This document shows, piece by piece, positions 1 through 64,000 of a stretch of DNA of 64,000 nt (positions are counted from its first letter, which is position 1; the number at the start of each line of letters is the position of its first letter). Position numbers and translations under genes: made by a program. Source of the stretch: Microbacterium luteolum (GTDB taxonomy: Bacteria; Actinomycetota; Actinomycetes; Actinomycetales; Microbacteriaceae); contig NZ_BAAAUN010000001.1 of NCBI RefSeq assembly GCF_039533965.1, forward strand, positions 2,888,950-2,952,949, given 5' to 3'. A model generated the notes under the pieces. It saw only the letters and a program-made list of their open reading frames with translations. It was not told the DNA's origin and did not search any database.

Positions 1-421
1 TGCAGAAGACCAGGGCGCCGGTGCCGATCCCGAGCCAGAGCTTCTGCCTGCCCGCGGCATCCGCTCGCTGGCCGAGGACGGGCGCGAGCAGCAGGATGCC
101 GAAGGCGGCGATCGTCGAACCCAGTCCCAGGCCGGAGGCGAGGTCGGCTTCGGCGGCCTTGCGCACGGGGTCGGACGAGTCGAGAGCGGCGATGTCGGCG
201 GGGAGGAAGCCCTTGCCGACCAGGTACAGCGCCGTGAACACGAACGTGAGGATGACGGTGTTGAACGGCTGCGTCGCCCAGTCCCACAGCGCCCACGAGT
301 AGACCTGCTTCTTCGGGGCCGGAGTCTCGCCGCGCAGATCCAGTCCGATCACGCCGACGGCGCCGCTGTTCGCTGTGGCGACGGGCTCGGGAACGCCGGG
401 GTGCGCGTCAGGTTCGCTCAT
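1..421 (-). CDS. UMF1-family MFS transporter, N-terminal part
   Basis: The first 140 residues of a protein whose 3' end lies outside the window. The ATG at 421 reads MSEPDAHPGVPEP, a short hydrophilic lead, then a first membrane segment in the stretch SWALWDWATQPFNTVILTF. This is close to the WALYDWANSAFxTVI signature of UMF1 (Atg22-like) transporters. A further hydrophobic segment follows a loop rich in Asp, Ala and Glu, and the next visible segment reads STIAAFGILLLAPVLGQRAD. UMF1 proteins are 12-helix major facilitator proteins of mostly unknown substrate. It is transcribed away from the Lrp gene next to it but on the same strand, 79 bp downstream of it, so the two may be cotranscribed. 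Family is fairly sure; substrate unknown. Confidence 0.75.
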   Translation of the reverse strand, partial: MSEPDAHPGVPEPVATANSGAVGVIGLDLRGETPAPKKQVYSWALWDWATQPFNTVILTFVFTALYLVGKGFLPADIAALDSSDPVRKAAEADLASGLGLGSTIAAFGILLLAPVLGQRADAAGRQKLWLGIGTGALVFC

Positions 422-499
422 GGTCGAAGTCTGGCGCTGCGCGGTGAACGGGCGGTGACGGCGCGCCGCGCGCTCATCCGCGACCGCAGAAGTGGCGCC

Positions 500-1396
500 T
501 CAGTCCGTGCGCAGGGGCCGCAGCGTGCGGGCGTAGTCCTCCTTCAGCACCGCGAGGTGCAGCCACGCCTCGATGCGCGTCACCCCGGGTAGCGCCCGCA
601 GACGTTCGAGGCTGGCGTACAGGGCGCCGGCCGAGGGCTCGACGAGGGTGGCGACCGCATCGAACCGACCGAGCGTGCGCGCGGCGAAGTCGACGCCGCG
701 TCCCCTGCGCAGTTCCTCGATCACCGCTTCGTCGTCGTCGCCGAGGATCATGCCGACACCCATCGACAGCTGTCGGTGCGCGAGACCGCGTGCCTCGACC
801 GCGCTGATCTTGATGACTCCCGCATCGATGAGCCGCTGCACGCGCGTGGCCACCGCGGAGGGGGAGAGCCGCACCTCCTCGCCGAGCGCGCGGAAGCTCC
901 GGCGTCCGTCGGTCTGCAGCTGCTCGATCAGAGCCTCGTCGATCGCGTCGAGCGTGACCCCGCCGTGGTACTCCGAGACGAAGAATCCCTTCACGACGGT
1001 CGAGTAGATGATCGTGCTGATGTCGAGCACACCGGTGATCGCGCGGATCTGGGCGAGCAGGTCGTGCAGCTCCGACATCGAGCCGACCCGGATCTCCGTG
1101 ACCACGTCGTGCGCTCCGCCGACCGCCGACACCAGCACCGTCTCGTCGAGGTCCCGCAGGTGCTCCGCGACGACCTCGACGGCACCGTCGGTGCGGATCG
1201 AGACGTGCGCGAGGACGTGTTGGCCGAGGAAGACGGGATCGACGGCGGCGACCACCCGCACGGTGCGGTCTTCGAGCATGGCCTTCAGCCGGGCGGCGAC
1301 GGCGGCCCGGGACTGCCCGAGGCGCACGGACAGCGAGCGGATGCTGGCGCGCCCGTCCTCCTGGAGGGCCCGGATGAGTTCGGCGTCGAAATCCAC
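500..1396 (-). CDS. Lrp/AsnC regulator with duplicated domain unit
   Basis: A 298-residue transcription regulator, about twice the length of a normal Lrp/AsnC protein. Two consecutive units are visible. The first has an N-terminal helix-turn-helix (DAELIRALQEDGRASIRSL, then SRAAVAARLKAML) followed by a RAM-like ligand domain; the second starts near DAIDEALIEQLQTDGRRSF with SPSAVATRVQRLIDAGVI. I chose the GTG at 1396 because GGAGG lies 6 nt upstream; an in-frame ATG at 1417 lacks such a site. The gene is divergent from the transporter-amidohydrolase-ThDP-ureohydrolase operon at 1620-7171, so it is the natural candidate to sense an amino acid or guanidino compound and control that operon. That role is inferred from position. 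Confidence 0.82.
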   Translation of the reverse strand: MDFDAELIRALQEDGRASIRSLSVRLGQSRAAVAARLKAMLEDRTVRVVAAVDPVFLGQHVLAHVSIRTDGAVEVVAEHLRDLDETVLVSAVGGAHDVVTEIRVGSMSELHDLLAQIRAITGVLDISTIIYSTVVKGFFVSEYHGGVTLDAIDEALIEQLQTDGRRSFRALGEEVRLSPSAVATRVQRLIDAGVIKISAVEARGLAHRQLSMGVGMILGDDDEAVIEELRRGRGVDFAARTLGRFDAVATLVEPSAGALYASLERLRALPGVTRIEAWLHLAVLKEDYARTLRPLRTD

Positions 1397-1549
1397 GGCT
1401 TTCCTCCGATTCGTCATCTTTCCCGGGATCGCTCGCCCGGGAGAGCACAACCTCAGCCTAAGAGGTAGAACGACCGACGGGAAGGCGACACATGTCTCCG
1501 GTCGCGAACATTTCTCCAGTGAATGACTCTTCTCGCTGGAGTTCTGGCC

Positions 1550-1578
1550 TTGTCGCAGGCTCCGTACGGACGTAGCAT
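1550..1578 (+). promoter_or_regulatory. Candidate promoter of the guanidino-compound operon
   Basis: TTGTCG (1550-1555) and TAGCAT (1573-1578) are separated by 17 bp, 42 bp before the ATG at 1620. Just upstream, CTCCAG (1514-1519) and CTGGAG (1536-1541) form an imperfect inverted repeat that could be an operator for the divergent Lrp-type regulator. The remainder of the 1397-1619 gap shows nothing else I can name. Confidence 0.4.
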
Positions 1579-1619
1579 CCTCCGTTATCCGACATCTTCC
1601 GCAAAGGAGCGGTTCCCTC

Positions 1620-2942
1620 ATGACCTCCACGCACAGCAAGGCCCGACGCGCAGGCATCGCCGCCTTCGTCGGCACCACCATCGAGTGGTACGACTTCTAC
1701 GTATACGCGACGGCCGCCGCCCTCGTCTTCGGCCCCCTGTTCTTCCCGAGCGGAGACCGGCTCGCCGAGACCGCCGCTGCTTTCGCGACCTTCGCGGTCG
1801 CCTTCCTCGTCCGGCCCCTCGGTGGCATCATCTTCGGCCACATCGGCGACAAGCTCGGCCGGCGCACCTCGCTCGTCATCACCCTGCTGATGATGGGCGC
1901 CGCCACCGTGCTGGTCGGCTGCCTGCCCACCTACGAGAACATCGGCATCCTGGCGCCGGTCCTCCTGATCCTGCTCCGCGCCATCCAGGGCCTGGCGGTC
2001 GGCGGCGAGTGGGGCGGCGCGGTGCTGATGAGCGTCGAGCACGCCCCCGAGAAGTCGAAGACGTTCTACGGCGGCTTCACGCAGCTGGGCAACCCGGCCG
2101 GCGCCCTGCTGGCCTCGGGCATCTTCGCCATCATGTCTCGCGTCAGCCCCGACTTCATCATGGACGGCGGATGGCGCATCCCGTTCCTGCTGTCGATCGT
2201 GCTGGTCGGCGTCGGGTTCTGGGTCCGCTACCGCGTCGAGGAGACCCCGGTCTTCGAGGCGAAGGTCGAGGGCCGCAAGCAGTCGATGCCCCTGGCCTAC
2301 GCCCTGCGCACGAACTGGAAGCCGATCCTGCTCGGCATCGGCATCCTGCCGATCTCGACCGGCGGCTACTACCTCGCGACCACGTTCGTCACCGCCTACG
2401 CGACCGGCGAGCCGATCTCGGTCAGCGAGCAGGTCATCCTCGACGCGATGACGATCGCCTCCTTCGTGGAGTTCGTCGTGACCCTCCCGGTCGCCTGGCT
2501 GGGCGACAAGTGGGGTCGCAAGAACGTCATGTACATCGGTCTGGTCACCTCGGTGCTCACGTTCGTGCCGTTCCTGCTGATCATGCCCGGCCGCGTCGAA
2601 CCGCTCATCTTCCTGTTCGCCTCGCTGGTGCGCATCGCGATGAGCGCGACGTACGCCCCGATCGCGGCCCTGCTCGCGCAGATGTTCCGCCCGCAGGCCC
2701 GGTACACCTCCCTCGCTCTCGCCTACGGTGTGGGTGCGGCGCTCTGGGCCGGATTCTCGCCGTGGTTCGCGACGCAGCTCATCGCCTGGACCGGCAGCAT
2801 CTGGTCGGTCATCGCGATGTTCACCGGCATGGCGATCATCGCCGGCATCTGCACCCGCCTCGCCCCGCAGCACTCGGATGAGGCGCCGGTCACCGCGTCG
2901 TTCACCGCCCGCACCGACACGACCGCGAACAGGCTGCCATGA
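1620..2942 (+). CDS. MHS-family MFS transporter (metabolite:H+ symporter)
   Basis: A 440-residue 12-helix secondary transporter. The N terminus carries AAFVGTTIEWYDFYVYATAAAL, the hallmark start of metabolite:proton symporters (the ProP/ShiA/KgtP-like group). The cytoplasmic loop GHIGDKLGRRTSLV fits the conserved G-x-x-x-D-x-x-G-R-R motif, and AVGGEWGGAVLM is a further group signature. Substrates in this group are organic acids, betaines or zwitterions. It is the first gene of the operon and overlaps the following amidohydrolase gene (ATGA at 2939), so it probably imports the compound that the next three enzymes break down. AAGGAG lies about 10 nt before the ATG. Family certain, substrate inferred only from context. 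Confidence 0.88.
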   Translation: MTSTHSKARRAGIAAFVGTTIEWYDFYVYATAAALVFGPLFFPSGDRLAETAAAFATFAVAFLVRPLGGIIFGHIGDKLGRRTSLVITLLMMGAATVLVGCLPTYENIGILAPVLLILLRAIQGLAVGGEWGGAVLMSVEHAPEKSKTFYGGFTQLGNPAGALLASGIFAIMSRVSPDFIMDGGWRIPFLLSIVLVGVGFWVRYRVEETPVFEAKVEGRKQSMPLAYALRTNWKPILLGIGILPISTGGYYLATTFVTAYATGEPISVSEQVILDAMTIASFVEFVVTLPVAWLGDKWGRKNVMYIGLVTSVLTFVPFLLIMPGRVEPLIFLFASLVRIAMSATYAPIAALLAQMFRPQARYTSLALAYGVGAALWAGFSPWFATQLIAWTGSIWSVIAMFTGMAIIAGICTRLAPQHSDEAPVTASFTARTDTTANRLP

Positions 2943-4606
2943 GAAAGCTCACTCCCTTCGATCGCTCCGCTCAGACGGTGCCGCGACTCCTCACGGCGCG
3001 CGCGATCCACATGGCGGATGCCGAGGCCACGACGGCCACGGCGATGCTCACCGATCGCGGGCGGATCCTCGCGATCGGCAGTGCGGACGAGTGCGAGGCC
3101 GTGGCCGACCGTGCCGGCCTCGCACCCGAACGGGTCGACCTGGGTGATGCGGTGGTCGTCCCCGGCTTCATCGACGCGCACGCCCACCCGCTGATGTACG
3201 GGCAGCTGATGACCTGGGTCGACTGCGGACCCGAGAAGGCCGGAAGCATCCCCGAGATCGTCGCCCTGCTGCAGGCCGCTGCCGCGGAGACGCCCGCCGG
3301 GCGTCCGGTGCGCGGCTACGGGTACGAGCAGCGGAACCTCGCCGAGAAGCGGCATCCGACCCGCTTCGAGCTCGACGAGGTCGCGACCGACCGCGAGGTG
3401 TATCTGATGAACGCCTCCGGTCACGGCGGCGTCGTCAACTCGCACACCCTCGCCGTGAACGGCGTCGGCCGCGACACCCCCAACCCCGACGGCGGCGAGT
3501 TCTTCCGCGATGCCGATGGCGAGCTGACCGGCGAGTTGTCGGATGCCGCGTGCAACATCCTCACCGGCGTGCACGGCGTGAAGATCGGCCACCACGGCCC
3601 GAACTTCCACCTCGCCGACGAGCCCGAGGAGCACCTCCGCCAGCTGGATGCCGCGACGCAGCGCTTCCTCGCCGGCGGGGTCACCTCGATCGGCGACGCG
3701 CAGGTCACGCGCCGCGAGTTCGACATGTACCTGCGGCTCGCCGAGGCCGGACGCCTCGAGCTGCGCGTCTCGATGTACCTGCTCTCGCACCTGCTCGACG
3801 AGGCGCTCGAGATGGGCCTGGTCGGACAGTTCGGCAACGCGCACCTCAGCTTCGCCGGCATCAAGCTCTACGCCGACGGCACGCTCGGCGGCTGGACCGC
3901 GTACTTCCCCGACGGCTATGTGGGCGATCCGTGCCGCACCGGCCAGCTGTACCACGAGCCCGCCGAGTACACGGCGCTGATCAGCAAGGCTCACGCCGCC
4001 GGTCTCCAGACCGCGACGCACGCGCAGTCGCCGACCGCGATCGAGATGGTGGTGTCCGCGATCGAGGCCGCGCTCGCCGAACGTCCGGATGCCGATGCCC
4101 GCCACCGCATCGAGCACTGCGGGCTGCCGACCCCCGAGCAGATCGCGCGGATGGCCGTCTCCGGCATCCGTCCGGTGAACCAGACCCAGCACTACTTCAA
4201 CTGGGGCGAAGGTGTGGAGGAGGCCATCGGCACCCCGGGCGAGCGCTTCAACCCGCTCGGTGAGTTCGAGCGCGCGGGCGTGCCGTTCACGATCTCGTCG
4301 GATGCCCCGGTCGCCGAGCCCATCCCGCTCGAGGCCATCCAGACCGCGGTCACCCGCGTGACCCGCCGCGGTCACAAGCTCGGGCCGGACGACCTGCGGG
4401 TCTCCGCTCTCGCCGCGCTCCGCGCCCACACGATCGAGGGTGCGGTATCGATCGGCCGCGAAGACGACCTCGGCTCGCTCGAGGTCGGCAAGTACGCCGA
4501 CTTCGCCGTGCTCTCCGACGACCCGCTGGTCGTCGCGGGAGAGGACATCGCGGCGATCACCGTGCGCGAGACCTGGGTCGACGGGGAGCGCCGGTACCGT
4601 GCCTGA
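2939..4606 (+). CDS. YtcJ/NfdA-like metal-dependent amidohydrolase
   Basis: A 555-residue amidohydrolase-superfamily enzyme. The zinc-binding signature PGFIDAHAHP lies near residue 80 after an N-terminal beta domain (TARAIHMADAEA, GRILAIGSADE). Later metal and active-site segments are THAQSP, RIEHCG and ISSDAPV, and the C terminus returns to the beta domain with GKYADFAVLSDDPL. Length and motifs match the YtcJ group, which includes N-substituted formamide deformylase. These enzymes hydrolyse amide or C-N bonds; the real substrate is unknown. The start overlaps the transporter stop (ATGA). The first codons read MRKLTPFDRSAQT and are encoded by CCCTTCGATCGCTCCGCTCA, which resembles the dispersed repeat found elsewhere in this window, so the extreme N terminus may be repeat-derived. 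Confidence 0.85.
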   Translation: MRKLTPFDRSAQTVPRLLTARAIHMADAEATTATAMLTDRGRILAIGSADECEAVADRAGLAPERVDLGDAVVVPGFIDAHAHPLMYGQLMTWVDCGPEKAGSIPEIVALLQAAAAETPAGRPVRGYGYEQRNLAEKRHPTRFELDEVATDREVYLMNASGHGGVVNSHTLAVNGVGRDTPNPDGGEFFRDADGELTGELSDAACNILTGVHGVKIGHHGPNFHLADEPEEHLRQLDAATQRFLAGGVTSIGDAQVTRREFDMYLRLAEAGRLELRVSMYLLSHLLDEALEMGLVGQFGNAHLSFAGIKLYADGTLGGWTAYFPDGYVGDPCRTGQLYHEPAEYTALISKAHAAGLQTATHAQSPTAIEMVVSAIEAALAERPDADARHRIEHCGLPTPEQIARMAVSGIRPVNQTQHYFNWGEGVEEAIGTPGERFNPLGEFERAGVPFTISSDAPVAEPIPLEAIQTAVTRVTRRGHKLGPDDLRVSALAALRAHTIEGAVSIGREDDLGSLEVGKYADFAVLSDDPLVVAGEDIAAITVRETWVDGERRYRA

Positions 4607-6218
4607 CGTCATGACGAACAACGAGCAGTATGCCGACACCGCAGGCCGCGCCGTGCTCGAGACCATCCGCGCCTATGGCGTGACCGCGATCTTCGGCATC
4701 CCCGGCACGCACAACCTCGAGCTCTACCGGCCGCTCGCCGAACTCGGCATCCGCGCGGTGACCAACCGCCACGAGCAGGGCTCGGGCTACGGCGCCGACG
4801 GCTGGGCGCAGCAGACCGGGCTCCCCGGTGTCGTGATCACGACCTCCGGCCCCGGTCTGCAGAACGCCATGAGCGCGATCGGCACCGCGTTCTGCGAGTC
4901 GCGACCGATGATCGTGCTGTCGCCCGGCGTGGCCCTCGGAGCGGAGTTCGCCGACGTCGGCACGCTGCACGAGACGAAGGATGCCACCGCGATGGTCGGC
5001 GCGATCGCCGAGTGGTCGCGCCGCGTGCACTCGGCTGCGGAAGCCGTCGAAGCCGTGCACGATGCCTTCACGCTCTTCCGAACCGGTCGCCCGCGGCCCG
5101 TGCACATCGAGATCCCCCTCGATGTCCTCGAGGCCCCCGCAGACGTCCCCCAGGCGGATCGGATCGCGCGCCCCGAGCCCGCCCCTGCCGCGGGCGACCC
5201 CTCCTCCATCGCTCAGGCGGCGGGGCTGCTGGCCTCGGCGCGCCGACCGGTGATCGTCGCCGGCGGCGGAGCGACGGATGCCGCACCCGAGGTCGCGGCG
5301 CTCGCCGAGCGTCTCGGAGCTCCGGTGCTGACGACCCTCAACGGCAAGGGCGTGGTCGACGAGCGGCATCCGCTCTCGCTCGGATCGAACCTGCGGCTCG
5401 CGGCCGCCCGCGCCGTCGCGGAGGACGCCGACGTGCTGCTCGTGATCGGCTCGAAGCTCGGCGAGGCCGAGCTGTGGGCTCCGCGGCTGGAGGCGCGCGG
5501 TGGCGTGATCCGCGTCGACATCTCGCCGGCGCAGCGCGACAAGAACCTCGACGCGACCGTCGGGATCACCGGCGATGCGGCGGCCGTCGGTCGTGCTCTG
5601 CTGGCCGCGCTGCCGTCGGAGGCGCGACCGGCGCCCGACCTCGGGGCGGCACGAGACGCGATCGACGCCGAGATGCGCGAGACCGCGCCGGAGGCCGTCG
5701 CCCTGGCCCAGATCATCGCCGACGCTCTGCCCGACGATGCGATCGTCGCGGGCGACTCCTCGCAGATCGTCTACATGGCGCTCGGGAGCGTGCTGCGCTC
5801 GCCGCGTCCGCACTCCCTGCTCTACACGCCGACCTACGCGACCCTCGGCTACGGCCTGCCCGCCGCGATCGGGGCGCGGGTCGCCCAGACCGAACACCCG
5901 GTCGTCACCGTGATCGGCGACGGCGCGCTGATGTTCTGCGTCAACGAACTCGTCACCGCCGTCGAGCAGCGACTCGACGTGACGATCGTGTGCGTCGACA
6001 ACGGCGGCTACGCCGAGATCCGGCAGAACGAGGTCGATCGCGGGATGACGCCCGTCGGCGTCGACCTCGTGCAGCCCGACTGGGCCGCGCTCGCGACGGC
6101 GTTCGGCGCGACCGGGCGCCGGGTCGACCGGACCGAGGACATCGCGTCGAGCATCCGCGAGGCCATCGCCGAGGGCGACGTGCAGCTCGTCCACATCCCC
6201 ATGGAAAGACAGGACTGA
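4599..6218 (+). CDS. ThDP-dependent acetolactate synthase/2-oxo acid decarboxylase-like enzyme
   Basis: A thiamine-diphosphate enzyme of about 539 residues with the usual three domains. The N-terminal Pyr domain holds the activating glutamate in [16 protein letters not shown] and [11 protein letters not shown] central domain contains [15 protein letters not shown]. The C-terminal PP domain has [15 protein letters not shown] followed by CVDNGGY, the Mg-ThDP motif. Acetolactate synthase, benzoylformate decarboxylase and AruI (2-ketoarginine decarboxylase) share this plan. Because a ureohydrolase follows 2 bp downstream, a role decarboxylating a guanidino-2-oxo acid, as AruI does in the arginine transaminase pathway, is attractive but not proven. 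I prefer GTG at 4599 (overlapping the previous stop, GGAG 10 nt upstream); ATG at 4611 is the alternative. Confidence 0.82.
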
Positions 6219-6220
6219 TC

Positions 6221-7171
6221 ATGACCGAGAACGTGGGCCCCATCGACGCCTCCGTGAACCCCCGGTACTCGGGGATCGCGACCTTCGCACGCCTCCCGCG
6301 GATCGAGGACGTGCCGCGCGCCGACATCGCCGTCGTCGGCATCCCGTTCGACTCGGGGGTGAGCTACCGCCCGGGCACGCGCTTCGGCCCGTCGCATGTG
6401 CGCGAGTCGTCGCGCCTGCTGCGTCCGTACAACCCGGCGCAGGACGTGTCGCCGTTCGCGATCGCCCAAGTGGTGGATGCCGGTGACATCCCGGTGAACC
6501 CGTTCGATCTGGCCGCCGCGGTGAGCGAGGTCGAGACCGCGGCGATCGCGCTCGGCGAGCAGGTGCAGCGCATCGTCACGATCGGCGGCGACCACACGGT
6601 GGCGCTCCCGCTGCTGCGAGCGGTCGCCGCCAAGCACGGCCCGGTCGCGGTGCTGCATTTCGACGCGCACCTCGACACCTGGGACACCTACTTCGGAGCT
6701 CCGATCACGCACGGCACGCCCTTCCGCCGGGCGAGCGAGGAGGGGCTGATCGACCTCACCGCCAGCTGCCACGTCGGCACCCGTGGTCCGCTGTATTCCA
6801 AGCAGGACATCGAGGACGACGAGCGCCTCGGCTTCTCGATCGTGTCGAGCGAGTACATCGAGGAGCACGGCGTCGAGGCCGCGATCGCGCGGATCCTGCA
6901 GCGCATCGGCGACAAGCCGCTCTACGTCTCGATCGACATCGACGTGCTCGACCCCGCGCACGCCCCCGGCACCGGCACGCCCGAGGCCGGCGGGCTGACC
7001 AGTCGCGAGCTGCTGCGGATCCTCCGGGCGCTCGGTTCGCAGCACATCGTCGGCGCCGACGTCGTCGAGGTGTCGCCGGCCTACGACCACGCCCAGATCA
7101 CCGGCATCGCCGCGAGTCATGTGGTCTACGAGCTCGTGAGCCTCCTGGCCTCGCAGGTCGCGCAGCCCTAG
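6221..7171 (+). CDS. Ureohydrolase (agmatinase/guanidinobutyrase family)
   Basis: A 316-residue arginase/agmatinase-family enzyme that removes urea from a guanidino compound. All binuclear-manganese motifs are present: [21 protein letters not shown] and [19 protein letters not shown]. The N terminus ([28 protein letters not shown]) is typical of agmatinases. Agmatine, 4-guanidinobutyrate and related acids are all handled by close relatives and cannot be told apart by eye. It is the last gene of the operon, 2 bp after the ThDP enzyme. Together they would turn a 2-oxo guanidino acid into an aldehyde and then an amino acid plus urea if an aldehyde dehydrogenase exists elsewhere. No transaminase or dehydrogenase gene is seen here. 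Confidence 0.88.
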
Positions 7172-7197
7172 CCCCGGCATCCGTCCCCGCCTTCTTC

Positions 7198-7295
7198 CGT
7201 TCCGGTCGCACTTCGTGCCGCCCAGCGGCCGAGATTGCGGCAACAACTGCGACCGGAACGCCGCTCACCGGCAACAACTGCGACCGGAACGCCGC
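7198..7295. repeat. Intergenic repeats with a GCGACCGGAACG core
   Basis: Two direct copies of a 27-bp unit lie at 7238-7264 and 7269-7295, 31 bp apart; both contain CAACAACTGCGACCGGAACG. The core TGCGACCGGAACG also occurs inverted at 7198-7210, so 7198-7210 and 7248-7260 can pair over 13 bp. The block sits between the convergent ends of the ureohydrolase and the RIO kinase genes and could act as a bidirectional terminator or be a mobile intergenic repeat. Confidence 0.6.
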
Positions 7296-7298
7296 ACC

Positions 7299-8168
7299 TC
7301 AGGCATACGACGCGGCGAGCAGCTCGGCGAACAGCTCCTCCGGGTCGCGTTCCACCCGGCGCCGGGTGAACCAGTCGCAGATGTTGACGCAGTCGCGGTG
7401 CAGCAGGTCGAGGCCCTGCGGGTTCGCGATGATGTCGACGATCTGCGGCAGGTCGATCACCCGCACGCGGCCCTCGTGCACGAGCAGGTTGTACGCCGAG
7501 AGGTCGCCGTGCGCGAACCCTGCGGCCGCGAACACCCGCATGATCTCGACCACCTGGTCGTAGAAGCCCGCGAGCTCCGCACGGTCGCTGCGCACCTGGG
7601 CGAGGCGGGGTGCCGCGGTGCCGTGCGCGTCGCCGAGGAACTCCATCAGCACCTCGGTGCCGTTGACCTGCACCGGGTACGGCACGGGTGCGCCCAGCTC
7701 CCACATCCGGCAGAGCGCCTCGAACTCGGCGAACGACCACTGCGCGGCGGCGACCTCCCGCCCATGGGTCGACTTCTTCGCGAGGGCGCGGGTGTCGCGG
7801 GTGTTCCGGGTGCTGCGACCCTCGGTGTAGACGGCCGAGCGGTGGAAGCTGCTGTGCTCGGCCGAGCGGTAGCGCTTCGCCGCCAGCAGCGTGTGCTGCG
7901 CCGGGTCGTCGGGAACCGCGCGCTCGAGCAGGAACACGTCGGCCTCTTTGCCGGTCTTGAGGATGCCGAGCTCGGTGTCGAGCGCGCCGGCCGAGGTCAC
8001 GACCCAGTCGGGCCAGGGCTCCGGCCCGCGTTCCGTCGGGGTGACGGCCGGCCAGGTCGACCAGCGCTGGTTCTCGCCGGGTTCGACGTCGGCGAAGGAG
8101 AGTTCTGTCGCGAAGGGATCAGACAGGAAGGGATCAGACAAGATGTGGCTCCGGAAAGGGGAGGCCAC
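7299..8168 (-). CDS. RIO-type serine protein kinase
   Basis: A protein of about 280-289 residues with the RIO1/RIO kinase fold. The nucleotide-binding part shows SAGALDTELGILKTGKEADVFLLE and the lysine in LLAAKRYR. The catalytic loop is HGDLSAYNLLVHEG and the metal-binding loop IDLPQIVD, both characteristic of RIO kinases rather than ordinary Ser/Thr kinases. In eukaryotes and archaea RIO kinases mature ribosomes; the bacterial role is not established. The start is uncertain. GTG at 8168 gives 289 residues but lacks a clear ribosome site, while TTG at 8141 has GGAG 7 nt upstream and gives 280. The N terminus contains a duplicated SDPF, encoded by a 15-bp tandem repeat. A short ORF ends 8 bp upstream. 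Confidence 0.85.
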   Translation of the reverse strand: MASPFRSHILSDPFLSDPFATELSFADVEPGENQRWSTWPAVTPTERGPEPWPDWVVTSAGALDTELGILKTGKEADVFLLERAVPDDPAQHTLLAAKRYRSAEHSSFHRSAVYTEGRSTRNTRDTRALAKKSTHGREVAAAQWSFAEFEALCRMWELGAPVPYPVQVNGTEVLMEFLGDAHGTAAPRLAQVRSDRAELAGFYDQVVEIMRVFAAAGFAHGDLSAYNLLVHEGRVRVIDLPQIVDIIANPQGLDLLHRDCVNICDWFTRRRVERDPEELFAELLAASYA

Positions 8169-8176
8169 ACCAGGGA

Positions 8177-8239
8177 TCAGGAGCGGGTGGCCTCGAAGGG
8201 AAGGTGGTCGGCGGAGAGCGCGACGAAGACGGTGTTCAT
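8177..8239 (-). CDS. Possible 20-residue upstream peptide
   Basis: A short frame reading MNTVFVALSADHLPFEATRS with a good ribosome site (AAGGAG, about 9 nt before the ATG at 8239). It ends 8 bp before the GTG start of the RIO kinase gene. The stronger ribosome site of the short frame compared with the kinase gene suggests a translational leader or coupled peptide. I do not recognise the sequence, and no Trp, His or Arg run suggests amino-acid attenuation. Confidence 0.4.
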   Translation of the reverse strand: MNTVFVALSADHLPFEATRS

Positions 8240-8394
8240 GTCCTCAGCTCCTTCCGCTCGGGCCTTCCGGGCTCGTCCCGGTGCGTCGATGAGCCTAGGG
8301 CGTGCGCGCCGGGCTTGTCCAGACCCGGACGAATGGTCGGATGCCGCGGACGACCGGTCGGGCGTCGACCCCCGGAACCTGAGAGCGTGGAACC

Positions 8395-9588
8395 ATGACC
8401 ACGACAGCGCCGATCCCGACGACCGCATCCCCTTCTCGAGCAGGGCGGATGCCGTACGGCGGCCTCATCGTCGTGATGATGATGAGCTTCCTGCTGGTGA
8501 CAGCGGAGTTCCTGCCCAACGGTGTGCTCACCGAGATGGCGGAGTCGCTGGGCGTCACCCCGGGGCAGGCCGGGCAGACCGTCACCGTGACCGCCCTGGT
8601 CGGGCTGCTCGTGGCGCCGACGATCGGCCTGATCTTCCCGCGCCTCGACCGTCGCTCGCTGCTCGTGTGGATGGCGCTCGCCGCGGCTGTGTCGAACCTC
8701 ATCGTCGCGATCTCTCCGAACCTCGTGATCGTGCTGCTCGCCCGGTTCCTGCTGGGCGCCGCGATCAGCGCGTTCTGGTCGATGTCGATCACGGTCGCCG
8801 CCCGCATCGCCGGTCCCGAGCGCCTCGGTCGCGCGGTGATGTTCACCGCCGCCGGGACCTCGCTCGCCACCGTCGCCGGCGTGCCGATCGGAGTGATGCT
8901 GAGCGAGCTCATCGACTGGCGCATGGTCTTCGCCCTGGCGGGCGTGGTCACCGGGCTGCTCGCGATCGCGCTCCGAGTGCTCCTGCCGTCGGTGCCGGCG
9001 GCTCAGGCGTCCAGCATCCGTCTCCTGGTCGACACCGTCCGCCGCCCCGGCATCAGCCTCGGCATGATCGGCCACGTGCTGATCGTGCTCGGCCACTTCC
9101 TCGCCTACACCTACGTGCGTCTCGCGCTGGAGCGCATCCCGGATGTCGACGCCTCGACCATCGTCGTGCTGCTCGCCCTGTTCGGCGCGGGTGGCCTGAT
9201 CGGCAACCTCGTGATCGGCTTGATGATCGACCGGTCGTTCGCCTTCTTCGCCGTGTTCGCACCCGTCGTCATCGCGGTGGCGGTCGCCTCGATGATCCTG
9301 CTCTCCGGCACCGTCCTCGGGATCGGGATCGTCGTGTTCGTCTGGGGCCTCTTCTTCGCCTCCTGGCTGATCGTCGTGAACACCTGGGTCGGTCACCGGA
9401 TGCCGGATCGCCTCGAGGCCGGCGGCAGCCTGGTGGTCGTCGGGTTCCAGGGCGCCATCATGATCGCGGCGGGCGTCGGCGGATTCCTGGTCGACACGAT
9501 GAGCATCGAGCTCGTCTACGCCGTCGGAGCGGTGATCCTGCTCGTCGGCGCCGTGCTGTTCGGCGCATCGAACCGCATCAAGTCCTGA
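8395..9588 (+). CDS. DHA1-type MFS transporter
   Basis: A 397-residue 12-helix major facilitator protein. The start GGLIVVMMMSFLLVTAEFLPNGVLTEMAESLGVTPGQAG matches the drug:H+ antiporter-1 group that includes sugar and arabinose efflux proteins (AraJ/YdhP-like). Helix pairs follow regularly up to the C-terminal VILLVGAVLFGASNR. It probably exports a small hydrophobic compound or sugar; substrate not readable. The gene stands alone, divergent from the RIO kinase. The gap 8240-8394 carries only a weak GTGGAA site before the ATG and no promoter I can defend. Confidence 0.82.
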   Translation: MTTTAPIPTTASPSRAGRMPYGGLIVVMMMSFLLVTAEFLPNGVLTEMAESLGVTPGQAGQTVTVTALVGLLVAPTIGLIFPRLDRRSLLVWMALAAAVSNLIVAISPNLVIVLLARFLLGAAISAFWSMSITVAARIAGPERLGRAVMFTAAGTSLATVAGVPIGVMLSELIDWRMVFALAGVVTGLLAIALRVLLPSVPAAQASSIRLLVDTVRRPGISLGMIGHVLIVLGHFLAYTYVRLALERIPDVDASTIVVLLALFGAGGLIGNLVIGLMIDRSFAFFAVFAPVVIAVAVASMILLSGTVLGIGIVVFVWGLFFASWLIVVNTWVGHRMPDRLEAGGSLVVVGFQGAIMIAAGVGGFLVDTMSIELVYAVGAVILLVGAVLFGASNRIKS

Positions 9589-9662
9589 GCGGGATCTCGG
9601 CACACCCGGCCGGCCGCAGTCAGCTGCGCACAGCTTCGGAGTCCACGGCCGACACCCCGCCG

Positions 9663-9704
9663 CTTCGGAGCCCCGCGCGGCGAGTCGTTCGCGGGGCTCC
9701 GAAG
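9663..9704. terminator. Strong hairpin between convergent genes
   Basis: CTTCGGAGCCCCGCG (9663-9677) and its perfect 15-bp complement (9690-9704) flank a 12-nt loop. It lies in the gap between the convergent MFS and AraC genes and is likely a bidirectional, factor-independent-like terminator without a long U tract. A related partial arm, CTTCGGAGTCC, occurs just upstream near 9634. Confidence 0.7.
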
Positions 9705-9718
9705 TTGTGCCCGCTGCC

Positions 9719-9774
9719 GGATCCCGGATCCCGGATGCCGGATGCCGGATGCCGGGCGCCGGATGCCGGATGCC
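9719..9774. repeat. Heptanucleotide tandem repeat (GGATGCC)
   Basis: Eight contiguous 7-bp units, two GGATCCC, five GGATGCC and one GGGCGCC, between the hairpin and the stop of the AraC gene. GGATGCC is also the word that is strikingly common throughout the coding sequence here. The array is likely length-variable by slippage. Confidence 0.8.
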
Positions 9775-9787
9775 GGCCGGCCGGGGG

Positions 9788-10705
9788 CTACGCGGGGACG
9801 GGCGTGCGGTGGGCCATGCGCCAGGACGAGGGGGTCATGCCGGTGCGGCGGCGGAACGCGCGGCTGAACCCCTCGTCCGAGGCGTAGCCCAGCTCCCGGG
9901 AGATCTCGGAGACGGGTCGTCCGGCGTCCAGCATCCGCTTCGCCGCGTCGACGCGCACCTCGGTGACGTAGTCGGCGGGGGAGCGGCCGACGGCGTTGCG
10001 GAAGCGTTCCGCGAAGGTCGAGCGCGACATCGCGCTGACGCCGGCGAGGCGCTCGACGGTCCAGTCGCGGCCCGGCTCCTCGTGGATGGCCTCGACGACG
10101 CGGTCGAGGAAGGGGTCGTTCGACAGCGAGGGCCAGCCCTGCGGCGCGCAGCCGTTCGCCGCCCAGGCGCGGATGAGCGACAGCAGCACGGTGGTCGCCA
10201 TCATCCGGCAGATCAGCGGATCGCCCTGACGGACGGGGCACGTGGTCGGGTCGACGAGGCCCATGTTCTCGGCCAGAGCCGCGGCCGCGGGCTCGAGGGC
10301 GTCGAAGCCCGTGACGGTGATGAACTCGGGCAGGACCGCGCGCAGCTGCGAGGCGGCATCCGCGAGTTCGAGGTCGACGACCATCAGGCTGGCGGCCTCC
10401 TCGGCCTCGAGGGCGAACGGCGATCCGCCCAGCATGAGGAACGCGTCGCCGGCGACGAGCCGATCGCGGTGGCCCTGCGGGTCGATCGTGAGGCGGCGCG
10501 AACCGGGATCGACGTCGAGACGGCATCCGTCTCCGAGTGGCGGATGCCCGTGCACGCTGCCCTCGGCGATGTACACGAGCGTGATCATGTCGTGCGGGAT
10601 CGGCAGCAGCGCCCCCGCGGGAAGCGAGGTGCGCCGGGCCACGCCGACGCGCAGATCGACGGTGCTGAGCACCTGCGAGAGCGCGTCCGCATCCACTGTC
10701 ACCAT
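9788..10705 (-). CDS. AraC-family transcriptional regulator
   Basis: A 305-residue regulator with an N-terminal cupin-like ligand domain (the AraC_binding/cupin_6 type, around VDLRVGVARRTSLPAGALLPIPHD) and a C-terminal double helix-turn-helix. The latter starts at DWTVERLAGVSAMSRSTFAERFRNAVG and ends with the canonical second motif SEISRELGYASDEGFSRAFRRRTGMTP. Relatives often control a neighbouring transporter or oxidoreductase. Here the nearest candidates are the MFS exporter (convergent) and the divergent DUF3817 gene 98 bp away. Start at 10705 is the only ATG upstream of the conserved domain. Inducer unknown. Confidence 0.88.
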   Translation of the reverse strand: MVTVDADALSQVLSTVDLRVGVARRTSLPAGALLPIPHDMITLVYIAEGSVHGHPPLGDGCRLDVDPGSRRLTIDPQGHRDRLVAGDAFLMLGGSPFALEAEEAASLMVVDLELADAASQLRAVLPEFITVTGFDALEPAAAALAENMGLVDPTTCPVRQGDPLICRMMATTVLLSLIRAWAANGCAPQGWPSLSNDPFLDRVVEAIHEEPGRDWTVERLAGVSAMSRSTFAERFRNAVGRSPADYVTEVRVDAAKRMLDAGRPVSEISRELGYASDEGFSRAFRRRTGMTPSSWRMAHRTPVPA

Positions 10706-10803
10706 GCCTTCGGCAACATCGTGCCGCCGCCGGGTATTCCACCGTTCGAATCGAACGGCGCCGCGGCCCGGATACGCTGGGAGGACGCCACCCGAGGAGT
10801 CCC

Positions 10804-11265
10804 GTGTTCCGCACCCCCGACCGCCTGTTCCGAGTTCTCGCGATCGCGGAGGCGATTACCTGGACGATCCTGATCGCCGCGATCATCGCCCGTGCGGTCG
10901 GCGCGCCCGGCGTGGTGGTGACCGTGGGCGGCGGCATCCACGGCTTCGTGTTCCTCGCCTACGCGGCCTCGGCCGTGCTCGTCGCGCTCAACCAGCGCTG
11001 GCACCTCGGCGTCGGCGTGCTGGCGGTCGTCAGCGCGATCGTCCCCTACGCCACGATCCCCACCGAGATCTGGCTGCACCGCACGGGCCGGCTCGACGGC
11101 GCCTGGCGCCTCGATGCGACCGACGATCCCCGGGACCGCCGCTGGTACGACCGGCTGATGCGCTGGTTCCTGCGTCGGCCCCTCGTGCTGGTGCTCCTGC
11201 TCGCGGTCGGCATCGTCGCGCTCTACGTGATCCTGCTGCTGGTCGGTCCTCCCGGCGGCAAGTGA
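10804..11265 (+). CDS. DUF3817 integral membrane protein
   Basis: A 153-residue protein with four predicted membrane segments: EAITWTILIAAIIARAVG, GFVFLAYAASAVLVAL, LGVGVLAVVSAIVPYA and a C-terminal VLVLLLAVGIVALYVILLLVG. The order and the motif GGGIHGFVFLAY fit the DUF3817 family (YdzA-like), small actinobacterial inner-membrane proteins of unknown function. It starts with GTG at 10804, GGAG about 7 nt upstream. It is divergent from the AraC regulator, so it may be its target. Function not known. Confidence 0.75.
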   Translation: MFRTPDRLFRVLAIAEAITWTILIAAIIARAVGAPGVVVTVGGGIHGFVFLAYAASAVLVALNQRWHLGVGVLAVVSAIVPYATIPTEIWLHRTGRLDGAWRLDATDDPRDRRWYDRLMRWFLRRPLVLVLLLAVGIVALYVILLLVGPPGGK

Positions 11266-11286
11266 GGCCTCGCGCTCTCTGGAGGA

Positions 11287-11964
11287 TCAGGGGGTGACGA
11301 CCACCGCGTTGGCCTCGTTGACGAGGTCCATGGTCGCCTCGGCGCCGATGCCGCCCGTGCAGTCCACGATCACGTACAGGCCGACACCGGTCGCCGTGAA
11401 CGCGCGTGCGGCCATGGTCCAGGTGCGGTCGCCCTCCGTGCCGACGACCTGGCGGGTCTCGACGCCGCCGGCGCCGCCGACCAGGTAGCTGAACTCTCCG
11501 GTGGTCGCGACCGGCGTGATGTCGGCGGTCGGCGTCTGCAGCAGAACCCCGAGGATCGCGTCGGACGAGGCGCTGTCGTCACCGTCGACCACCGCCACGT
11601 CGGAGGTCCGGCCCTGCCAGAACTGCGCGGTGCAGGTGTCGTCGAGCGTGCCGTACGTCCAGCCCCCGTTGCCGTCGTCGGGCGTCACCGACTTCCAGTC
11701 GTCGTCGGCCAGGAACCCGTCGCCCCATTCGATGTACGCGCTGCTCGAGAGCTCCTGGCCCTCGTCGAACGTCAGGGTCGATCCGCCCGCCGGCTCCTCG
11801 GCGGGCTCGTCGGTCGCTTCCGGCCCGCTGGACGGCGTGCTCTCGGACGGTCCGCCGGTCGGGATCTGCGCGAAGAGGCATCCGCTGAGCGGGAGCACCG
11901 CCGTCACGACGACTGCCGCGGCGGCGAGACGGAGCAACGGGGAGATCTGCGAGGTGCGCGTCAT
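11287..11964 (-). CDS. Exported lipoprotein, paralogue of 28510-29178
   Basis: A 225-residue lipoprotein of unknown function. The ATG at 11964 gives MTRTSQISPLLRLAAAAVVVT with lipobox LSGC near residue 29, then a Pro/Ser/Glu/Thr-rich linker. The mature domain starts around EWGDGFLADDDWKSV and includes TCTAQFWQGR and TWTMAARAFTATGVGLYVIVDC. The second lipoprotein in this window (28510-29178) has the same order: GWGDGLIEDEEWEAL, ACTASFRGG, GYFMAARAFVKADYSVWVIVTC. They are clearly paralogues, about the same length. Both look like small secreted actinobacterial proteins often labelled hypothetical. No functional motif seen. Confidence 0.75.
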   Translation of the reverse strand: MTRTSQISPLLRLAAAAVVVTAVLPLSGCLFAQIPTGGPSESTPSSGPEATDEPAEEPAGGSTLTFDEGQELSSSAYIEWGDGFLADDDWKSVTPDDGNGGWTYGTLDDTCTAQFWQGRTSDVAVVDGDDSASSDAILGVLLQTPTADITPVATTGEFSYLVGGAGGVETRQVVGTEGDRTWTMAARAFTATGVGLYVIVDCTGGIGAEATMDLVNEANAVVVTP

Positions 11965-12020
11965 GGCGGTCAGCCTAGCCCCGCGCCCGGCCGCGGAGGA
12001 TGGGCAGCCCTGCTCAGCGC

Positions 12021-12965
12021 TCAGTGCGCGGTCGCGACGCCGATCGTGTCGTGCACGATGACCGCCGCCACACGGGCTCCGGCTCCGGCCGCGACGATGA
12101 GCTGCTGCGGTCCGGGGGTCGCCGCGTCGCCCGCCGCGTAGAGACCCGGCACGTCGGTGCGTCCGGAGCGATCGGTGACTAGGTGCCCCGCGTCGTCGAG
12201 AGTCGGCGCGATCCCGTCGAGGAACGACAGCTCGGTCTCCCACTCCGGGCGCACGAATCCGCCGTCCACGGCGATCGTCGCCCCGTCGGCCAGGCGGATC
12301 GCCTCGAGCCGTCCGCGGTCGCCGACGAGTTCGACGATCGGATGCCGCAGCACGGTGATGCCGGCGACGGCGAGCTCTGCCTCCTCGGCTGCGGTCACGA
12401 CATCGGCGCCGTTCGTGAAGACCGTGAGCGTCTCGGTCCACCGGCCGATCAGGCGCGCACGGGAGGCGAGGTCGGCGGACTCCCCGATGAGCGCGAGGCG
12501 TCGGCCCTGCAGCTCCCACGCATCGCACGCGGCGCAGCTGAACAGGCTCATGCCGTAGAAGCCGCGCAGGTTCGGCACGTCGGGAAGCGTCTCGCGGAGT
12601 CCGGTCGCCAGCAGCACCGAACGTGCCGAGACCGTCGTCTCGGGCTCCCGACGCCCGACCTCGGCGTCGAAGCGCGCACCGTCGGCTCCGGCATCCGTCG
12701 ACCGGAGAGCGGCGACGCGCACGCGCGAGCGGATCTCGACGTTCGGGTAGGCGGCGAGCTCCTCGCGGGCGATGCGACGCAGCTCATGCGGCGGCACGCC
12801 GTCGCGGGTGAGGAAGCCGTGCGAGCTCAGCGTCGCGGCGTTCCGCGGACGATCGGCGTCGACGACGAGCACGCGCACGAGGGAGCGGCCGAGGTTCAGC
12901 GCGGCCGAGAGGCCGGCGGGACCGCCGCCGACGATGAGCACGTCGTACGGAGCCCTCTCATTCAT
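12021..12965 (-). CDS. Thioredoxin-reductase-like FAD/NAD(P) oxidoreductase
   Basis: A 314-residue flavoprotein of the thioredoxin reductase fold: FAD-binding [21 protein letters not shown] at the N terminus, a redox pair in [10 protein letters not shown] (C-A-A-C, where thioredoxin reductases have C-A-T-C), and a C-terminal FAD segment [17 protein letters not shown]. The NAD(P) loop [16 protein letters not shown] lacks a perfect GxGxxG. The ATG at 12965 overlaps the ferredoxin gene stop, so it is the last gene of the sulfur operon. It may recycle a thioredoxin-like partner needed by APS reductase, although related stand-alone proteins have other or unknown roles. Confidence 0.78.
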
Positions 12966-13287
12966 GCGCACCCTCCTGCGGGGGAAGGGCGGCGACCACC
13001 GGATGGTCGAACGCGTAGACGCCGACCTTGGCGGCGCCGCCGGGCGATCCGATCTCCGAGAAGAAGTCGACATTCGCCCTGTAGTAATCCTGCCACTCAT
13101 CCGGCAGGTCGTCTTCGTAGTAGATCGCCTCGACGGGGCACACGGGTTCGCAGGCGCCGCAGTCGACGCACTCGTCCGGGTGGATGTACAGCGAGCGCTC
13201 GCCCTCGTAGATGCAGTCCACCGGGCACTCGTCGATGCAGGCCCGGTCCTTCACATCCACGCAGGGCAGTGCGATGACGTAGGTCAT
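12958..13287 (-). CDS. fdxA: 7Fe ferredoxin
   Basis: A 109-residue bacterial ferredoxin with the actinobacterial 7Fe pattern. The N terminus reads [21 protein letters not shown], giving the 3Fe-4S cysteines, and [17 protein letters not shown] supplies the 4Fe-4S cluster. The C-terminal extension ([13 protein letters not shown]) is standard for FdxA. It directly follows the ferredoxin-NADP reductase gene with a 4-bp ATGA overlap. In this operon it most likely carries electrons from that reductase to sulfite reductase. Confidence 0.92.
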
Positions 13288-14714
13288 CGGACGAGCGCGC
13301 CGTCGCGCGACACCGCCTGCGACGACACCGCGACCTGCTCCTCGCGCGGCACGACCTTGACCCGCTCACGGGCGTGGGTGTGCGTCTCGCCGAGGTGGCG
13401 CTCATGCGCGTCGAGGGCGAGCCAGCCGTCCCACGTCGTGTACGCCGTCTCGCGGGCGTCGAGCAGGTCGAGCACGTCCTCGCCCTTCGACGGGCTCAGG
13501 GACCCAGGGCCGTCGGTCAGCAGGCCGGCCTCGGCGTCCGCGATCAGGTTCGTGATCGTCTCGAGCGCGTCGGACTTCGTGTGCCCGATCAGGCCGACGG
13601 GTCCGCGCTTGATCCAGCCGGTCGCGTACAGACCCGTCTCGCCGTCGACGCGGCCGCCGGCGTTCGGCACGACGCCGCGCGCCTCGTCGAACGGGGCGTC
13701 GACCACACGGGTGCCGTAGTAGCCCACCGCGCGGTAGACGGCCTGCACGGCGTAGTCGCGGAACTCGCCCGTGCCGGTCAGTCGCGGCGCGGCATCCGCT
13801 TCGCCGGTCACGAGACGCGTGCGCTCGAAGCGGATGCCCTCGACCTCCCCGTCGCCGGTGATCTCCACCGGCGCGTGCCAGAAGTGCAGATGCAGCCGAC
13901 GGGATGCCGTGCCGGCGGGGCGCTCGCGCCAGCCGTTCAGCGTGCGGAGCATCACCTTGAGCTGGTTGTTCGGGGCGGAGGCCGGATCGACGCCCTCGAA
14001 GTCCTCGTCGTACAGGACGATGTCGACGTCGCGCACCTCGCCGAGCTCGCGGAGCTCGATCGGTGTGAACTTGATGTCGGCGGGGCCGCGGCGGCCGAAC
14101 ACGTGCACGTCGGTCACGGCTGACGACTCGAGGCCGTCGAGCACGTTGTCCGGCACCTCGGTCGTGCGCAGGTCGACGGCGTGCTTGGCCAGCACGCGCG
14201 CGACGTCGAGGGCCACGTTGCCGTTGCCGATCACGGCGACCGACGAGGCGTCGAGAGGCCAGGTGCGGGCGACGTCGGGGTGGCCGTCGAACCAGGCCAC
14301 GAAGTCGGCGGCGCCGTACGAGCCGGGCAGCTCGACGCCGGGGATGTCGAGCACGGCGTCGCGGATCGCGCCGGTCGCGAGGATCACCGCGTGGTAGCGC
14401 TCGCGCAGCTCGTCGAGCGCGATGTCGCGCCCGACCTCGACGTTGCCGATGAAGCGGATCGTGCGGCGAGACGAGGAGGTCGACGCGTCGAGCATCTCGT
14501 GCAGCGAGTTCACGATGCCCTTGATGCGGGGGTGGTCCGGTGCGACGCCGTAGCGGATCAGCCCGTACGGCGCAGGGAGCGACTCGAACAGATCGATCTC
14601 GACATCGGCGTCCGGGCGCGCGGCCACTGCGGTGGCGAGGAGGTTGCCGGCGTAGATGCCGGCCGGACCGGCGCCGACGATCGCGACGCGCAGGGCAGGA
14701 GGGAAGGAGGTCAT
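13284..14714 (-). CDS. fprA: Ferredoxin-NADP+ reductase, FprA/adrenodoxin-reductase type
   Basis: A 476-residue flavoenzyme. FAD binding: [18 protein letters not shown]; then [20 protein letters not shown], diagnostic for the adrenodoxin reductase/FprA family. The NADP loop is [16 protein letters not shown], and the C-terminal signature is [16 protein letters not shown]. It passes electrons from NADPH to ferredoxin. In corynebacteria a homologue (Fpr2) sits in the sulfate assimilation cluster, as here. One dispersed repeat (13482-13507) lies in the coding region and encodes [12 protein letters not shown] between the conserved core and the C-terminal helix. It is in frame, so the gene is intact. 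Confidence 0.9.
13482..13507 (-). repeat. In-frame dispersed repeat in fprA
   Basis: Copy of the CCCTTCGAC..GCTCAGGGACCC element (plus-strand orientation). Read on the coding strand it gives GSLSPSKG. Confidence 0.8.
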
Positions 14715-14735
14715 GACAGCCTTTCGGGGGCGCGT

Positions 14736-15716
14736 TCAGCGCGAGCGAGAGAACAGGGAGGAGAGGGGAGAACGACGAGCGGATGCCGGTTCGAGCGCGT
14801 CGATCGCCTGGACGAGGCCCGTGTCGACGGCGAGACCCGCGTCGAGAGCATCGGCCCAGTGCGGCTTGGGCGTCACGGGGACGATGGGCTCATGGCCTGG
14901 GTCGCTGAGCTCATGGCCTGGGTCGCTGAGCTTGTCGAAGCGTCGGGTGAAAGTGCGGCCCTTCGACGAGCTCAGGGACCCAGCGGCGTGCGGGCTCAGG
15001 GCCACCACGTCACCGACAACGACGACCGCCGGCGACCGCACCTGGCGGCTCGCGGCGAGGTGCGCGATCGTGCCGAGAGTACCGATGGTGACGCGCTCGC
15101 CCTCGCCGTAGCCGTCTTCGATGATCGCGACAGGGCAGTCGACCCCGCGGGCGCCGCTGCTCAGCACGTGCGCGGAGTGCCCCAGCGTGTTCACGCCCAT
15201 CAGCAGCACGACCGTGTGGTCGCCCCTGGACAGGCTCAGGACCCCACCGGGCTCGATCTGGTCGTGGCCGCTGAGCACGGTGAAGGATGCCGCGACGCCG
15301 CGATGGGTCAGCGGGATGCCGGCGACGGCAGGAACCGACACGGCGCTCGTGATGCCGGGGACGACCTCGACCGGGATGCCGGCCTCCTCGCAGTGCTGCT
15401 GCTCCTCGCGTCCGCGTCCGTAGACGAAGGGGTCGCCGCCCTTCAGCCGCACGACGCGGCGCCCCGCCAGGGCGTGCTGGACGAGAAGGTCGTTGATGCC
15501 GTCCTGCGGCACCGGATGGTGACCGGGCAGCTTGCCCACATCGATGACCTCGGCGGCGAGGTGCACGCCGTCCGCGGCGAGCTGCTCGAGCACCGCGCGG
15601 GCGCCGAGGCGGTCGGCGACGATCACGTCGGCCTCCTGCAGTGCGCGGAGGCCGCGGAGGGTGAGCAGGCCGGCGTCGCCGGGTCCCGCTCCCACGAGGG
15701 TGACTGTTCCGGTCAT
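14736..15716 (-). CDS. cobA: Uroporphyrinogen-III C-methyltransferase
   Basis: A 326-residue protein whose first 240 residues are a classic SAM-dependent tetrapyrrole methyltransferase: VTLVGAGPGDAGLLTLRG, VRLKGGDPFVYGRGREE, VPGITSAVSVPAVAGIPLTHRG and TVVLLMGV. It makes precorrin-2, the precursor of the siroheme that sulfite reductase in this operon needs. The remaining C-terminal part is unusual: it is built from dispersed repeats (SLSSSKGR, then RRFDKLSDPGHELSDPGHE) before a short tail ending SLFSRSR. No precorrin-2 dehydrogenase or chelatase domain is fused, unlike CysG. The start at 15716 overlaps the permease stop (ATGA). Confidence 0.9.
   Translation of the reverse strand: MTGTVTLVGAGPGDAGLLTLRGLRALQEADVIVADRLGARAVLEQLAADGVHLAAEVIDVGKLPGHHPVPQDGINDLLVQHALAGRRVVRLKGGDPFVYGRGREEQQHCEEAGIPVEVVPGITSAVSVPAVAGIPLTHRGVAASFTVLSGHDQIEPGGVLSLSRGDHTVVLLMGVNTLGHSAHVLSSGARGVDCPVAIIEDGYGEGERVTIGTLGTIAHLAASRQVRSPAVVVVGDVVALSPHAAGSLSSSKGRTFTRRFDKLSDPGHELSDPGHEPIVPVTPKPHWADALDAGLAVDTGLVQAIDALEPASARRSPLSSLFSRSR
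14888..14983. repeat. Inverted pair of dispersed repeats with 21-bp tandem expansion
   Basis: At 14888-14908 and 14909-14929 a 21-bp unit is repeated exactly; it encodes LSDPGHE twice. It runs into one repeat copy in the orientation CTGAGCTTGTCGAAG (ending about 14942). After a 15-bp spacer a second copy follows in the opposite orientation (14958-14983, GCCCTTCGACGAGCTCAGGG). The pair can fold into a long hairpin and lies wholly within the 3' part of cobA, in frame. A third, degenerate copy may be at 15222-15249 (peptide VLSLSRG). Confidence 0.8.
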
Positions 15717-16630
15717 CGGTCGCCTCCCAGCGCGAGGCCGCGGCTCTGCAGCATCCGTCGTTCCAACGGCCCGAAGATCGCGAGCTCGATGAGGATGCCG
15801 ATCGCGAGGATCAGCAGGATGGTGCCGAGCACGCCGGCGAGATCGGCGAGTTCGCGCGACTGCTGCAGCATCGAGCCGAGCCCGAAGCCGATCGAACCGC
15901 CCACGGCGATGATCTCCGCGGCCATGAGTGAGCGCCACGAGAACGCCCATCCCTGCTTGAGTCCGGCGACGTAGCCGGGGAGCGCGGCGGGAAGGATGAC
16001 GGCCGTGGCGAGCTGCCACCGGCTCGCTCCGAGCACCGTCCCGACGCGGCGCAGCTGCGGCGGCACCTGGTCGATGCCGGAGAGCAGTCCGTTCACGATC
16101 GAGGGGATCGCGCCCATGAGGATCACGAAGTACACCGTCGCGTCGGAGAGGCCGAACCAGATGATCGCGGCGGGCACCCAGGCCACGGAGGGCAGCACGG
16201 TGAGGCCGGAGATGAGGGGACCGGCGGCACGGCGTAGCGGCTTCCACTCGGCCAGGAGCAGACCGAGCGGGGTGCCGACGGCGATCGCGATGAGGAAGCC
16301 GATGACCCCGCGCTCGAGGCTGGTCAGCACGGCCTCCTGCAGGCGGCCGGTCTCCCAGGCCTCGCCGAGCGCTCCGGCCACCTGCAGCGGACCGGGAGCG
16401 ATGTCGGGCCGCGGGTCGGCGATGACGACGTAGGCCTGCCAGGCGGCGAGCAGCGCCAGCAGCAGAACGATGGGCGGCAGCACCTTCGACAGCGCCGTGC
16501 GCCATCGGGGGCGGAGGTCGCCCTGCGCGCTCTGCAGGCGGTCGAGGCCCGCGGAGAGCGTACGGAGCTCGTCGTCCTTGGTCTCGCTGCGCTCGCTCGA
16601 AAGTCGAGGGGCGGTGGTGTCACGCGGCAT
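15713..16630 (-). CDS. ABC transporter permease, SsuC/TauC type
   Basis: A 305-residue inner-membrane permease of the nitrate/sulfonate/taurine group. After a hydrophilic N terminus come about six membrane segments, starting VLPPIVLLLALLAAWQAYVVI. The cytoplasmic coupling loop near LRRVGTVLGASRWQLATAVILPAALPG fits the EAA-loop pattern of this family. Its ATPase and binding protein are encoded immediately upstream, overlapping by 11 bp, so the three form one importer. Placement between cysN and cobA suggests it imports sulfate or an organosulfonate for assimilation. The N terminus RLSSERSETKDDEL resembles a different repeat-derived peptide. Confidence 0.85.
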   Translation of the reverse strand: MPRDTTAPRLSSERSETKDDELRTLSAGLDRLQSAQGDLRPRWRTALSKVLPPIVLLLALLAAWQAYVVIADPRPDIAPGPLQVAGALGEAWETGRLQEAVLTSLERGVIGFLIAIAVGTPLGLLLAEWKPLRRAAGPLISGLTVLPSVAWVPAAIIWFGLSDATVYFVILMGAIPSIVNGLLSGIDQVPPQLRRVGTVLGASRWQLATAVILPAALPGYVAGLKQGWAFSWRSLMAAEIIAVGGSIGFGLGSMLQQSRELADLAGVLGTILLILAIGILIELAIFGPLERRMLQSRGLALGGDR

Positions 16631-17498
16631 TGCGGCGGATCTCCTTCCGCAGCTCGGCGGTGATCTCGGTGGCGAGGGCGGCGACCTCCGGCGACTCGAT
16701 GCGCCGGCCGGTGGTCGTGGCGACCTTCCACTCCCCGGCGACCCGACCGGGGCGGCTGGAGAGCAGGATCACGCGCTGTCCGAGCCGCGCTGCCTCGCGC
16801 ACGTTGTGGGTGACGAAGACGATCGTGCGGCCGGTGGCGCGCCACACCCGCTCGAGCTCCTCGTGCAGCAGATCGCGGGTGATCGCGTCGAGCGCGGCGA
16901 AGGGCTCGTCCATCAGCAGCACGGGACGGTCCTGGGCGAGGGCGCGGGCGAGCGCGACGCGCTGGCGCATGCCGCCGGACAGCTCATGGGGTCGCTTGTC
17001 TCCCGCTTCGGCGAGGTTCACGGTCGCGAGCAGACGCTGCGCCTCCTCGCGGCGCTCGCCGCGGGGGACGCCGCGCAGCCGGAGTGCGAGCTCGACGTTC
17101 TTGCGCGCGGTGAGCCAGGGCATCAGCGCGGATTCCTGGAACATCACCGCCGCGCCGCCCTTCGACGGACTCAGCGACCCCGTGGCGGTCCGGATCTCGC
17201 CGGACGTGAGGGGCTCGAGCCCGGCGATGAGGTTCAGCAGCGTGGACTTGCCGCATCCCGATGCGCCGAGCAGGCACACGAACTCGCCGGGCGCGATGTC
17301 GAGCGTCACGTCGTCGAGCACGAGCGGCCCCGAGCCGTACCGCTTGGTCACGTGGGAGAGGCGCACCGCGGGGTCGACCGCCGGAGGCTGCGCGGCCGGA
17401 GGCGTCACGCCGTCGAAGCTCGGCGTGAGCGCGGCGACCGCGCCCTTCGACGGGCTCAGGGACCCAGCTTCAGCCGACCCCACGGGCGCACTCATCAT
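16620..17498 (-). CDS. ABC transporter ATPase, SsuB/TauB type, with two repeat insertions
   Basis: A 292-residue ATP-binding subunit. Walker A GASGCGKSTLLNLIAGLEP, Q-loop MFQESALMPWLT, signature LSGGMRQRVALARALA, Walker B VLLMDEPFAALDAIT and switch histidine FVTHNVREA are all intact. Two dispersed repeats are embedded. One forms the N-terminal extension ([16 protein letters not shown], 17442-17467). The other ([18 protein letters not shown], 17157-17183) replaces the loop between the strand after Walker A and the Q-loop, where relatives usually carry a short x-G-P-x-x-D-R turn. Start: ATGATGA overlapping the binding-protein stop, 17498 or 17495. Likely energises sulfonate or sulfate uptake. 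Confidence 0.88.
   Translation of the reverse strand: MMSAPVGSAEAGSLSPSKGAVAALTPSFDGVTPPAAQPPAVDPAVRLSHVTKRYGSGPLVLDDVTLDIAPGEFVCLLGASGCGKSTLLNLIAGLEPLTSGEIRTATGSLSPSKGGAAVMFQESALMPWLTARKNVELALRLRGVPRGERREEAQRLLATVNLAEAGDKRPHELSGGMRQRVALARALAQDRPVLLMDEPFAALDAITRDLLHEELERVWRATGRTIVFVTHNVREAARLGQRVILLSSRPGRVAGEWKVATTTGRRIESPEVAALATEITAELRKEIRRNAA
17157..17183 (-). repeat. In-frame dispersed repeat between Walker A and Q-loop
   Basis: Copy with CCCTTCGACGGACTCAGCGA; coding-strand peptide GSLSPSKG, placed only a few residues before the Q-loop of the ATPase. Confidence 0.8.
17442..17467 (-). repeat. In-frame dispersed repeat at the ATPase N terminus
   Basis: Copy with CCCTTCGACGGGCTCAGGGA, peptide GSLSPSKG, about 12 codons after the start. 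Confidence 0.8.
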
Positions 17499-18568
17499 TC
17501 GTCCCCGAGTCCGGCGGCGGAGACGGGCTTCCCGCCGTCCTTCGCGAGCAGCGCGTTCAGTGCGCGCAGGTCGAACAGCCCGTCGATCGAGCCCTTCTTC
17601 TGCGTGCCGGCGGCCAGGCCGTTGTCGACCAGGGCGGCGAAGGTCTCCGCGTGCGGATCGACGGTGAAGGTGACGTTGTCGAGCGCGCGGGCGAGCACGT
17701 CGTCCGACAGTCTCTTGCCGGTCGCCTCCTCCAGCGCGTCGTTGATGACGGTCGGCGCTTCGTCGGCGTGCTCGTCGAGCCAGGCGACGGAGGCCACGTG
17801 CCCCTCGAGCAGATCCTCGACGACGTCGGGATGCTGCTCCGCGAACTCCGCACGCACCAGCAGCACGGTGGTCGGGAACGCGCCGTCCTTCCACAGGTCG
17901 GCTTCGTCGACGAGCACGTGCGCGCCCGCTTCGACCACGAGACGCGACACCCACGGCTCCGGCAGCCAGGCACCGTCGAGCTCGCCCTGCTGGAACAGCG
18001 TGAGCGTCTGCGCGTTCTCGGTCGGGGTGATCGTGACATCGCCGCCGCCGGCAGTCGAGGTCTCGAAACCCTCCTCGGCCAGCCAGCTGCGCAGCGCGAC
18101 ATCCTGCGTGTTGCCCAGCTGCGGGGTCGCGATGTTCGCGCCCGCGAGGTCTTCCGGGCTGTCGATCCCGTCGCGCACGACGAGGGCGGCGCCGCCCGAG
18201 GTGGCGCCCGCGATGATGTGCGCCGACTCCCCTCCCGACTGGATGAAGGTGTTGATCGACGGGTTCGGTCCGATGTACGTGGCATCGATGGCCCCGGCCG
18301 ACAGCGCTTCGATCGCGGCGGGGCCGGCGTTGAAGACCTCGGTCTTCAGGTCGATGTCGCCGAGCGCGTCCTCGAACAGACCCTCGGAGAGTCCGACGAG
18401 CGCCGGTGCGTGCGTGACGTTCGCGAAGTAGCCCAGGCGCACCTCGGCCGGGGCCTCGGCCTCGCCCTTCGCGTCGTCTCCGGTCGCGGATGCGGAGGCG
18501 CAGCCGGCCAGCATCATCGCAGCGAGTCCCAGGGCAGTGAGTGTCGTGGTGGTTCTGTTGATCTTCAC
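17495..18568 (-). CDS. ABC transporter substrate-binding lipoprotein, SsuA/TauA-like
   Basis: A 357-residue binding protein. The signal peptide TTTTLTALGLAAMMLAGC ends in the lipobox LAGC. The mature part begins VRLGYFANVTHAPALVGLSEGLF, then AGAIDATYIGPNPSINTFIQ and GELDGAWLPEPWVSRLV, the typical profile of the nitrate/sulfonate/taurine binding family (NMT1/SsuA). It starts with GTG at 18568 with GGAGG 7 nt upstream. It sits between cysN and the ATPase gene in the sulfur operon. Sulfonate, sulfate ester or taurine are the likely ligands; sequence alone does not decide. Confidence 0.87.
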   Translation of the reverse strand: MKINRTTTTLTALGLAAMMLAGCASASATGDDAKGEAEAPAEVRLGYFANVTHAPALVGLSEGLFEDALGDIDLKTEVFNAGPAAIEALSAGAIDATYIGPNPSINTFIQSGGESAHIIAGATSGGAALVVRDGIDSPEDLAGANIATPQLGNTQDVALRSWLAEEGFETSTAGGGDVTITPTENAQTLTLFQQGELDGAWLPEPWVSRLVVEAGAHVLVDEADLWKDGAFPTTVLLVRAEFAEQHPDVVEDLLEGHVASVAWLDEHADEAPTVINDALEEATGKRLSDDVLARALDNVTFTVDPHAETFAALVDNGLAAGTQKKGSIDGLFDLRALNALLAKDGGKPVSAAGLGDE

Positions 18569-18593
18569 GGTTTCGCCTCCTCAGCGGTCAGAT

Positions 18594-18635
18594 GGTGCAG
18601 GTGGGGTGGTGCAGGTTCGGTGGTGCAGGTCTCAG
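18594..18635. repeat. Three 14-bp tandem units ahead of the binding-protein gene
   Basis: GGTGCAGGT occurs at 18594-18602, 18608-18616 and 18622-18630 with a strict 14-bp period. The units fill most of the 63-bp gap between cysN and the binding-protein gene, the widest internal gap of the operon. They could be a regulatory binding array or an mRNA-processing region; no hairpin is obvious. Confidence 0.65.
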
Positions 18636-19957
18636 GGTTCGTCGATCACCGTCGCGGCGGCGAGCGTCGCGCCGTCGGCGGGGTGGATGAGCAGGAGCGA
18701 GCCGCCGGAGCGATCGCGCGCATACGGCTCGATCGGCAGGTCGGCGGCGAAGCGCAGCCGCACCCGGCCGATCTCGTTCGCGGCGAGCGACGGCGCGTCC
18801 TCGTGCGCGAGCGTCTCGAGGTCACGGCGCGACAGCACCTCGGCGACCAGCGCCTGCACGGTGGCGGTGCCGTGCTTGACGAGCACCTTCGCGCCCGCGA
18901 CGACCGGGCGCGCGTCCAGCTGGAAGAGCTCGACCACGGCCTCGCGCCTTCCCGCCGGAGCGGTGCCGACCGCGGCGATCAGCGCACCGCGGGCGGCGTC
19001 GATCTCATCGGCGAGCGTGAGGGTCACGGACTGCGGCGCGGTCGCGGCATCCGCCGGCTCTCCGGCCACGTGGATGCCGGTGACGGTCGTCTCATGCCCG
19101 CCGGGGAACACGTCGACGCGGTCGCCGACCTGCACGACGCCCGAGGCGATGCGCCCGGCGAAGCCGCGGTAGTCGCGGTACTGCTCGGCATCGAGGATCT
19201 CGGGCGACAGCCCGCCCTGCGGGCGCAGCACCAGCTGCACCGGGAGCCGGAGAGCGGATGCCGCGGCATCCGCCTCGTCCTGACGCGGCAGCTCCTCGAG
19301 CAGTTCGATCAGCGTCGGGCCGGAGTACCACGGGGTGCGCTCGGAGCGGTCGACGATGTTGTCGCCTTCCAGGGCCGAGACGGGGAGAACGTGGATGCCC
19401 TGCAGGCCCAGTTGCTCGGCCACGCGCGCTGCCTCGAGCTCGATCGCCACGTAGACGTTCTCGTCGAAGCCGGTGAGGTCGATCTTGTTGACGGCGATGA
19501 TCACGTGCGCGACGCGCAGCAGAGAGACGACCGCGAGGTGGCGGCGCGTCTGCTCGACGATGCCCTTGCGGGCGTCGACCAGCACGATCACGGCGTCGGC
19601 GGTGGCGGAGCCGGTGACCATGTTGCGCGTGTACTGCACGTGCCCGGGGCAGTCGGCGAGGATGAAGCTGCGGCGATCCGTCGCGAAATACCGGTAGGCG
19701 ACGTCGATCGTGATGCCCTGCTCGCGCTCGGCGCGGAGGCCGTCGGTGAGCAGCGCGAAGTCGAACTCGCCGTGCGCGAAACCGCGCTGCCGCGACGTCG
19801 ACGCGACCTGCTCGAGCTGGTCGGCGAGGATCGCCTTCGCGTCGTGCAGCAGGCGCCCGACGAGGGTCGACTTGCCGTCATCGACCGATCCGGCGGTGGC
19901 GAAGCGGAACAGTGTGCCCTTCGACGTGCTCAGGGACCCCGTCTCAACAGCAGTCAT
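18632..19957 (-). CDS. cysN: Sulfate adenylyltransferase subunit 1 (GTPase)
   Basis: A 441-residue EF-Tu-like GTPase that drives ATP sulfurylase. G1 GSVDDGKSTLVGRLL, G3 ILADCPGHVQYTRNM, G4 VNKIDL, switch region EREQGITIDVAYRYF, then two beta-barrel domains. It works with CysD, encoded directly upstream, to make adenosine phosphosulfate from sulfate and ATP. No APS kinase (CysC) domain is fused. The start overlaps the cysD stop by 1 bp (TGATG). The N terminus is repeat-derived: MTAVETGSLSTSKGTLFRFATAG (repeat at 19916-19942), a short addition before the G1 motif. Confidence 0.95.
   Translation of the reverse strand: MTAVETGSLSTSKGTLFRFATAGSVDDGKSTLVGRLLHDAKAILADQLEQVASTSRQRGFAHGEFDFALLTDGLRAEREQGITIDVAYRYFATDRRSFILADCPGHVQYTRNMVTGSATADAVIVLVDARKGIVEQTRRHLAVVSLLRVAHVIIAVNKIDLTGFDENVYVAIELEAARVAEQLGLQGIHVLPVSALEGDNIVDRSERTPWYSGPTLIELLEELPRQDEADAAASALRLPVQLVLRPQGGLSPEILDAEQYRDYRGFAGRIASGVVQVGDRVDVFPGGHETTVTGIHVAGEPADAATAPQSVTLTLADEIDAARGALIAAVGTAPAGRREAVVELFQLDARPVVAGAKVLVKHGTATVQALVAEVLSRRDLETLAHEDAPSLAANEIGRVRLRFAADLPIEPYARDRSGGSLLLIHPADGATLAAATVIDEP
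19916..19942 (-). repeat. In-frame dispersed repeat at the CysN N terminus
   Basis: Copy with CCCTTCGACGTGCTCAGGGA, peptide GSLSTSKG, starting at codon 7. Confidence 0.8.
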
Positions 19958-20868
19958 CAGAAGTACCCGTCCTTCTTGCGGTCTTCCATGGCCGCCTCGC
20001 TGATGCGGTCGTCGGCGCGGGTGGCGCCGCGCTCCGTGAGCGTGGACCGGCCGACCTCGGCGACGACGGATGCCGTGTCCGCGGCATCCGATTCCACGGC
20101 TCCGGTGCAGCTCATGTCGCCGACCGTGCGGTAGCGGACCACGCGGCGTTCGGTCTCCTCGCCGGTGCGCGGCTGCGAGAACTCGCCGATCGCCCACCAC
20201 ATGCCGTCGCGGCGGAACACCTCGCGCTCGTGCGCGTAGTACAGGGGAGGCAGCGCGATGCCCTCGCGCTCGATGTAGCGCCAGACGTCGAGCTCTGTCC
20301 AGTTCGAGATCGGGAAGGCGCGCACGTGCTGACCGGGAAGGTGGCGGCCGTTGTAGAGGCTCCAGAGCTCCGGGCGCTGGTTGCGCGGATCCCACTGGCC
20401 GAACTCGTCGCGCAGGGAGATGATCCGCTCCTTGGCTCGCGCCTTGTCCTCGTCCCGGCGGGCGCCGCCGAACACGGCGTCGTGCTTCCCCGCGGCGATG
20501 GCGTCGAGCAGCGGCTGCGTCTGCAGCGGGTTGCGCGTGCCGTCGGGGCGCTCGGCGAGGCGACCGTCGTCGATGTACGACTGCACGCTCGCCACTTCGA
20601 GACGGATGCCGAGCCGGGCGACCGTCTCGTCGCGGAAGGCGATCACCTCGGGGAAGTTGTGTCCGGTGTCGACGTGCAGCACCGGGAAGGGCACGCGTCC
20701 GGGGGCGAAGGCCTTGGCCGCGAGGTGCAGCACGACGACGGAGTCCTTGCCACCGGAGAACAGCAACACGGGGCGCTCGAACTCCGCGACGACCTCGCGG
20801 ATGATGTGGATCGCCTCGGCCTCGAGCAGGTCGAGCGCCGACAGTCGGGTGGGGGCGGTGACAGTCAT
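19957..20868 (-). CDS. cysD: Sulfate adenylyltransferase subunit 2
   Basis: A 303-residue PP-loop ATP pyrophosphatase: LLFSGGKDSVVVLHLAAKAF near residue 35, HVDTGHNFPEVIAFRD, GGARRDEDKARAKERI and SNWTELDVWRYIEREGI are all strongly conserved in CysD. C-terminal DRISEAAMEDRKKDGYF is the standard end. With CysN it forms APS. I chose ATG at 20868, which overlaps the cysH stop as ATGA like most junctions in this operon; an in-frame ATG at 20883 would lie inside cysH. Confidence 0.95.
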   Translation of the reverse strand: MTVTAPTRLSALDLLEAEAIHIIREVVAEFERPVLLFSGGKDSVVVLHLAAKAFAPGRVPFPVLHVDTGHNFPEVIAFRDETVARLGIRLEVASVQSYIDDGRLAERPDGTRNPLQTQPLLDAIAAGKHDAVFGGARRDEDKARAKERIISLRDEFGQWDPRNQRPELWSLYNGRHLPGQHVRAFPISNWTELDVWRYIEREGIALPPLYYAHEREVFRRDGMWWAIGEFSQPRTGEETERRVVRYRTVGDMSCTGAVESDAADTASVVAEVGRSTLTERGATRADDRISEAAMEDRKKDGYF

Positions 20869-21635
20869 AGGTGCAACCCGCATTCCGTCTTGGACAGTCC
20901 GGCCCAGCGGCCGGATCGAGGATCTTCGCCGGCCGCCACGGGCTTCGTGCAGGGCGCGCAGCCGATCGACGGATAGCCGTTCGCGATCAGCGGGTTCACG
21001 GGCACCTCGTTCGTGGTCGCGTAGTCGATGAGGTCGTCGAAGCTCCAGGCGGCGACGGGGTTCACCTTGACCAGTCCGTTGCGCTCGTCCCAGACGATCA
21101 GCGGGGTGTCGGCGCGGGTCGGTGCCTCTTCACGACGCACACCGGTGAACCACAGCTCGTAGTCGCCCAGCGATCGCTGCAGCGGCTCGACCTTGCGCAG
21201 CGCGCAGCACAGCCCGGGATCGCGGGCGAACAGGTCTTCGCCGTACTCGGCATCCTGCTCGCGCACGGACTGCACGGGCTTCACGTCGACGATGCGCACG
21301 TCGAGCTCGCGCTCGACCTCGTTGCGCGTGACCGTCGTCTCGGCGAAGTGGTAGCCGGTGTCGAGGAACAGCACGTCGACACCGGGGAGGCTCTGTGCGA
21401 CCAGATGCGGCAGCGCGGCATCCGCCATCGAGCAGGCCACAGTGGCCTGGCTGACGGCGAAGTTCTCGGCGACCCAGGCGACGACCTCGGCGGGGCTCGC
21501 CTCATCGGCCTGGCGGCTGCGCAGCTCCACGGCGCCGCGCTCGGCGAGGGCGCGGAGCTCGTCCGCGGAGCGGCGAGCCGGGCGGGCAGGACGGCCCTTC
21601 GACAAGCTCAGGGACCCAACCTCGATGGGGCTCAT
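20865..21635 (-). CDS. cysH: Assimilatory adenylylsulfate (APS) reductase
   Basis: A 256-residue PAPS/APS reductase-fold protein that reduces activated sulfate to sulfite. The iron-sulfur cysteine pairs that mark APS-specific enzymes are present: GLCCALRKVEPL and IGCAPCTKPV. The catalytic C-terminal cysteine is in KTECGLHL. Other signatures: DVLFLDTGYHFAET and YELWFTGVRREE. APS specificity fits the lack of cysC in this operon. The N terminus carries a repeat-derived stretch (EVGSLSLSKGRPARPARR, repeat at 21594-21618). The start at 21635 overlaps the sir stop (ATGA). Confidence 0.93.
   Translation of the reverse strand: MSPIEVGSLSLSKGRPARPARRSADELRALAERGAVELRSRQADEASPAEVVAWVAENFAVSQATVACSMADAALPHLVAQSLPGVDVLFLDTGYHFAETTVTRNEVERELDVRIVDVKPVQSVREQDAEYGEDLFARDPGLCCALRKVEPLQRSLGDYELWFTGVRREEAPTRADTPLIVWDERNGLVKVNPVAAWSFDDLIDYATTNEVPVNPLIANGYPSIGCAPCTKPVAAGEDPRSGRWAGLSKTECGLHL
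21594..21618 (-). repeat. In-frame dispersed repeat at the CysH N terminus
   Basis: Copy with CCCTTCGACAAGCTCAGGGA, peptide GSLSLSKG, starting at codon 7. Confidence 0.8.
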
Positions 21636-23350
21636 TGCAGCGCCTCCTCGTCGGCCCGGTGCGCCCAGACGGCGAAGGTCTCGTCGAGCTCCCGATCGGC
21701 GAGGTAGCGGCGGATGACCCGCTCGGCGTAGTCGGCGATGCCGTCGGCGGCCACCTTCAGGCCGCGCACGGTGCGGCCGAGGCCGGCCTCCTCGCGGTCG
21801 ACGTTGGCCAGGCCGCCGCCGAGGTGCACCTGGTATCCGGGAACCTGCTCGCCGTCGATGGACACGAGCTGACCCTTCAGGCCGATGTCTGCGATCTGGA
21901 TGCGGGCGCACGAGTTCGGGCATCCGTTCACGTGCAGGGTGATGGGGCGGCCGATCTCGGGCTCGAGTTCGCCGAGGCGCTGCTCGAGCTGCGTGATCGC
22001 CTCCGCCGCGTTGGCCTTGGTCTCGACGATCGCGAGCTTGCAGTACTCGATGCCGGTGCAGGCGATCGTGCCGCGCCGGAACAGGCTGGGGCGGGCGGAC
22101 AGGCCGATCGCATCGAGGCCTGCGATGAGGTTCTCGACCTCGGGCTCGGGCACGTCGAGCACGATGAGCTTCTGGTGCGGGGTGGTGCGGACGCGCTGCG
22201 ACCCGTGCACCTCGGCGAGGTCGGCGAGCGCCGTGAGGGTCGAGCCGGAGACGCGGCCGACGAGCGGGGCCGCGCCGACGAAGAACCGGCCGTCCTTCTG
22301 GGCGTGCACGCCGACGTGATCGCCCAGGCTCGTCGGCTTGGGGGCGGCGGGGCCGTCGGGGAGAGGGCTGTCGAGATACTCCGTCTCGAGCACCTCGCGG
22401 AAGCGCTCGACGCCCCAGTCGGCGAGCAGGAACTTCAGGCGTGCCTTGTTGCGGAGGCGGCGGTAGCCGTAGTCGCGGAAGATCCGGGTCACCCCGTGCC
22501 AGACCTCGGCGACCCGGTCGGGCGCGACGAAGACGCCGAGGCGCTCGCCGAGGCGCGGCACCACCGAGAGCGCGCCGCCGACCCACAGGTCGTAGCCGAT
22601 CCCGAGCTCGGGATGCTCGACGGCGACGAACGCGCAGTCGTTGATCTCGTGGACGACGTCCTGGCTGGGGTGGCCGGTGATGGCGGTCTTGAACTTGCGC
22701 GGCAGGTTCGCGAGCGTGGCATCGCCGATGAAGCGGTCCGCGATCTCCTGGATCTGCGGGGTCGGATCGATGATCTCGTCGGCCGCGATGCCGGCGACGG
22801 GGGAGCCGAGGATGACCCGCGGCACGTCGCCGCAGGCCTCGGTGGTGCTGAGCCCGACCTCTTCCAGTCGACGCCAGATCTCCGGGACGTCTTCGACCTG
22901 CACCCAGTGCAGCTGCACGTTCTGGCGATCGGTGAGGTCGGCGGAGTCGCGGGCGAACTCGGTCGAGATCTCGCCGATCACCCGGAGCTGCTGCGTGGTG
23001 AGCTGCCCGCCGTCGATGCGCACGCGCAGCATGAAGTACTCGTCCTCGAGCTCGTGCGGCTCGAGCTGGGCGGTGCGGCCGCCGTCGATGCCCGGCTTGC
23101 GCTGGGTGTACAGCCCCCACCAGCGGAAGCGTCCGTGCAGGTCGGTCGGGTCGATCGACGCGAATCCGCCCTTCGCGTAGATCGTCTCGATGCGCTCCCG
23201 CACGTTGAGCCCGTCGTCTGCGAGCTTGAACTCCTCGTTCGCGTTCAGGGGTTCGCGACCGTCGACCGCCCACTGTCCGTGGGGTTTGGTCGGCGTCCGT
23301 GTGGTGCGCGTGCGGGCACCACGGATCGGCGTCGGCTGCTCGATGGTCAT
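21632..23350 (-). CDS. sir: Sulfite reductase (ferredoxin), siroheme protein
   Basis: A 572-residue sulfite/nitrite reductase of the single-chain ferredoxin type. Two repeated half-domains are visible: TTQQLRVIGEISTEFA with NVQLHWVQVEDV, and later VRTTPHQKLIVLDV. The 4Fe-4S/siroheme cysteines are in IACTGIEYCKLAI and NGCPNSCARIQ. It reduces sulfite to sulfide with electrons from ferredoxin, here probably the FdxA/FprA pair at the operon's other end. First gene of the operon; ATG at 23350 is preceded by GGGAGCAGGAC. An upstream in-frame ATG at 23419 lacks any ribosome site and overlaps the promoter region. Confidence 0.94.
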   Translation of the reverse strand: MTIEQPTPIRGARTRTTRTPTKPHGQWAVDGREPLNANEEFKLADDGLNVRERIETIYAKGGFASIDPTDLHGRFRWWGLYTQRKPGIDGGRTAQLEPHELEDEYFMLRVRIDGGQLTTQQLRVIGEISTEFARDSADLTDRQNVQLHWVQVEDVPEIWRRLEEVGLSTTEACGDVPRVILGSPVAGIAADEIIDPTPQIQEIADRFIGDATLANLPRKFKTAITGHPSQDVVHEINDCAFVAVEHPELGIGYDLWVGGALSVVPRLGERLGVFVAPDRVAEVWHGVTRIFRDYGYRRLRNKARLKFLLADWGVERFREVLETEYLDSPLPDGPAAPKPTSLGDHVGVHAQKDGRFFVGAAPLVGRVSGSTLTALADLAEVHGSQRVRTTPHQKLIVLDVPEPEVENLIAGLDAIGLSARPSLFRRGTIACTGIEYCKLAIVETKANAAEAITQLEQRLGELEPEIGRPITLHVNGCPNSCARIQIADIGLKGQLVSIDGEQVPGYQVHLGGGLANVDREEAGLGRTVRGLKVAADGIADYAERVIRRYLADRELDETFAVWAHRADEEALQ

Positions 23351-23378
23351 GTCCTGCTCCCTGGGATGGCTTCGCATC

Positions 23379-23407
23379 AAAGTAGGAGCTTGGACTCGGT
23401 GCAAGAA
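23379..23407 (-). promoter_or_regulatory. Candidate promoter of the sulfur operon
   Basis: On the minus strand TTCTTG (23407-23402) and TACTTT (23384-23379) are 17 bp apart, about 30 bp before the sir ATG. The spacer contains the imperfect palindrome GAGTCCAAGCTC, a possible operator for a sulfur-status regulator. Confidence 0.45.
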
Positions 23408-23489
23408 CCTCGATGACACGGGGCGTCAGGGGGCGTCACAGAGAGACACACGGCCGCCGGAATATTGACAGAGGGCCCGTCGGTCCGGA

Positions 23490-24164
23490 TCAGGCGATCT
23501 GCGGGACGGTCTCCTCGTATCGCGAGACCACGATGTCGATCAGCGGATCCGGCACCGTGCCGCCGTCGAGCAGCGGGAGCGTGAGCACGCGCCCGGCCGC
23601 CTGCCGCTCCGCGAGGTCGAAGAAGTAGCCGCGAGCCAGGAGATAGGTCGAGACGACCGCGTCCGGGTGCGCCGCGAGAGCCGTCGGCAGGTCGGGCTCG
23701 CGCGCGGCGAGATACGCGAGTTCCACTCGGCGGCCGAGGTGCTCGCGCAGGACGGTCGCCATGCCCTCGGCATCCGTCAGCGAACGCGGATCGCGGGACC
23801 CGGCGACCGCGAGGATCACCGGGAGAGCGGATGCCGCGGGCATCCGCTCCGCGAGCACGGCGGCCAGTCGGGGGTCGGGGCCCAGGGGAGCCGCCACGAC
23901 GGCATCCGCCCGGTCGGCGACCATGCCGTGCAGGTCGTGATGCACGTGGAATCCGCTCGACAGCAGCAGCGGGACGACCACGACGGGTCCGTCGATCGCC
24001 GCGAGGGCGTCGACCGCGTCGGGCTCCTGCACGTCGACGAAGGCGGCGCGCACCTTGACGTCGGGGAGCCGGGCGGCGACCGCTTCGACGAGGTCCGCGA
24101 TCGCGCGCGCCCCGGCCGTGTCGGACGTGCCGTGGGAGACGGCGAGCAGGGTGGGTCGAGCCAT
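23490..24164 (-). CDS. Sirohydrochlorin chelatase (CbiX/SirB family)
   Basis: A 224-residue two-domain chelatase. The N-terminal half starts RPTLLAVSHGTSDTAGARAI with the metal-binding histidine in SHGT, and the second histidine motif is VPLLLSSGFHVHHDLHG. The C-terminal half has DAVVSTYLLARGYFFDL. Such proteins insert iron or cobalt into sirohydrochlorin; next to sulfite reductase and uroporphyrinogen methyltransferase the product should be siroheme. It lies 140 bp upstream of sir on the same strand and could share or feed the operon. The precorrin-2 dehydrogenase needed between the two steps is not in this window. Confidence 0.85.
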   Translation of the reverse strand: MARPTLLAVSHGTSDTAGARAIADLVEAVAARLPDVKVRAAFVDVQEPDAVDALAAIDGPVVVVPLLLSSGFHVHHDLHGMVADRADAVVAAPLGPDPRLAAVLAERMPAASALPVILAVAGSRDPRSLTDAEGMATVLREHLGRRVELAYLAAREPDLPTALAAHPDAVVSTYLLARGYFFDLAERQAAGRVLTLPLLDGGTVPDPLIDIVVSRYEETVPQIA

Positions 24165-24231
24165 GCGGCCAGCCTAGGAGGTGCGTATGACGGAGATGTT
24201 TCCGTGATGATGTGAGGTTCTGTTAGTTCGC

Positions 24232-24260
24232 TTGGCGCCCTCCCACGACACGCCTACCGT
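24232..24260 (+). promoter_or_regulatory. Promoter placing transcription at the start codon
   Basis: TTGGCG (24232-24237), 17-bp spacer, TACCGT (24255-24260), then only 6 nt to the ATG at 24267. This is the arrangement expected for a leaderless mRNA, common in actinobacteria. Confidence 0.55.
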
Positions 24261-24266
24261 GTCGGC

Positions 24267-25160
24267 ATGACGAACGATGGAGTTTCTCAGACCGACCGGC
24301 ATGCCCTAGAACGACTCGTGATCGATCGACGCACACTGCTCCTCGCCGGTGGAGCGGCGGCGCTCGCCACGACGTTCGCGGTCGCGGGGCGCCCGGCATC
24401 CGCCAGCGCCGCCTGCGAGGCTCTCGTCCACCAGGACGGCTTCGCGACGCCGAGCGCGGGCAACTGGACGGGGCGCATCTTCGACGGCGACAGTGCCGAG
24501 CTCGCGGCCGCCGATCTGTGGAGCGACCAGACGCTGTTCCCGCCGGCGCGCTATGCGATCGTGCCCGACCCCGCGGGCTCCGGCCGCCCGGTGATGCGCT
24601 TCACCGTTCCGGCCGATCAGACCTCGTACCGGGCGGAGATCGCCCGCAAGCAGTTCGCTCCCGGTCGCTATCGCTATCGCGTCTCGCACTACATCCCCAC
24701 CGACTACGTGCCCTACGAGTACGGCACGCTGCTCGCGCAGTGGCACGGTTTCACCCTGCCGGACGGCCGCGCCACCAACCCGCCGCTCGCTCTCGTGCTC
24801 GACGGGGCGCCGACGCCCGCCTGGGAGTTCCACACCTACGAACTGCTGCCCGACCTCACGACGAGACTCACGCGGCACCCGCTGCCGGTGCCGGTGGTGC
24901 ACGGCCGCTGGAATGACTGGACCTTCGACATCAGCTGGTCCACGCCGTCCACGCCCGGTCGGGTGATCATCACCCACGGCGGCTCGACGGTGCTCGACAT
25001 CTCCGGCGACAACAACTACCACCAGCAGTGGCCGCCGTACTTCCAGACCGGCATCTACCGGTCTTCGTGGCGGACCGGAGGGTATCCGGCCCAGCCCGAC
25101 CTCCAGATCTATCACCGGGGCATCACCGTCCACGATCTCACCGGGTGCGCCGCCGGGTGA
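24267..25160 (+). CDS. Tat-exported polysaccharide lyase-like protein
   Basis: A 297-residue secreted protein. The N terminus holds a twin-arginine signal (DRRTLLLAGGAAALATTFAVAG, cleavage probably after ASASA). The mature part is a jelly-roll-like domain with SYRAEIARKQFAPGRYRYRVSHYIP, YEYGTLLAQWHG and IYRSSWRTGG, matching the polysaccharide-lyase family that resembles heparin lyase I (Pfam Polysacc_lyase). It may cleave or bind an acidic polysaccharide outside the cell. The gene stands alone behind its own promoter. Catalytic residues cannot be assigned with certainty, so binding-only function remains possible. Confidence 0.75.
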   Translation: MTNDGVSQTDRHALERLVIDRRTLLLAGGAAALATTFAVAGRPASASAACEALVHQDGFATPSAGNWTGRIFDGDSAELAAADLWSDQTLFPPARYAIVPDPAGSGRPVMRFTVPADQTSYRAEIARKQFAPGRYRYRVSHYIPTDYVPYEYGTLLAQWHGFTLPDGRATNPPLALVLDGAPTPAWEFHTYELLPDLTTRLTRHPLPVPVVHGRWNDWTFDISWSTPSTPGRVIITHGGSTVLDISGDNNYHQQWPPYFQTGIYRSSWRTGGYPAQPDLQIYHRGITVHDLTGCAAG

Positions 25161-25244
25161 GTCCGGGCGTTCGGAGCGTGACGCTCTGCGACGGGCGCGC
25201 CACCCGATGCGGTCGACGGCGAGCGGTTCCGGCATCCTTGGGGG

Positions 25245-26612
25245 ATGGCCAAGCAGCTCATCGTCAACCTGTTCGAGATGGCGACGCCCGGGCACATCAC
25301 TCACGGACTGTGGCGCCAGCCCGACAACCAGCGCGAGCGCTATGCCGACATCTCGTATTGGACCGAGCTCGCGCAGGTCGCCGAGGCCGCCGGGTTCGAC
25401 GCGATCTTCCTCGCCGACGTCGTGGGTGCGTACGACGTGTACGACGACAGCTTCGAGCCGGCGCTGGAGCGCGGGCTGCAGATCCCGAACATCGACCCGC
25501 TGCTGCTCGTGGCCGCGATGGCGGCCGTCACCGAGCACGTCGGCTTCGGCGTGACCTTCTCCACGACGTACGAGCCGCCGTTCGCGTTCGCGCGGCGGAT
25601 GGCGACGCTCGATCACCTGACCCGCGGGCGGGTGGGGTGGAACATCGTGACCTCGTATCTGCCGAACGCCGCGCGGAACTTCGGTCTCGACGATCAGATC
25701 CCCCACGACACCCGGTACGAGATCGCCGCCGAGTACATCGACGTCCTGTACAAGCTGTGGGAGGGCTCCTGGGATGACGACGCGGTCGTCGCCGACAAGG
25801 AGGTCGGCACGTACAGCCGCGTGGGTGCGGTGCGGGCGATCGATCACGTCGGCACGCACTTCCGCGTGAAGGGTCCGCACCTGTCCGAGCCGTCGCGGCA
25901 GCGCGTGCCGCTGCTGTTCCAGGCATCGGCGTCGAAGGCAGGCATCGCGTTCGCGGCGCAGCACGCCGAGGTGCTGTTCACGGCCGACCGTCCGCCCGGA
26001 GCGCTCGAGCGCAACATCGCCGCGATCCGGGACGAGAGCGTGCGTCGCGGTCGGCTCCCCGAGGACACCCGGTACGTCGTGATGGCCACCGTGATCGTCG
26101 CCCCCACCGAGGAGGAGGCGCGGGCGAAGTACGAGGGCTACCGGACGTTCCGAGACCCCGAGGGGGCGTTCATCCACATGAGCGTGCCGTTCCATCCGCT
26201 GCAGCATCCCGCCGACATCACCGTGCGGGAGGCGCTCGAGCGCGAGGGGCGGCAGGACGTCATCGATGCCGGAGGGCTGCCCCTGCACCTGACGGTCGGG
26301 CAGTTCGCCGGCGCGGTCGACGAGGCATGGGATTCGCGGTTCCTCGCCGTCGGAAGCCCCGAGCAGGTGGCCGACACGATCGAGCGCTGGCTCGACGTCG
26401 ACGGGATCGACGGCATCAACCTGCGTCAGTACCACTCCTTCGACACGGCCAGGGATTTCGGTGAGCTCGTCGTGCCCGAGCTTCGTCGGCGGGGACGGAT
26501 GCGCGTGGCGTACACGCCGGGGGAGACCCTGCGCGAACGGATCTTCGGCGAGGGGCCGCGCCTGCCGGAGCGGCATCCTGCGGCGCGGTACCGCGGGGGA
26601 GCGAACCTCTAG
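25245..26612 (+). CDS. NtaA/DmoA-family FMN-dependent monooxygenase
   Basis: A 455-residue luciferase-like (LLM) flavin monooxygenase of the NtaA/SnaA/DszA/DmoA group. Signatures: LFEMATPGHITHGLWRQPDNQ at the start, VGFGVTFSTTYEPPFAFARRMATLDHLTRGRVGWNIVTS, and LLFQASASKAGIAFAAQHAEVLF. These enzymes use FMNH2 from a separate reductase to attack C-S or C-N bonds in compounds such as dimethyl sulfide, dibenzothiophene sulfone or nitrilotriacetate. Location 1 kb beyond the sulfur operon, which contains a sulfonate-type transporter, makes an organosulfur substrate plausible. No flavin reductase gene is next to it. Confidence 0.85.
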   Translation: MAKQLIVNLFEMATPGHITHGLWRQPDNQRERYADISYWTELAQVAEAAGFDAIFLADVVGAYDVYDDSFEPALERGLQIPNIDPLLLVAAMAAVTEHVGFGVTFSTTYEPPFAFARRMATLDHLTRGRVGWNIVTSYLPNAARNFGLDDQIPHDTRYEIAAEYIDVLYKLWEGSWDDDAVVADKEVGTYSRVGAVRAIDHVGTHFRVKGPHLSEPSRQRVPLLFQASASKAGIAFAAQHAEVLFTADRPPGALERNIAAIRDESVRRGRLPEDTRYVVMATVIVAPTEEEARAKYEGYRTFRDPEGAFIHMSVPFHPLQHPADITVREALEREGRQDVIDAGGLPLHLTVGQFAGAVDEAWDSRFLAVGSPEQVADTIERWLDVDGIDGINLRQYHSFDTARDFGELVVPELRRRGRMRVAYTPGETLRERIFGEGPRLPERHPAARYRGGANL

Positions 26613-26621
26613 ACTCGCGGC

Positions 26622-27032
26622 ATGCGGCTCCGCGCCATCGACCTGGTCGACGTCCTCGTGTACCTGGTCGTCCTCGGCACCTTCACCCAGCTGTTCCCTG
26701 CGGTGATCTCCGAGAGCTTCCTGCTGTCGCTGCTGACGGCGATCCTGCTGAAGCTCGTGCTCGAAGTCGTGGCGTGGGTCAAGACGAAGGCGCTCGCGCG
26801 CATACGCTCCGACGGCGGTCTTGCGAGGCGGGCCGTCGGGGTGGTGGTGCTGCTGCTCGTGATGCCGGGCAGCAAGTTCCTCGTGCTGGAGCTGGTCGAC
26901 CTGGTCTTCGGAGACGCCGTGTATCTCGGTGGTTTCTTCCTCGTGACGCTGCTCATCGTCGTGCTCATGCTGGCGCGCGGGGCGGTGCGCCGGCTGCTGG
27001 TGCGTCCGGCGGCTGCTAAGGCCTCCGATTGA
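26622..27032 (+). CDS. Small integral membrane protein, unknown function
   Basis: A 136-residue protein with about four hydrophobic helices (AIDLVDVLVYLVVLGTFTQL, FLLSLLTAILLKLVLEVVAW, AVGVVVLLLVMPGSKFLVL, LGGFFLVTLLIVVLML), a conserved-looking KFLVLELVDLVFGD segment and a basic C terminus. I do not recognise a named family. TAGACT at 26610-26615 followed by 6 nt and the ATG suggests a leaderless transcript, its -10 box overlapping the stop codon of the monooxygenase gene. Confidence 0.65.
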   Translation: MRLRAIDLVDVLVYLVVLGTFTQLFPAVISESFLLSLLTAILLKLVLEVVAWVKTKALARIRSDGGLARRAVGVVVLLLVMPGSKFLVLELVDLVFGDAVYLGGFFLVTLLIVVLMLARGAVRRLLVRPAAAKASD

Positions 27033-27117
27033 CGCCGTCAGCACGGCATGCCGGTGTATCGGTTTGTGGGGCTGATCTGGGGGTTTGAATGTCGGTGGCC
27101 CCTGGTTCACTAGGGGT

Positions 27118-28485
27118 ATGACAGCACTGGCGGACGCGACGGTCGAGCAGGTGAACGCCCTGGGGGCGGTCACCGAGATGCTCGTCGAGGTCGAGCGCAC
27201 GATCAGCAGCATGCAGGCGGTGCGGGATGGTTTCCTCGCGGTCGGGTCCCGGTTGGCGGTCGACGTCGCCCGGCAGGCCGCGTCGCGGGACGAGGCGGAG
27301 CTGGCGTTGCGGACGGTCGCGGCCGAGTTCGCGGCCGCGTTGCGCGTGTCGGATCGGACGGTGCAGCGGCGGATGACGGACGCGTCGTTCCTGGTGGAGC
27401 GTTTCCCGCGGGTGTGGCGGGCGCTGGGCGCCGGGCTCATCAGTGCCGGGCATGCCCGGGTGATCTGCGACGCCGGTGAGCACTTGGATGATCCCGCTGC
27501 CCGGGATGCGTACGCGGGAGAGGTGCTCGGGTTCGCGGAGACCGAGTCCCCGAACCGTGTCGCCCGGATGGCGAGGCGGGTCGCGGAACGCTACCAGTCC
27601 CGTCCGATCGGTGAACGACACAAGGATGCGCGGGCGAAGCGGGGCGTGTGGGTGAAAGACCTCCCCGACGGGATGGCCGAACTCGGCATGTGCGGCCCCG
27701 CCGCGCTCGTGCACGGCGCGTTCGACCGGATCACCGCCATGGCGAAAACCGTGCAGGAACAGACGGTGCAGGAACAGACGAATCCGACTGCGCCTGGCAC
27801 GGATGCCGCCGCGCAGGCGCGGGAGAGCGCATTCGGCCCGGCCGCCGACAAGAAGCACGACGGCACTGCCGCCAAGGACCCGCGCACCCTCTCGCAGATC
27901 CGCGCCGACCTCACCCTCGATCTCCTCCTCACCGGCATACCGGCCGGACACGACACTGCGGCCGGGCTGCTCGCCGCGATCACCGCCACCGTGTCCGTCA
28001 CCGTCCCCGTCATAACCCTCATGGGCGCCGGGACCACCCCTGCGGAACTGAACGGGCGCACCCCGATCGACCCCGACACCGCGAGACGCCTGGCGGGTGC
28101 GGCATCCGGATGGGATCGCATCCTCACCCACCCCATCACCGGGGCGCTCCTCACCGTCGACCGGTACCGACCTGGCGCTGACCTGAAACGACACCTGCGG
28201 GCTCGGGATCAACGCTGCCGATTCCCCACCTGCGGATACCCACCATCGGACTGCGACATCGACCACCACCACGACGCCGCCCACGGCGGTGCGACCACCG
28301 CCGAGAACCTCGGCCACCTCTGCCGACGGCACCACACCCTCAAACACCAGACCCCGTGGCACGTCGAACCCCTCGCCGACGGGTTGTACGCCTGGACCAG
28401 CCCCACCGGCCGCACCTACATCGACACACCACCAGCGCCCCACACCATCACCTTCACCGAAGACGACACCCCACCACCCTTCTGA
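27118..28485 (+). CDS. DUF222 and HNH endonuclease domain protein
   Basis: A 455-residue protein with an N-terminal DUF222 region (helical, about residues 30-330, including TVAAEFAAALRVSDRTVQRRMTDA and AGLISAGHARVICDAG) and a C-terminal HNH nuclease domain: RARDQRCRFPTCGYPPSDCDIDHH, then HLCRRHHTLKH. It belongs to the multicopy actinobacterial 13E12-type family, which behaves like a selfish or repeat-associated nuclease. A 15-bp tandem repeat (27751-27780) encodes TVQEQ twice in the linker. I chose ATG at 27118; the frame is open from a TTG at 27085. Confidence 0.85.
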   Translation: MTALADATVEQVNALGAVTEMLVEVERTISSMQAVRDGFLAVGSRLAVDVARQAASRDEAELALRTVAAEFAAALRVSDRTVQRRMTDASFLVERFPRVWRALGAGLISAGHARVICDAGEHLDDPAARDAYAGEVLGFAETESPNRVARMARRVAERYQSRPIGERHKDARAKRGVWVKDLPDGMAELGMCGPAALVHGAFDRITAMAKTVQEQTVQEQTNPTAPGTDAAAQARESAFGPAADKKHDGTAAKDPRTLSQIRADLTLDLLLTGIPAGHDTAAGLLAAITATVSVTVPVITLMGAGTTPAELNGRTPIDPDTARRLAGAASGWDRILTHPITGALLTVDRYRPGADLKRHLRARDQRCRFPTCGYPPSDCDIDHHHDAAHGGATTAENLGHLCRRHHTLKHQTPWHVEPLADGLYAWTSPTGRTYIDTPPAPHTITFTEDDTPPPF

Positions 28486-28509
28486 CGCAGGGGCGCCCCG
28501 AAAACCGGC

Positions 28510-29178
28510 TCAGTTCGCCGGCGCGTCCACCGCGATGAAGTTCTTCGACAGCACCTCCTGCACGACAGGGCCGACCGGCTCGCCCTCGCACGTGACGATG
28601 ACCCACACCGAGTAGTCGGCTTTCACGAAAGCTCGCGCGGCCATGAAGTATCCGACCTCGTTGAACGTGTAGCTGAACTGGCGGTGCTCCACGCCGGAGC
28701 CTTCTCCTCCGTAGCGCAGGAACTCTCCGTCGGTGAGCCAGTCCCGCCCGAGGAAGTCGTCACCGGCCTGATGCTCGATCATGGCGTCGGTGGCCTCCCT
28801 GTCGTCCATGCCGGTCGCGTCACCGAGCACACCGCCCCGGAACGAGGCCGTGCAAGCACCGCTGGCATTCACATACGACCATCGCCCCGGCTGGTCGGCC
28901 GGCAGAGCCTCCCACTCCTCGTCCTCGATCAGACCGTCGCCCCACCCGATGTCCGAATCCGCCGGCAGTTCCGCGCCCGCAGCGAAGGTCACGTCTTGCG
29001 AGACCGACCCGATCCCCGCACCCGGTGTCGGGCTCGCGCCCGGTGCGCGGCTCGAGTCCGCACTCCTCGCCTCGCGCGAGATCGGTGGTGCGGCGCACCC
29101 GCTCGCGACAGCCAGGAAGGCAGCCACGGCGATGACGGCAGGGATGCGGAGGGTGGTGGGATGAATTCGTCGAGTCAT
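28510..29178 (-). CDS. Exported lipoprotein, paralogue of 11287-11964
   Basis: A 222-residue lipoprotein. Signal peptide TTLRIPAVIAVAAFLAVASGC with lipobox ASGC, then a Ser/Pro/Ala linker. The mature domain shares block order with the earlier lipoprotein: GWGDGLIEDEEWEALP, SGACTASFRGG, DREATDAMIEHQ, FMAARAFVKADYSVWVIVTCEG. Function unknown. Convergent with the HNH gene, 24 bp apart, and divergent from dnaK. Confidence 0.72.
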   Translation of the reverse strand: MTRRIHPTTLRIPAVIAVAAFLAVASGCAAPPISREARSADSSRAPGASPTPGAGIGSVSQDVTFAAGAELPADSDIGWGDGLIEDEEWEALPADQPGRWSYVNASGACTASFRGGVLGDATGMDDREATDAMIEHQAGDDFLGRDWLTDGEFLRYGGEGSGVEHRQFSYTFNEVGYFMAARAFVKADYSVWVIVTCEGEPVGPVVQEVLSKNFIAVDAPAN

Positions 29179-29245
29179 GCTGCGGGAGCCTAGGCAGTCG
29201 CCGCATCCGCCGATCCGCCCCTGTGGATAACTCCCGAAGCGCAAA

Positions 29246-29266
29246 CTTGAGCCGTCTCGTATCAAC
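29246..29266. promoter_or_regulatory. Degenerate second HAIR-like element
   Basis: CTTGAGC, 7 nt, TATCAAC: same 7-7-7 layout as a HAIR (HspR-associated inverted repeat; CTTGAGT-N7-ACTCAAG), left arm 6 of 7 and right arm 4 of 7 matching. It lies 5 bp upstream of the dnaK -35 box. Confidence 0.45.
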
Positions 29267-29271
29267 TTTGT

Positions 29272-29300
29272 TTGACAGCATCCGCACCTCGGAGTACAGT
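29272..29300 (+). promoter_or_regulatory. dnaK operon promoter
   Basis: Perfect -35 TTGACA (29272-29277), 17-bp spacer, -10 TACAGT (29295-29300). The HAIR operator begins on the last bases of the -10 box, so HspR binding would block RNA polymerase. Leaves a 5' leader of about 70 nt before the dnaK ATG. Confidence 0.75.
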
Positions 29301-29319
29301 TGAGTCATCGCGACTCAGG
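29299..29319. promoter_or_regulatory. HAIR operator for HspR
   Basis: GTTGAGT, 7 nt (CATCGCG), ACTCAGG: 12 of 14 arm positions match the HAIR consensus CTTGAGT-N7-ACTCAAG. Position overlapping the -10 box and the hspR gene in the same operon give the usual autoregulated heat-shock circuit. Confidence 0.85.
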
Positions 29320-29377
29320 TTTCCCTGATCGCCGCAGATTTCCGAACCACAACAACTTCCAACAAAGGAGAAAACAC

Positions 29378-31240
<1,863 letters not shown>

Positions 31241-31242
31241 TC

Positions 31243-31860
31243 ATGACGGACAAGAACTTCGACGACAACGCCGGGGTTCCGGAAGAGGGGTCGGACGCGA
31301 ACGCGTCCGGCCCCCAGCCGCAGAACCCCGACTCCACCGAGGCTGCAGCGGCCGAGGGCTCTGACGACGACCTCACGGTCGACGACATCCTCGGCGCGAC
31401 GCAGACCGGTGAGGCCGCGGCGGAAGACGCCGTCCTCGCCGACCTCGAGTCCACCCTGCTGAACGACCTCAAGCGTCTGCAGGCCGAGTATGCCAACTAC
31501 CGCCGCCGCACCGAGGAGCAGCGTCAGATCGAGAGCGAGCGAGCGAAGGGCGAGGCCGCCAAGGGTCTCATCCCCGTGCTCGACGACCTCGATCGCGCCG
31601 CCCAGCACGGCGACCTCGTCGAGGGCACGCCCTTCGCCGTGATCGCCGACAAGGTGCGCGCGGTGGTGGAGCGCCTCGGCGTCGTCTCCTACGGCGAGCA
31701 GGGCGAGGAATTCGACCCGCAGCGCCACGAGGCGATCTTCCAGCAGCCCACTCCGGGCGCCACCAAGACCACGGTGCTCGAAGTCGTCGAGGTGGGATAC
31801 CGCCTCGGTGACATCGAACTGCGTCCCGCGAAGGTCGTCGTCGCCGTACCTGCCGAGTAG
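31243..31860 (+). CDS. grpE: Nucleotide exchange factor GrpE
   Basis: A 205-residue GrpE. A long acidic, disordered N terminus (about 85 residues) precedes the coiled coil (LLNDLKRLQAEYANYRRRTEEQR) and the beta domain (VISYGEQG-like region VVSYGEQGEEFDPQRHEAIF, VLEVVEVGYRLGDIELRPAKVVVA). It releases ADP from DnaK. Two bases separate it from dnaK, so they are translationally coupled. Confidence 0.96.
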   Translation: MTDKNFDDNAGVPEEGSDANASGPQPQNPDSTEAAAAEGSDDDLTVDDILGATQTGEAAAEDAVLADLESTLLNDLKRLQAEYANYRRRTEEQRQIESERAKGEAAKGLIPVLDDLDRAAQHGDLVEGTPFAVIADKVRAVVERLGVVSYGEQGEEFDPQRHEAIFQQPTPGATKTTVLEVVEVGYRLGDIELRPAKVVVAVPAE

Positions 31861-31867
31861 GTGATCG

Positions 31868-32851
31868 ATGGCTAGCCAGGATTGGTTCGACAAGGACTTC
31901 TACAAGACCCTCGGGGTCTCGAAGGACGTCAGCGACGCCGATCTCAAGAAGACGTACCGCAAGCTGGCGCGCAAGTACCACCCCGATTCCAATCAGGGTG
32001 ATGCGGCGGCAGAGGCGAAGTTCAAGGAGATCAGCGAGGCGTACTCGGTGCTCTCCGACGCCGAGCAGCGCAAGGAGTACGACGAGATCCGTGCCATGGG
32101 CTCGGGCGCACGCTTCACGGCGGGCGGCGCGGGTGCCGGCGGATTCGAAGACGTGTTCAGCCGCTTCGGCCAGCAGGGACGCGGCCAGTCCGCCGACTTC
32201 GAGGACATCTTCGCGATGTTCAACCAGGGGCAGGGCGGTTCGTTCGGCAACGGCCGCTTCGGGCAGACCTCCGGCGGGTTCCGCGGTTACGGGGGACCGC
32301 AGCGCGGCGCCGACGTCACGGCGCGCACGACGATCGACTTCATCACGGCCGTGCAGGGCGAGACCATCTCCCTGCAGGGCGAAGACGGCAAGCCGTTCAA
32401 GGTGAAGATCCCCGCCGGCGTCGCCGACGGGCAGAAGATCCGTCTGCGCGGTCGCGGTCGTCCCTCGCCCGACGGTGGGGAGCGCGGTGACATCGTGGTG
32501 CAGATCACGGTGCGCCCGCATCCCGTCTTCACACGTGACGGGCTGAACCTGCGCCTCATCGTGCCGGTGACGTTCACCGAGGCGACGCTCGGCGCGACCA
32601 TCGAGGTGCCGACTCTCGGCGGCGACGTGGTCAAGCTCCGCGTCGCACCGGGCACGCCCTCCGGTCGTGTGCTGCGCGTCAAAGGCCGCGGCGTCACGAC
32701 GTCGAAGGGCACCGGCGACCTGCTCGCCGAGCTCCAGGTCGCGGTGCCGACGCACCTCGACGAGGCCGCCCGCGCGGCACTGGAGAAGTTTCAGGAGCTC
32801 GAGCCGACGGAGAACCCGCGCGCCGAGCTGATGGCGAAGGCGCGTCGCTGA
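31868..32851 (+). CDS. dnaJ: DnaJ-type co-chaperone without zinc finger
   Basis: A 327-residue J-protein. The J domain (DFYKTLGVSKDVSDADLKKTYRKLARKYHPDSNQG, with HPD) is followed by a Gly/Phe-rich region and then directly by the two C-terminal substrate-binding domains (FKVKIPAGVADGQKIRLRGRG; PVTFTEATLGATIEVPTL). The four CxxCxGxG zinc repeats of classical DnaJ are absent, so it is the CbpA-like type. It is nonetheless the third gene of the dnaK operon, so it should be DnaK's main partner here unless a zinc-finger DnaJ exists elsewhere. Confidence 0.93.
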   Translation: MASQDWFDKDFYKTLGVSKDVSDADLKKTYRKLARKYHPDSNQGDAAAEAKFKEISEAYSVLSDAEQRKEYDEIRAMGSGARFTAGGAGAGGFEDVFSRFGQQGRGQSADFEDIFAMFNQGQGGSFGNGRFGQTSGGFRGYGGPQRGADVTARTTIDFITAVQGETISLQGEDGKPFKVKIPAGVADGQKIRLRGRGRPSPDGGERGDIVVQITVRPHPVFTRDGLNLRLIVPVTFTEATLGATIEVPTLGGDVVKLRVAPGTPSGRVLRVKGRGVTTSKGTGDLLAELQVAVPTHLDEAARAALEKFQELEPTENPRAELMAKARR

Positions 32852-32896
32852 ACATGATCGCGACGACATCCGCGAGCACCGGGGAGGTGAGCGTCC

Positions 32897-33322
32897 ATGA
32901 CTGAAGGTGGCATGGACGCCGACACTCCGGTGTTCGCGATCGCCGTCGCCGCTGAGCTCGCGGGCATGCACCCGCAGACGCTCCGGCAGTACGACCGCAT
33001 CGGTCTGGTCGTGCCCGGCCGCACCTCCGGCGGCTCGCGCCGCTATTCCACCCGCAACATCGAACAGCTCCGCGAGGTGGCCGAGCTGTCCGCCCAGGGC
33101 GTCAGCCTCCCCGCGATCGCGCGCCTCCTCGACCTCGAGGACGAGAACCGGATGCTGCGCGCCCGGGTCATCCAGCTCGACGCGGCGCTGCGCGCCGAAC
33201 GCGAGAGCCGCCCCGGCGTGCGCGTCTTCGCCGCGGGCTCCACCGGCGTGGTGCCGATGCCCTCCGGCCGCCGCATCCGCCGTTCCACAGAGGTCATGCT
33301 GTGGAATCCGCGAGGGAACTGA
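32897..33322 (+). CDS. hspR: Heat-shock repressor HspR (MerR family)
   Basis: A 141-residue MerR-type repressor: FAIAVAAELAGMHPQTLRQYDRIGLVVPGRTSGGSRRYSTRN is the winged helix-turn-helix, followed by a coiled coil (LLDLEDENRMLRARVIQLDAALRAERES) and a basic tail. HspR binds HAIR sites with DnaK as co-repressor; matching sites lie upstream of dnaK. GGGGAGG 9 nt before the ATG supports this start. Confidence 0.94.
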   Translation: MTEGGMDADTPVFAIAVAAELAGMHPQTLRQYDRIGLVVPGRTSGGSRRYSTRNIEQLREVAELSAQGVSLPAIARLLDLEDENRMLRARVIQLDAALRAERESRPGVRVFAAGSTGVVPMPSGRRIRRSTEVMLWNPRGN

Positions 33323-34077
33323 GCGACGCGCTCGACGTCCCGGTCGGTGTGACCGGGATCAGCACGAGCCCCTTCGCGATCAGCGCCGCCGAGGAATGGG
33401 ACTGGCACCGGCACGACGCCGACGAGCTGCTGTGGTCGGCACGCGGGTCCCTCGTCGTCGAGACCGCCGTCGGGTTCCACGCCGTCCCGTGGACGGTCGG
33501 ACTCTGGATCCCGGCAGGTGAGCCGCACCGCGTGACCGCGTCCAAGGGGACCGAGTTCTCGTGCACCTTCCTCGCGCCCGGGATCGCCTCCCCGCCGCGT
33601 GAGGGTGTCGGCGGCGTCGGCATCCCGATGGCCGCCCGCGCGCTCCTCGATGAACTCGCGACACAGGACATGGCCGACGAGACGCGCCGGCTCGCGGAGC
33701 AGCTCGTGCCCCGCCTGCTCCATCGCGCGGAGCTGCTGCATCTCACCCTGACCCTGCCCGACGATGATCGGGCGAGGCGGATCGCGGAGGCCGTGCAGCA
33801 GGATCCGGCCGATGCGCGCACGCTGCAGGAATGGGGTGCCCTCGTCGGCGCGAGCGAGCGGCATCTCGCGCGGCTTTTCCGCCGCGATTCCGGCCTCTCC
33901 TTCGCCGAGTGGCGCACCCGGGCACGGATGCTCGCGGCGATCGTGATGCTGGCCGAGGGCCTTCCGGTCGCGATGGTCGGGAGGCGTGTCGGCTACGCGC
34001 GGTCGAGCGCTTTCGTGCAGGCGTTCCGTCGCGAGTTGGGGACGACACCGGGAGCATTCGCGGTCTCCGCGCTGTAA
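33301..34077 (+). CDS. AraC-family regulator overlapping hspR
   Basis: A 258-residue AraC regulator. N-terminal cupin with EEWDWHRHDADELLWSARGSLVVET and GLWIPAGEPHRVTASKG (metal-type His motif H-R-H-D), C-terminal double HTH starting around TLQEWGALVGASERHLARLFRRDSGLSFAEW and ending VGRRVGYARSSAFVQAFRRELGTTPGAF. GTG at 33301 has GAGG 7 nt upstream and lies 22 bp inside the end of hspR, so it may be read from the heat-shock transcript. The siderophore operon follows downstream on the same strand, 110 bp away, making iron uptake genes its likely targets. Confidence 0.85.
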   Translation: MESARELSDALDVPVGVTGISTSPFAISAAEEWDWHRHDADELLWSARGSLVVETAVGFHAVPWTVGLWIPAGEPHRVTASKGTEFSCTFLAPGIASPPREGVGGVGIPMAARALLDELATQDMADETRRLAEQLVPRLLHRAELLHLTLTLPDDDRARRIAEAVQQDPADARTLQEWGALVGASERHLARLFRRDSGLSFAEWRTRARMLAAIVMLAEGLPVAMVGRRVGYARSSAFVQAFRRELGTTPGAFAVSAL

Positions 34078-34144
34078 TTCGTCTTCCTCGCGACATCCAC
34101 TGGCAGGTTCGCGACATCGAGACGGGGGATGATCGATGAGGCAC

Positions 34145-34163
34145 TTAGGTAAGCCTCAGCTAA
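34145..34163. promoter_or_regulatory. IdeR/DmdR-type iron box
   Basis: TTAGGTAAGCCTCAGCTAA matches about 15 of 19 positions of the actinobacterial iron-box consensus TTAGGTTAGGCTAACCTAA. It lies 24 bp before the start of the siderophore-binding lipoprotein gene, where an iron-loaded DtxR-family repressor would shut off uptake. Confidence 0.75.
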
Positions 34164-34187
34164 TCTCCCCGAATCGAAGGTCCGTTC

Positions 34188-35153
34188 ATGACGCCCTCCC
34201 GCATCCGTCGTCTCCGCGCCGTCGCCCTCGCGACCGGCGCCGTGTTCCTGCTCACCTCGTGCGCGTCCGCACAGGCGGGTGAATCCGGCGGCGAGACCCT
34301 CACCATCGACACCGAGTTCGGCGAGGTCACCGTGCCGACCGAACCCGAGGCGGCGCTCGGCTTCTACACGACCGACGTCGACATCCTCATCACGCTCGGG
34401 TACCCGCTGGCCTCCGAGCAGCCGATCCGCGACGACTGGGACTCGTTCCCGAGCTACTTCCCGCAGGAGGAGCTCGAAGGCATCAAGGGGTTCCACAACT
34501 ACCCGGAGTTCAACCTCGAGCACATCCTCGAGGTCGGTCCCGACTTCATCCTCAACGGCATCGGCTACGAGACCGACCTGCATGACAAGCTGACCCCGAT
34601 CGCCCCGACCTACACGTACAACGCCTTCGACGGCGGCGACTGGCGCGACAAGTTCCAGACCCTCGCCGCCGACCTCGGCCGGGAGAAGCAGGCCCAGGCC
34701 TGGCTCGACGACTACGCGGCGCGCATCGCCGAGGTTAAGGAGCAGCTCGACGCCGAGGGCATCGCCCCCGTCGTCGCCGACATCTCGTTCTGGGAAGGCC
34801 AGATCAACGTCGGCTGCTACAGCATCTCCTGCCTGGTCTTCGCTGATCTCGGTCTTGAGATCAGCCCGCTCGCCGACAGCGACGGCGACGGAAAGCCCGA
34901 CAGCGACGGCACCTCCCTCAGCATGGAGCAGGTCGGACAGCTCGCCGACATCGACGTCATCTTCACCGGGGTGAGCGAAGACGGCTCCGGTCTGATCACC
35001 GACGAGGAGGCCCTGCAGGCGAACCCGCTCTGGACCGCACTCCCCGCCATCGCGAACGGCGAGGTCCACGGCTACAACTACGAGATGAGCTACGGCTCGC
35101 CGAGCGGCCAGGACGGCCTGCTCGAGGTCGTGCGCAAGGCGCTGCTCCCGTGA
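34188..35153 (+). CDS. Siderophore-binding lipoprotein of ABC importer
   Basis: A 321-residue FecB/FhuD-type periplasmic-binding-fold lipoprotein. Signal AVALATGAVFLLTSC with lipobox LTSC; mature part TLTIDTEFGEVTVPTEPEAALGFY, then VDILITLGYPLASEQ and FNLEHILEVGPDFILNGI, typical of iron-siderophore binding proteins. The pair VGCYSISCLV offers two cysteines that may form a disulfide. First gene of a five-gene operon under an iron box. Confidence 0.87.
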   Translation: MTPSRIRRLRAVALATGAVFLLTSCASAQAGESGGETLTIDTEFGEVTVPTEPEAALGFYTTDVDILITLGYPLASEQPIRDDWDSFPSYFPQEELEGIKGFHNYPEFNLEHILEVGPDFILNGIGYETDLHDKLTPIAPTYTYNAFDGGDWRDKFQTLAADLGREKQAQAWLDDYAARIAEVKEQLDAEGIAPVVADISFWEGQINVGCYSISCLVFADLGLEISPLADSDGDGKPDSDGTSLSMEQVGQLADIDVIFTGVSEDGSGLITDEEALQANPLWTALPAIANGEVHGYNYEMSYGSPSGQDGLLEVVRKALLP

Positions 35154-36049
35154 GCCGCCCCGAGGTGAACCGCGTCCATCGCGTCGAGGTCGTCGAGGTC
35201 GAGCGGCTGACGCCCGGCATGGTCCGCATCGTCTTCGCCGGCGACGGTCTGGAGGGCTTCCTCTCCTCCGGAGTGGGCGACGAGTACCTGCGGCTGTTCC
35301 TGCCGAAGGCGGGTCATGACGAGCCCGTGCTCCCGTCGCCGACCGCGGACGGCTACTGGGAGTTCCCGGAGGGTGTCGACTCCACCGAGGTGCGCACGTA
35401 CACCGTGCGGTCGTGGGATGCCGTGTTCGGCCGTCTCGTGATCGACTTCGTCGTGCACGAGGGCGGCATCGCCGCCACCTGGGCGCTCGGAGCCCAGCCG
35501 GGCCACGTCGTCGGGGTGAACACCCCGCGCGGTCTGTACGACCCGCCCGAGGGCATCCGCTGGCAGCTGCTCGTCGCCGACGCGACGGGGCTTCCCGCCG
35601 CACTGCGCCTGGCCGAGCAGGCTCCGGCAGGCGTGCGCACGCGAGTGGTGCTGGAGGTCGGCGAGCCGGCCGACGAGCAGCGCGTCGACTTGCCGGCCGA
35701 CGTCGAGCTCACCTGGGTGCACGGCGGCAACGGCCACGGCCCGAGCCGCGTCGAGGACATCGTGCGCGCGAGCGAGTTCCCCCGTGAACCCGGCTACGTC
35801 TGGGTCGCGGGCGAGACCCGCGTGACCCGCGGGGTGCGCAAGCATCTGCGTCACGAGCTCCGGCTGCCGTCCACGGCGTACAAGGTCGTCGGCTACTGGA
35901 CCGCGAATTCGGAGCAATGGAGCGAGCGCTTCGAATCGCTCCCCGACACGGTCCGTGATCGGCTGCGCGCGATGTGGGATGACGAGACGCGCGATGCCGA
36001 AGAGGTCGAAGACGAGTACGAGGCCACCCTTGAGGCTCACGGACTCTGA
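35150..36049 (+). CDS. Siderophore-interacting protein (ferric-siderophore reductase)
   Basis: A 299-residue SIP-family flavoprotein (ViuB/YqjH-like). The FAD motif VRTYTVRSWD is clear, followed by FVVHEGGIAATWALGAQPGHVVGV, the NADPH-side LLVADATGLPAALRLAEQAP and the C-terminal VVGYWT signature. It reduces ferric siderophore in the cytoplasm to release iron. GTG at 35150 overlaps the previous stop (GTGA). Confidence 0.9.
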   Translation: MSRPEVNRVHRVEVVEVERLTPGMVRIVFAGDGLEGFLSSGVGDEYLRLFLPKAGHDEPVLPSPTADGYWEFPEGVDSTEVRTYTVRSWDAVFGRLVIDFVVHEGGIAATWALGAQPGHVVGVNTPRGLYDPPEGIRWQLLVADATGLPAALRLAEQAPAGVRTRVVLEVGEPADEQRVDLPADVELTWVHGGNGHGPSRVEDIVRASEFPREPGYVWVAGETRVTRGVRKHLRHELRLPSTAYKVVGYWTANSEQWSERFESLPDTVRDRLRAMWDDETRDAEEVEDEYEATLEAHGL

Positions 36050-37124
36050 GATCGCGCCGCCTCGGGAGGTCGCAGAGCAACCGGTGCAGACGAGCGAGGC
36101 CGCGGACAATGCGCGCGCAGCGATATCCGTCTCACGCCGGCGGCGGATGCTGGGCTTCGCGCTCGCGGTCGGCGCCCTCGCGACGTGCATCCTGCTGAGC
36201 TTCACGATCGGCTCCCAGCAGCTCTCGATCGAGCAGATCGTCGCCGCGCTGCAGGGGGCCGACAGTGAGGCGTGGACCATCATCCGCGACCTCCGCGGAC
36301 CGCGCACGGCGCTCGGCATCCTCGTGGGGGCGGCGCTCGGCATCGCCGGGGCGCTGATGCAGGCGTTCACCCGGAACCCGCTGGCCGACCCCGGCATCCT
36401 CGGGGTCAACGCGGGCGCGGCATTCGCCGTGGCCGCCGGCGCGGCGGCTTTCGGTATCACCACCCTGTCGGGCACGATCTGGTTCGCGCTCCTCGGTGCG
36501 GTCGCCACGACGTTCGCGGTGTGGGCGATCGGCGCCTCCGGGCGTCGCGGCGTCGACCCGCTGCGGATCACGCTCGCGGGTGTCGCGATCGGCGCCTTCC
36601 TCAGCGGCATCACCTCGGGCATCACGCTCCTGCTCCCGGAGGTCTTCGACCGGATGCGCGGCTGGAACGCCGGCAGCATCGCCAGCACGCCGTCCGCGCA
36701 GATCGGATGGGTGCTGCCGTTCCTGCTCGTCGGCTTCGTGCTCGCCTTCGCGGTGGCGCGACCGCTGAACGCGGTAGCGCTCGGCGACGACCTCGCGGTC
36801 TCGCTGGGCTCACGGATCGTGCGCACCCGCGTGCTCGCGATCATCGCGGCGACGCTGCTGTGCGCGGCTGCGACCGCTGTCGCCGGACCCATCGGCTTCG
36901 TCGGCCTCATGGTGCCGCACGCCGTCCGCTGGTTCACCGGGCCGGACCAGCGCTGGATCTTCGCCGGAAGCCTGATCGCCGCTCCCGTGCTCGTGCTCGC
37001 GAGCGACATCGTCGGTCGGGTCGTGCTGCGCAGCGGCGAACTGCCCGTCGGCATCGTGACCGCGTTCGTCGGGGCACCCGTGCTGATCATGCTCGTCCGC
37101 CGCCGAGGGGCGAGCGCCCTGTGA
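36030..37124 (+). CDS. FecCD-family siderophore permease (first)
   Basis: A FecCD permease of about 364 residues with roughly ten membrane helices. Family motifs: LRGPRTALGILVGAALGIAGALMQAFTRNPLADPGILGVNAGAA and AVAGPIGFVGLMVPHAVRW. The first 35 residues are hydrophilic. Start is uncertain: TTG at 36030 has GAGG 6 nt upstream and overlaps the end of the SIP gene; the reading frame is open further 5' but inside the SIP gene. It pairs with the next permease as a heterodimer. Confidence 0.85.
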   Translation: MRLTDSEIAPPREVAEQPVQTSEAADNARAAISVSRRRRMLGFALAVGALATCILLSFTIGSQQLSIEQIVAALQGADSEAWTIIRDLRGPRTALGILVGAALGIAGALMQAFTRNPLADPGILGVNAGAAFAVAAGAAAFGITTLSGTIWFALLGAVATTFAVWAIGASGRRGVDPLRITLAGVAIGAFLSGITSGITLLLPEVFDRMRGWNAGSIASTPSAQIGWVLPFLLVGFVLAFAVARPLNAVALGDDLAVSLGSRIVRTRVLAIIAATLLCAAATAVAGPIGFVGLMVPHAVRWFTGPDQRWIFAGSLIAAPVLVLASDIVGRVVLRSGELPVGIVTAFVGAPVLIMLVRRRGASAL

Positions 37125-38176
37125 GCGTGCACATCGAGCGCGGTCACCGCACCTGGCTTCTGCGATCGCGGGGCGGCGGCATCAGCATCCTCCTCCGGCG
37201 CCGCCCGGTTATCGTCGTGGCGGCGCTGCTGCTCGCCGCGGCGGCGGTGGCCGTCGTGAGTCTCGGCGTCGGCGACTACGTCGTGCCGATCCCCGACGTC
37301 GTCGCCACCGTCTTCGGCTTCGGCGACTCGCGTTCGCAGCTGGTCGTGTGGGGATGGCGGATGCCGCGCGTGCTGCTCGCGCTCGCGCTGGGCGCCGCGC
37401 TGGGCGCGGCCGGCGCGATCTTCCAGTCGCTGACGCGCAACCCTCTCGGCAGTCCCGACATCATCGGCTTCGACTCGGGTGCGTACGTCGGCGCGCTGCT
37501 GGTCATCACGACCGTCGGCACCGGGTACCTCGCGGTCGCCGGCGGAGCGCTCGTGGGGGGACTCGCGACCGCCTTGCTCGTGTACGTGCTGGCGTATCGG
37601 CGAGGGTTCCAAGGATTCCGGCTGATCATCGTCGGCATCGCCGTCTCCGCCATGCTCGCCTCGGTGAGCACGTGGGTCATCCTCAACACCGACCTGAACA
37701 TCGCCCTCGCGGCATCGGCGTGGGGGAGCGGCTCACTCAACGCGGTCGGCTGGGCGCAGGCGACTCCCGCCGTCGTGATCCTGGTCGCGCTGTGGGGCGT
37801 CGCCGCCGTCCTGTCCCGCGGCATGCACGCCCTCGAGGTCGGTGACGATGCGGCGGTCGCGCTGGGTGTGCGGACCGGGCGGGTACGGCTGCGACTGGTC
37901 GTGCTCGGCGTCGCGTTCACGGCGACGGCCACCGCGGCGGCAGGGCCGATCGCCTTCGTGTCGCTCGCCGCCCCGCAGCTGGCACGCCGCCTGACCCGCT
38001 CCGCCGGCGTCACGCTGTCGGGCTCGGCCGCGATGGGGGCGCTGCTGCTCGTCGTGAGCGATCTGATCGCGCAGCGGATCTTCGCGCCATCGCAGCTCCC
38101 CGTCGGCGTGATCACCGTCGCGCTAGGCGGGGCCTATCTCATCTGGTTGCTGATCTCGGAGGCGAGAAGACGATGA
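37121..38176 (+). CDS. FecCD-family siderophore permease (second)
   Basis: A 351-residue partner permease: WRMPRVLLALALGAALGAAGAIFQSLTRNPLGSPDIIGFDSGAY is the FecCD signature, with AAAGPIAFVSLAAPQLARRL near the C terminus. Begins with GTG at 37121 in a GTGA overlap with the first permease. About ten membrane helices. Forms the membrane channel of the siderophore importer. Confidence 0.9.
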   Translation: MSVHIERGHRTWLLRSRGGGISILLRRRPVIVVAALLLAAAAVAVVSLGVGDYVVPIPDVVATVFGFGDSRSQLVVWGWRMPRVLLALALGAALGAAGAIFQSLTRNPLGSPDIIGFDSGAYVGALLVITTVGTGYLAVAGGALVGGLATALLVYVLAYRRGFQGFRLIIVGIAVSAMLASVSTWVILNTDLNIALAASAWGSGSLNAVGWAQATPAVVILVALWGVAAVLSRGMHALEVGDDAAVALGVRTGRVRLRLVVLGVAFTATATAAAGPIAFVSLAAPQLARRLTRSAGVTLSGSAAMGALLLVVSDLIAQRIFAPSQLPVGVITVALGGAYLIWLLISEARRR

Positions 38177-38997
38177 CCGACACTGCTGTGGACCGCCTGG
38201 GCGTCGAGCGAGGGCCCGAGGCGCGACTGCGCGCGCGGGACGTCACCCTGGGCTACGACCGACGCGTCATCGCCAACGGCCTGACCGTCGACATCCCCAC
38301 CGGATCGTTCACGGTCGTCATCGGGCCGAACGCATGCGGCAAGTCGACGCTCCTGCGTGCGCTCGCGCGGGTGATGAAGCCGTCGGCGGGATCCATCCTG
38401 CTCGACGGGCGGGAGATCGCGGAGTACCCGGCGAAGGAGGTCGCCCGTCGGCTCGGACTGCTGCCGCAGACCTCGATCGCCCCGGAAGGCATCACGGTGG
38501 CCGACCTCGTGGCGCGGGGACGGCATCCTCATCAGGGGGTCTTCCGCCAGTGGACGACGGCTGACGAACTGGCCGTGGCCGAGGCGCTCGTCGCGACCAA
38601 CACCGCCGATCTCGCCGCGCGTCAGGTCGAGGAGCTCTCCGGAGGGCAGCGGCAGCGGGTGTGGGTCGCCATGGTGCTGGCGCAGGAGACGCCGCTTCTG
38701 CTCCTCGACGAGCCGACCACGTTCCTCGACATCGCGCATCAGTACGAGCTGCTCGAGCTGCTGCGTCGCCTGCACGACCAGGGCGGACGAACCCTGGTCG
38801 CCGTGCTGCACGATCTGAATCAGGCGGCGCGGTACGCCGACCACCTCATCGTGATGCGCGACGGGCGGGTGATCACGACGGGCGCCCCGGATGAGGTGAT
38901 GACCGAGCAGCTGATCGAGGAGGTCTTCGGGCTGCCATGCACGATCATCCCCGATCCGCACACCGGCTCGCCGCTCGTGGTCCCGCGGCCGCGGTAG
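38173..38997 (+). CDS. Siderophore ABC importer ATPase (FecE/FhuC type)
   Basis: A 274-residue ATPase: Walker A VIGPNACGKSTLLRALARVM, Q-loop LGLLPQTSIAPEGI, signature LSGGQRQRVWVAMVLAQ, Walker B LLLLDEPTTFLDIAHQ and switch histidine VLHDLNQAARYAD. The VWVAMVLAQ after the signature is typical of iron-siderophore ATPases. Last gene of the operon (ATGA overlap with the second permease). Confidence 0.93.
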   Translation: MTDTAVDRLGVERGPEARLRARDVTLGYDRRVIANGLTVDIPTGSFTVVIGPNACGKSTLLRALARVMKPSAGSILLDGREIAEYPAKEVARRLGLLPQTSIAPEGITVADLVARGRHPHQGVFRQWTTADELAVAEALVATNTADLAARQVEELSGGQRQRVWVAMVLAQETPLLLLDEPTTFLDIAHQYELLELLRRLHDQGGRTLVAVLHDLNQAARYADHLIVMRDGRVITTGAPDEVMTEQLIEEVFGLPCTIIPDPHTGSPLVVPRPR

Positions 38998-39000
38998 GTT

Positions 39001-39924
39001 CTACGGCGTCGGGGTTCCGAAGACGGGCATCTCGAGCGCTGCGGCCCACGCCGTCCCGGACGTGGACGACAGCGCCGTCACGCGAACGTAGCGTGCCGTC
39101 TGCGGCGCGAAGTTCGCGAACTGCCAGGCAGTCGTCTGCTGCCACTCGCCGCTCGCCACCGTGGTGTAGGTCTGTCCGTCACCCGACAGCTCCACCGTGT
39201 AGGCCTTGATCATCGCATTCGTGAAAGCGCGCGAGAGATAGCCGATGCCATCGACGGATTGCTGTCGACCGAGGTCGAACGTGAGGATGTGGGGGAACAC
39301 CGTGGTCGGCTGGGTCGCCCAGCGGCTGACCCAGCCGGTTGCCGCGTTGTCATCATTCGCGTATGTCGCCGGCGCGAATTCGCGGACGAGCTCCTCCGAC
39401 GATGCCGTCACCGTGATCTGCGAGGGGAGGATGCGCGAGCGCACGACATCGAACGTGCAGGCGTCCACCCAACCCGACTTCCAGCCTCCGGGTCCGGAGA
39501 ACCGCACGGCGAATGTCCGCTTGTCGCCGAGCGAGCCCCCCAATGGTGCGCCGCTGATCTCGGTGGAATAGGCGCTCGCGCTCCCCGTCGTGCTGATCGT
39601 GGTGACGGAGTTCGCGGAGATCGTCTCGTAGGCGCCCTGATTCGTGCGCTGCCCGAATTCCGCATTGGTGCTCGAGTACCCGGTCACCCCGGCAGGCACC
39701 CGCCACGACAGCGTCACCCGATTGACGCCGAGGGCGCCGTTGCGCGTCGTGCACGGACTCGCCGCGGGAGAGGGGACCGTGAGTGCGCTGAAGCTGGCTC
39801 GGGATTGCTCGCTGTCGATCCACGATGCATCTGTGAGCGGGGGCGAGGAGGCGAACTGCGCCCCGGCGAGCGCGACCACAGCGGTCAGAGCGAGCAGCAG
39901 GCGACGCCGACGTCGGATGTTCAC
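39001..39924 (-). CDS. Exported discoidin (F5/8C)-like domain protein
   Basis: A 307-residue secreted protein, last gene of the SipW-type operon. N terminus NIRRRRRLLLALTAVVALAGAQF is a signal, followed by TDASWIDSEQSRASFSA, which resembles the DxE start of SipW-processed proteins. The C-terminal half (ANDDNAATGWVSRWATQPTTVFPHILTFDLGRQQSVDGIGYLSRA, then TARYVRVTALS) is a galactose-binding, coagulation factor 5/8 C-like fold. It may bind a glycan or matrix component. GTG at 39924 overlaps the previous stop (GTGA). Confidence 0.72.
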   Translation of the reverse strand: MNIRRRRRLLLALTAVVALAGAQFASSPPLTDASWIDSEQSRASFSALTVPSPAASPCTTRNGALGVNRVTLSWRVPAGVTGYSSTNAEFGQRTNQGAYETISANSVTTISTTGSASAYSTEISGAPLGGSLGDKRTFAVRFSGPGGWKSGWVDACTFDVVRSRILPSQITVTASSEELVREFAPATYANDDNAATGWVSRWATQPTTVFPHILTFDLGRQQSVDGIGYLSRAFTNAMIKAYTVELSGDGQTYTTVASGEWQQTTAWQFANFAPQTARYVRVTALSSTSGTAWAAALEMPVFGTPTP

Positions 39925-40553
39925 GTCGGTTCCTCACGGTCTCTGCGACGCACGACGCCGATGACTGTCGAGCCCAGAACGATGAGGAGCATCGCTGCAA
40001 CGAGGAGCCAGGTCGCGGGCGCGGATGATCCCGTCGTCGCCAGGCCGCCGTCGGGATGCGCTGCGATGCTCTCCTGCCCGGCCTGCGCGACAACAGTGAG
40101 CTGCGTGCTCTCGGTGCTTGCGACGCCCAGCGAGACCGAGAGTCTGAGGTGAGCGACATCGGACGTCGGGAACGTGAGGAGCAGTTCCGCTTCGCCGGTA
40201 CGCGGCACGGCCCAGGCTGATTTCAGGGATGTGGTCTCTCCTGCGCAGCCGGCCGGCTGCCAGTCCACGGTGCAGCGTGCGATGTCGACGAGGAGTGGCG
40301 CACCTCCCTCGGCGCTCATGCTGAGGCGCACGATCGCGGGTTCCGGTGCGTTCGCGCTCACATCGACGCTCCACTGCACGGGCTCGCCGGGAATGAGCGT
40401 CGAGGCGGCATCCCAATCGGCGATCGATACGATCCGCAGCACCTCTCCCTGGATCACTTCGGTGGTCGTCGCCGCGGAGGCCGCCTCAGAGCCGAGGAGA
40501 CCGCCGAGCAGCACGACCGTGGCCGACGTCACCAGCAGCCGCCGCGGATTCAT
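39921..40553 (-). CDS. Secreted protein with LATTG sortase-like anchor
   Basis: A 210-residue protein: signal peptide (LLVTSATVVLLGGLLGSEAASAA), an exported beta-type domain with two cysteines (ARCTVDWQPAGCAGE), and at the C terminus GLATTGSSAPA, a hydrophobic helix and the charged tail RRRDREEPT. LAxTG plus helix plus Arg tail is the class E-like sortase anchor used by high-GC actinobacteria. Overlaps the signal peptidase stop (ATGA). Could be the wall-attachment subunit of the fibre encoded by this operon. Confidence 0.72.
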   Translation of the reverse strand: MNPRRLLVTSATVVLLGGLLGSEAASAATTTEVIQGEVLRIVSIADWDAASTLIPGEPVQWSVDVSANAPEPAIVRLSMSAEGGAPLLVDIARCTVDWQPAGCAGETTSLKSAWAVPRTGEAELLLTFPTSDVAHLRLSVSLGVASTESTQLTVVAQAGQESIAAHPDGGLATTGSSAPATWLLVAAMLLIVLGSTVIGVVRRRDREEPT

Positions 40554-41128
40554 GGCTGCTCTCCGTCACCCACGCCGGTGCGCCGGCGTCCTCGGGGCCA
40601 GAATGCCCACAGCACCAGCGCTGCCGCCGCGACCGTCACCCCGCCGAGCACGACCGGGTTGCCCATGGCCGCGATCGCCGGCGCCAGCCCGGGGATCGCG
40701 AATCGTACGATGCGCACGGATGTGACTGTGTGCGGCGATGGATCGTCCTGCGCGTTGGCGTCGCCGCGCAGAGTGACCAGGCGTTCCTTCGGCGTCGAAC
40801 CTGCTTCGACCGAGGTCACGCGATGCGTGATCGGGAGCGTGCCGGGGCGATCCACGGTGACGACGTCGCCGACGCTGATCTCGGATGCCGGGATCAGCTG
40901 CACGATCGCCACGGAGCCCGCGGGGATGGTCGGAGACATCGATCCGGTGCGGAACATGATGAGAGTCACGTTCGCGGTCATGGCCAGCACCACCAGCACG
41001 ATGCAGAGCGCCCCGAGTCCAGCGGCGATCCAGAGCACGATGTCCGTCAGCACGCCGCTGATCCGGCCCGTCGAGCGAGAGCCTGGGGCGCGCGTGCGCT
41101 GAAGTGCCTGCGTCGCCGGCGTGTCCAT
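40550..41128 (-). CDS. SipW-type (ER-type) signal peptidase I
   Basis: A 192-residue membrane peptidase. After a first helix (VLWIAAGLGALCIVLVVLAM) comes the catalytic serine in FRTGSMSPTIPAGSV. The usual catalytic lysine is replaced by histidine in PITHRVTSVEAG, and the GD box is LRGDANAQDD, the layout of SipW and eukaryotic signal peptidases. A second helix lies at the C terminus. It likely cleaves the special signal peptides of the two proteins encoded upstream. ATG at 41128 has GGAG 6 nt upstream; ATG at 41134 is possible. Confidence 0.87.
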   Translation of the reverse strand: MDTPATQALQRTRAPGSRSTGRISGVLTDIVLWIAAGLGALCIVLVVLAMTANVTLIMFRTGSMSPTIPAGSVAIVQLIPASEISVGDVVTVDRPGTLPITHRVTSVEAGSTPKERLVTLRGDANAQDDPSPHTVTSVRIVRFAIPGLAPAIAAMGNPVVLGGVTVAAAALVLWAFWPRGRRRTGVGDGEQP

Positions 41129-41183
41129 GCTCATCTCCGATCTCTTCTTCTCATCCCTGCGGCGACCTGACGAGGCGAGCACC

Positions 41184-41819
41184 TCAGCCCGACGTAGCGG
41201 TGAACTCCCAGGCGGCCGTCAGCGTCGTCCCCTGCGCGGCGGTGGGCGTTCCCGCCGGCAGTGTCACCTCGAAGCAGTAATTGACCTGATTGGCGCCGTT
41301 CGCGGACAGCGCCTGCGTCGATGTCGAACCGACGGTGAGCGGTGATCCCGCCGCCAGTCCCGCCAGCGCGGTTCCGGCAGCGAAGTTGGCGGCGTTGCAG
41401 GTCGTCTGGCTGATCGTGCGCACGCTGTAGGTCAGATACGCGCCGAGGCCGGCGTTGTTCGACGCGTTCGCGCGGAGTTGCACGGCGCCGGCCATCGAGG
41501 GATTCACCGTCTTGACGCTGAACAGAGCGTAGACGGCGTCGCCCGGCGACATCGCCGACGCGACGGCGGGGACGGCGAACGACAGCGTCGCGGCTGCCGG
41601 AGCGGTGGCGTGCTGCGAGAAGGTGGCGCCATCCGTCGCGCCCTGGATGTTGAAGGTGCCGGCGGTGAAGGTCGCGCCTCCGTATTCGGAGTCGTTCCAG
41701 GCGGCCAGCGTGCTGGACACTCCGATTCCCAGCACCAGGCCGCACGCGAGAACAGCCCGCGCTCTTCGGAGCCGCCATCGCCTCGGCGTCATACCGACCG
41801 AGGTGACCCGTTCCTGCAT
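41184..41819 (-). CDS. TasA/CalY-like protein with SipW-dependent signal (second copy)
   Basis: A 211-residue exported protein. Signal segment RRARAVLACGLVLGIGVSSTLAAWNDSE matches the alternate-type signal peptide read by SipW-like peptidases (cleavage before the W-x-D/N-S/D-x-E stretch). The mature part is a beta-rich domain starting YGGATFTAGTFNIQG and ending TLTAAWEFTATSG. It is a tandem paralogue of the next gene. TasA-like proteins polymerise into surface fibres. ATG at 41819 is 2 bp after the preceding stop; ATG at 41792 is an alternative. Confidence 0.78.
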   Translation of the reverse strand: MQERVTSVGMTPRRWRLRRARAVLACGLVLGIGVSSTLAAWNDSEYGGATFTAGTFNIQGATDGATFSQHATAPAAATLSFAVPAVASAMSPGDAVYALFSVKTVNPSMAGAVQLRANASNNAGLGAYLTYSVRTISQTTCNAANFAAGTALAGLAAGSPLTVGSTSTQALSANGANQVNYCFEVTLPAGTPTAAQGTTLTAAWEFTATSG

Positions 41820-41821
41820 GA

Positions 41822-42442
41822 TCAGTTCGGTGTCGAGGTCGCGGTGAACTCCCACGTCGCCGAGCCTGTCGCACCCTGCGTGATGGTTGCTGCGGCCGTC
41901 ACGGCGAAGCACAGCTGGACAGCGGTCCCCGGCGTCCCGATCGCTGCGCCTTTGGCAAGCGGCACAGCGGTCGCACCGGTGAGTGCGCTCAACGTCGGGC
42001 CCGAGGCGATCACGGTTCCCGCTGCGGAGGCGTCGCACACGGCGTCCGGTGCGATCGCCCGGATCGTGTAGGAGAGATTCGCCTCGTTGCCGCCGGTGCC
42101 TGCTGTGATCGTGTCGGGCACGAGCGTGGCGTTGTTGCTCGTGGTGCCGTCCAGGCGCACCCACAGGGGTGCGTAGACCACGTCGCCGGGTGACAGTGCT
42201 GTGGCGGCGGGGAGTGAGAATGCCAGCGTCGCGGCTGCATCGCCGCGATCGACGTTGTGGTCGACGTAGCCGGCGGTGGCGCTCGTGACCGACCCTTGAA
42301 GGTTGAAGGATCCGGCGGTGAAGGTGCCGGTGGCGAATTCGGAATCGTTCCACGCGGCCAATGTGACGGCGGCGCCGATGCCGAGCACGAGACCTCCCGC
42401 CAACACGGCCAGGACCTTTCGTCGATCTGTCTTGGTGGACAT
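41822..42442 (-). CDS. TasA/CalY-like protein with SipW-dependent signal (first copy)
   Basis: A 206-residue exported protein, first gene of the operon. VLAVLAGGLVLGIGAAVTLAAWNDSEFATGTFTAGSFNLQG is signal plus start of the mature part; the end ATWEFTATSTPN repeats the pattern of its neighbour. GGGAG lies 8 nt before the ATG. Two cysteines in the mature part (AVCDAS, VQLCFAV) may form a disulfide, as in the paralogue. Probably a fibre or matrix subunit. Confidence 0.78.
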   Translation of the reverse strand: MSTKTDRRKVLAVLAGGLVLGIGAAVTLAAWNDSEFATGTFTAGSFNLQGSVTSATAGYVDHNVDRGDAAATLAFSLPAATALSPGDVVYAPLWVRLDGTTSNNATLVPDTITAGTGGNEANLSYTIRAIAPDAVCDASAAGTVIASGPTLSALTGATAVPLAKGAAIGTPGTAVQLCFAVTAAATITQGATGSATWEFTATSTPN

Positions 42443-42507
42443 GGCGGTTCTCCCTTGAATCTCATGGCGGTAATACCGAGATTCTGGACGCGTCGGACCG
42501 AAATACT

Positions 42508-42536
42508 GATATAAAGCGTGCGACCGGGACCGGCCA
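42508..42536 (-). promoter_or_regulatory. AT-rich candidate promoter of the SipW operon
   Basis: On the minus strand TGGCCG (42536-42531), 17 bp, TATATC (42513-42508), in the most AT-rich stretch of this gap (AAATACTGATATAAAG). The -35 is weak. Confidence 0.3.
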
Positions 42537-42578
42537 GACGATCGAGAGAGACTGCACCGTCGAAGACTCTAGATTCTT

Positions 42579-42598
42579 GAAATCGATTTCGCTACATT
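42579..42598 (+). promoter_or_regulatory. GAAATCGATTTC operator with -10 box, site 1
   Basis: Perfect 12-bp palindrome GAAATCGATTTC (42579-42590) followed by the -10-like TACATT (42593-42598) and 6 nt to the ATG at 42605. A LacI-type repressor bound here would cover the promoter. The transcript would be leaderless. Confidence 0.75.
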
Positions 42599-42604
42599 CG
42601 GGGC

Positions 42605-43753
42605 ATGCATCGTCGCACAGCATCATCCCGGCGCGCCCTGGTCGCCGCATCGGTCGTCGTCGTTCTCGGGTTGCCCGGATGCGCGGGAGGCGGACCGCCG
42701 TCCGTCGATCCGGACCCCGACAAGCCCTTCGTGCTGGAGGGCGTCTCGAAGCTCACCGAGATCGCGCAGCTCACCGGTCCGGATGCCATGAACGACACGG
42801 CATCCTTCTCCGTCGCCGGTACGGATCTGGGCTCGATGGTGAACGTCGGCGACAAGACGTTCTTCTTCTTCGGCGACACGTTCGGCGAGCGGGACCCCGA
42901 GTCCATCGGCGGCCAGGGCGGCTTCTGGAGGTCGAACGTCGCGGCCTGGACGACCGACGACGACCCCACGGACGGCATCGACTTCGAGGGGTGGGTGGAA
43001 GACGACATCGGGCTCGCGGGAGCGCTGATCGAAGGCGATCACGACGCCAACGGGGCCGGCGGAGAGGTGACGAAGATCCCCACTTGCGGCTTCGCGATCG
43101 GCGAGACGATCTATGTGTCGTACATGTCGGTGAAGTTCTGGGGCGAGCCCGGCGCCTGGGATGCGAACCGCTCCGCGCTCATCGTCTCGCGGGATGACGG
43201 CAGGACCTGGTCCCCGGTCGACGGCGTCGAGTGGCCAGGGGACTCGAACTTCATCCAGTTCGCGACCGCGCAGGTGACGGAGGGCGGCGAGGACTGGATC
43301 TACTTCTGGTCGATCCCCTCGGGCCGGTTCGGCGGCGTCCAGCTGATGCGCGTGCGCGCCACGGAGGCGGCGGTCGAGGACCCGTCGGCGTACTCGTACT
43401 TCGCCGGGCTCGACGGCGATGCGCCGCAGTGGAGCGACGAGATGAGGGATGCGGAGACGATCGTCGACGGCACTATCGGCGAGCTCTCGGTGATGTGGTC
43501 GACCTATCTCGAACGCTGGATCATGACCTATTCGGATGCCGGCAGCGCCTACATCCGCGAGGGCATCACGCCGTGGGGACCATGGGGTGAGGCCATCGAG
43601 CTCGTGCCCGGATCGGAGTATCCGGGGCTGTATTCGCCGTACCTGAATCCGCGCTACGTCACGGAGGACGGTCGCCGCATCCACTTCACGCTCTCGCTCT
43701 GGGATCCGTACAACGTGTTCTGGTTCTCGGCCGACCTGGAACGCGCCGACTGA
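42605..43753 (+). CDS. DUF4185 (GH183) lipoprotein, probable endo-D-arabinanase
   Basis: A 382-residue lipoprotein: signal RALVAASVVVVLGLPGC with lipobox LPGC, then a five-bladed-propeller-like DUF4185 domain with the conserved KTFFFFGDTFGE, LIVSRDDGRTWSPV and SPYLNPRYV segments. DUF4185 proteins are glycoside hydrolase family 183, shown to be endo-acting on mycobacterial D-arabinan, including enzymes from Microbacterium. The cell-surface location fits the first cut of arabinogalactan or lipoarabinomannan. Regulated by the palindrome immediately upstream. Activity is inferred from family and context. Confidence 0.83.
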   Translation: MHRRTASSRRALVAASVVVVLGLPGCAGGGPPSVDPDPDKPFVLEGVSKLTEIAQLTGPDAMNDTASFSVAGTDLGSMVNVGDKTFFFFGDTFGERDPESIGGQGGFWRSNVAAWTTDDDPTDGIDFEGWVEDDIGLAGALIEGDHDANGAGGEVTKIPTCGFAIGETIYVSYMSVKFWGEPGAWDANRSALIVSRDDGRTWSPVDGVEWPGDSNFIQFATAQVTEGGEDWIYFWSIPSGRFGGVQLMRVRATEAAVEDPSAYSYFAGLDGDAPQWSDEMRDAETIVDGTIGELSVMWSTYLERWIMTYSDAGSAYIREGITPWGPWGEAIELVPGSEYPGLYSPYLNPRYVTEDGRRIHFTLSLWDPYNVFWFSADLERAD

Positions 43754-43775
43754 AATATCGCGAGGCCTGTTTCCC

Positions 43776-43804
43776 TTGCGCATGAAATCGATTTCGCCTA
43801 CTCT
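43776..43804 (+). promoter_or_regulatory. Promoter with central GAAATCGATTTC operator, site 2
   Basis: TTGCGC (43776-43781) and TACTCT (43799-43804), 17 bp apart, with the perfect palindrome GAAATCGATTTC at 43784-43795 filling the spacer. Drives the ABC importer and second GH183 gene. Confidence 0.8.
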
Positions 43805-43883
43805 GGCGCTACCCGATCACTGAGGATCGATCGGCCTGCACAGCAGCGACTCGATGAGGAGTCTGTTCCCTGAGGAGGAACCA

Positions 43884-45251
43884 ATGAGAATCACCACCCG
43901 CACCCGACGCACAGCGATCGCCGCCCTCGGCGCGCTGGCGGTCGGCTCTCTGCTCGCCGCCTGCGGCGCGGGCACCCCCGGTGGAACGGCAGGAGGCGAC
44001 GGCGGCGAAGACGGCGTCACCACGATCCAGTTCTGGCACCGGAGCTTCACGCCGGTCGAGAACGAGTGGTACGCCGACATCGTCAAGCAGTTCAACAAGT
44101 CGCAGGACGAGATCAAGGTCGTCGACACCGAGGTTCCCGCCGACGCGTGGGATCAGAAGATGAAGGCCGCGCAGGCCGCAGGCAAGGCGCCGGACGTCTA
44201 CACCAGCTCCGCCAACCTGCTCGATCTGGTGAACGCCGGATCCGTGCACGAGCTCGACTCGATCGTCTCGAAGGACGCGCTCGGCGAGATCATGGACACC
44301 GCCACCTCGATCTCCGAGGTCGAGGGCAAGCACTACGCCTACCCGCTGCTGCTCGAACCGCAGACCGTGCTGTTCTGGAACACCGACATGCTCGATGCCG
44401 CGGGCGTCGACTCCTCCGCGGCTCCCGAGACCTGGGACGACCTGCTCGCCGCCTGCGCGAAGATCCAGCCGACGCTCGCCGAGGGCCAGTACTGCATCTC
44501 GCCCGCGCAGGACGCCGTGACCATGGCCTGGTCGACCGTGGGCCAGCAGTACAACTTCGCCGGGCACCTCGCACTCACGGACGACTGGTCCGCGCCCGAC
44601 ATCGACAACGACGGCTACCGCGATCTCATGACGCAGTACAAGGAGCTGTGGGACAAGGGATACATGCCCAAGCAGCCGCTCGCCGCGTACGTCGGCGGGG
44701 AGGACTTCGGCCAGCAGAAGGTGGCCTTCAAGGTCTCCGGCTCGTGGATGATGTCGGAGATCGGCTCCGACTACGCCGACCTGCTCGCCAAGACGGGCGT
44801 CGGCGCATTCCCGAGCGCTTCCGGTGCCGACGGCCGCACGGCCACGACCATGGGCAACTTCACCTGGGTGGTCGACGCCAAGAGCAAGAACGCGGAGGCC
44901 GCAGGGAAGTTCCTCGAGTGGGCGATCGCCGGCGACCCCGAGAACCTCGTGCCGTTCTTCGTCGACACCCAATTCACCAAGGTGCCTGTCCGCCAGTCGG
45001 TGCAGGATGCGGTCGCGGCGAGCCAGGAAGCCGCCGACGCCCCGTGGTCGAGCATCATCGTCGACGACATCGCGCCCGACGCGATCGCCGGCGCCACCTA
45101 CCCGTGGGACGTGAACCTCGCCGTGGGCACCGCCATGGAGTCCGTGATGAAGGGCTCGGCGTCGGCGGACGACGCGATCAACACGGCCAAGGCCGCGATC
45201 CAGACGGTCATCGACCGTGACGGGCTGCCCGACAAGGCGCCCAAGAACTGA
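43884..45251 (+). CDS. Sugar-binding lipoprotein of CUT1 ABC importer
   Basis: A 455-residue extracellular solute-binding protein family 1 lipoprotein. Signal TAIAALGALAVGSLLAAC with lipobox LAAC; mature part TTIQFWHRSFTPVENEWYADIVKQFN, PDVYTSSANLLDLVNAG, KHYAYPLLLEPQTVLFWNTDML. Such proteins capture oligosaccharides. GAGGAGG stands just before the ATG at 43884. Two permease genes follow; no ATPase is encoded, so a shared MsiK-type ATPase from elsewhere is expected. Predicted cargo: D-arabino-oligosaccharides made by the flanking GH183 enzymes. Confidence 0.88.
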   Translation: MRITTRTRRTAIAALGALAVGSLLAACGAGTPGGTAGGDGGEDGVTTIQFWHRSFTPVENEWYADIVKQFNKSQDEIKVVDTEVPADAWDQKMKAAQAAGKAPDVYTSSANLLDLVNAGSVHELDSIVSKDALGEIMDTATSISEVEGKHYAYPLLLEPQTVLFWNTDMLDAAGVDSSAAPETWDDLLAACAKIQPTLAEGQYCISPAQDAVTMAWSTVGQQYNFAGHLALTDDWSAPDIDNDGYRDLMTQYKELWDKGYMPKQPLAAYVGGEDFGQQKVAFKVSGSWMMSEIGSDYADLLAKTGVGAFPSASGADGRTATTMGNFTWVVDAKSKNAEAAGKFLEWAIAGDPENLVPFFVDTQFTKVPVRQSVQDAVAASQEAADAPWSSIIVDDIAPDAIAGATYPWDVNLAVGTAMESVMKGSASADDAINTAKAAIQTVIDRDGLPDKAPKN

Positions 45252-45258
45252 TATCGCT

Positions 45259-45297
45259 CGCTGTCCGGGGGCCGGGGGTCCCGGTCCCCGGACAGCG
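45259..45297 (+). terminator. 12-bp perfect hairpin between binding-protein and permease genes
   Basis: CGCTGTCCGGGG (45259-45270) pairs exactly with 45286-45297; the 15-nt loop is itself GC rich. In sugar ABC operons such hairpins after the binding-protein gene stabilise its mRNA and reduce read-through, giving excess binding protein over permease. Confidence 0.75.
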
Positions 45298-45326
45298 TCG
45301 CACCCTGAGATCGCGACGAGGTGGAA

Positions 45327-46253
45327 ATGGCCAGTCAGGCTGTGCAGGAACGCCGGGAGATCCGGCAGAGGAAGAACCGGTACCGGTACCGGGACAACAG
45401 AACCGCCTACTGGTTCCTGGTGCCGCTGGTGGTACTGCTGGGGATCTTCGTGATCTGGCCCGCCATCTACGCCGGATACCTGTCCTTCCAGGACTGGAGC
45501 TTCTACAAGGACCCGGAATTCGTCGGCATCCGCAACTATGCCAACGTGCTGAAGGACCCGCTGTTCATCGCCACGATCGGTCGCGGCTTCCTGTTCGTGC
45601 TGATGACCGTGCCGGCGATGCTGATCCTGGCGTTCCTGTTCGCCAGCCTCGTCGTCGCGGTGTCGCGTCGGGCGGCGAGCATCCTCAAGGTCAGCATCTA
45701 CATCCCGACCATCATCTCCGCGGTTATCACGTCGATCATCTTCGTCCTGATCTACAACTACTCCGGCGGTCTGCTCAACGCCTTCCTCGGCGTCTTCGGA
45801 GTCGACCCGATCGCCTGGATCGGCGACCCGAAATGGGCGCTCCTCGCGGTCGCCGTCCCCGCCATCTGGCTGGGCATGGGACTCACCTCGCTGATCATGG
45901 TCGCGGCCATGGTCGACATCCCCACCGAGTACTACGAGGCGGCGGCGATGGAGGGCGCGAACTGGGGGCAGAAGACCGCGTACATCACGATCCCGCAGAT
46001 GAAGAACGTGGTGCTGTACCTGCTGATCACCGGGTTCGTCGCGGCGATCCAGCAGTTCGAGCTCCCCCTCGTGATGACCCAGGGCGGTCCGCTCGACTCG
46101 ACGACCCTGCCGAACCTCTTCATCTTCAACCACTTCCGCAACGACGTGAACGTCGGCTACTCGATCGCGGCCGCTCTGCTGCTGTTCGTGGTGCTGGGGA
46201 CCATCTCGGCCCTCGTGTTCAAGTTCGTCAACTCCGAAAGGCTGGTGGACTGA
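45327..46253 (+). CDS. CUT1 sugar permease (MalF-like)
   Basis: A 308-residue permease with six membrane segments, starting AYWFLVPLVVLLGIFVIWPAIYAGYLSFQDW. The coupling (EAA) loop is EYYEAAAMEGANWGQKTAYITIPQMKNV. Partner of the next permease and of the binding protein upstream. I chose ATG at 45327, preceded by GAGGTGGAA; GTG at 45321 is in frame. Confidence 0.88.
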   Translation: MASQAVQERREIRQRKNRYRYRDNRTAYWFLVPLVVLLGIFVIWPAIYAGYLSFQDWSFYKDPEFVGIRNYANVLKDPLFIATIGRGFLFVLMTVPAMLILAFLFASLVVAVSRRAASILKVSIYIPTIISAVITSIIFVLIYNYSGGLLNAFLGVFGVDPIAWIGDPKWALLAVAVPAIWLGMGLTSLIMVAAMVDIPTEYYEAAAMEGANWGQKTAYITIPQMKNVVLYLLITGFVAAIQQFELPLVMTQGGPLDSTTLPNLFIFNHFRNDVNVGYSIAAALLLFVVLGTISALVFKFVNSERLVD

Positions 46254-46254
46254 G

Positions 46255-47151
46255 ATGGCCGTCATGCAGGAGACCACCCGCATCGTCCTCGCCGGCAAGG
46301 AGCCGCGGGCACAGCGCAGAGCGCCGCGCACGGCCGGCGGCTGGCTCGTCGTCATCGGCAAGGTGATCCTCGGCGCGATCTTCGTGGTCGCGTCGCTGTT
46401 CCCCCTCGCGTGGATGGTGATCGCCGGGTTCAAGTCGAAGACCGAGGTCGTCGAGACGCCGTTCCAGTTCTTCCCCGAGGTCTGGTTGTGGCAGAACTAC
46501 GCGCAGATCCTCGCCGACCCCACGTTCCTGCAGACGCTGCTGTGGACGTTCTTCGGCGCCGTCCTGTTCACGGTCGGCAGCCTGGCGGTCAACTCCCTCG
46601 CCGCCTATGCCTTCGCCCGCCTGGACTTCCGATTCAAGGGCACCATCTGGGCCATCGTGATCACGACGATGTTCATCCCCGGCATGACGATCCTGCTCAC
46701 GAGCTTCATCGTCGTGACCCGCCTGTCGATGCTCGACACCCTCGCCGTGCTCGTGATCCCCGGGCTCGCCAGCGCAGGCATGGTCTTCTTCATCCGGCAG
46801 TTCTACCTGAACATCCCGAAGAGCCTCGAGGAGGCCGCGATGCTCGACGGCTGCGGCCGGTTCGGCATCTTCGTCCGCATCTTCCTGCCGCTGTCCAAGC
46901 CGCCCTTCGTCGTCATGGGCATCACGGCGTTCCTCGCCTACTGGAACTCGTACGTCTGGCCGATCCTGACCATCACCTCGCCCGAGCGCTTCGTCCTGCA
47001 GCAGTACCTCGCGACCTTCCGCTCCGAGCGCAGCACCGAGCTCGGACTCCTGATGGCGGGGTCCGTGCTGGCCGCGGCCCCCGTGATCATCCTGTTCCTG
47101 ATCTTCCAGCGCCAGATCATCGGCAACATCAAGATGGCGGGTCTCAAGTAG
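46255..47151 (+). CDS. CUT1 sugar permease (MalG-like)
   Basis: A 298-residue permease. Six helices from VVIGKVILGAIFVVASLFPLAWMVIAGFKS onward; EAA loop KSLEEAAMLDGCGRFGIFVRIFLPLSKP; ends with the usual QRQIIGNIKMAGLK. One base separates it from the MalF-like stop. Completes the membrane part of the importer. Confidence 0.9.
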   Translation: MAVMQETTRIVLAGKEPRAQRRAPRTAGGWLVVIGKVILGAIFVVASLFPLAWMVIAGFKSKTEVVETPFQFFPEVWLWQNYAQILADPTFLQTLLWTFFGAVLFTVGSLAVNSLAAYAFARLDFRFKGTIWAIVITTMFIPGMTILLTSFIVVTRLSMLDTLAVLVIPGLASAGMVFFIRQFYLNIPKSLEEAAMLDGCGRFGIFVRIFLPLSKPPFVVMGITAFLAYWNSYVWPILTITSPERFVLQQYLATFRSERSTELGLLMAGSVLAAAPVIILFLIFQRQIIGNIKMAGLK

Positions 47152-47162
47152 AGGAGAGGTCG

Positions 47163-48263
47163 ATGGAGACCGAGAACACGCACGGCGGCGGAATCAGTCG
47201 CCGAGGAGTACTGCAGGGAGCCGCCGTGCTCGGCGCCGCGTTCGTCGCGGCGACGGCACCGGCGCCACCGGCATCCGCCGCCGGACTGACGGTGACGAGG
47301 ATCAAGGTGCTCGCGGGTACCCAGAGCCCGCTGCAGTACGGGGTGGGCGCGACCGACCTCGGCATCCCGGCCCGCACGCCGGACGGGCGGATGCTGTTCG
47401 TCTTCGGCGACACATGGGCCGACACTGTGGGAGGCGCGAACTGGCGCTCGCCGGTGGCGCTGTACTCGTCGACGACGAACCTCAACGCCGGTGTGACCTT
47501 CAACGGATGCGGTGGAGCGGGCGCGAACACGCAGGGGGTGGCGCCACAGCTCTGGTATTACCCGCACGACGCGTACTTCACGACCGTGATCCCATCCGAC
47601 GTGATCACGATCGGATCGCGGATGTACCTGCACGCGATCGTGAACGGTCCGCAGTTCGGCGCGGTGCGCTGGACGGAGCTGTGGATGTCGGACGACAACG
47701 GCGCCACCTGGCAGCACACCGGGCTGCAGTTCCCCGCCGACATGGCGGGCGGGAAGTTCCAGTGCATCACGTGGGGTCTGGGCAGCGACGGCTACGTGTA
47801 CATCTACGGCACCGGATTCCAGCGCGACAAGGGCATCGTGCTCTACCGGGTGCCGTCGAACAACATGACCACGCTGTCCGCCTATCAGCCCTGGGGTTTC
47901 GCGAACGGATCCTGGGGCTGGGGAAAGCCCGTGACCGAGGTGCTGCCCGGAGGGTTCGGCGAGATGTGCCTCCGGCCCCTCGGCGGCAAATGGATCCTCA
48001 CCTGCTTCAACGCCCCGGAGTACCGGATCGACGCGATGGTGCTGAACACCCCGACCGACAACCTGTACACGGCGACCAAGACGACGCTGCTGCACGGCAC
48101 CGAGTGGGGGACGGAGGATGCCTCGCACGTGGCGCAGCTGTACGGCGGATACATCATCCCCGGGTCCACGCTGTCCGATCTGCACCTCAGCGTGAGCCAG
48201 TGGCACACCGGGAACAACAGCGTCTATCACTCGGAGCAGTTCCGGGTGCAGGGACTCGTGTAG
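47163..48263 (+). CDS. Tat-exported DUF4185 (GH183) protein, probable endo-D-arabinanase
   Basis: A 366-residue secreted protein. The signal ISRRGVLQGAAVLGAAFVAATA contains a twin arginine. The domain begins RIKVLAGTQSPLQYGVGATDLGIPARTPDGRMLFVFGDTWAD, with GDTW matching the DUF4185 core, then RWTELWMSDDNGATWQHTG and WILTCFNAPEYRIDAMVL. Second GH183-type enzyme of the locus, in the same operon as the importer, AGAGG shortly before the ATG. Different export routes (lipoprotein and Tat) suggest the two enzymes differ in location or substrate, such as arabinogalactan versus lipoarabinomannan. Activity inferred. Confidence 0.82.
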   Translation: METENTHGGGISRRGVLQGAAVLGAAFVAATAPAPPASAAGLTVTRIKVLAGTQSPLQYGVGATDLGIPARTPDGRMLFVFGDTWADTVGGANWRSPVALYSSTTNLNAGVTFNGCGGAGANTQGVAPQLWYYPHDAYFTTVIPSDVITIGSRMYLHAIVNGPQFGAVRWTELWMSDDNGATWQHTGLQFPADMAGGKFQCITWGLGSDGYVYIYGTGFQRDKGIVLYRVPSNNMTTLSAYQPWGFANGSWGWGKPVTEVLPGGFGEMCLRPLGGKWILTCFNAPEYRIDAMVLNTPTDNLYTATKTTLLHGTEWGTEDASHVAQLYGGYIIPGSTLSDLHLSVSQWHTGNNSVYHSEQFRVQGLV

Positions 48264-48278
48264 GCATCCGCCCGCGGA

Positions 48279-49121
48279 TCAGAGCTCGACGAACCCCGAC
48301 ACGACCACGTCGGCACGGCCGCCCACCCATACCTGATCGGCCTCCTGGCTGATCAGGATCCGTCCGCGGCGTCCGATGGCCGTGCCCTGTGCGGCGAGGT
48401 ACGGGGCGCGGGCGCGACCGGTCGAGAGCAGCCACTCCGCCGCCGCGGCGTTCAGGCTGCCGGTCACGGGGTCCTCCCGCAGCGGGCCGTCGCCGTCGGT
48501 GAAGAAGGCGCGCAGCTCGAACGCGGTCTCGGCTCCTTCCGAGTGAGGGCCGATCACGCCGATGTCCCAGACTCCGGGGTGACCTGCGACATCCGGGCGG
48601 AGGTCGAGAACCGTCTCGGCGCTGTCCAGCAGCAGACCGACCCAGCCGGGGCCGTTGTCGAGCCACTCGGCGTCGACGAGCTTTTCGCGGCTGATGCCCA
48701 GGATCTCGACCAGCTCGGTGACGAGCTCGGGTGCGACGGGGCCGGAGCGCGTCCGCGGCGGCGAGGCGAAGGCCAGTCGGTCGCCGTTCACCCGCACGGG
48801 GATCAGGCCGGCGGGGCACTGCTGGATCACCGTGCCGGGGGTCGACGGCAGCCCGCCGGCATCCAGCCACGCCCTGGTCGTCCCGAGCGTCGGATGGCCC
48901 GCGAACGGGAGCTCGGTGCTCAGGCTGAAGATGCGTACGCGGTAGTCGGCTCCCGGCTCGGTCGGAGGCAGCACGAAGGTGCATTCGGAGAGGTTCGTCC
49001 ACACCGAGAACCGGCGCAGGTCATCGTCGTCGAGGCCCTCCGCATCGAGAACGACGGCGACGGGGTTGCCCGTGCCCGGGGTGTCGCCGAACACATCGAC
49101 CTGTCGGAATCCGCGCTGCAT
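48279..49121 (-). CDS. PhzF-family isomerase/epimerase-like protein
   Basis: A 280-residue PhzF-fold protein: FRQVDVFGDTPGTGNPVAVVLDAEGL at the start, TNLSECTFVLPP with the catalytic-type glutamate, FSLSTELPFAGHPTLGTTRAWL and the C-terminal REDPVTGSLNAAAAEWL. All are strong PhzF signatures. PhzF enzymes isomerise dihydro-anthranilate derivatives, but most family members have unknown substrates. It does not fit the D-arabinan pathway and looks like a bystander. ATG at 49121 chosen at the start of the conserved domain. Confidence 0.87.
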   Translation of the reverse strand: MQRGFRQVDVFGDTPGTGNPVAVVLDAEGLDDDDLRRFSVWTNLSECTFVLPPTEPGADYRVRIFSLSTELPFAGHPTLGTTRAWLDAGGLPSTPGTVIQQCPAGLIPVRVNGDRLAFASPPRTRSGPVAPELVTELVEILGISREKLVDAEWLDNGPGWVGLLLDSAETVLDLRPDVAGHPGVWDIGVIGPHSEGAETAFELRAFFTDGDGPLREDPVTGSLNAAAAEWLLSTGRARAPYLAAQGTAIGRRGRILISQEADQVWVGGRADVVVSGFVEL

Positions 49122-49245
49122 GTCTGGAGGATATCCGGTGGACGGAGCACTCAGCAGACGGAAAGCTCGCCTTCGTACGGTCGAAACAGGGAATGCCCCT
49201 GCTCCGCGCCTGGCGCGGTGTCCTGCCACGAAGGAACACCTCCTC

Positions 49246-49686
49246 ATGACGAACACCACCGCCCCCTCCGCAGCCACGTCGACGGGACTCCTCGTCCTCC
49301 GCGTCGTCGTCGGTGCGATCTTCGCCGCCCACGGCGCTCAGAAGATCTTCGAGTACACCCTGCCGGGCACGATCGGCAGCTTCGCGGGCATGGGGATCCC
49401 GTTGCCCGAGATCGCGGCACCGGTCGTCGCGTTCGTCGAACTCGTCGGCGGCATCCTGCTGATCGCCGGGTTCTTCACCCGCCCGGTGGGCATTCTCCTC
49501 GCCATCGACATGGCCGTCGCACTCGTCGCCGTTCACCTTCCCGCCGGGCTCTGGGTCGGCGAGGGCGGCTACGAGTTCGTGGCCGTGCTCGGCGTCGCGG
49601 CTCTCGCGCTCGCGTTCACCGGTGCGGGGAAGTTCTCGCTCGACCGCGCTCTGCTGCGCGGACGCGTCCCGGCCTGGATCGCCTGA
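49246..49686 (+). CDS. DoxX-family membrane protein
   Basis: A 146-residue protein with four helices: LLVLRVVVGAIFAAHGAQKIFEYT, then GMGIPLPEIAAPVVAFVELVGGILLIAGFFTRPVG, typical DoxX/SURF4-like. DoxX proteins are linked to redox or stress functions, with no defined reaction. AAGGAACACC precedes the ATG. Divergent from the PhzF gene, convergent with the GH172 gene. Probably unrelated to the sugar locus. Confidence 0.82.
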   Translation: MTNTTAPSAATSTGLLVLRVVVGAIFAAHGAQKIFEYTLPGTIGSFAGMGIPLPEIAAPVVAFVELVGGILLIAGFFTRPVGILLAIDMAVALVAVHLPAGLWVGEGGYEFVAVLGVAALALAFTGAGKFSLDRALLRGRVPAWIA

Positions 49687-49710
49687 GGATCGCAGGGCGC
49701 TCGGGCGGCC

Positions 49711-50844
<1,134 letters not shown>

Positions 50845-50851
50845 GGGCGCT

Positions 50852-50866
50852 AATGTAATCGATTTC
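50852..50866 (-). promoter_or_regulatory. GAAATCGATTAC operator overlapping the -10 box, site 3
   Basis: On the minus strand GAAATCGATTAC (one mismatch to the palindrome; 50866-50855) runs into the -10-like TACATT (50857-50852), followed 7 nt later by the GH172 ATG, so the transcript should be leaderless. It is also 81 bp upstream of the divergent LacI gene and could serve autoregulation. Confidence 0.7.
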
Positions 50867-50946
50867 AGCGCAGAACTCCAGAGATCGCGTGCGTGCGCGA
50901 TACTGTTGCTTCACGCCCGGCGCGACCGGGCAGGCAGTGAGGGTGC

Positions 50947-51930
50947 ATGGCCACGATCTACGACGTCGCAGAGCTCGCGGGAGTCTCTCCCGCGACGGTC
51001 TCGCGCGTCTTCAACGGCACGAGCGTGTCGGACGAGAAGGTCGCCGCCGTCCGGGATGCCGCGGAGAAGCTGAGCTTCACTCCGAACCGCACCGCGCGCA
51101 CGCTGCGCCGCCAGAGCTCCGAGGTGATCGCTCTCGTGATCCCGGACATCGAGAACCCCTACTTCACCGAGATGGCCCGCGGGGTCGAGGATGTCGCCTC
51201 CGAAGCCGGCTACTCGGTCGTGCTCTGCAACTCCGACGCCCAGATGGAGAAGGAGGCCACGTACCTCCGGATCGCGATCGCCGAGCACATGTCGGGCGTC
51301 ATCATCGCGACGGCCGACGAGGGCACCAAGCTCGACACCATCCTGGCGACCGGGCGACCCATCGTGGCTGTCGACCGGAGCACGACCTACGACATCGACG
51401 GCGTCGTGATGGCGAACCGCGCCGCCGGGACCTCGGCCACCAAAGACCTGATCGACGCCGGGTACCGTCGCATCGCCTACATCGGCGGCCCTGAGCACAT
51501 CGACACGGCGGCGGAGCGCGCGGCGGGATGGCGCACGGCGCTCGGCGCCGCGTATCCGGAGCTCGACCTCGATGCGCTGCAGCGATTCGAGACCTTCCGT
51601 GTCGACGGCGGCCGCGCCGCCATGGAAGACCTCCTCTCGCTGCCGGAACCGCCGGACGCCGTGGTCGCCGGAAACAACCTCATCGGCGTCGGCGCGATCC
51701 AGGTTCTCACCGAGCACGGGCTCACACCGCCCCAGGTCGGCGTCGCGGTGATCGGCTCGCTGCCCTTCACCACGCTGTCGCCCAGCGCGGTGACCGTCGT
51801 GCGGCTTCCCGCCCGGCACATGGGCGTGACCGCCGCGCGCATGCTGCTCGAGCGCATCAAGGGAGACAAGCAGCCGGCGCGGACCGTCGTGCTGCGCAAC
51901 GAGGTGCAGCCAGCGAGCCCGCGGGCCTGA
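50947..51930 (+). CDS. LacI-family regulator of the D-arabinan locus
   Basis: A 327-residue LacI/GalR repressor: TIYDVAELAGVSPATVSRVFNGTSVSDEKVAAV is the HTH and TARTLRRQSSEVIALVIPDIENPYFTEMARG leads into the sugar-binding domain. The hinge-helix region that normally reads L-A-x-x-L is degenerate as TLRRQ. Its divergent promoter region holds one of four GAAATCGATTTC-type palindromes, which have the central CG typical of LacI operators. Most likely it represses all four units until an arabinan breakdown product binds. TACTGT at 50901-50906 may be its -10 box. Confidence 0.9.
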   Translation: MATIYDVAELAGVSPATVSRVFNGTSVSDEKVAAVRDAAEKLSFTPNRTARTLRRQSSEVIALVIPDIENPYFTEMARGVEDVASEAGYSVVLCNSDAQMEKEATYLRIAIAEHMSGVIIATADEGTKLDTILATGRPIVAVDRSTTYDIDGVVMANRAAGTSATKDLIDAGYRRIAYIGGPEHIDTAAERAAGWRTALGAAYPELDLDALQRFETFRVDGGRAAMEDLLSLPEPPDAVVAGNNLIGVGAIQVLTEHGLTPPQVGVAVIGSLPFTTLSPSAVTVVRLPARHMGVTAARMLLERIKGDKQPARTVVLRNEVQPASPRA

Positions 51931-51946
51931 GCGGCCTTCGCTCAGG
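51926..51946. terminator. Bidirectional hairpin terminator
   Basis: CCTGAGC (51926-51932), 7-nt loop, GCTCAGG (51940-51946): a perfect 7-bp stem that spans the stop codons of the convergent LacI and coiled-coil genes. Confidence 0.6.
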
Positions 51947-52511
51947 AAGAACCCCAGAAGCGGGTCGCCAGATTCGCGACCTCCTTGTCGAGGTCTTCGA
52001 GGCGCCGGTCGATCGATCCGAGTCGCGTGTCGACCTTCGCATCCATCGCGTCGAAGCGGGCGTCGAATTTCGCGTCCATGGCCTCGAAGCGGGCGTCGAA
52101 TTTCGCATCCATGGCCTCGAAGCGGGCGTCGAATTTCGCATCCATGGCCTCGAAGCGGGCGTCGAACACTCCCTGAAGTCCTTCGAGGCGGGCTTCGATC
52201 TCTCGGCGGAATGATGTGAGCGTGCTGTCGTTCTGGCGGGTGAGCGAGGTGAGCGTGCTCTCGTTCTGGTGGGAGAGCGAGGCGAGCGTGCTGTCGTTCT
52301 GGCGGGTGAGCGAGGTGAGCGTGATCTCGTTCTGGCGGGTGAGCGAGGCGAGCGTGCTCTCGTTCTGGTGGGAGAGCGAGGCGAGCGTGCTCTCGTTCTG
52401 GTGGGAGAGCACCGTCAGTGTCTTGTGACCCTGTCGCAGCAGCAGAGAGATCACGCCGATCATCACGGCGGCGAACACGCCGATCAAAGTCCACACCTGC
52501 GGTTCGGTCAT
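51942..52511 (-). CDS. Membrane-anchored protein with two sets of 11-residue repeats
   Basis: About 189 residues. One N-terminal helix (WTLIGVFAAVMIGVISLLL) is followed by six 11-residue repeats of the type L-[ST]-[HR]-Q-N-[ED]-x-T-L-[AT]-S. After a short link (FRREIEARLEGLQGVFD) come four repeats of ARFEAMDAKFD type, then VDTRLGSIDRRLEDLDKEVANL. Hendecads predict a long coiled coil, right-handed or straight. The DNA repeats have a 33-bp period (about 52036-52167 and 52216-52413), so copy number can change without a frameshift. Function unknown; I recognise no enzyme domain. ATG at 52511 has GGAG 8 nt upstream; ATG at 52517 is too close to it. Confidence 0.7.
   Translation of the reverse strand: MTEPQVWTLIGVFAAVMIGVISLLLRQGHKTLTVLSHQNESTLASLSHQNESTLASLTRQNEITLTSLTRQNDSTLASLSHQNESTLTSLTRQNDSTLTSFRREIEARLEGLQGVFDARFEAMDAKFDARFEAMDAKFDARFEAMDAKFDARFDAMDAKVDTRLGSIDRRLEDLDKEVANLATRFWGSS
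52036..52167 (-). repeat. Four 33-bp tandem repeats (ARFEAMDAKFD)
   Basis: Nearly identical 33-bp units; the two central ones differ by a base or none. Each encodes one hendecad. Confidence 0.8.
52216..52413 (-). repeat. Six 33-bp tandem repeats (L-S-H-Q-N-E-S-T-L-A-S type)
   Basis: Second, unrelated 33-bp array in the same gene, with alternating SHQNES and TRQNDS variants. Confidence 0.8.
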
Positions 52512-52638
52512 CTCCATGGCTCCATTCTGCGAACGAAAGGCCAGATTGTCACGGTATTCCGGGTGCCGACCGTCCGAATCCCACGAGCTGTGGACAACAC
52601 GAATCGCGCAAGTTCGGTGCAGCAAGAGTGGCAGCCGC

Positions 52639-52668
52639 TTGCGCCTTGAAATCGATTTCGCGTACAGT
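52639..52668 (+). promoter_or_regulatory. Promoter with GAAATCGATTTC operator, site 4
   Basis: TTGCGC (52639-52644), 18 bp, TACAGT (52663-52668), with the perfect palindrome at 52648-52659 in the spacer. Drives the kinase-GH116-isomerase operon. The rest of the 52512-52715 gap holds only the leader with AAGGAGG before the ATG. Confidence 0.8.
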
Positions 52669-52715
52669 GACGATCAGGTTTCAGGTTCCGCAGTTCGGGT
52701 TTCAAGGAGGACGCC

Positions 52716-54209
52716 ATGCGCTGCACCCTCGGGGTGGACATCGGCACGTCCAGCAGCAAGGGCGTGCTGGTCGCCGACGACGGCGTGATCCTGGCGACCG
52801 CGACGCGTTCGCACGACGTCAGCCGCCCGCGCACGGGCTGGGTGGAGATGGACGGGCGCGTGTGGTGGGACGAGTTCGTCGCGATCGTGCGCGAGCTGCT
52901 CGCCGCGGCACCCGCCGCCGAGGTCGCGGGTGTCGGCGTGAGCGGCATGGGGCCCTGCATCCTGCTCGCGGACGACGCGGACGAGCCCGTGCGCCCCGCG
53001 ATCCTGTACGGCGTGGACACCCGATCGGGGGCGCAGATCGAGCGGATGACGGCAGAGCTGGGCGTCGACGAGATCGCGCGGATCGGCGGCTCGACGCTCA
53101 CCTCGCAGGCGGGCGGTCCGAAGCTGGCCTGGGTCGCCGAGGAGGATCCCGACGCCTGGGCGCGTGCACGACGCCTGTTCATGCCTGCCTCGTGGCTCGC
53201 CCGCAGGCTCACCGGCGCCTATGTCCTCGACCATCAGTCGGCGAGTCAGGTCTCCCCGCTGTACGACATCGAGAACGAGCGCTGGCACGAGCCGTGGTGG
53301 GAGAGGTACGCAGGCCGCATCGAGCAGCCGTCGCTCGCCTGGGCGGGCGATGTCGCCGGAAAGGTGACCGCGGACGCGGCATCCGCCACCGGCATTCCCG
53401 CGGGAACCGCGGTCATCACCGGCACGATCGACGCGTGGACCGAGGCGGTGAGCGTGGGTGCGCACGAGGTCGGCGACCTGATGCTGATGTACGGAACGAC
53501 CATGTTCCTCGTGGCCACGGGTGCCGAGACGCTGCGCACCCCGTCGATGTGGACCACCGCCGGGGCCTTCGCCGGCACGCGGAACCTGGCCGGCGGTCTC
53601 TCCACCTCGGGCGCCCTGACGGCTTGGCTGAAGGACCTCACCGGCGCGGACTACCCCGAGCTTCTCGCGGATGCCGAGGCGTCAGGACCCGGAGCTGCGG
53701 GACTGCTTTTGCTGCCCTACTTCGCGGGGGAGCGCACCCCGATCCAGGATCCGGATGCCCGCGGCGTGATCGCGGGGCTCACGCTCGAGCACACGTGCGG
53801 TGACCTCTACCGCGCGGCGCTCGAGGCGACGGCCCTCGGCGTGCGGCACAACGTCGAGACCATGCGCGCGGCCGGGGCCGACATCCGGCGCATCGTCGCG
53901 GTCGGCGGCGGCACGCAGGGCCGGCTGTGGATGCAGGTGGTCTCCGACGTGACCGGGCTCGTCCAGGAGGTGCCGGCGACGACCATCGGCGCGAGCTACG
54001 GTGCGGCCTTCCTCGCGGCGACCGCGATCGCCGCTGCGGGGGAGGCCCCCGCGATCACCGATTGGAACCCGATCATCGAGACCATCCGCCCTGACCCGGC
54101 GCTCCGCACCTTCTACGACACCCTCTTCGACCGCTACGTGCGGCTGTACGAGGGGTCGAAGGACGTGGTGCACGAGCTGGCCGCCGCGCAGCGGGGAGCA
54201 TCCGCATGA
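52716..54209 (+). CDS. FGGY-family pentulose kinase, probable D-ribulokinase
   Basis: A 497-residue FGGY carbohydrate kinase. N-terminal ATP-phosphate motif LGVDIGTSSSKGVLVADDG, substrate region GVGVSGMGPCILLAD and ILYGVDTRSGAQIERM, C-terminal motif IVAVGGGTQGRLWMQVVSDVTGL. Xylulokinase-like by eye, but in an operon with an isomerase that should make D-ribulose, phosphorylation of D-ribulose to D-ribulose 5-phosphate is the more consistent role. D-xylulose kinase activity cannot be excluded. AAGGAGG lies about 6 nt before the ATG. Confidence 0.85.
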   Translation: MRCTLGVDIGTSSSKGVLVADDGVILATATRSHDVSRPRTGWVEMDGRVWWDEFVAIVRELLAAAPAAEVAGVGVSGMGPCILLADDADEPVRPAILYGVDTRSGAQIERMTAELGVDEIARIGGSTLTSQAGGPKLAWVAEEDPDAWARARRLFMPASWLARRLTGAYVLDHQSASQVSPLYDIENERWHEPWWERYAGRIEQPSLAWAGDVAGKVTADAASATGIPAGTAVITGTIDAWTEAVSVGAHEVGDLMLMYGTTMFLVATGAETLRTPSMWTTAGAFAGTRNLAGGLSTSGALTAWLKDLTGADYPELLADAEASGPGAAGLLLLPYFAGERTPIQDPDARGVIAGLTLEHTCGDLYRAALEATALGVRHNVETMRAAGADIRRIVAVGGGTQGRLWMQVVSDVTGLVQEVPATTIGASYGAAFLAATAIAAAGEAPAITDWNPIIETIRPDPALRTFYDTLFDRYVRLYEGSKDVVHELAAAQRGASA

Positions 54210-56854
54210 ACCGGCGTGCCCGCGGCATCCCGCACACCTCGCAGGCGACGGCGTTCCCGCTCGGCGGCATCGGCACCGGCAACGTCTCGATCGGCGCCCG
54301 CGGCGAGCTGCGCGACTGGGAGTTCGAGAACCTGCCGGACAAGGGGCGGCGCAACCCGCACTCGTTCTTCGCGATCCATGCCGCGCCCGAGGGCGGCACT
54401 CCGGTGACCCGCGTGCTCGAGGCGCGGCTCACCGGTCGTCACGATGCGGATGCCGGCTACGCCTTCGACCAGCTGGCCGGTCTCCCGCGTCTCGACGGCG
54501 CCACCCTGCACGGCGAGTACCCGGTCGTCGACGTCGACTTCACCGACGCCGTCCTGCCGGTCGAGGTCTCGCTTCACGCCTTCACCCCCCTCGTGCCCCT
54601 CGACGCCGACGACTCCGGGATCCCGGCCGCCGTGCTGCGCTACCGCGTGACCAACCCCGGTGCGGTGCCCGTCGCCGTCACGGTGGTGGGCAGCGTCTCG
54701 CACACCGCCGGGCGCGGAGCCGCCGGACCCGACGCCCCGTGGGGGATGCGCGCGACGCAGACAGTGCGGTGGCGCGACGACGGCGACGTGCGCGGCCTCG
54801 ACTTCGGCATCGACCTCCCGCAGGACGACCCCGGCTACGGCACACTGAGCCTCACCACGACGGATGCCGCCACCACGGCGAAGCCCCAATGGGTCACGAG
54901 CTACTGGCCCGACGGAGCGCGCCTGTTCTGGAACGACCTGACCGACGACGGGCTGCTCGCCCCGGAGCCCCGGCTCACCCTCGAGGATCGTCCCCGCGGG
55001 CTGTTCGCCGAGCTCGACGAGAGTGGGTCCCTGAGCTCGTCGAAGGGCGCTCCGCTCACCGAGGAGCAGATGCTCGCGAAGCTCCCCCGCCTGCGCACCG
55101 GCTCCCTCGGCGTCGTCCACACCCTCGCCCCGGGCGAGGCCCGCGATTTCGAGTTCGTGCTGGCGTGGAGCTTCCCGAACCGCCGGCGCGGCTGGCACGG
55201 CCACATCGTGTTCGCGGATCCTCCTGAGGACGGCCCGCTGTCGCCCATAGTCCGCAACCACTACGCGACCCTCTGGGCCGACGCCTGGTCGGCGGCGACG
55301 CATCTGCACCGTGAGCTCCCGGCCCTCGAAGGGGCGACCGATGCCTTCGTCGAGGCGCTGTACGGGAGCAGCCTCGACCCGGTGCTGGTCGACGCGATCG
55401 GGGCGAACATCGCCGCCGCGCGCTCGACGACGGGGTTCGTGCTCGAGTCCCCGAACCCCGAGCTGGGGGAGGGGCCGGTGTTCGCGGCCTGGGAGGGATC
55501 GTTCGATCACGGCGGCTCCTGCGAGGGCACCTGCACGCACGTCTGGTCGTACGCGCAGACGCTCGCCTGGCTGTTCCCCTCGCTCGAGCGGAGCGCGCGC
55601 CGGGTCGAGTACCTGCTCGAGACCGATGGCGAGGGAGCGCAGAAATTCCGCGGCAACCGCATCTTCGGCGGACCCGCGTGGTTCATGGCTCCGGCTGTCG
55701 ACGGACAGCTCGGCACGCTGCTGCGCCTGCACCGGGAATGGCGGTTCAGCGGCGACGACGAGTTCCTGCGCGAGCTGTGGCCCGCGGCATCCCGCACCCT
55801 CGACTACGCGATCCGCGAATGGGACCGCGACGGCGACGGCCTGCTCGACGGCGAGATGCACAACACCTACGACATCGAGTTCCACGGCGCCGAGCCGCTC
55901 GCCAACGGCGTGTACCTGGCGGCGCTCCGCGCCGGCGTCCGGATGGCGGAGCACCTGGGCGAGCAGGAGCGGGCCCGCGCGTGGTCGACGCGCGCCGACC
56001 ACGTCGCCGCGGCCATGGACGAGACGCTCTGGAACGGCGAGTACTACCGCCAGGTGATCGATGATGCCGACGCGCACCGCTACCAGTACGGCGAGGGGGT
56101 GCTCTCCGACCAGCTGCTGGGGCAGTTCCACGCCTACGTGAACGGCCTCGGGCACATCCTGCCCGCGGAGCGCGTCGGCTCCGCGCTCGCCGCGATCGTG
56201 GCGCACAACCACCGCGACGACCTCTCGGCGCATGAGAGCACGCAGCGCGTCTACGCGCTGAACGACGAGGGCGGGCTGCTGCTCGCGTCCTGGCCGCACG
56301 GCGGACGACCCGCGATCCCGTTCGTGTACTCGGACGAGGTGTGGACCGGCGTCGAGCATCAGGTCGCGGCATCCCTCCTCTTCGCCGGCCGCTACGACGA
56401 CGCCCTGCTCGTCGAACGGACGCTGCGTGCCCGCTACGACGGGGGCCACCGCAGTCCGTGGAACGAGATCGAGTGCGGCAACCACTACGCCCGCTCGCTC
56501 GCGTCGTGGGCGCTGCTGCTCGGTGCGACGGGCGCGCAGTGGGATGCGCCGACGGGAGTGCTGTCGTTCGCGCCCTGCGCTTCGACAAGCTCAGCGACCC
56601 AGGGTGGAGGCTCAGCGACCCAGGGTGGAGGCTCAGGGACCCAGGGGGCCGAGAGGTTCCTGTTCACCACGGGCACGGGCTGGGGACGCGTCGAGATCGA
56701 CCGCGATGCCCTCACCCTCCACCTCGACGGCGGCGAGCTCGACATCGCCGACCTGCAGCTGCACGGCCGGAGCCTCGGCCGCGGCATCCGACTCCGAGCG
56801 AGCGAATCCCAGCGGTTCCCGCTCACCACGACCCCAACACCGGAGGCATCATGA
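54206..56854 (+). CDS. GH116-like glycosidase, probable exo-beta-D-arabinofuranosidase
   Basis: An 882-residue cytoplasmic glycosidase with an N-terminal beta domain (AFPLGGIGTGNVSIGARGELRDWEF, typical of GH116 and bile-acid beta-glucosidase GBA2) and a C-terminal alpha6/alpha6 toroid (THVWSYAQTLAWLFPSLER, LLDGEMHNTYDIEFHG with the acid/base-type HNTYD, and RSPWNEIECGNHYARSL). A GH116 enzyme from Microbacterium acts on beta-D-arabinofuranosides at arabinan termini, which fits this locus. Overlaps the kinase stop (ATGA). Two dispersed repeats are embedded: SGSLSSSKGA at 55024-55048 and an expanded copy at 56577-56648. Confidence 0.85.
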   Translation: MNRRARGIPHTSQATAFPLGGIGTGNVSIGARGELRDWEFENLPDKGRRNPHSFFAIHAAPEGGTPVTRVLEARLTGRHDADAGYAFDQLAGLPRLDGATLHGEYPVVDVDFTDAVLPVEVSLHAFTPLVPLDADDSGIPAAVLRYRVTNPGAVPVAVTVVGSVSHTAGRGAAGPDAPWGMRATQTVRWRDDGDVRGLDFGIDLPQDDPGYGTLSLTTTDAATTAKPQWVTSYWPDGARLFWNDLTDDGLLAPEPRLTLEDRPRGLFAELDESGSLSSSKGAPLTEEQMLAKLPRLRTGSLGVVHTLAPGEARDFEFVLAWSFPNRRRGWHGHIVFADPPEDGPLSPIVRNHYATLWADAWSAATHLHRELPALEGATDAFVEALYGSSLDPVLVDAIGANIAAARSTTGFVLESPNPELGEGPVFAAWEGSFDHGGSCEGTCTHVWSYAQTLAWLFPSLERSARRVEYLLETDGEGAQKFRGNRIFGGPAWFMAPAVDGQLGTLLRLHREWRFSGDDEFLRELWPAASRTLDYAIREWDRDGDGLLDGEMHNTYDIEFHGAEPLANGVYLAALRAGVRMAEHLGEQERARAWSTRADHVAAAMDETLWNGEYYRQVIDDADAHRYQYGEGVLSDQLLGQFHAYVNGLGHILPAERVGSALAAIVAHNHRDDLSAHESTQRVYALNDEGGLLLASWPHGGRPAIPFVYSDEVWTGVEHQVAASLLFAGRYDDALLVERTLRARYDGGHRSPWNEIECGNHYARSLASWALLLGATGAQWDAPTGVLSFAPCASTSSATQGGGSATQGGGSGTQGAERFLFTTGTGWGRVEIDRDALTLHLDGGELDIADLQLHGRSLGRGIRLRASESQRFPLTTTPTPEAS
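55024..55048 (+). repeat. In-frame dispersed repeat in the GH116 gene
   Basis: TGGGTCCCTGAGCTCGTCGA followed by AGGGC, same sense as the gene, peptide GSLSSSKG. Confidence 0.8.
56577..56648 (+). repeat. Reverse-orientation repeat with 21-bp tandem expansion
   Basis: A GCGCTTCGACAAGCTCAGCG copy followed by 21-bp units at 56590-56610, 56611-56631 and a partial one to 56648. Encodes a low-complexity linker (SATQGGG repeated). The 21-bp expansion mirrors the one in cobA but uses a different sequence. Confidence 0.8.
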
Positions 56855-58485
56855 CCACCTACACCCTGCCGGCCCCGGCATCCCGCCCGGCGTCTGCACC
56901 GAAGACCGCCTACCTGATCGCCTCCGGCGACCTGCGCGAATCCGCCAACACGGGCGGCTGGCCCGTGCAGGTCGAACTCGAAGCCGGCGTCACCGGTGTC
57001 TTCAACGACCTCGGCTGGACCGTCATCCGCGCCAACGAGGTCGACCCCGCGACCGGCCACGGCTTCATCTCCAGCCAGCGCATGGGCCTCGAGGTCTTCA
57101 AGAACATCCCGACGGATGCTCCGCTCATCGTCGCCGAGGCCGTGTGGCAGTACTCGCACCATGTGCTCGCTGGTCTGCGCTCGCATCAGGGGCCGATTCT
57201 CACGGTCGCGAACTTCGCGGGTGACTGGCCGGGACTCGTCGGACTGCTCGGCCTCAACGCCGGACTGACCAAGATGGACAAGCCGTACGCGTCGATCTGG
57301 TCGGTCGACTTCAGCGACGACTGGTTCAAGGCCGGCATCAAGGAGTGGACCGAGACCGGGTCGATCACGCACGACGCCTCGCACGTGCGGGCCCTGCCCG
57401 AGCTGCCGGACAGCCCCGAGAAGCAGCTCGGGGAGGCGCTCGCCGCCGAGCTGCTCGCCGAGAAGGCCATCATCGGCGTCTTCGACGAAGGCTGCATGGG
57501 CATGTACAACGCGATCTTCGACGACGAGCTGCTGAACAAGACCGGCATCTACAAGGAGCGCCTGTCGCAGTCGGCCCTGTACGCCGAGATGCTCAAGGTC
57601 TCCGAAGGCGAGGCGGATGCCGCCTACGACTGGCTGATCGACGCCGGAATGACATTCCAGTACGGCGAGGATGCCGCGACCGAGCTCACCCGCGAGCAGG
57701 TTCAGTGGCAGCTGAAGATGTACATCGCCGCCCTCCGCATCGCCGATGACTTCGGGCTCGACGCGGTCGGCATCCAGTACCAGCAGGGTCTGAAGGACCT
57801 GGTGCCCGCATCCGATCTGGCCGAGGGCATCCTGAACTCCACCGAGCGCCCGCCGGTGACCTCGCGCGACGGGTCACGCGTGCTGCACGAGGGCCGCGCG
57901 TTCCCGCATTTCAATGAGGCCGACGAGGGCGTCGCGGTCGACGCGCTCGTGACCGACCGGGTCTGGCGCGCGATGGGGCTCGTGCCAGACAACACGCTGC
58001 ACGACGTGCGCTGGGGCGAGGACTTCGACGGGCAGTTCGTGTGGGTCTACGAGATCTCGGGCTCCGTGCCGGCCTCGCACCTGGGCGGATGGCAGAACGC
58101 CGAGGGCTGGCGTCAGGGGCACGTGTTCTTCCCCGCGGGCGGTGCGACGATCAACGGCGTCTCGAAGCCGGGCGAGATCGTGCTGTCGCGGGTCTTCATC
58201 GCCGACGGCATCCTGCAGGCCGACATCTTCCGGGCATCCGTCGTCGAGCTGCCGGCCGAGGAGACGCAGCGCCGCAAGGACGCCACCAACCCGGAGTGGC
58301 CGATCGCGCACGTGGTGCTGCACGGCATCTCGCGCGACCAGTTCATGGCGCGGCACAAGGCCAACCACGCCCAGCTCGTCTATGCCCCGGATGCCGAGAC
58401 CGCCGACAAGGCGCTGATCGCCAAGGCCGCGATGTTCGCGGGCATGGGCATCAAGGTCAACCTCGTGGGAGACGTCGCCGTCTGA
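56851..58485 (+). CDS. L-fucose/D-arabinose isomerase-like protein
   Basis: A 544-residue protein of the fucose/arabinose isomerase fold by general layout: an N-terminal Rossmann-like part (KTAYLIASGDLRESANTGGWPVQVELEAG), a central stretch VFDEGCMGMYNAIFDDELLNKTGIYKERLSQSALYAEM, AVGIQYQQGLKDLVPASDLAEGILNS, and a C-terminal domain. I recognise it as the actinobacterial fucose isomerase-labelled group rather than close E. coli FucI. L-fucose isomerases also convert D-arabinose to D-ribulose because the sugars share stereochemistry at C2-C4. Last gene of the operon (ATGA overlap), so D-arabinose isomerase is the predicted activity. Confidence in the exact reaction is moderate. Confidence 0.7.
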   Translation: MTTYTLPAPASRPASAPKTAYLIASGDLRESANTGGWPVQVELEAGVTGVFNDLGWTVIRANEVDPATGHGFISSQRMGLEVFKNIPTDAPLIVAEAVWQYSHHVLAGLRSHQGPILTVANFAGDWPGLVGLLGLNAGLTKMDKPYASIWSVDFSDDWFKAGIKEWTETGSITHDASHVRALPELPDSPEKQLGEALAAELLAEKAIIGVFDEGCMGMYNAIFDDELLNKTGIYKERLSQSALYAEMLKVSEGEADAAYDWLIDAGMTFQYGEDAATELTREQVQWQLKMYIAALRIADDFGLDAVGIQYQQGLKDLVPASDLAEGILNSTERPPVTSRDGSRVLHEGRAFPHFNEADEGVAVDALVTDRVWRAMGLVPDNTLHDVRWGEDFDGQFVWVYEISGSVPASHLGGWQNAEGWRQGHVFFPAGGATINGVSKPGEIVLSRVFIADGILQADIFRASVVELPAEETQRRKDATNPEWPIAHVVLHGISRDQFMARHKANHAQLVYAPDAETADKALIAKAAMFAGMGIKVNLVGDVAV

Positions 58486-58500
58486 CCTGAGCATCGACCC

Positions 58501-58529
58501 TTCACCTCGTTTCGCTTAAGCGATATAGT
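58501..58529 (+). promoter_or_regulatory. Promoter with TCGCTTAAGCGA palindrome
   Basis: TTCACC (58501-58506), 17 bp, TATAGT (58524-58529). A perfect 12-bp palindrome TCGCTTAAGCGA (58512-58523) fills the spacer next to the -10 box. It differs from the GAAATCGATTTC operator, so a separate regulator is likely, probably encoded outside the window. Confidence 0.65.
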
Positions 58530-58591
58530 CGGCGGCAGGTCGCACCGATGCGGCCTGATCTCGACGTCGATGATGAAGGAGAAGATCTGCC

Positions 58592-59797
58592 ATGAGTCAG
58601 TCACGCATCAGGAGTCACCGGTTCCGAAAAGGCCTCGCGGCCGTGGCGGGCCTCGCCGTCGCCGCAGCCGGTGCTGTCGCTGCGAGCCCGGCCGCCGCGA
58701 CCGAAGCGCCCGAGAACGACCCGCAGCTCGCGGTCTATGTGGAAGTGAACTCTAACGATTTAGCGAACGTCGCCGACTACACCCTCGCCGATTCCGGGCG
58801 TGTAGCCGTGGACCTGGCGATGATCTTCGCCGCGAACATCAACTACGACGGCGAGAAGGCGAACCTGCACTTCAACGAGCGCGTGACCGAGACGCTGAAC
58901 GACGCCGAGAACCAGATCCGCCCGGTGCAGGAGCAGGGAACGAAGGTGCTGCTCTCGGTGCTCGGCAACCACCAGGGCGCGGGATTCGCGAACTTCACCT
59001 CCTACGAGCAGGCCGATGCGTTCGCCGCCCAGCTCGCCGACGCGGTGACGACCTACGGACTCGACGGCATCGACTTCGACGACGAGTGGACGGAGTACGG
59101 CGCCAACGGCACGCCGCAGCCCAACGCGGAGTCGTTCGGATGGCTGGCCACGGCGCTGCGTGGTCGACTCGGCGACGACAAGATCATCAGCCTGTACGCG
59201 ATCGGCCCGTCGTACACGACGACGGACTTCACGCTGTTCGATGCCGAGGGCGTGCTCGACTACGCCTGGAACCCCTATTACCCGACCTATGACGCGCCGA
59301 GGGTGCCGGGGCTCGAGGACCGCACGCGCATCGGAGCCGCGGCGATCGACCTCGCGAACACCAGTGCTGCGACAGCGGCGGACTTTGCGAACCGCACGGT
59401 CGCCGATGGCTACGGGGTCTACGTGGCGTACAACCTCACCGCGACCGATCAGTCCGCTTATCTCTCCGGCATCACGCAGGCGCTCAAGGGAGAGGCGACC
59501 GAGTACCGCGCGTCGCCGAAGGACCGCACGGCTCCGACCATCACGGTGAAGCAGGGTGCCGAGTTCACCACGGGATCCTCCGACGCGTACTCCCAGGTCA
59601 GCTTCAAGCTGTACGACGCGGGCCAGATCGATCGGCTCTTCGTCAACGGCGTGCTGAAGGACCTCACGAACAACACGTGGAGCGACCTCAACTTCGTGAA
59701 GCCGGGAGCCTTCGGGGCGGTCGCCGGAGCGAACACGCTCGAGGTGCTCGACGTCGCGGGGAACCGCACCGAGGTGTCGTTCGTGCTTGCCGGCTGA
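58592..59797 (+). CDS. Secreted GH18 endo-beta-N-acetylglucosaminidase (Endo-H-like)
   Basis: A 401-residue exported protein: signal FRKGLAAVAGLAVAAAGAVAASPAAA, then a GH18 barrel. VLLSVLGNHQGAGFANF and the catalytic YGLDGIDFDDEWTEYG (D-x-x-D-x-D-x-E) are those of Endo H and Endo F1, which cut the chitobiose core of high-mannose N-glycans. The last 90 residues (DRTAPTITVKQGAEFTTG to the end) form an Ig-like domain. AAGGAGA precedes the ATG. Convergent with the GH92 gene; together they suggest use of high-mannose N-glycans. Confidence 0.87.
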   Translation: MSQSRIRSHRFRKGLAAVAGLAVAAAGAVAASPAAATEAPENDPQLAVYVEVNSNDLANVADYTLADSGRVAVDLAMIFAANINYDGEKANLHFNERVTETLNDAENQIRPVQEQGTKVLLSVLGNHQGAGFANFTSYEQADAFAAQLADAVTTYGLDGIDFDDEWTEYGANGTPQPNAESFGWLATALRGRLGDDKIISLYAIGPSYTTTDFTLFDAEGVLDYAWNPYYPTYDAPRVPGLEDRTRIGAAAIDLANTSAATAADFANRTVADGYGVYVAYNLTATDQSAYLSGITQALKGEATEYRASPKDRTAPTITVKQGAEFTTGSSDAYSQVSFKLYDAGQIDRLFVNGVLKDLTNNTWSDLNFVKPGAFGAVAGANTLEVLDVAGNRTEVSFVLAG

Positions 59798-59835
59798 TCC
59801 GCTGGTCGGCTGACCTTCCCGGTGAGTGATCAGCC
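59792..59835. terminator. Possible hairpin between GH18 and GH92 genes
   Basis: GGCTGATC (59792-59799) and GATCAGCC (59828-59835) are perfect complements flanking a 28-nt loop and span both stop codons of the convergent genes. Confidence 0.35.
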
Positions 59836-62800
59836 CAGGTCGAACAGCTCGACCTGACGGATCGTGACCTCGGCCTCCGCCCGCACGCGGAGCGCCGAGG
59901 TCACGATGCGCGTCGCCAGGGTGAAGGGCGTCGTGCGGTTCGGCAGCAGCGCTGCCCGGTGCGTGGTGCGGACGGGAACCCACTTCTCATCCGGCCCGAG
60001 CATCTCCCAGCGGAGCGCAGAAGCGGATGCCGGAGCCACCGCCGTCATCGTGAGGTCGCTGACGCCGCGGGGCTCGGAGAACCGCCACCCCACCCACTCC
60101 CCGGCTCGCAGCGCCGTACCGGCATCCCCCGAGAGCGCCCCGTCGTCGAACACCCGCTCGGCGTGGCGGAGTCCGGGCGAGGATACGATGCGGCCTCCGG
60201 TCGACGTCAGGTCCTCGCGCCAGGCCTCGACCTGGTTCGTGGCCGAGCGATCGCGCGCCTCGAGCGCTGCCGCCGGATCGAGGCCGAACACCAGCTCGAG
60301 CACGGCGTCGCCGACGAGCGCGTCGATCGGCAGCTCGGCCGCAGACAGGCGCACGCCGTCGAGCCGTGCCTCCTGCAGCACCCGGGCCGTCGGTGAGCTG
60401 CGCCGAGAGACGACGCGCAGCGAGGAGCCGTCGCCGCGATCGACCCGGATGTCGTCGAAGAGCGGCGACCCGATCCGCAGCACGCCCGAGGCGAGCTCCA
60501 GCGGATACAGCCCGAGCGCGGCCCACAGCCACCAGGCGCTCATCTCACCGTTGTCCTCGTCGCCGGGGAAGCCCTGGCCGATGTGCGCGCCGGCGAACAG
60601 GCGCCCGGCGAGGTCATGCACGATGCCCGCCGTCCGCCATGGCTGGTCGCTGAACGCGTACATGAAGGGGATGTGGTGCGCCGGCTGGTTCGAGATCGCG
60701 CACATGCCGGAGCGCAGCGATCGTGCCTCCCGCTGCTCGTGGATGACCGTGCCGTATGCGCCGCCGAACCGCTCGTCGGCGGTCTCGGGCTCGGCGAAGA
60801 GGGCGTCGAGATGACGACCGAGGCCGTCGGGACCGCCGTAGAGGTCGGCCAGCCCGGCGCCGTCGTGCACGGCGCCGACCGACATCCCCCACGCGTTCGT
60901 CTCGACGTTGTCACCGCCCCAGGACCTCGGGTCGAATCCCGAGGCGGCGAAGGCGCCGTCGTCATCCCGGCCGCGGAAGAACCCCGTGCTGTCGTCGAAC
61001 AGGGTGCGATACGATCGGGCCCGATTCGCGAAGTAGCGGGCGAAGGACCGGTAGCGCGCAGCATCCACGTCCGATGCCGACGCGGATTCCGACTCCGACT
61101 CGGTGGCGAGCCGGGAGGCGAATCGCCCCAGCGCGGCATCGCTCACGGCGTTCTCGATGCTCCAGCTCATGCCTTCGGGGACCTCCGAGGCGATGTATCC
61201 GGTGAAGCGGCCTCGGGCGATGCCCTTGCGGCCACGACGGGCGTCGGGCCCCGGTTCGCAGGCGTTCCGCCATCCGCTCTCGAAGGCGGTGACGCGGTCG
61301 AACTCCACGCCCCAGCGCGCGGCGTCGGCGAAGATCTGATCGCTCGACGTGCCCACCATGCTGTCGACGTACCCCGGGGCGCTCCACCGCGCCATCCAGC
61401 CTCCGCGGCGATACTGCTCCAACTGCCCGTCGAGGAGGCGCCCCGTGAGGGCGGGGTCGAGCAGGGCGAGCGCCGGCCACTCGGTGCGGTACGTGTCCCA
61501 GTAGCCGTTGTTGACGACGAGCTCGCCGTCGGCTGCCGGTTCGCCTTCGTGGACCGGGACCTCGGCGAACACGTCGGCGAACCGCCAGATGGGGGTCTCG
61601 GCCGTGCCGGCGTTCTCGGCCGCGCTGTTCGGGTACAGGTGCATCCGGTGGAGGGCGGCGGCGATGCGTGACCGGTGCTCCTCATCGGCGAGCGACCGGT
61701 ACGGAGCATCCTCCGCGGGCAGCGGCGGGATCGTGACGCGCCCGAGCAGACGATTCCAGGCTGCCGCAGCGCGGTCGCGCAGCTGATCGTACGAGGTCGT
61801 CGCGGGGGCCTCGATCGAGAGGCTGCGCCTGGCCTGCTCGACGGCCAGGAAGGAGACCGCGATCCGCACCTCGAGCGATCCGCGGCCGCTCACGTATCCG
61901 GCGACCTCGCCGCGGCCGTCGTCGTCGAGACGGCCGCGCTCATCGGGCTGATCGCGACCCCGCAGGACGGTACCGGCGAAGAAGCAGCGGGGCGCGTTGC
62001 CCCAATCCGCAGGGCCCTCCGGGATCCAGCCCTCGAACCCTCCGGCATCCGTCCACTCGTGGCGCCCGCCGGCGGTGAGCTGATCGATCACGAAGCCGAC
62101 GCGAGCGCTGGGGTCCGCGGTGTGCACCCGGAAGGCCGCCGCGTGCGAGGTCGCGGTCATCTCGACGTGCAGGCCGTCGCCGAGGTCGGCGGCATACTCG
62201 TGCGGATGCGCGCGCTCGGTGCCGGAGACGATCCAGCGTCGGCGGCCGGCACGCTGCGAGGTGGGGAGGCCGAGGAAGGGCATCAGCTGCAGCACCGAGC
62301 GGTCGCCGATCCACGGGCTCGGCTGGTGCGAGAACTGGAGCGCTTCGAGCCGGCGCCCGCGGGGATCATCGTGCACGAACGGACGGTACGGCCAGCGAGA
62401 GTCGGCGGCGTCGGTCGCCGGGGTGACGAACGTGAAGCCGTGCGGCACGGCAACGGCCGGGATCGTGTTCCCGCGGGAGAATCGCGGTCCTGAGTGCGAC
62501 CCTCGGCGCGTGTCGACGCGTTCGACGGGAGTGAGCGGTGCGGATGCCGCGCGCTGCTCGATCACGAGCTGCACATAGCCGGAGACGCGCGGAGGGAGAT
62601 CCGCCGCGGTGGCGAGCGTCTCGGTGCCGAGCACGATCTCGACCGTGCCGGTGCGGTGGGCGACCGGGGCGAGCGCGACGGTGTCGGCGTTCCACTGCTC
62701 CGGGAAGCTCCAGCGCGCGGCGAACTGCTCTTCGGCGGTGATCGGGAAGTCGTAGCGGTCGCGGACCGCCGGGATATCGCTCAGCCGGGTGCCGTCGGCG

Positions 62801-63057
62801 AATCGCACGTCGATCGTGACCGCGAGCGCCGCATGAGGTGCCAGCGTCGCCGCGGGGCCGTCCGCGTAGAACGCCCAGTGCAGCACGGTGTCGGGCGAGA
62901 ACTCGAGGTCGAGGAGTTCCGGTGCATCGATCCGCTGCTCCCCGGCGGACGGATCGAACGCGAAGGCGAACACTGGCCCGGACAGGATGCCCGCGCGGGG
63001 ACGGGATGAGGGAGGATCGGCCGGGCCGTCCGCCGGCGAGAGGTGCGTGGCGCTCAC
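59830..63057 (-). CDS. GH92 alpha-mannosidase-like enzyme
   Basis: A 1075-residue protein of the GH92 family. N-terminal beta-sandwich (VDTRRGSHSGPRFSRGNTIPAVAVPHGFTFVTPAT), then an alpha/alpha toroid with NNGYWDTYRTEWPALALLDP, MVGTSSDQIFADAA, and the signature HIGQGFPGDEDNGEMSAWWLWAALGLYPL with the aspartates that act as base. GH92 enzymes are calcium-dependent exo-alpha-mannosidases acting on N-glycans or mannans. No signal peptide, so it should act on imported oligosaccharides. It has an extra N-terminal and a C-terminal beta domain (TSTGGRIVSSPGLRHAERVF). GTG at 63057 overlaps the permease stop (GTGA). Confidence 0.88.
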   Translation of the reverse strand: MSATHLSPADGPADPPSSRPRAGILSGPVFAFAFDPSAGEQRIDAPELLDLEFSPDTVLHWAFYADGPAATLAPHAALAVTIDVRFADGTRLSDIPAVRDRYDFPITAEEQFAARWSFPEQWNADTVALAPVAHRTGTVEIVLGTETLATAADLPPRVSGYVQLVIEQRAASAPLTPVERVDTRRGSHSGPRFSRGNTIPAVAVPHGFTFVTPATDAADSRWPYRPFVHDDPRGRRLEALQFSHQPSPWIGDRSVLQLMPFLGLPTSQRAGRRRWIVSGTERAHPHEYAADLGDGLHVEMTATSHAAAFRVHTADPSARVGFVIDQLTAGGRHEWTDAGGFEGWIPEGPADWGNAPRCFFAGTVLRGRDQPDERGRLDDDGRGEVAGYVSGRGSLEVRIAVSFLAVEQARRSLSIEAPATTSYDQLRDRAAAAWNRLLGRVTIPPLPAEDAPYRSLADEEHRSRIAAALHRMHLYPNSAAENAGTAETPIWRFADVFAEVPVHEGEPAADGELVVNNGYWDTYRTEWPALALLDPALTGRLLDGQLEQYRRGGWMARWSAPGYVDSMVGTSSDQIFADAARWGVEFDRVTAFESGWRNACEPGPDARRGRKGIARGRFTGYIASEVPEGMSWSIENAVSDAALGRFASRLATESESESASASDVDAARYRSFARYFANRARSYRTLFDDSTGFFRGRDDDGAFAASGFDPRSWGGDNVETNAWGMSVGAVHDGAGLADLYGGPDGLGRHLDALFAEPETADERFGGAYGTVIHEQREARSLRSGMCAISNQPAHHIPFMYAFSDQPWRTAGIVHDLAGRLFAGAHIGQGFPGDEDNGEMSAWWLWAALGLYPLELASGVLRIGSPLFDDIRVDRGDGSSLRVVSRRSSPTARVLQEARLDGVRLSAAELPIDALVGDAVLELVFGLDPAAALEARDRSATNQVEAWREDLTSTGGRIVSSPGLRHAERVFDDGALSGDAGTALRAGEWVGWRFSEPRGVSDLTMTAVAPASASALRWEMLGPDEKWVPVRTTHRAALLPNRTTPFTLATRIVTSALRVRAEAEVTIRQVELFDLG

Positions 63058-63989
63058 CCCTTGATCGCGCCCTCCTGCACGCCCTTGAAGAAGAACCGCT
63101 GCGTGAACGAGAACATGATGACGATCGGCACGAGCGCGATCATGGTCCCGGCCGCGATCAGTCGCGGGTCGACCGAGAAGCTGCTGTTGAGGTAGGCCAT
63201 GCCGACCGTCAGCGTGTACTTCGCGGGGTCGGACAGCACGATGAGGGGCCACAGGTAGTCGTCCCAGGCGCCGATGAACGCGAAGATCGCGACCACCGAG
63301 ACCATGCCGCGGATATTCGGCCACACGATGTGCCGGATGCGCTGCCAGGTGGTCGCGCCGTCGACCGTCGCGGCATCCAACACGTCCTTCGGGATCATGC
63401 GGCAGGCCGTCGCGATCAGGAGCACGTTCATCGCGCTGATGGCGCCGGGAAGGAAGACTCCCCAGAGGGTGTCGGCGAGCCCCAGGGCGCGGATCGTGAG
63501 GAAGTTGCTCGTCACGGTCACCTCGCCGGGGAACAGCAGCGTGGAGAGGAGGATCGCCATCACGATCCACTTGCCACGGAACCGCATGCAGCCGAGCGCG
63601 TAGCCGGCGAAGGTGGCCAGCACGACGTTGCTGACGACCGTGCCGAGGGAGACGAGCAGCGAGTGCCACGCGTAGAGGTAGACCGGCACGATGTCGGCGA
63701 CGGTCGAGTAGTTCCCCAGCGTGGGCTCGCGCGGGATGAGGTTCGGCGGGAAGGAGTAGATGTTCTCCTGCGGGCCCTTGAACGAGGTCGACAGCTGCCA
63801 GACGAACGGGCCGATGACGAGCACGAGGACGAGCAGCAGCAGGGCGTAGCGGCCGATGAGGCCGCCGAGCGTCGGCTTGCTGAAGTCGCCGGAGCCCCGT
63901 CGGCGGAAGATGCGCTCGCGCTCGGGACGTACAGGCTGGTCCGGCGTGCGACGGTCGTCGTCGGCGCGGGGCGGGGTGAGGATGCTCAT
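63054..63989 (-). CDS. CUT1 sugar permease (MalG-like) of second glycan locus
   Basis: A 311-residue permease: long hydrophilic N terminus (PPRADDDRRTPDQPVRPERERIF), then six helices from GRYALLLLVLVLVIGPFVWQLSTSFKG; EAA loop KDVLDAATVDGATTWQRIRHIVWPNIRG. Typical length and end (FFKGVQEGAIKG) for MalG-type subunits. Transcribed in the same direction as the GH92 gene, which it overlaps. Probably imports mannose-containing N-glycan oligosaccharides released by the Endo-H-like protein. Its partner permease and binding protein lie beyond the window edge. Confidence 0.9.
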   Translation of the reverse strand: MSILTPPRADDDRRTPDQPVRPERERIFRRRGSGDFSKPTLGGLIGRYALLLLVLVLVIGPFVWQLSTSFKGPQENIYSFPPNLIPREPTLGNYSTVADIVPVYLYAWHSLLVSLGTVVSNVVLATFAGYALGCMRFRGKWIVMAILLSTLLFPGEVTVTSNFLTIRALGLADTLWGVFLPGAISAMNVLLIATACRMIPKDVLDAATVDGATTWQRIRHIVWPNIRGMVSVVAIFAFIGAWDDYLWPLIVLSDPAKYTLTVGMAYLNSSFSVDPRLIAAGTMIALVPIVIMFSFTQRFFFKGVQEGAIKG

Positions 63990-64000
63990 GCGGGGGCCTT
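63986..64000 (-). CDS. C-terminal end of an upstream gene (partial)
   Basis: The last codons of the window on this strand read K-A-P-A-stop (TGA at 63988-63986), with the stop overlapping the permease ATG as ATGA. In such operons this would be the MalF-type permease. Only four codons are visible. Confidence 0.35.
   Translation of the reverse strand, partial: KAPA

Follow-up and report, generated by a model that had tools for sequence, protein, structure and literature searches.

Gene content and layout of the locus

The window, that is, the whole stretch of 64,000 nucleotides analysed here, comes from the 4.14-Mb genome of Microbacterium luteolum. All genes named in the preliminary description of this DNA were confirmed by Pfam, and the span given there (42579-58485) is nearly exact. 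The first gene, GH183a (DUF4185, Pfam 6.7e-82; 42605-43753, plus strand), is predicted to encode an exported lipoprotein, with a lipobox LPGC read by eye. Its start is preceded, at a distance of 14 bp, by the 12-bp exact palindrome GAAATCGATTTC (42579-42590), here called the operator. A second exact copy (43784-43795) lies 58 bp ahead of the ORF of a solute-binding lipoprotein (SBP; Pfam SBP_bac_1/8; 43854-45251, plus strand), whose likely ATG is at 43884. Two ABC sugar permeases with BPD_transp_1 domains, A (45321-46253) and B (46255-47151), and then GH183b (DUF4185, Pfam 5.7e-69; 47163-48263) follow on the plus strand, the last with a twin-arginine-like signal read by eye.

The middle of the locus contains PhzF (48279-49277, minus strand) and DoxX (49246-49686, Pfam 3.2e-24), both recognized by Pfam, and GH172 (DUF2961, Pfam 1.9e-85; 49711-50844, minus strand). 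GH172 diverges from the gene of a LacI-family regulator (Pfam; 50947-51930, plus strand) that has orthologues in relatives, and a one-mismatch copy of the operator, GTAATCGATTTC (50855-50866), is located between them. After a coiled-coil-like ORF (51942-52625, minus strand), which gave only weak matches below the cut-offs, the third exact operator (52648-52659) stands 56 bp ahead of an FGGY kinase ORF (52716-54209), identified by Pfam, NCBIfam and PDB search. The kinase gene is followed by GH116 (54206-56854) and by an isomerase gene with a fucose-isomerase C-domain (Pfam 1.1e-08; 56851-58485). These three genes lie on the plus strand and overlap by 4 bp at each junction, as one operon. The starts of GH183b and the isomerase were set at 47163 and 56851, respectively, and the ORF listing opens both farther upstream. 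No signal peptide was seen by eye in GH172, GH116 or the isomerase.

Upstream of the locus, at 39001-42465 on the minus strand, are genes for an F5/8-type C domain protein and a signal-peptidase-like protein together with several Pfam-less ORFs, perhaps a surface-structure cluster.

Predicted D-arabinan hydrolases and importer

Two DUF4185 genes were found in the whole genome, both in the locus, and both encode proteins with an export signal (read by eye) and the catalytic D/D/E set. GH183a scored 157 bits against EndoMA1 (PDB 8hhv), and the D33, D51, R198 and E243 of EndoMA1 correspond to its D74, D91, R241 and E293, so that the catalytic Asp pair is present together with the third Glu and the Arg. 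GH183b has matches in PDB 8an0 and in chains deposited under the name EatA, and motif comparison places the same four residues at D65, D83, R221 and E267. Judged by gene order and by 88% identity to its counterpart in another genome of the genus (G498, see below), GH183b is probably the orthologue of EndoMA2 (MIAR_33270).

GH172 reached 824 bits against the exo-alpha-D-arabinofuranosidase of PDB 8ic8, and its N257 corresponds to the specificity residue Asn253, the Asn that shuts out fructofuranose. It is also 93-96% identical to proteins of M. oxydans, Microbacterium sp. EST19A and M. aerolatum. GH116 reached 1528 bits against the exo-beta-D-arabinofuranosidase of PDB 8ic6, and its E430, H445, R482 and D556 match all four residues E431, H446, R483 and D557 of ExoMA2; it thus has the nucleophile and the acid/base in place, as well as the two residues at which it departs from GH116 beta-glucosidases. 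The sequence evidence supports GH172 as an exo-alpha-D-arabinofuranosidase closely orthologous to ExoMA1, and GH116 as an exo-beta-D-arabinofuranosidase closely orthologous to ExoMA2.

The SBP and the two permeases are the importer genes of the locus, linked there with the isomerase and the kinase. The preliminary description called the locus complete, with import steps, which goes slightly too far: no gene for an ATPase was found in the locus, and neither an ATPase nor a galactan- or mannan-degrading enzyme was identified in the stretch described. The TOBE_2 domain, as in MalK/UgpC-type ATPases, occurs in three places elsewhere in the genome.

The putative operator and its distribution among relatives

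The 4.14-Mb genome holds three exact copies of GAAATCGATTTC, all in the locus, where 0.017 would be expected from the base composition of the window, and the reversed control gave none. With the one-mismatch copy, these bear out the operator link that had been proposed for the locus. When up to two mismatches were allowed, the window gave five matches; shuffled sequences averaged 1.00, and one shuffle in 100 gave five. Among 80 named loci, a LacI protein of at least 45% identity is encoded in 30, and the exact operator is present in 26 of these (47 copies in 613 kb); L046, L048, L086 and L101, the four without it, have a one-mismatch copy instead. The remaining 50 named loci contain the exact operator in two cases (2 copies in 863 kb). 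The 119 other palindromes obtained by permuting the half-site gave zero copies in the 30 LacI loci and in the window. Of 50 sites, 44 have A as the next base beyond the 12 bp and 38 have T at position -5, the other flanking bases being unremarkable. A palindromic operator ahead of the putatively regulated genes is present and conserved, and we infer that LacI binds to GAAATCGATTTC and represses through it.

Neither the GAAATCGATTTC string nor a LacI/operator link was found in the literature searched, which held few subscription papers, and the most closely related study (PMC10509167) uses neither the word LacI nor the word operator in its main text. The operator and regulon prediction is a modest, testable addition, new as far as the literature searched.

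Of 198 sampled genomes of the genus, 71 have the operator, 93 the isomerase and 41 a GH116, counted at E <= 1e-100 (one of them, G531, with a GH116 just 37% identical). The isomerase is present in every one of the 41 GH116 genomes and the operator in 39; the two without it are 79% and 76% complete. GH116 at this threshold is lacking in 52 of the 93 isomerase-positive genomes, 31 of which have the operator; in all, 23 of the 93 lack an exact operator, and 1 of the 105 isomerase-negative genomes possesses it. At the level of the family, 24 of 398 genomes have a GH172 match at E <= 1e-60.

Twenty further stretches were taken, 19 around an isomerase and one around an extra operator. Three from the 52 genomes (L135, L136 and L138) carry GH172, GH183 and a divergent GH116 (33-38% identical to that of the window), and so does that of G531 (L139). 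The GH116 proteins of these four stretches apparently belong to a different subgroup that occupies the same place in D-arabinan loci. In L122 and L124-L128 there are LacI, operator, kinase and isomerase, and no GH183, GH172 or GH116 in the 15-17 kb covered. L129-L133 lack an exact operator; they have the isomerase, in some cases accompanied by kinase and LacI. Since some stretches have no arabinan enzyme within the length covered, a free sugar (L-fucose is one candidate) may be the first substrate of the module. Neighbours of the hydrolase-free modules include DHDPS-family proteins (L122, L126, L128), TctA transporters (L122, L125, L126) and a PfkB kinase (L124).

Among the 80 named loci, 22 combine GH172, isomerase, kinase and LacI at scores of at least 150 bits, and 14 of the 22 also have GH116. 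In Streptomyces, 6 of 12 loci (L057, L059, L062, L066, L075 and L089) have the exact operator just ahead of the kinase, which in all six belongs to a kinase-isomerase pair adjoining GH172. Loci L060-L108 (Bacillota, Chloroflexota and others) encode GH172 proteins 56-62% identical. No GH183, GH116, isomerase, kinase or LacI reaches 150 bits in 34 of these 49 loci, so that the GH172 substrate there may not be D-arabinan.

Extra operator copies extend the picture. In G585 (L149:4710-8536) and G569 (L150:4513-8315), an extra exact operator stands ahead of a three-gene monosaccharide importer of the RbsA/RbsC/RbsB type, a position that fits a pentose as inducer and suggests uptake of free D-arabinose under the same control. 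In G490 (L134:3435-5447), far from the main locus, a GH127-like hydrolase gene has an extra exact operator 42 bp ahead of it and is possibly a new member of the regulon. G574 and G479 have an operator copy ahead of an SBP gene, with a short-chain dehydrogenase in the SBP gene string of both and a DHDPS-family protein in that of G574, neighbours hinting at an oxidative side branch. Two copies do not fit this picture. The third one of G574 (L151) is flanked by genes for a class-V aminotransferase and an enolase-superfamily protein, and the only one of G509 (L153), an isomerase-less genome, has no recognizable sugar gene alongside.

We lean slightly towards the view that GAAATCGATTTC and LacI form a dedicated and old D-arabinose regulon common to Micrococcales and Streptomyces. 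Its core would be LacI, kinase and isomerase, to which hydrolases (GH183, GH172 and GH116, plus a GH127-like protein in one genome) and importers of oligo- or monosaccharides would have been recruited piecemeal. If this is true, the operator string is usable as a genome-wide probe for undiscovered enzymes acting on D-arabinose polymers.

Isomerase, kinase and the proposed pathway in comparison with known systems

In structure prediction, residues 186-544 of the isomerase (544 aa) adopt the L-fucose/D-arabinose isomerase fold. Residues 1-185 fall outside the match with FucI, and the whole chain superposes poorly on FucI (TM about 0.5, rmsd 23). PDB searches with the isomerase sequence alone gave no match, and a profile of 29 isomerase sequences compared with FucI by hhalign gave a weak local match. 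Of the three Mn2+ ligands of FucI, one, His528, is aligned with confidence, corresponding to the invariant H506, and 3a9r, a weak hit (E 0.067), shows the same ANH motif. Glu337 and Asp361 are not placeable by sequence; the order of helices and strands, followed by eye, suggests the invariant E356 and D385 as their counterparts. On the modelled fold, the protein is probably a D-arabinose isomerase.

The kinase scored 300.1 bits against the XylB model TIGR01312 (299.9 bits in the genome search), short of the curated cut-off of 380.25, compared with 88 bits against the FucK model and at most 140 against ribulokinase models. Its top PDB matches are annotated as FGGY kinase, xylulokinase and xylulose kinase. 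Two other kinases of the genome pass the XylB cut-off (394.9 and 392.5 bits), so the kinase of the locus looks dedicated to something other than the XylB role. A Pfam scan of locus genes turned up no FucA-like aldolase, which fits phosphorylation at C5, i.e. formation of D-ribulose 5-phosphate. The kinase is probably a D-ribulokinase.

The isomerase-kinase pair might instead serve L-fucose, or a sugar of the same C2-C4 configuration, with D-arabinose as a side substrate and the hydrolases added alongside. FucI enzymes take both sugars, the sources name the isomerase protein fucose isomerase, and the hydrolase-free modules described above exist. However, this reading is unlikely, since it sits badly with the missing aldolase, with a kinase so much closer to XylB than to FucK, with the overlaps that tie kinase, GH116 and isomerase into one operon, and with the induction of the corresponding M. 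arabinogalactanolyticum locus by D-arabinose (PMC10509167). It is likewise improbable that the kinase is a D-xylulokinase and that the locus serves xylose or D-arabitol-type pentoses as well: XylB is the best NCBIfam match and xylulokinases are among the top PDB matches, but the curated cut-off is passed by the two other kinases and not by this one, and kinase and isomerase are kept together in many relatives, several Streptomyces included.

Downstream of the isomerase lie an Endo-H-like GH18 (58592-59797; EndoH NCBIfam 357.5 bits against a cut-off of 300) and a Pfam-recognized GH92 alpha-mannosidase of 1279 aa (59830-63669), and beyond the window there are a further SBP and a GH38 alpha-mannosidase (L109:2865-4211 and L109:9991-12984). 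That all these belong to one larger locus for full lipoarabinomannan (mannan plus arabinan) or glycoprotein is very doubtful, for although EndoH and GH92 also adjoin the isomerase in 3 of the 20 further stretches (L123, L138 and L140), both are absent from all 80 named loci with up to 10 kb of flank covered, and the window has no exact operator past 52648. EndoH and GH92 were rejected as regular parts of the locus for want of a hit in the 80 named loci. L122 and L135 also contain a GH92 fragment. The chemistry of Endo-H is indicative of N-glycans, and the flank with GH18, GH92, SBP and GH38 looks like a separate locus for high-mannose N-glycan.

The D-arabinan reading is very probably right: the locus serves D-arabinan utilisation in a Microbacterium, as known from M. 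arabinogalactanolyticum, under the proposed control of LacI and GAAATCGATTTC. The route claimed in the preliminary description, from D-arabinan through D-arabinose and D-ribulose to D-ribulose 5-phosphate, is well supported by the orthology and residues of GH172 and GH116, the isomerase fold and the shared operators. Sequence and structure prediction covers the families, key residues, signals, fold, and operator copies with their conservation; we infer all substrates in this strain, those of isomerase and kinase included, as well as LacI binding and repression and the inducer. The two exported GH183 endo-D-arabinanases would cut arabinogalactan or lipoarabinomannan, and the ABC importer would take in arabino-oligosaccharides, with a borrowed ATPase encoded elsewhere. 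In the cytoplasm, GH172 (alpha) and GH116 (beta) would free D-arabinose, which the FucI-fold isomerase would convert to D-ribulose and the XylB-like kinase to D-ribulose 5-phosphate, entering the pentose phosphate pathway. The LacI-family repressor would silence the genes through GAAATCGATTTC before GH183a, the SBP operon and the kinase-GH116-isomerase operon, would act more weakly at the site between GH172 and lacI, and would probably be relieved by D-arabinose or a derivative.

In comparison with the FucI-FucK-FucA route of E. coli for L-fucose and D-arabinose, the isomerase fold is alike, but here the kinase is XylB-like, no aldolase was found in the locus and the regulator is of LacI type, whereas E. 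coli has FucR. PUL42 of Dysgonomonas gadei has a different importer type. This Bacteroidota PUL, with its DUF2961/DUF4185 enzymes, differs also in having three GH172 proteins, and is alike in the combination of DUF4185/GH183, GH172 and fucose isomerase; a predicted fucose isomerase was highly abundant during growth of D. gadei on D-arabinan (Al-Jourani et al. 2023, PMC10115798). D-arabinan is the hallmark of cell walls of the mycobacterial type; the families of enzymes degrading it were identified only recently, in 2023 (PMC10509167, PMC10115798).

The closest system is the D-arabinan PUL of M. arabinogalactanolyticum, which comprises four GH183, GH172, GH116, a putative ABC transporter with three transporter genes, one of them an SBP (MIAR_33290-33310), an isomerase and a kinase (Shimokawa et al. 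2023, PMC10509167). It was induced by D-arabinose and by mycobacterial cell-wall extract in qPCR, all four GH183 genes strongly, and the figure legends of that paper refer to related clusters in other bacteria (Fig. 9a) and to a scheme leading to D-ribulose 5-phosphate (Figs. 9b and 10). A locus with uptake and isomerase-kinase steps, apparently new according to the preliminary description, had therefore already been published as a type, and within the claim of a new operator-linked locus it is only the LacI/operator link that did not turn up in the literature searched, figures and supplements aside.

Over 199 aa, genome G498 matches the ExoMA2 stretch at 100%, and on this account we take it to be M. 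arabinogalactanolyticum. Its gene order, with best-segment identities to the locus proteins, is isomerase (89%), GH116 (77%), kinase (82%), operator, LacI (80%), one-mismatch operator and GH172 (92%), then a short-chain dehydrogenase, two further GH183, GH183b (88%), the permeases (87% and 85%), SBP (73%), operator, GH183a (73%) and operator. The idea that an imperfect operator explains the mild induction of GH172 would suit G498, where the GH172 copy is imperfect too. Such a rule was dropped because the two GH183 genes downstream of GH172 in G498 have no better site, although all four GH183 genes of M. arabinogalactanolyticum are strongly induced; their want of a good operator of their own also counts against the reading given above.

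The two systems share families, gene order (in G498), compartments, proposed pathway and operator places, but the M. luteolum locus has two GH183 in place of four. It is a smaller copy of the G498 locus and lacks the two GH183 genes that lie there between GH172 and GH183b and that correspond, by gene order, to MIAR_33220 and EndoMA1. This suggests that an EndoMA2-type enzyme together with one GH183 of unassigned activity may suffice. The 12-bp operator, if confirmed, would give the regulatory logic and a cheap handle on further D-arabinose-related enzymes of actinobacteria. As the locus repeats the published system, its main value is that of an independent and smaller member of the same kind.
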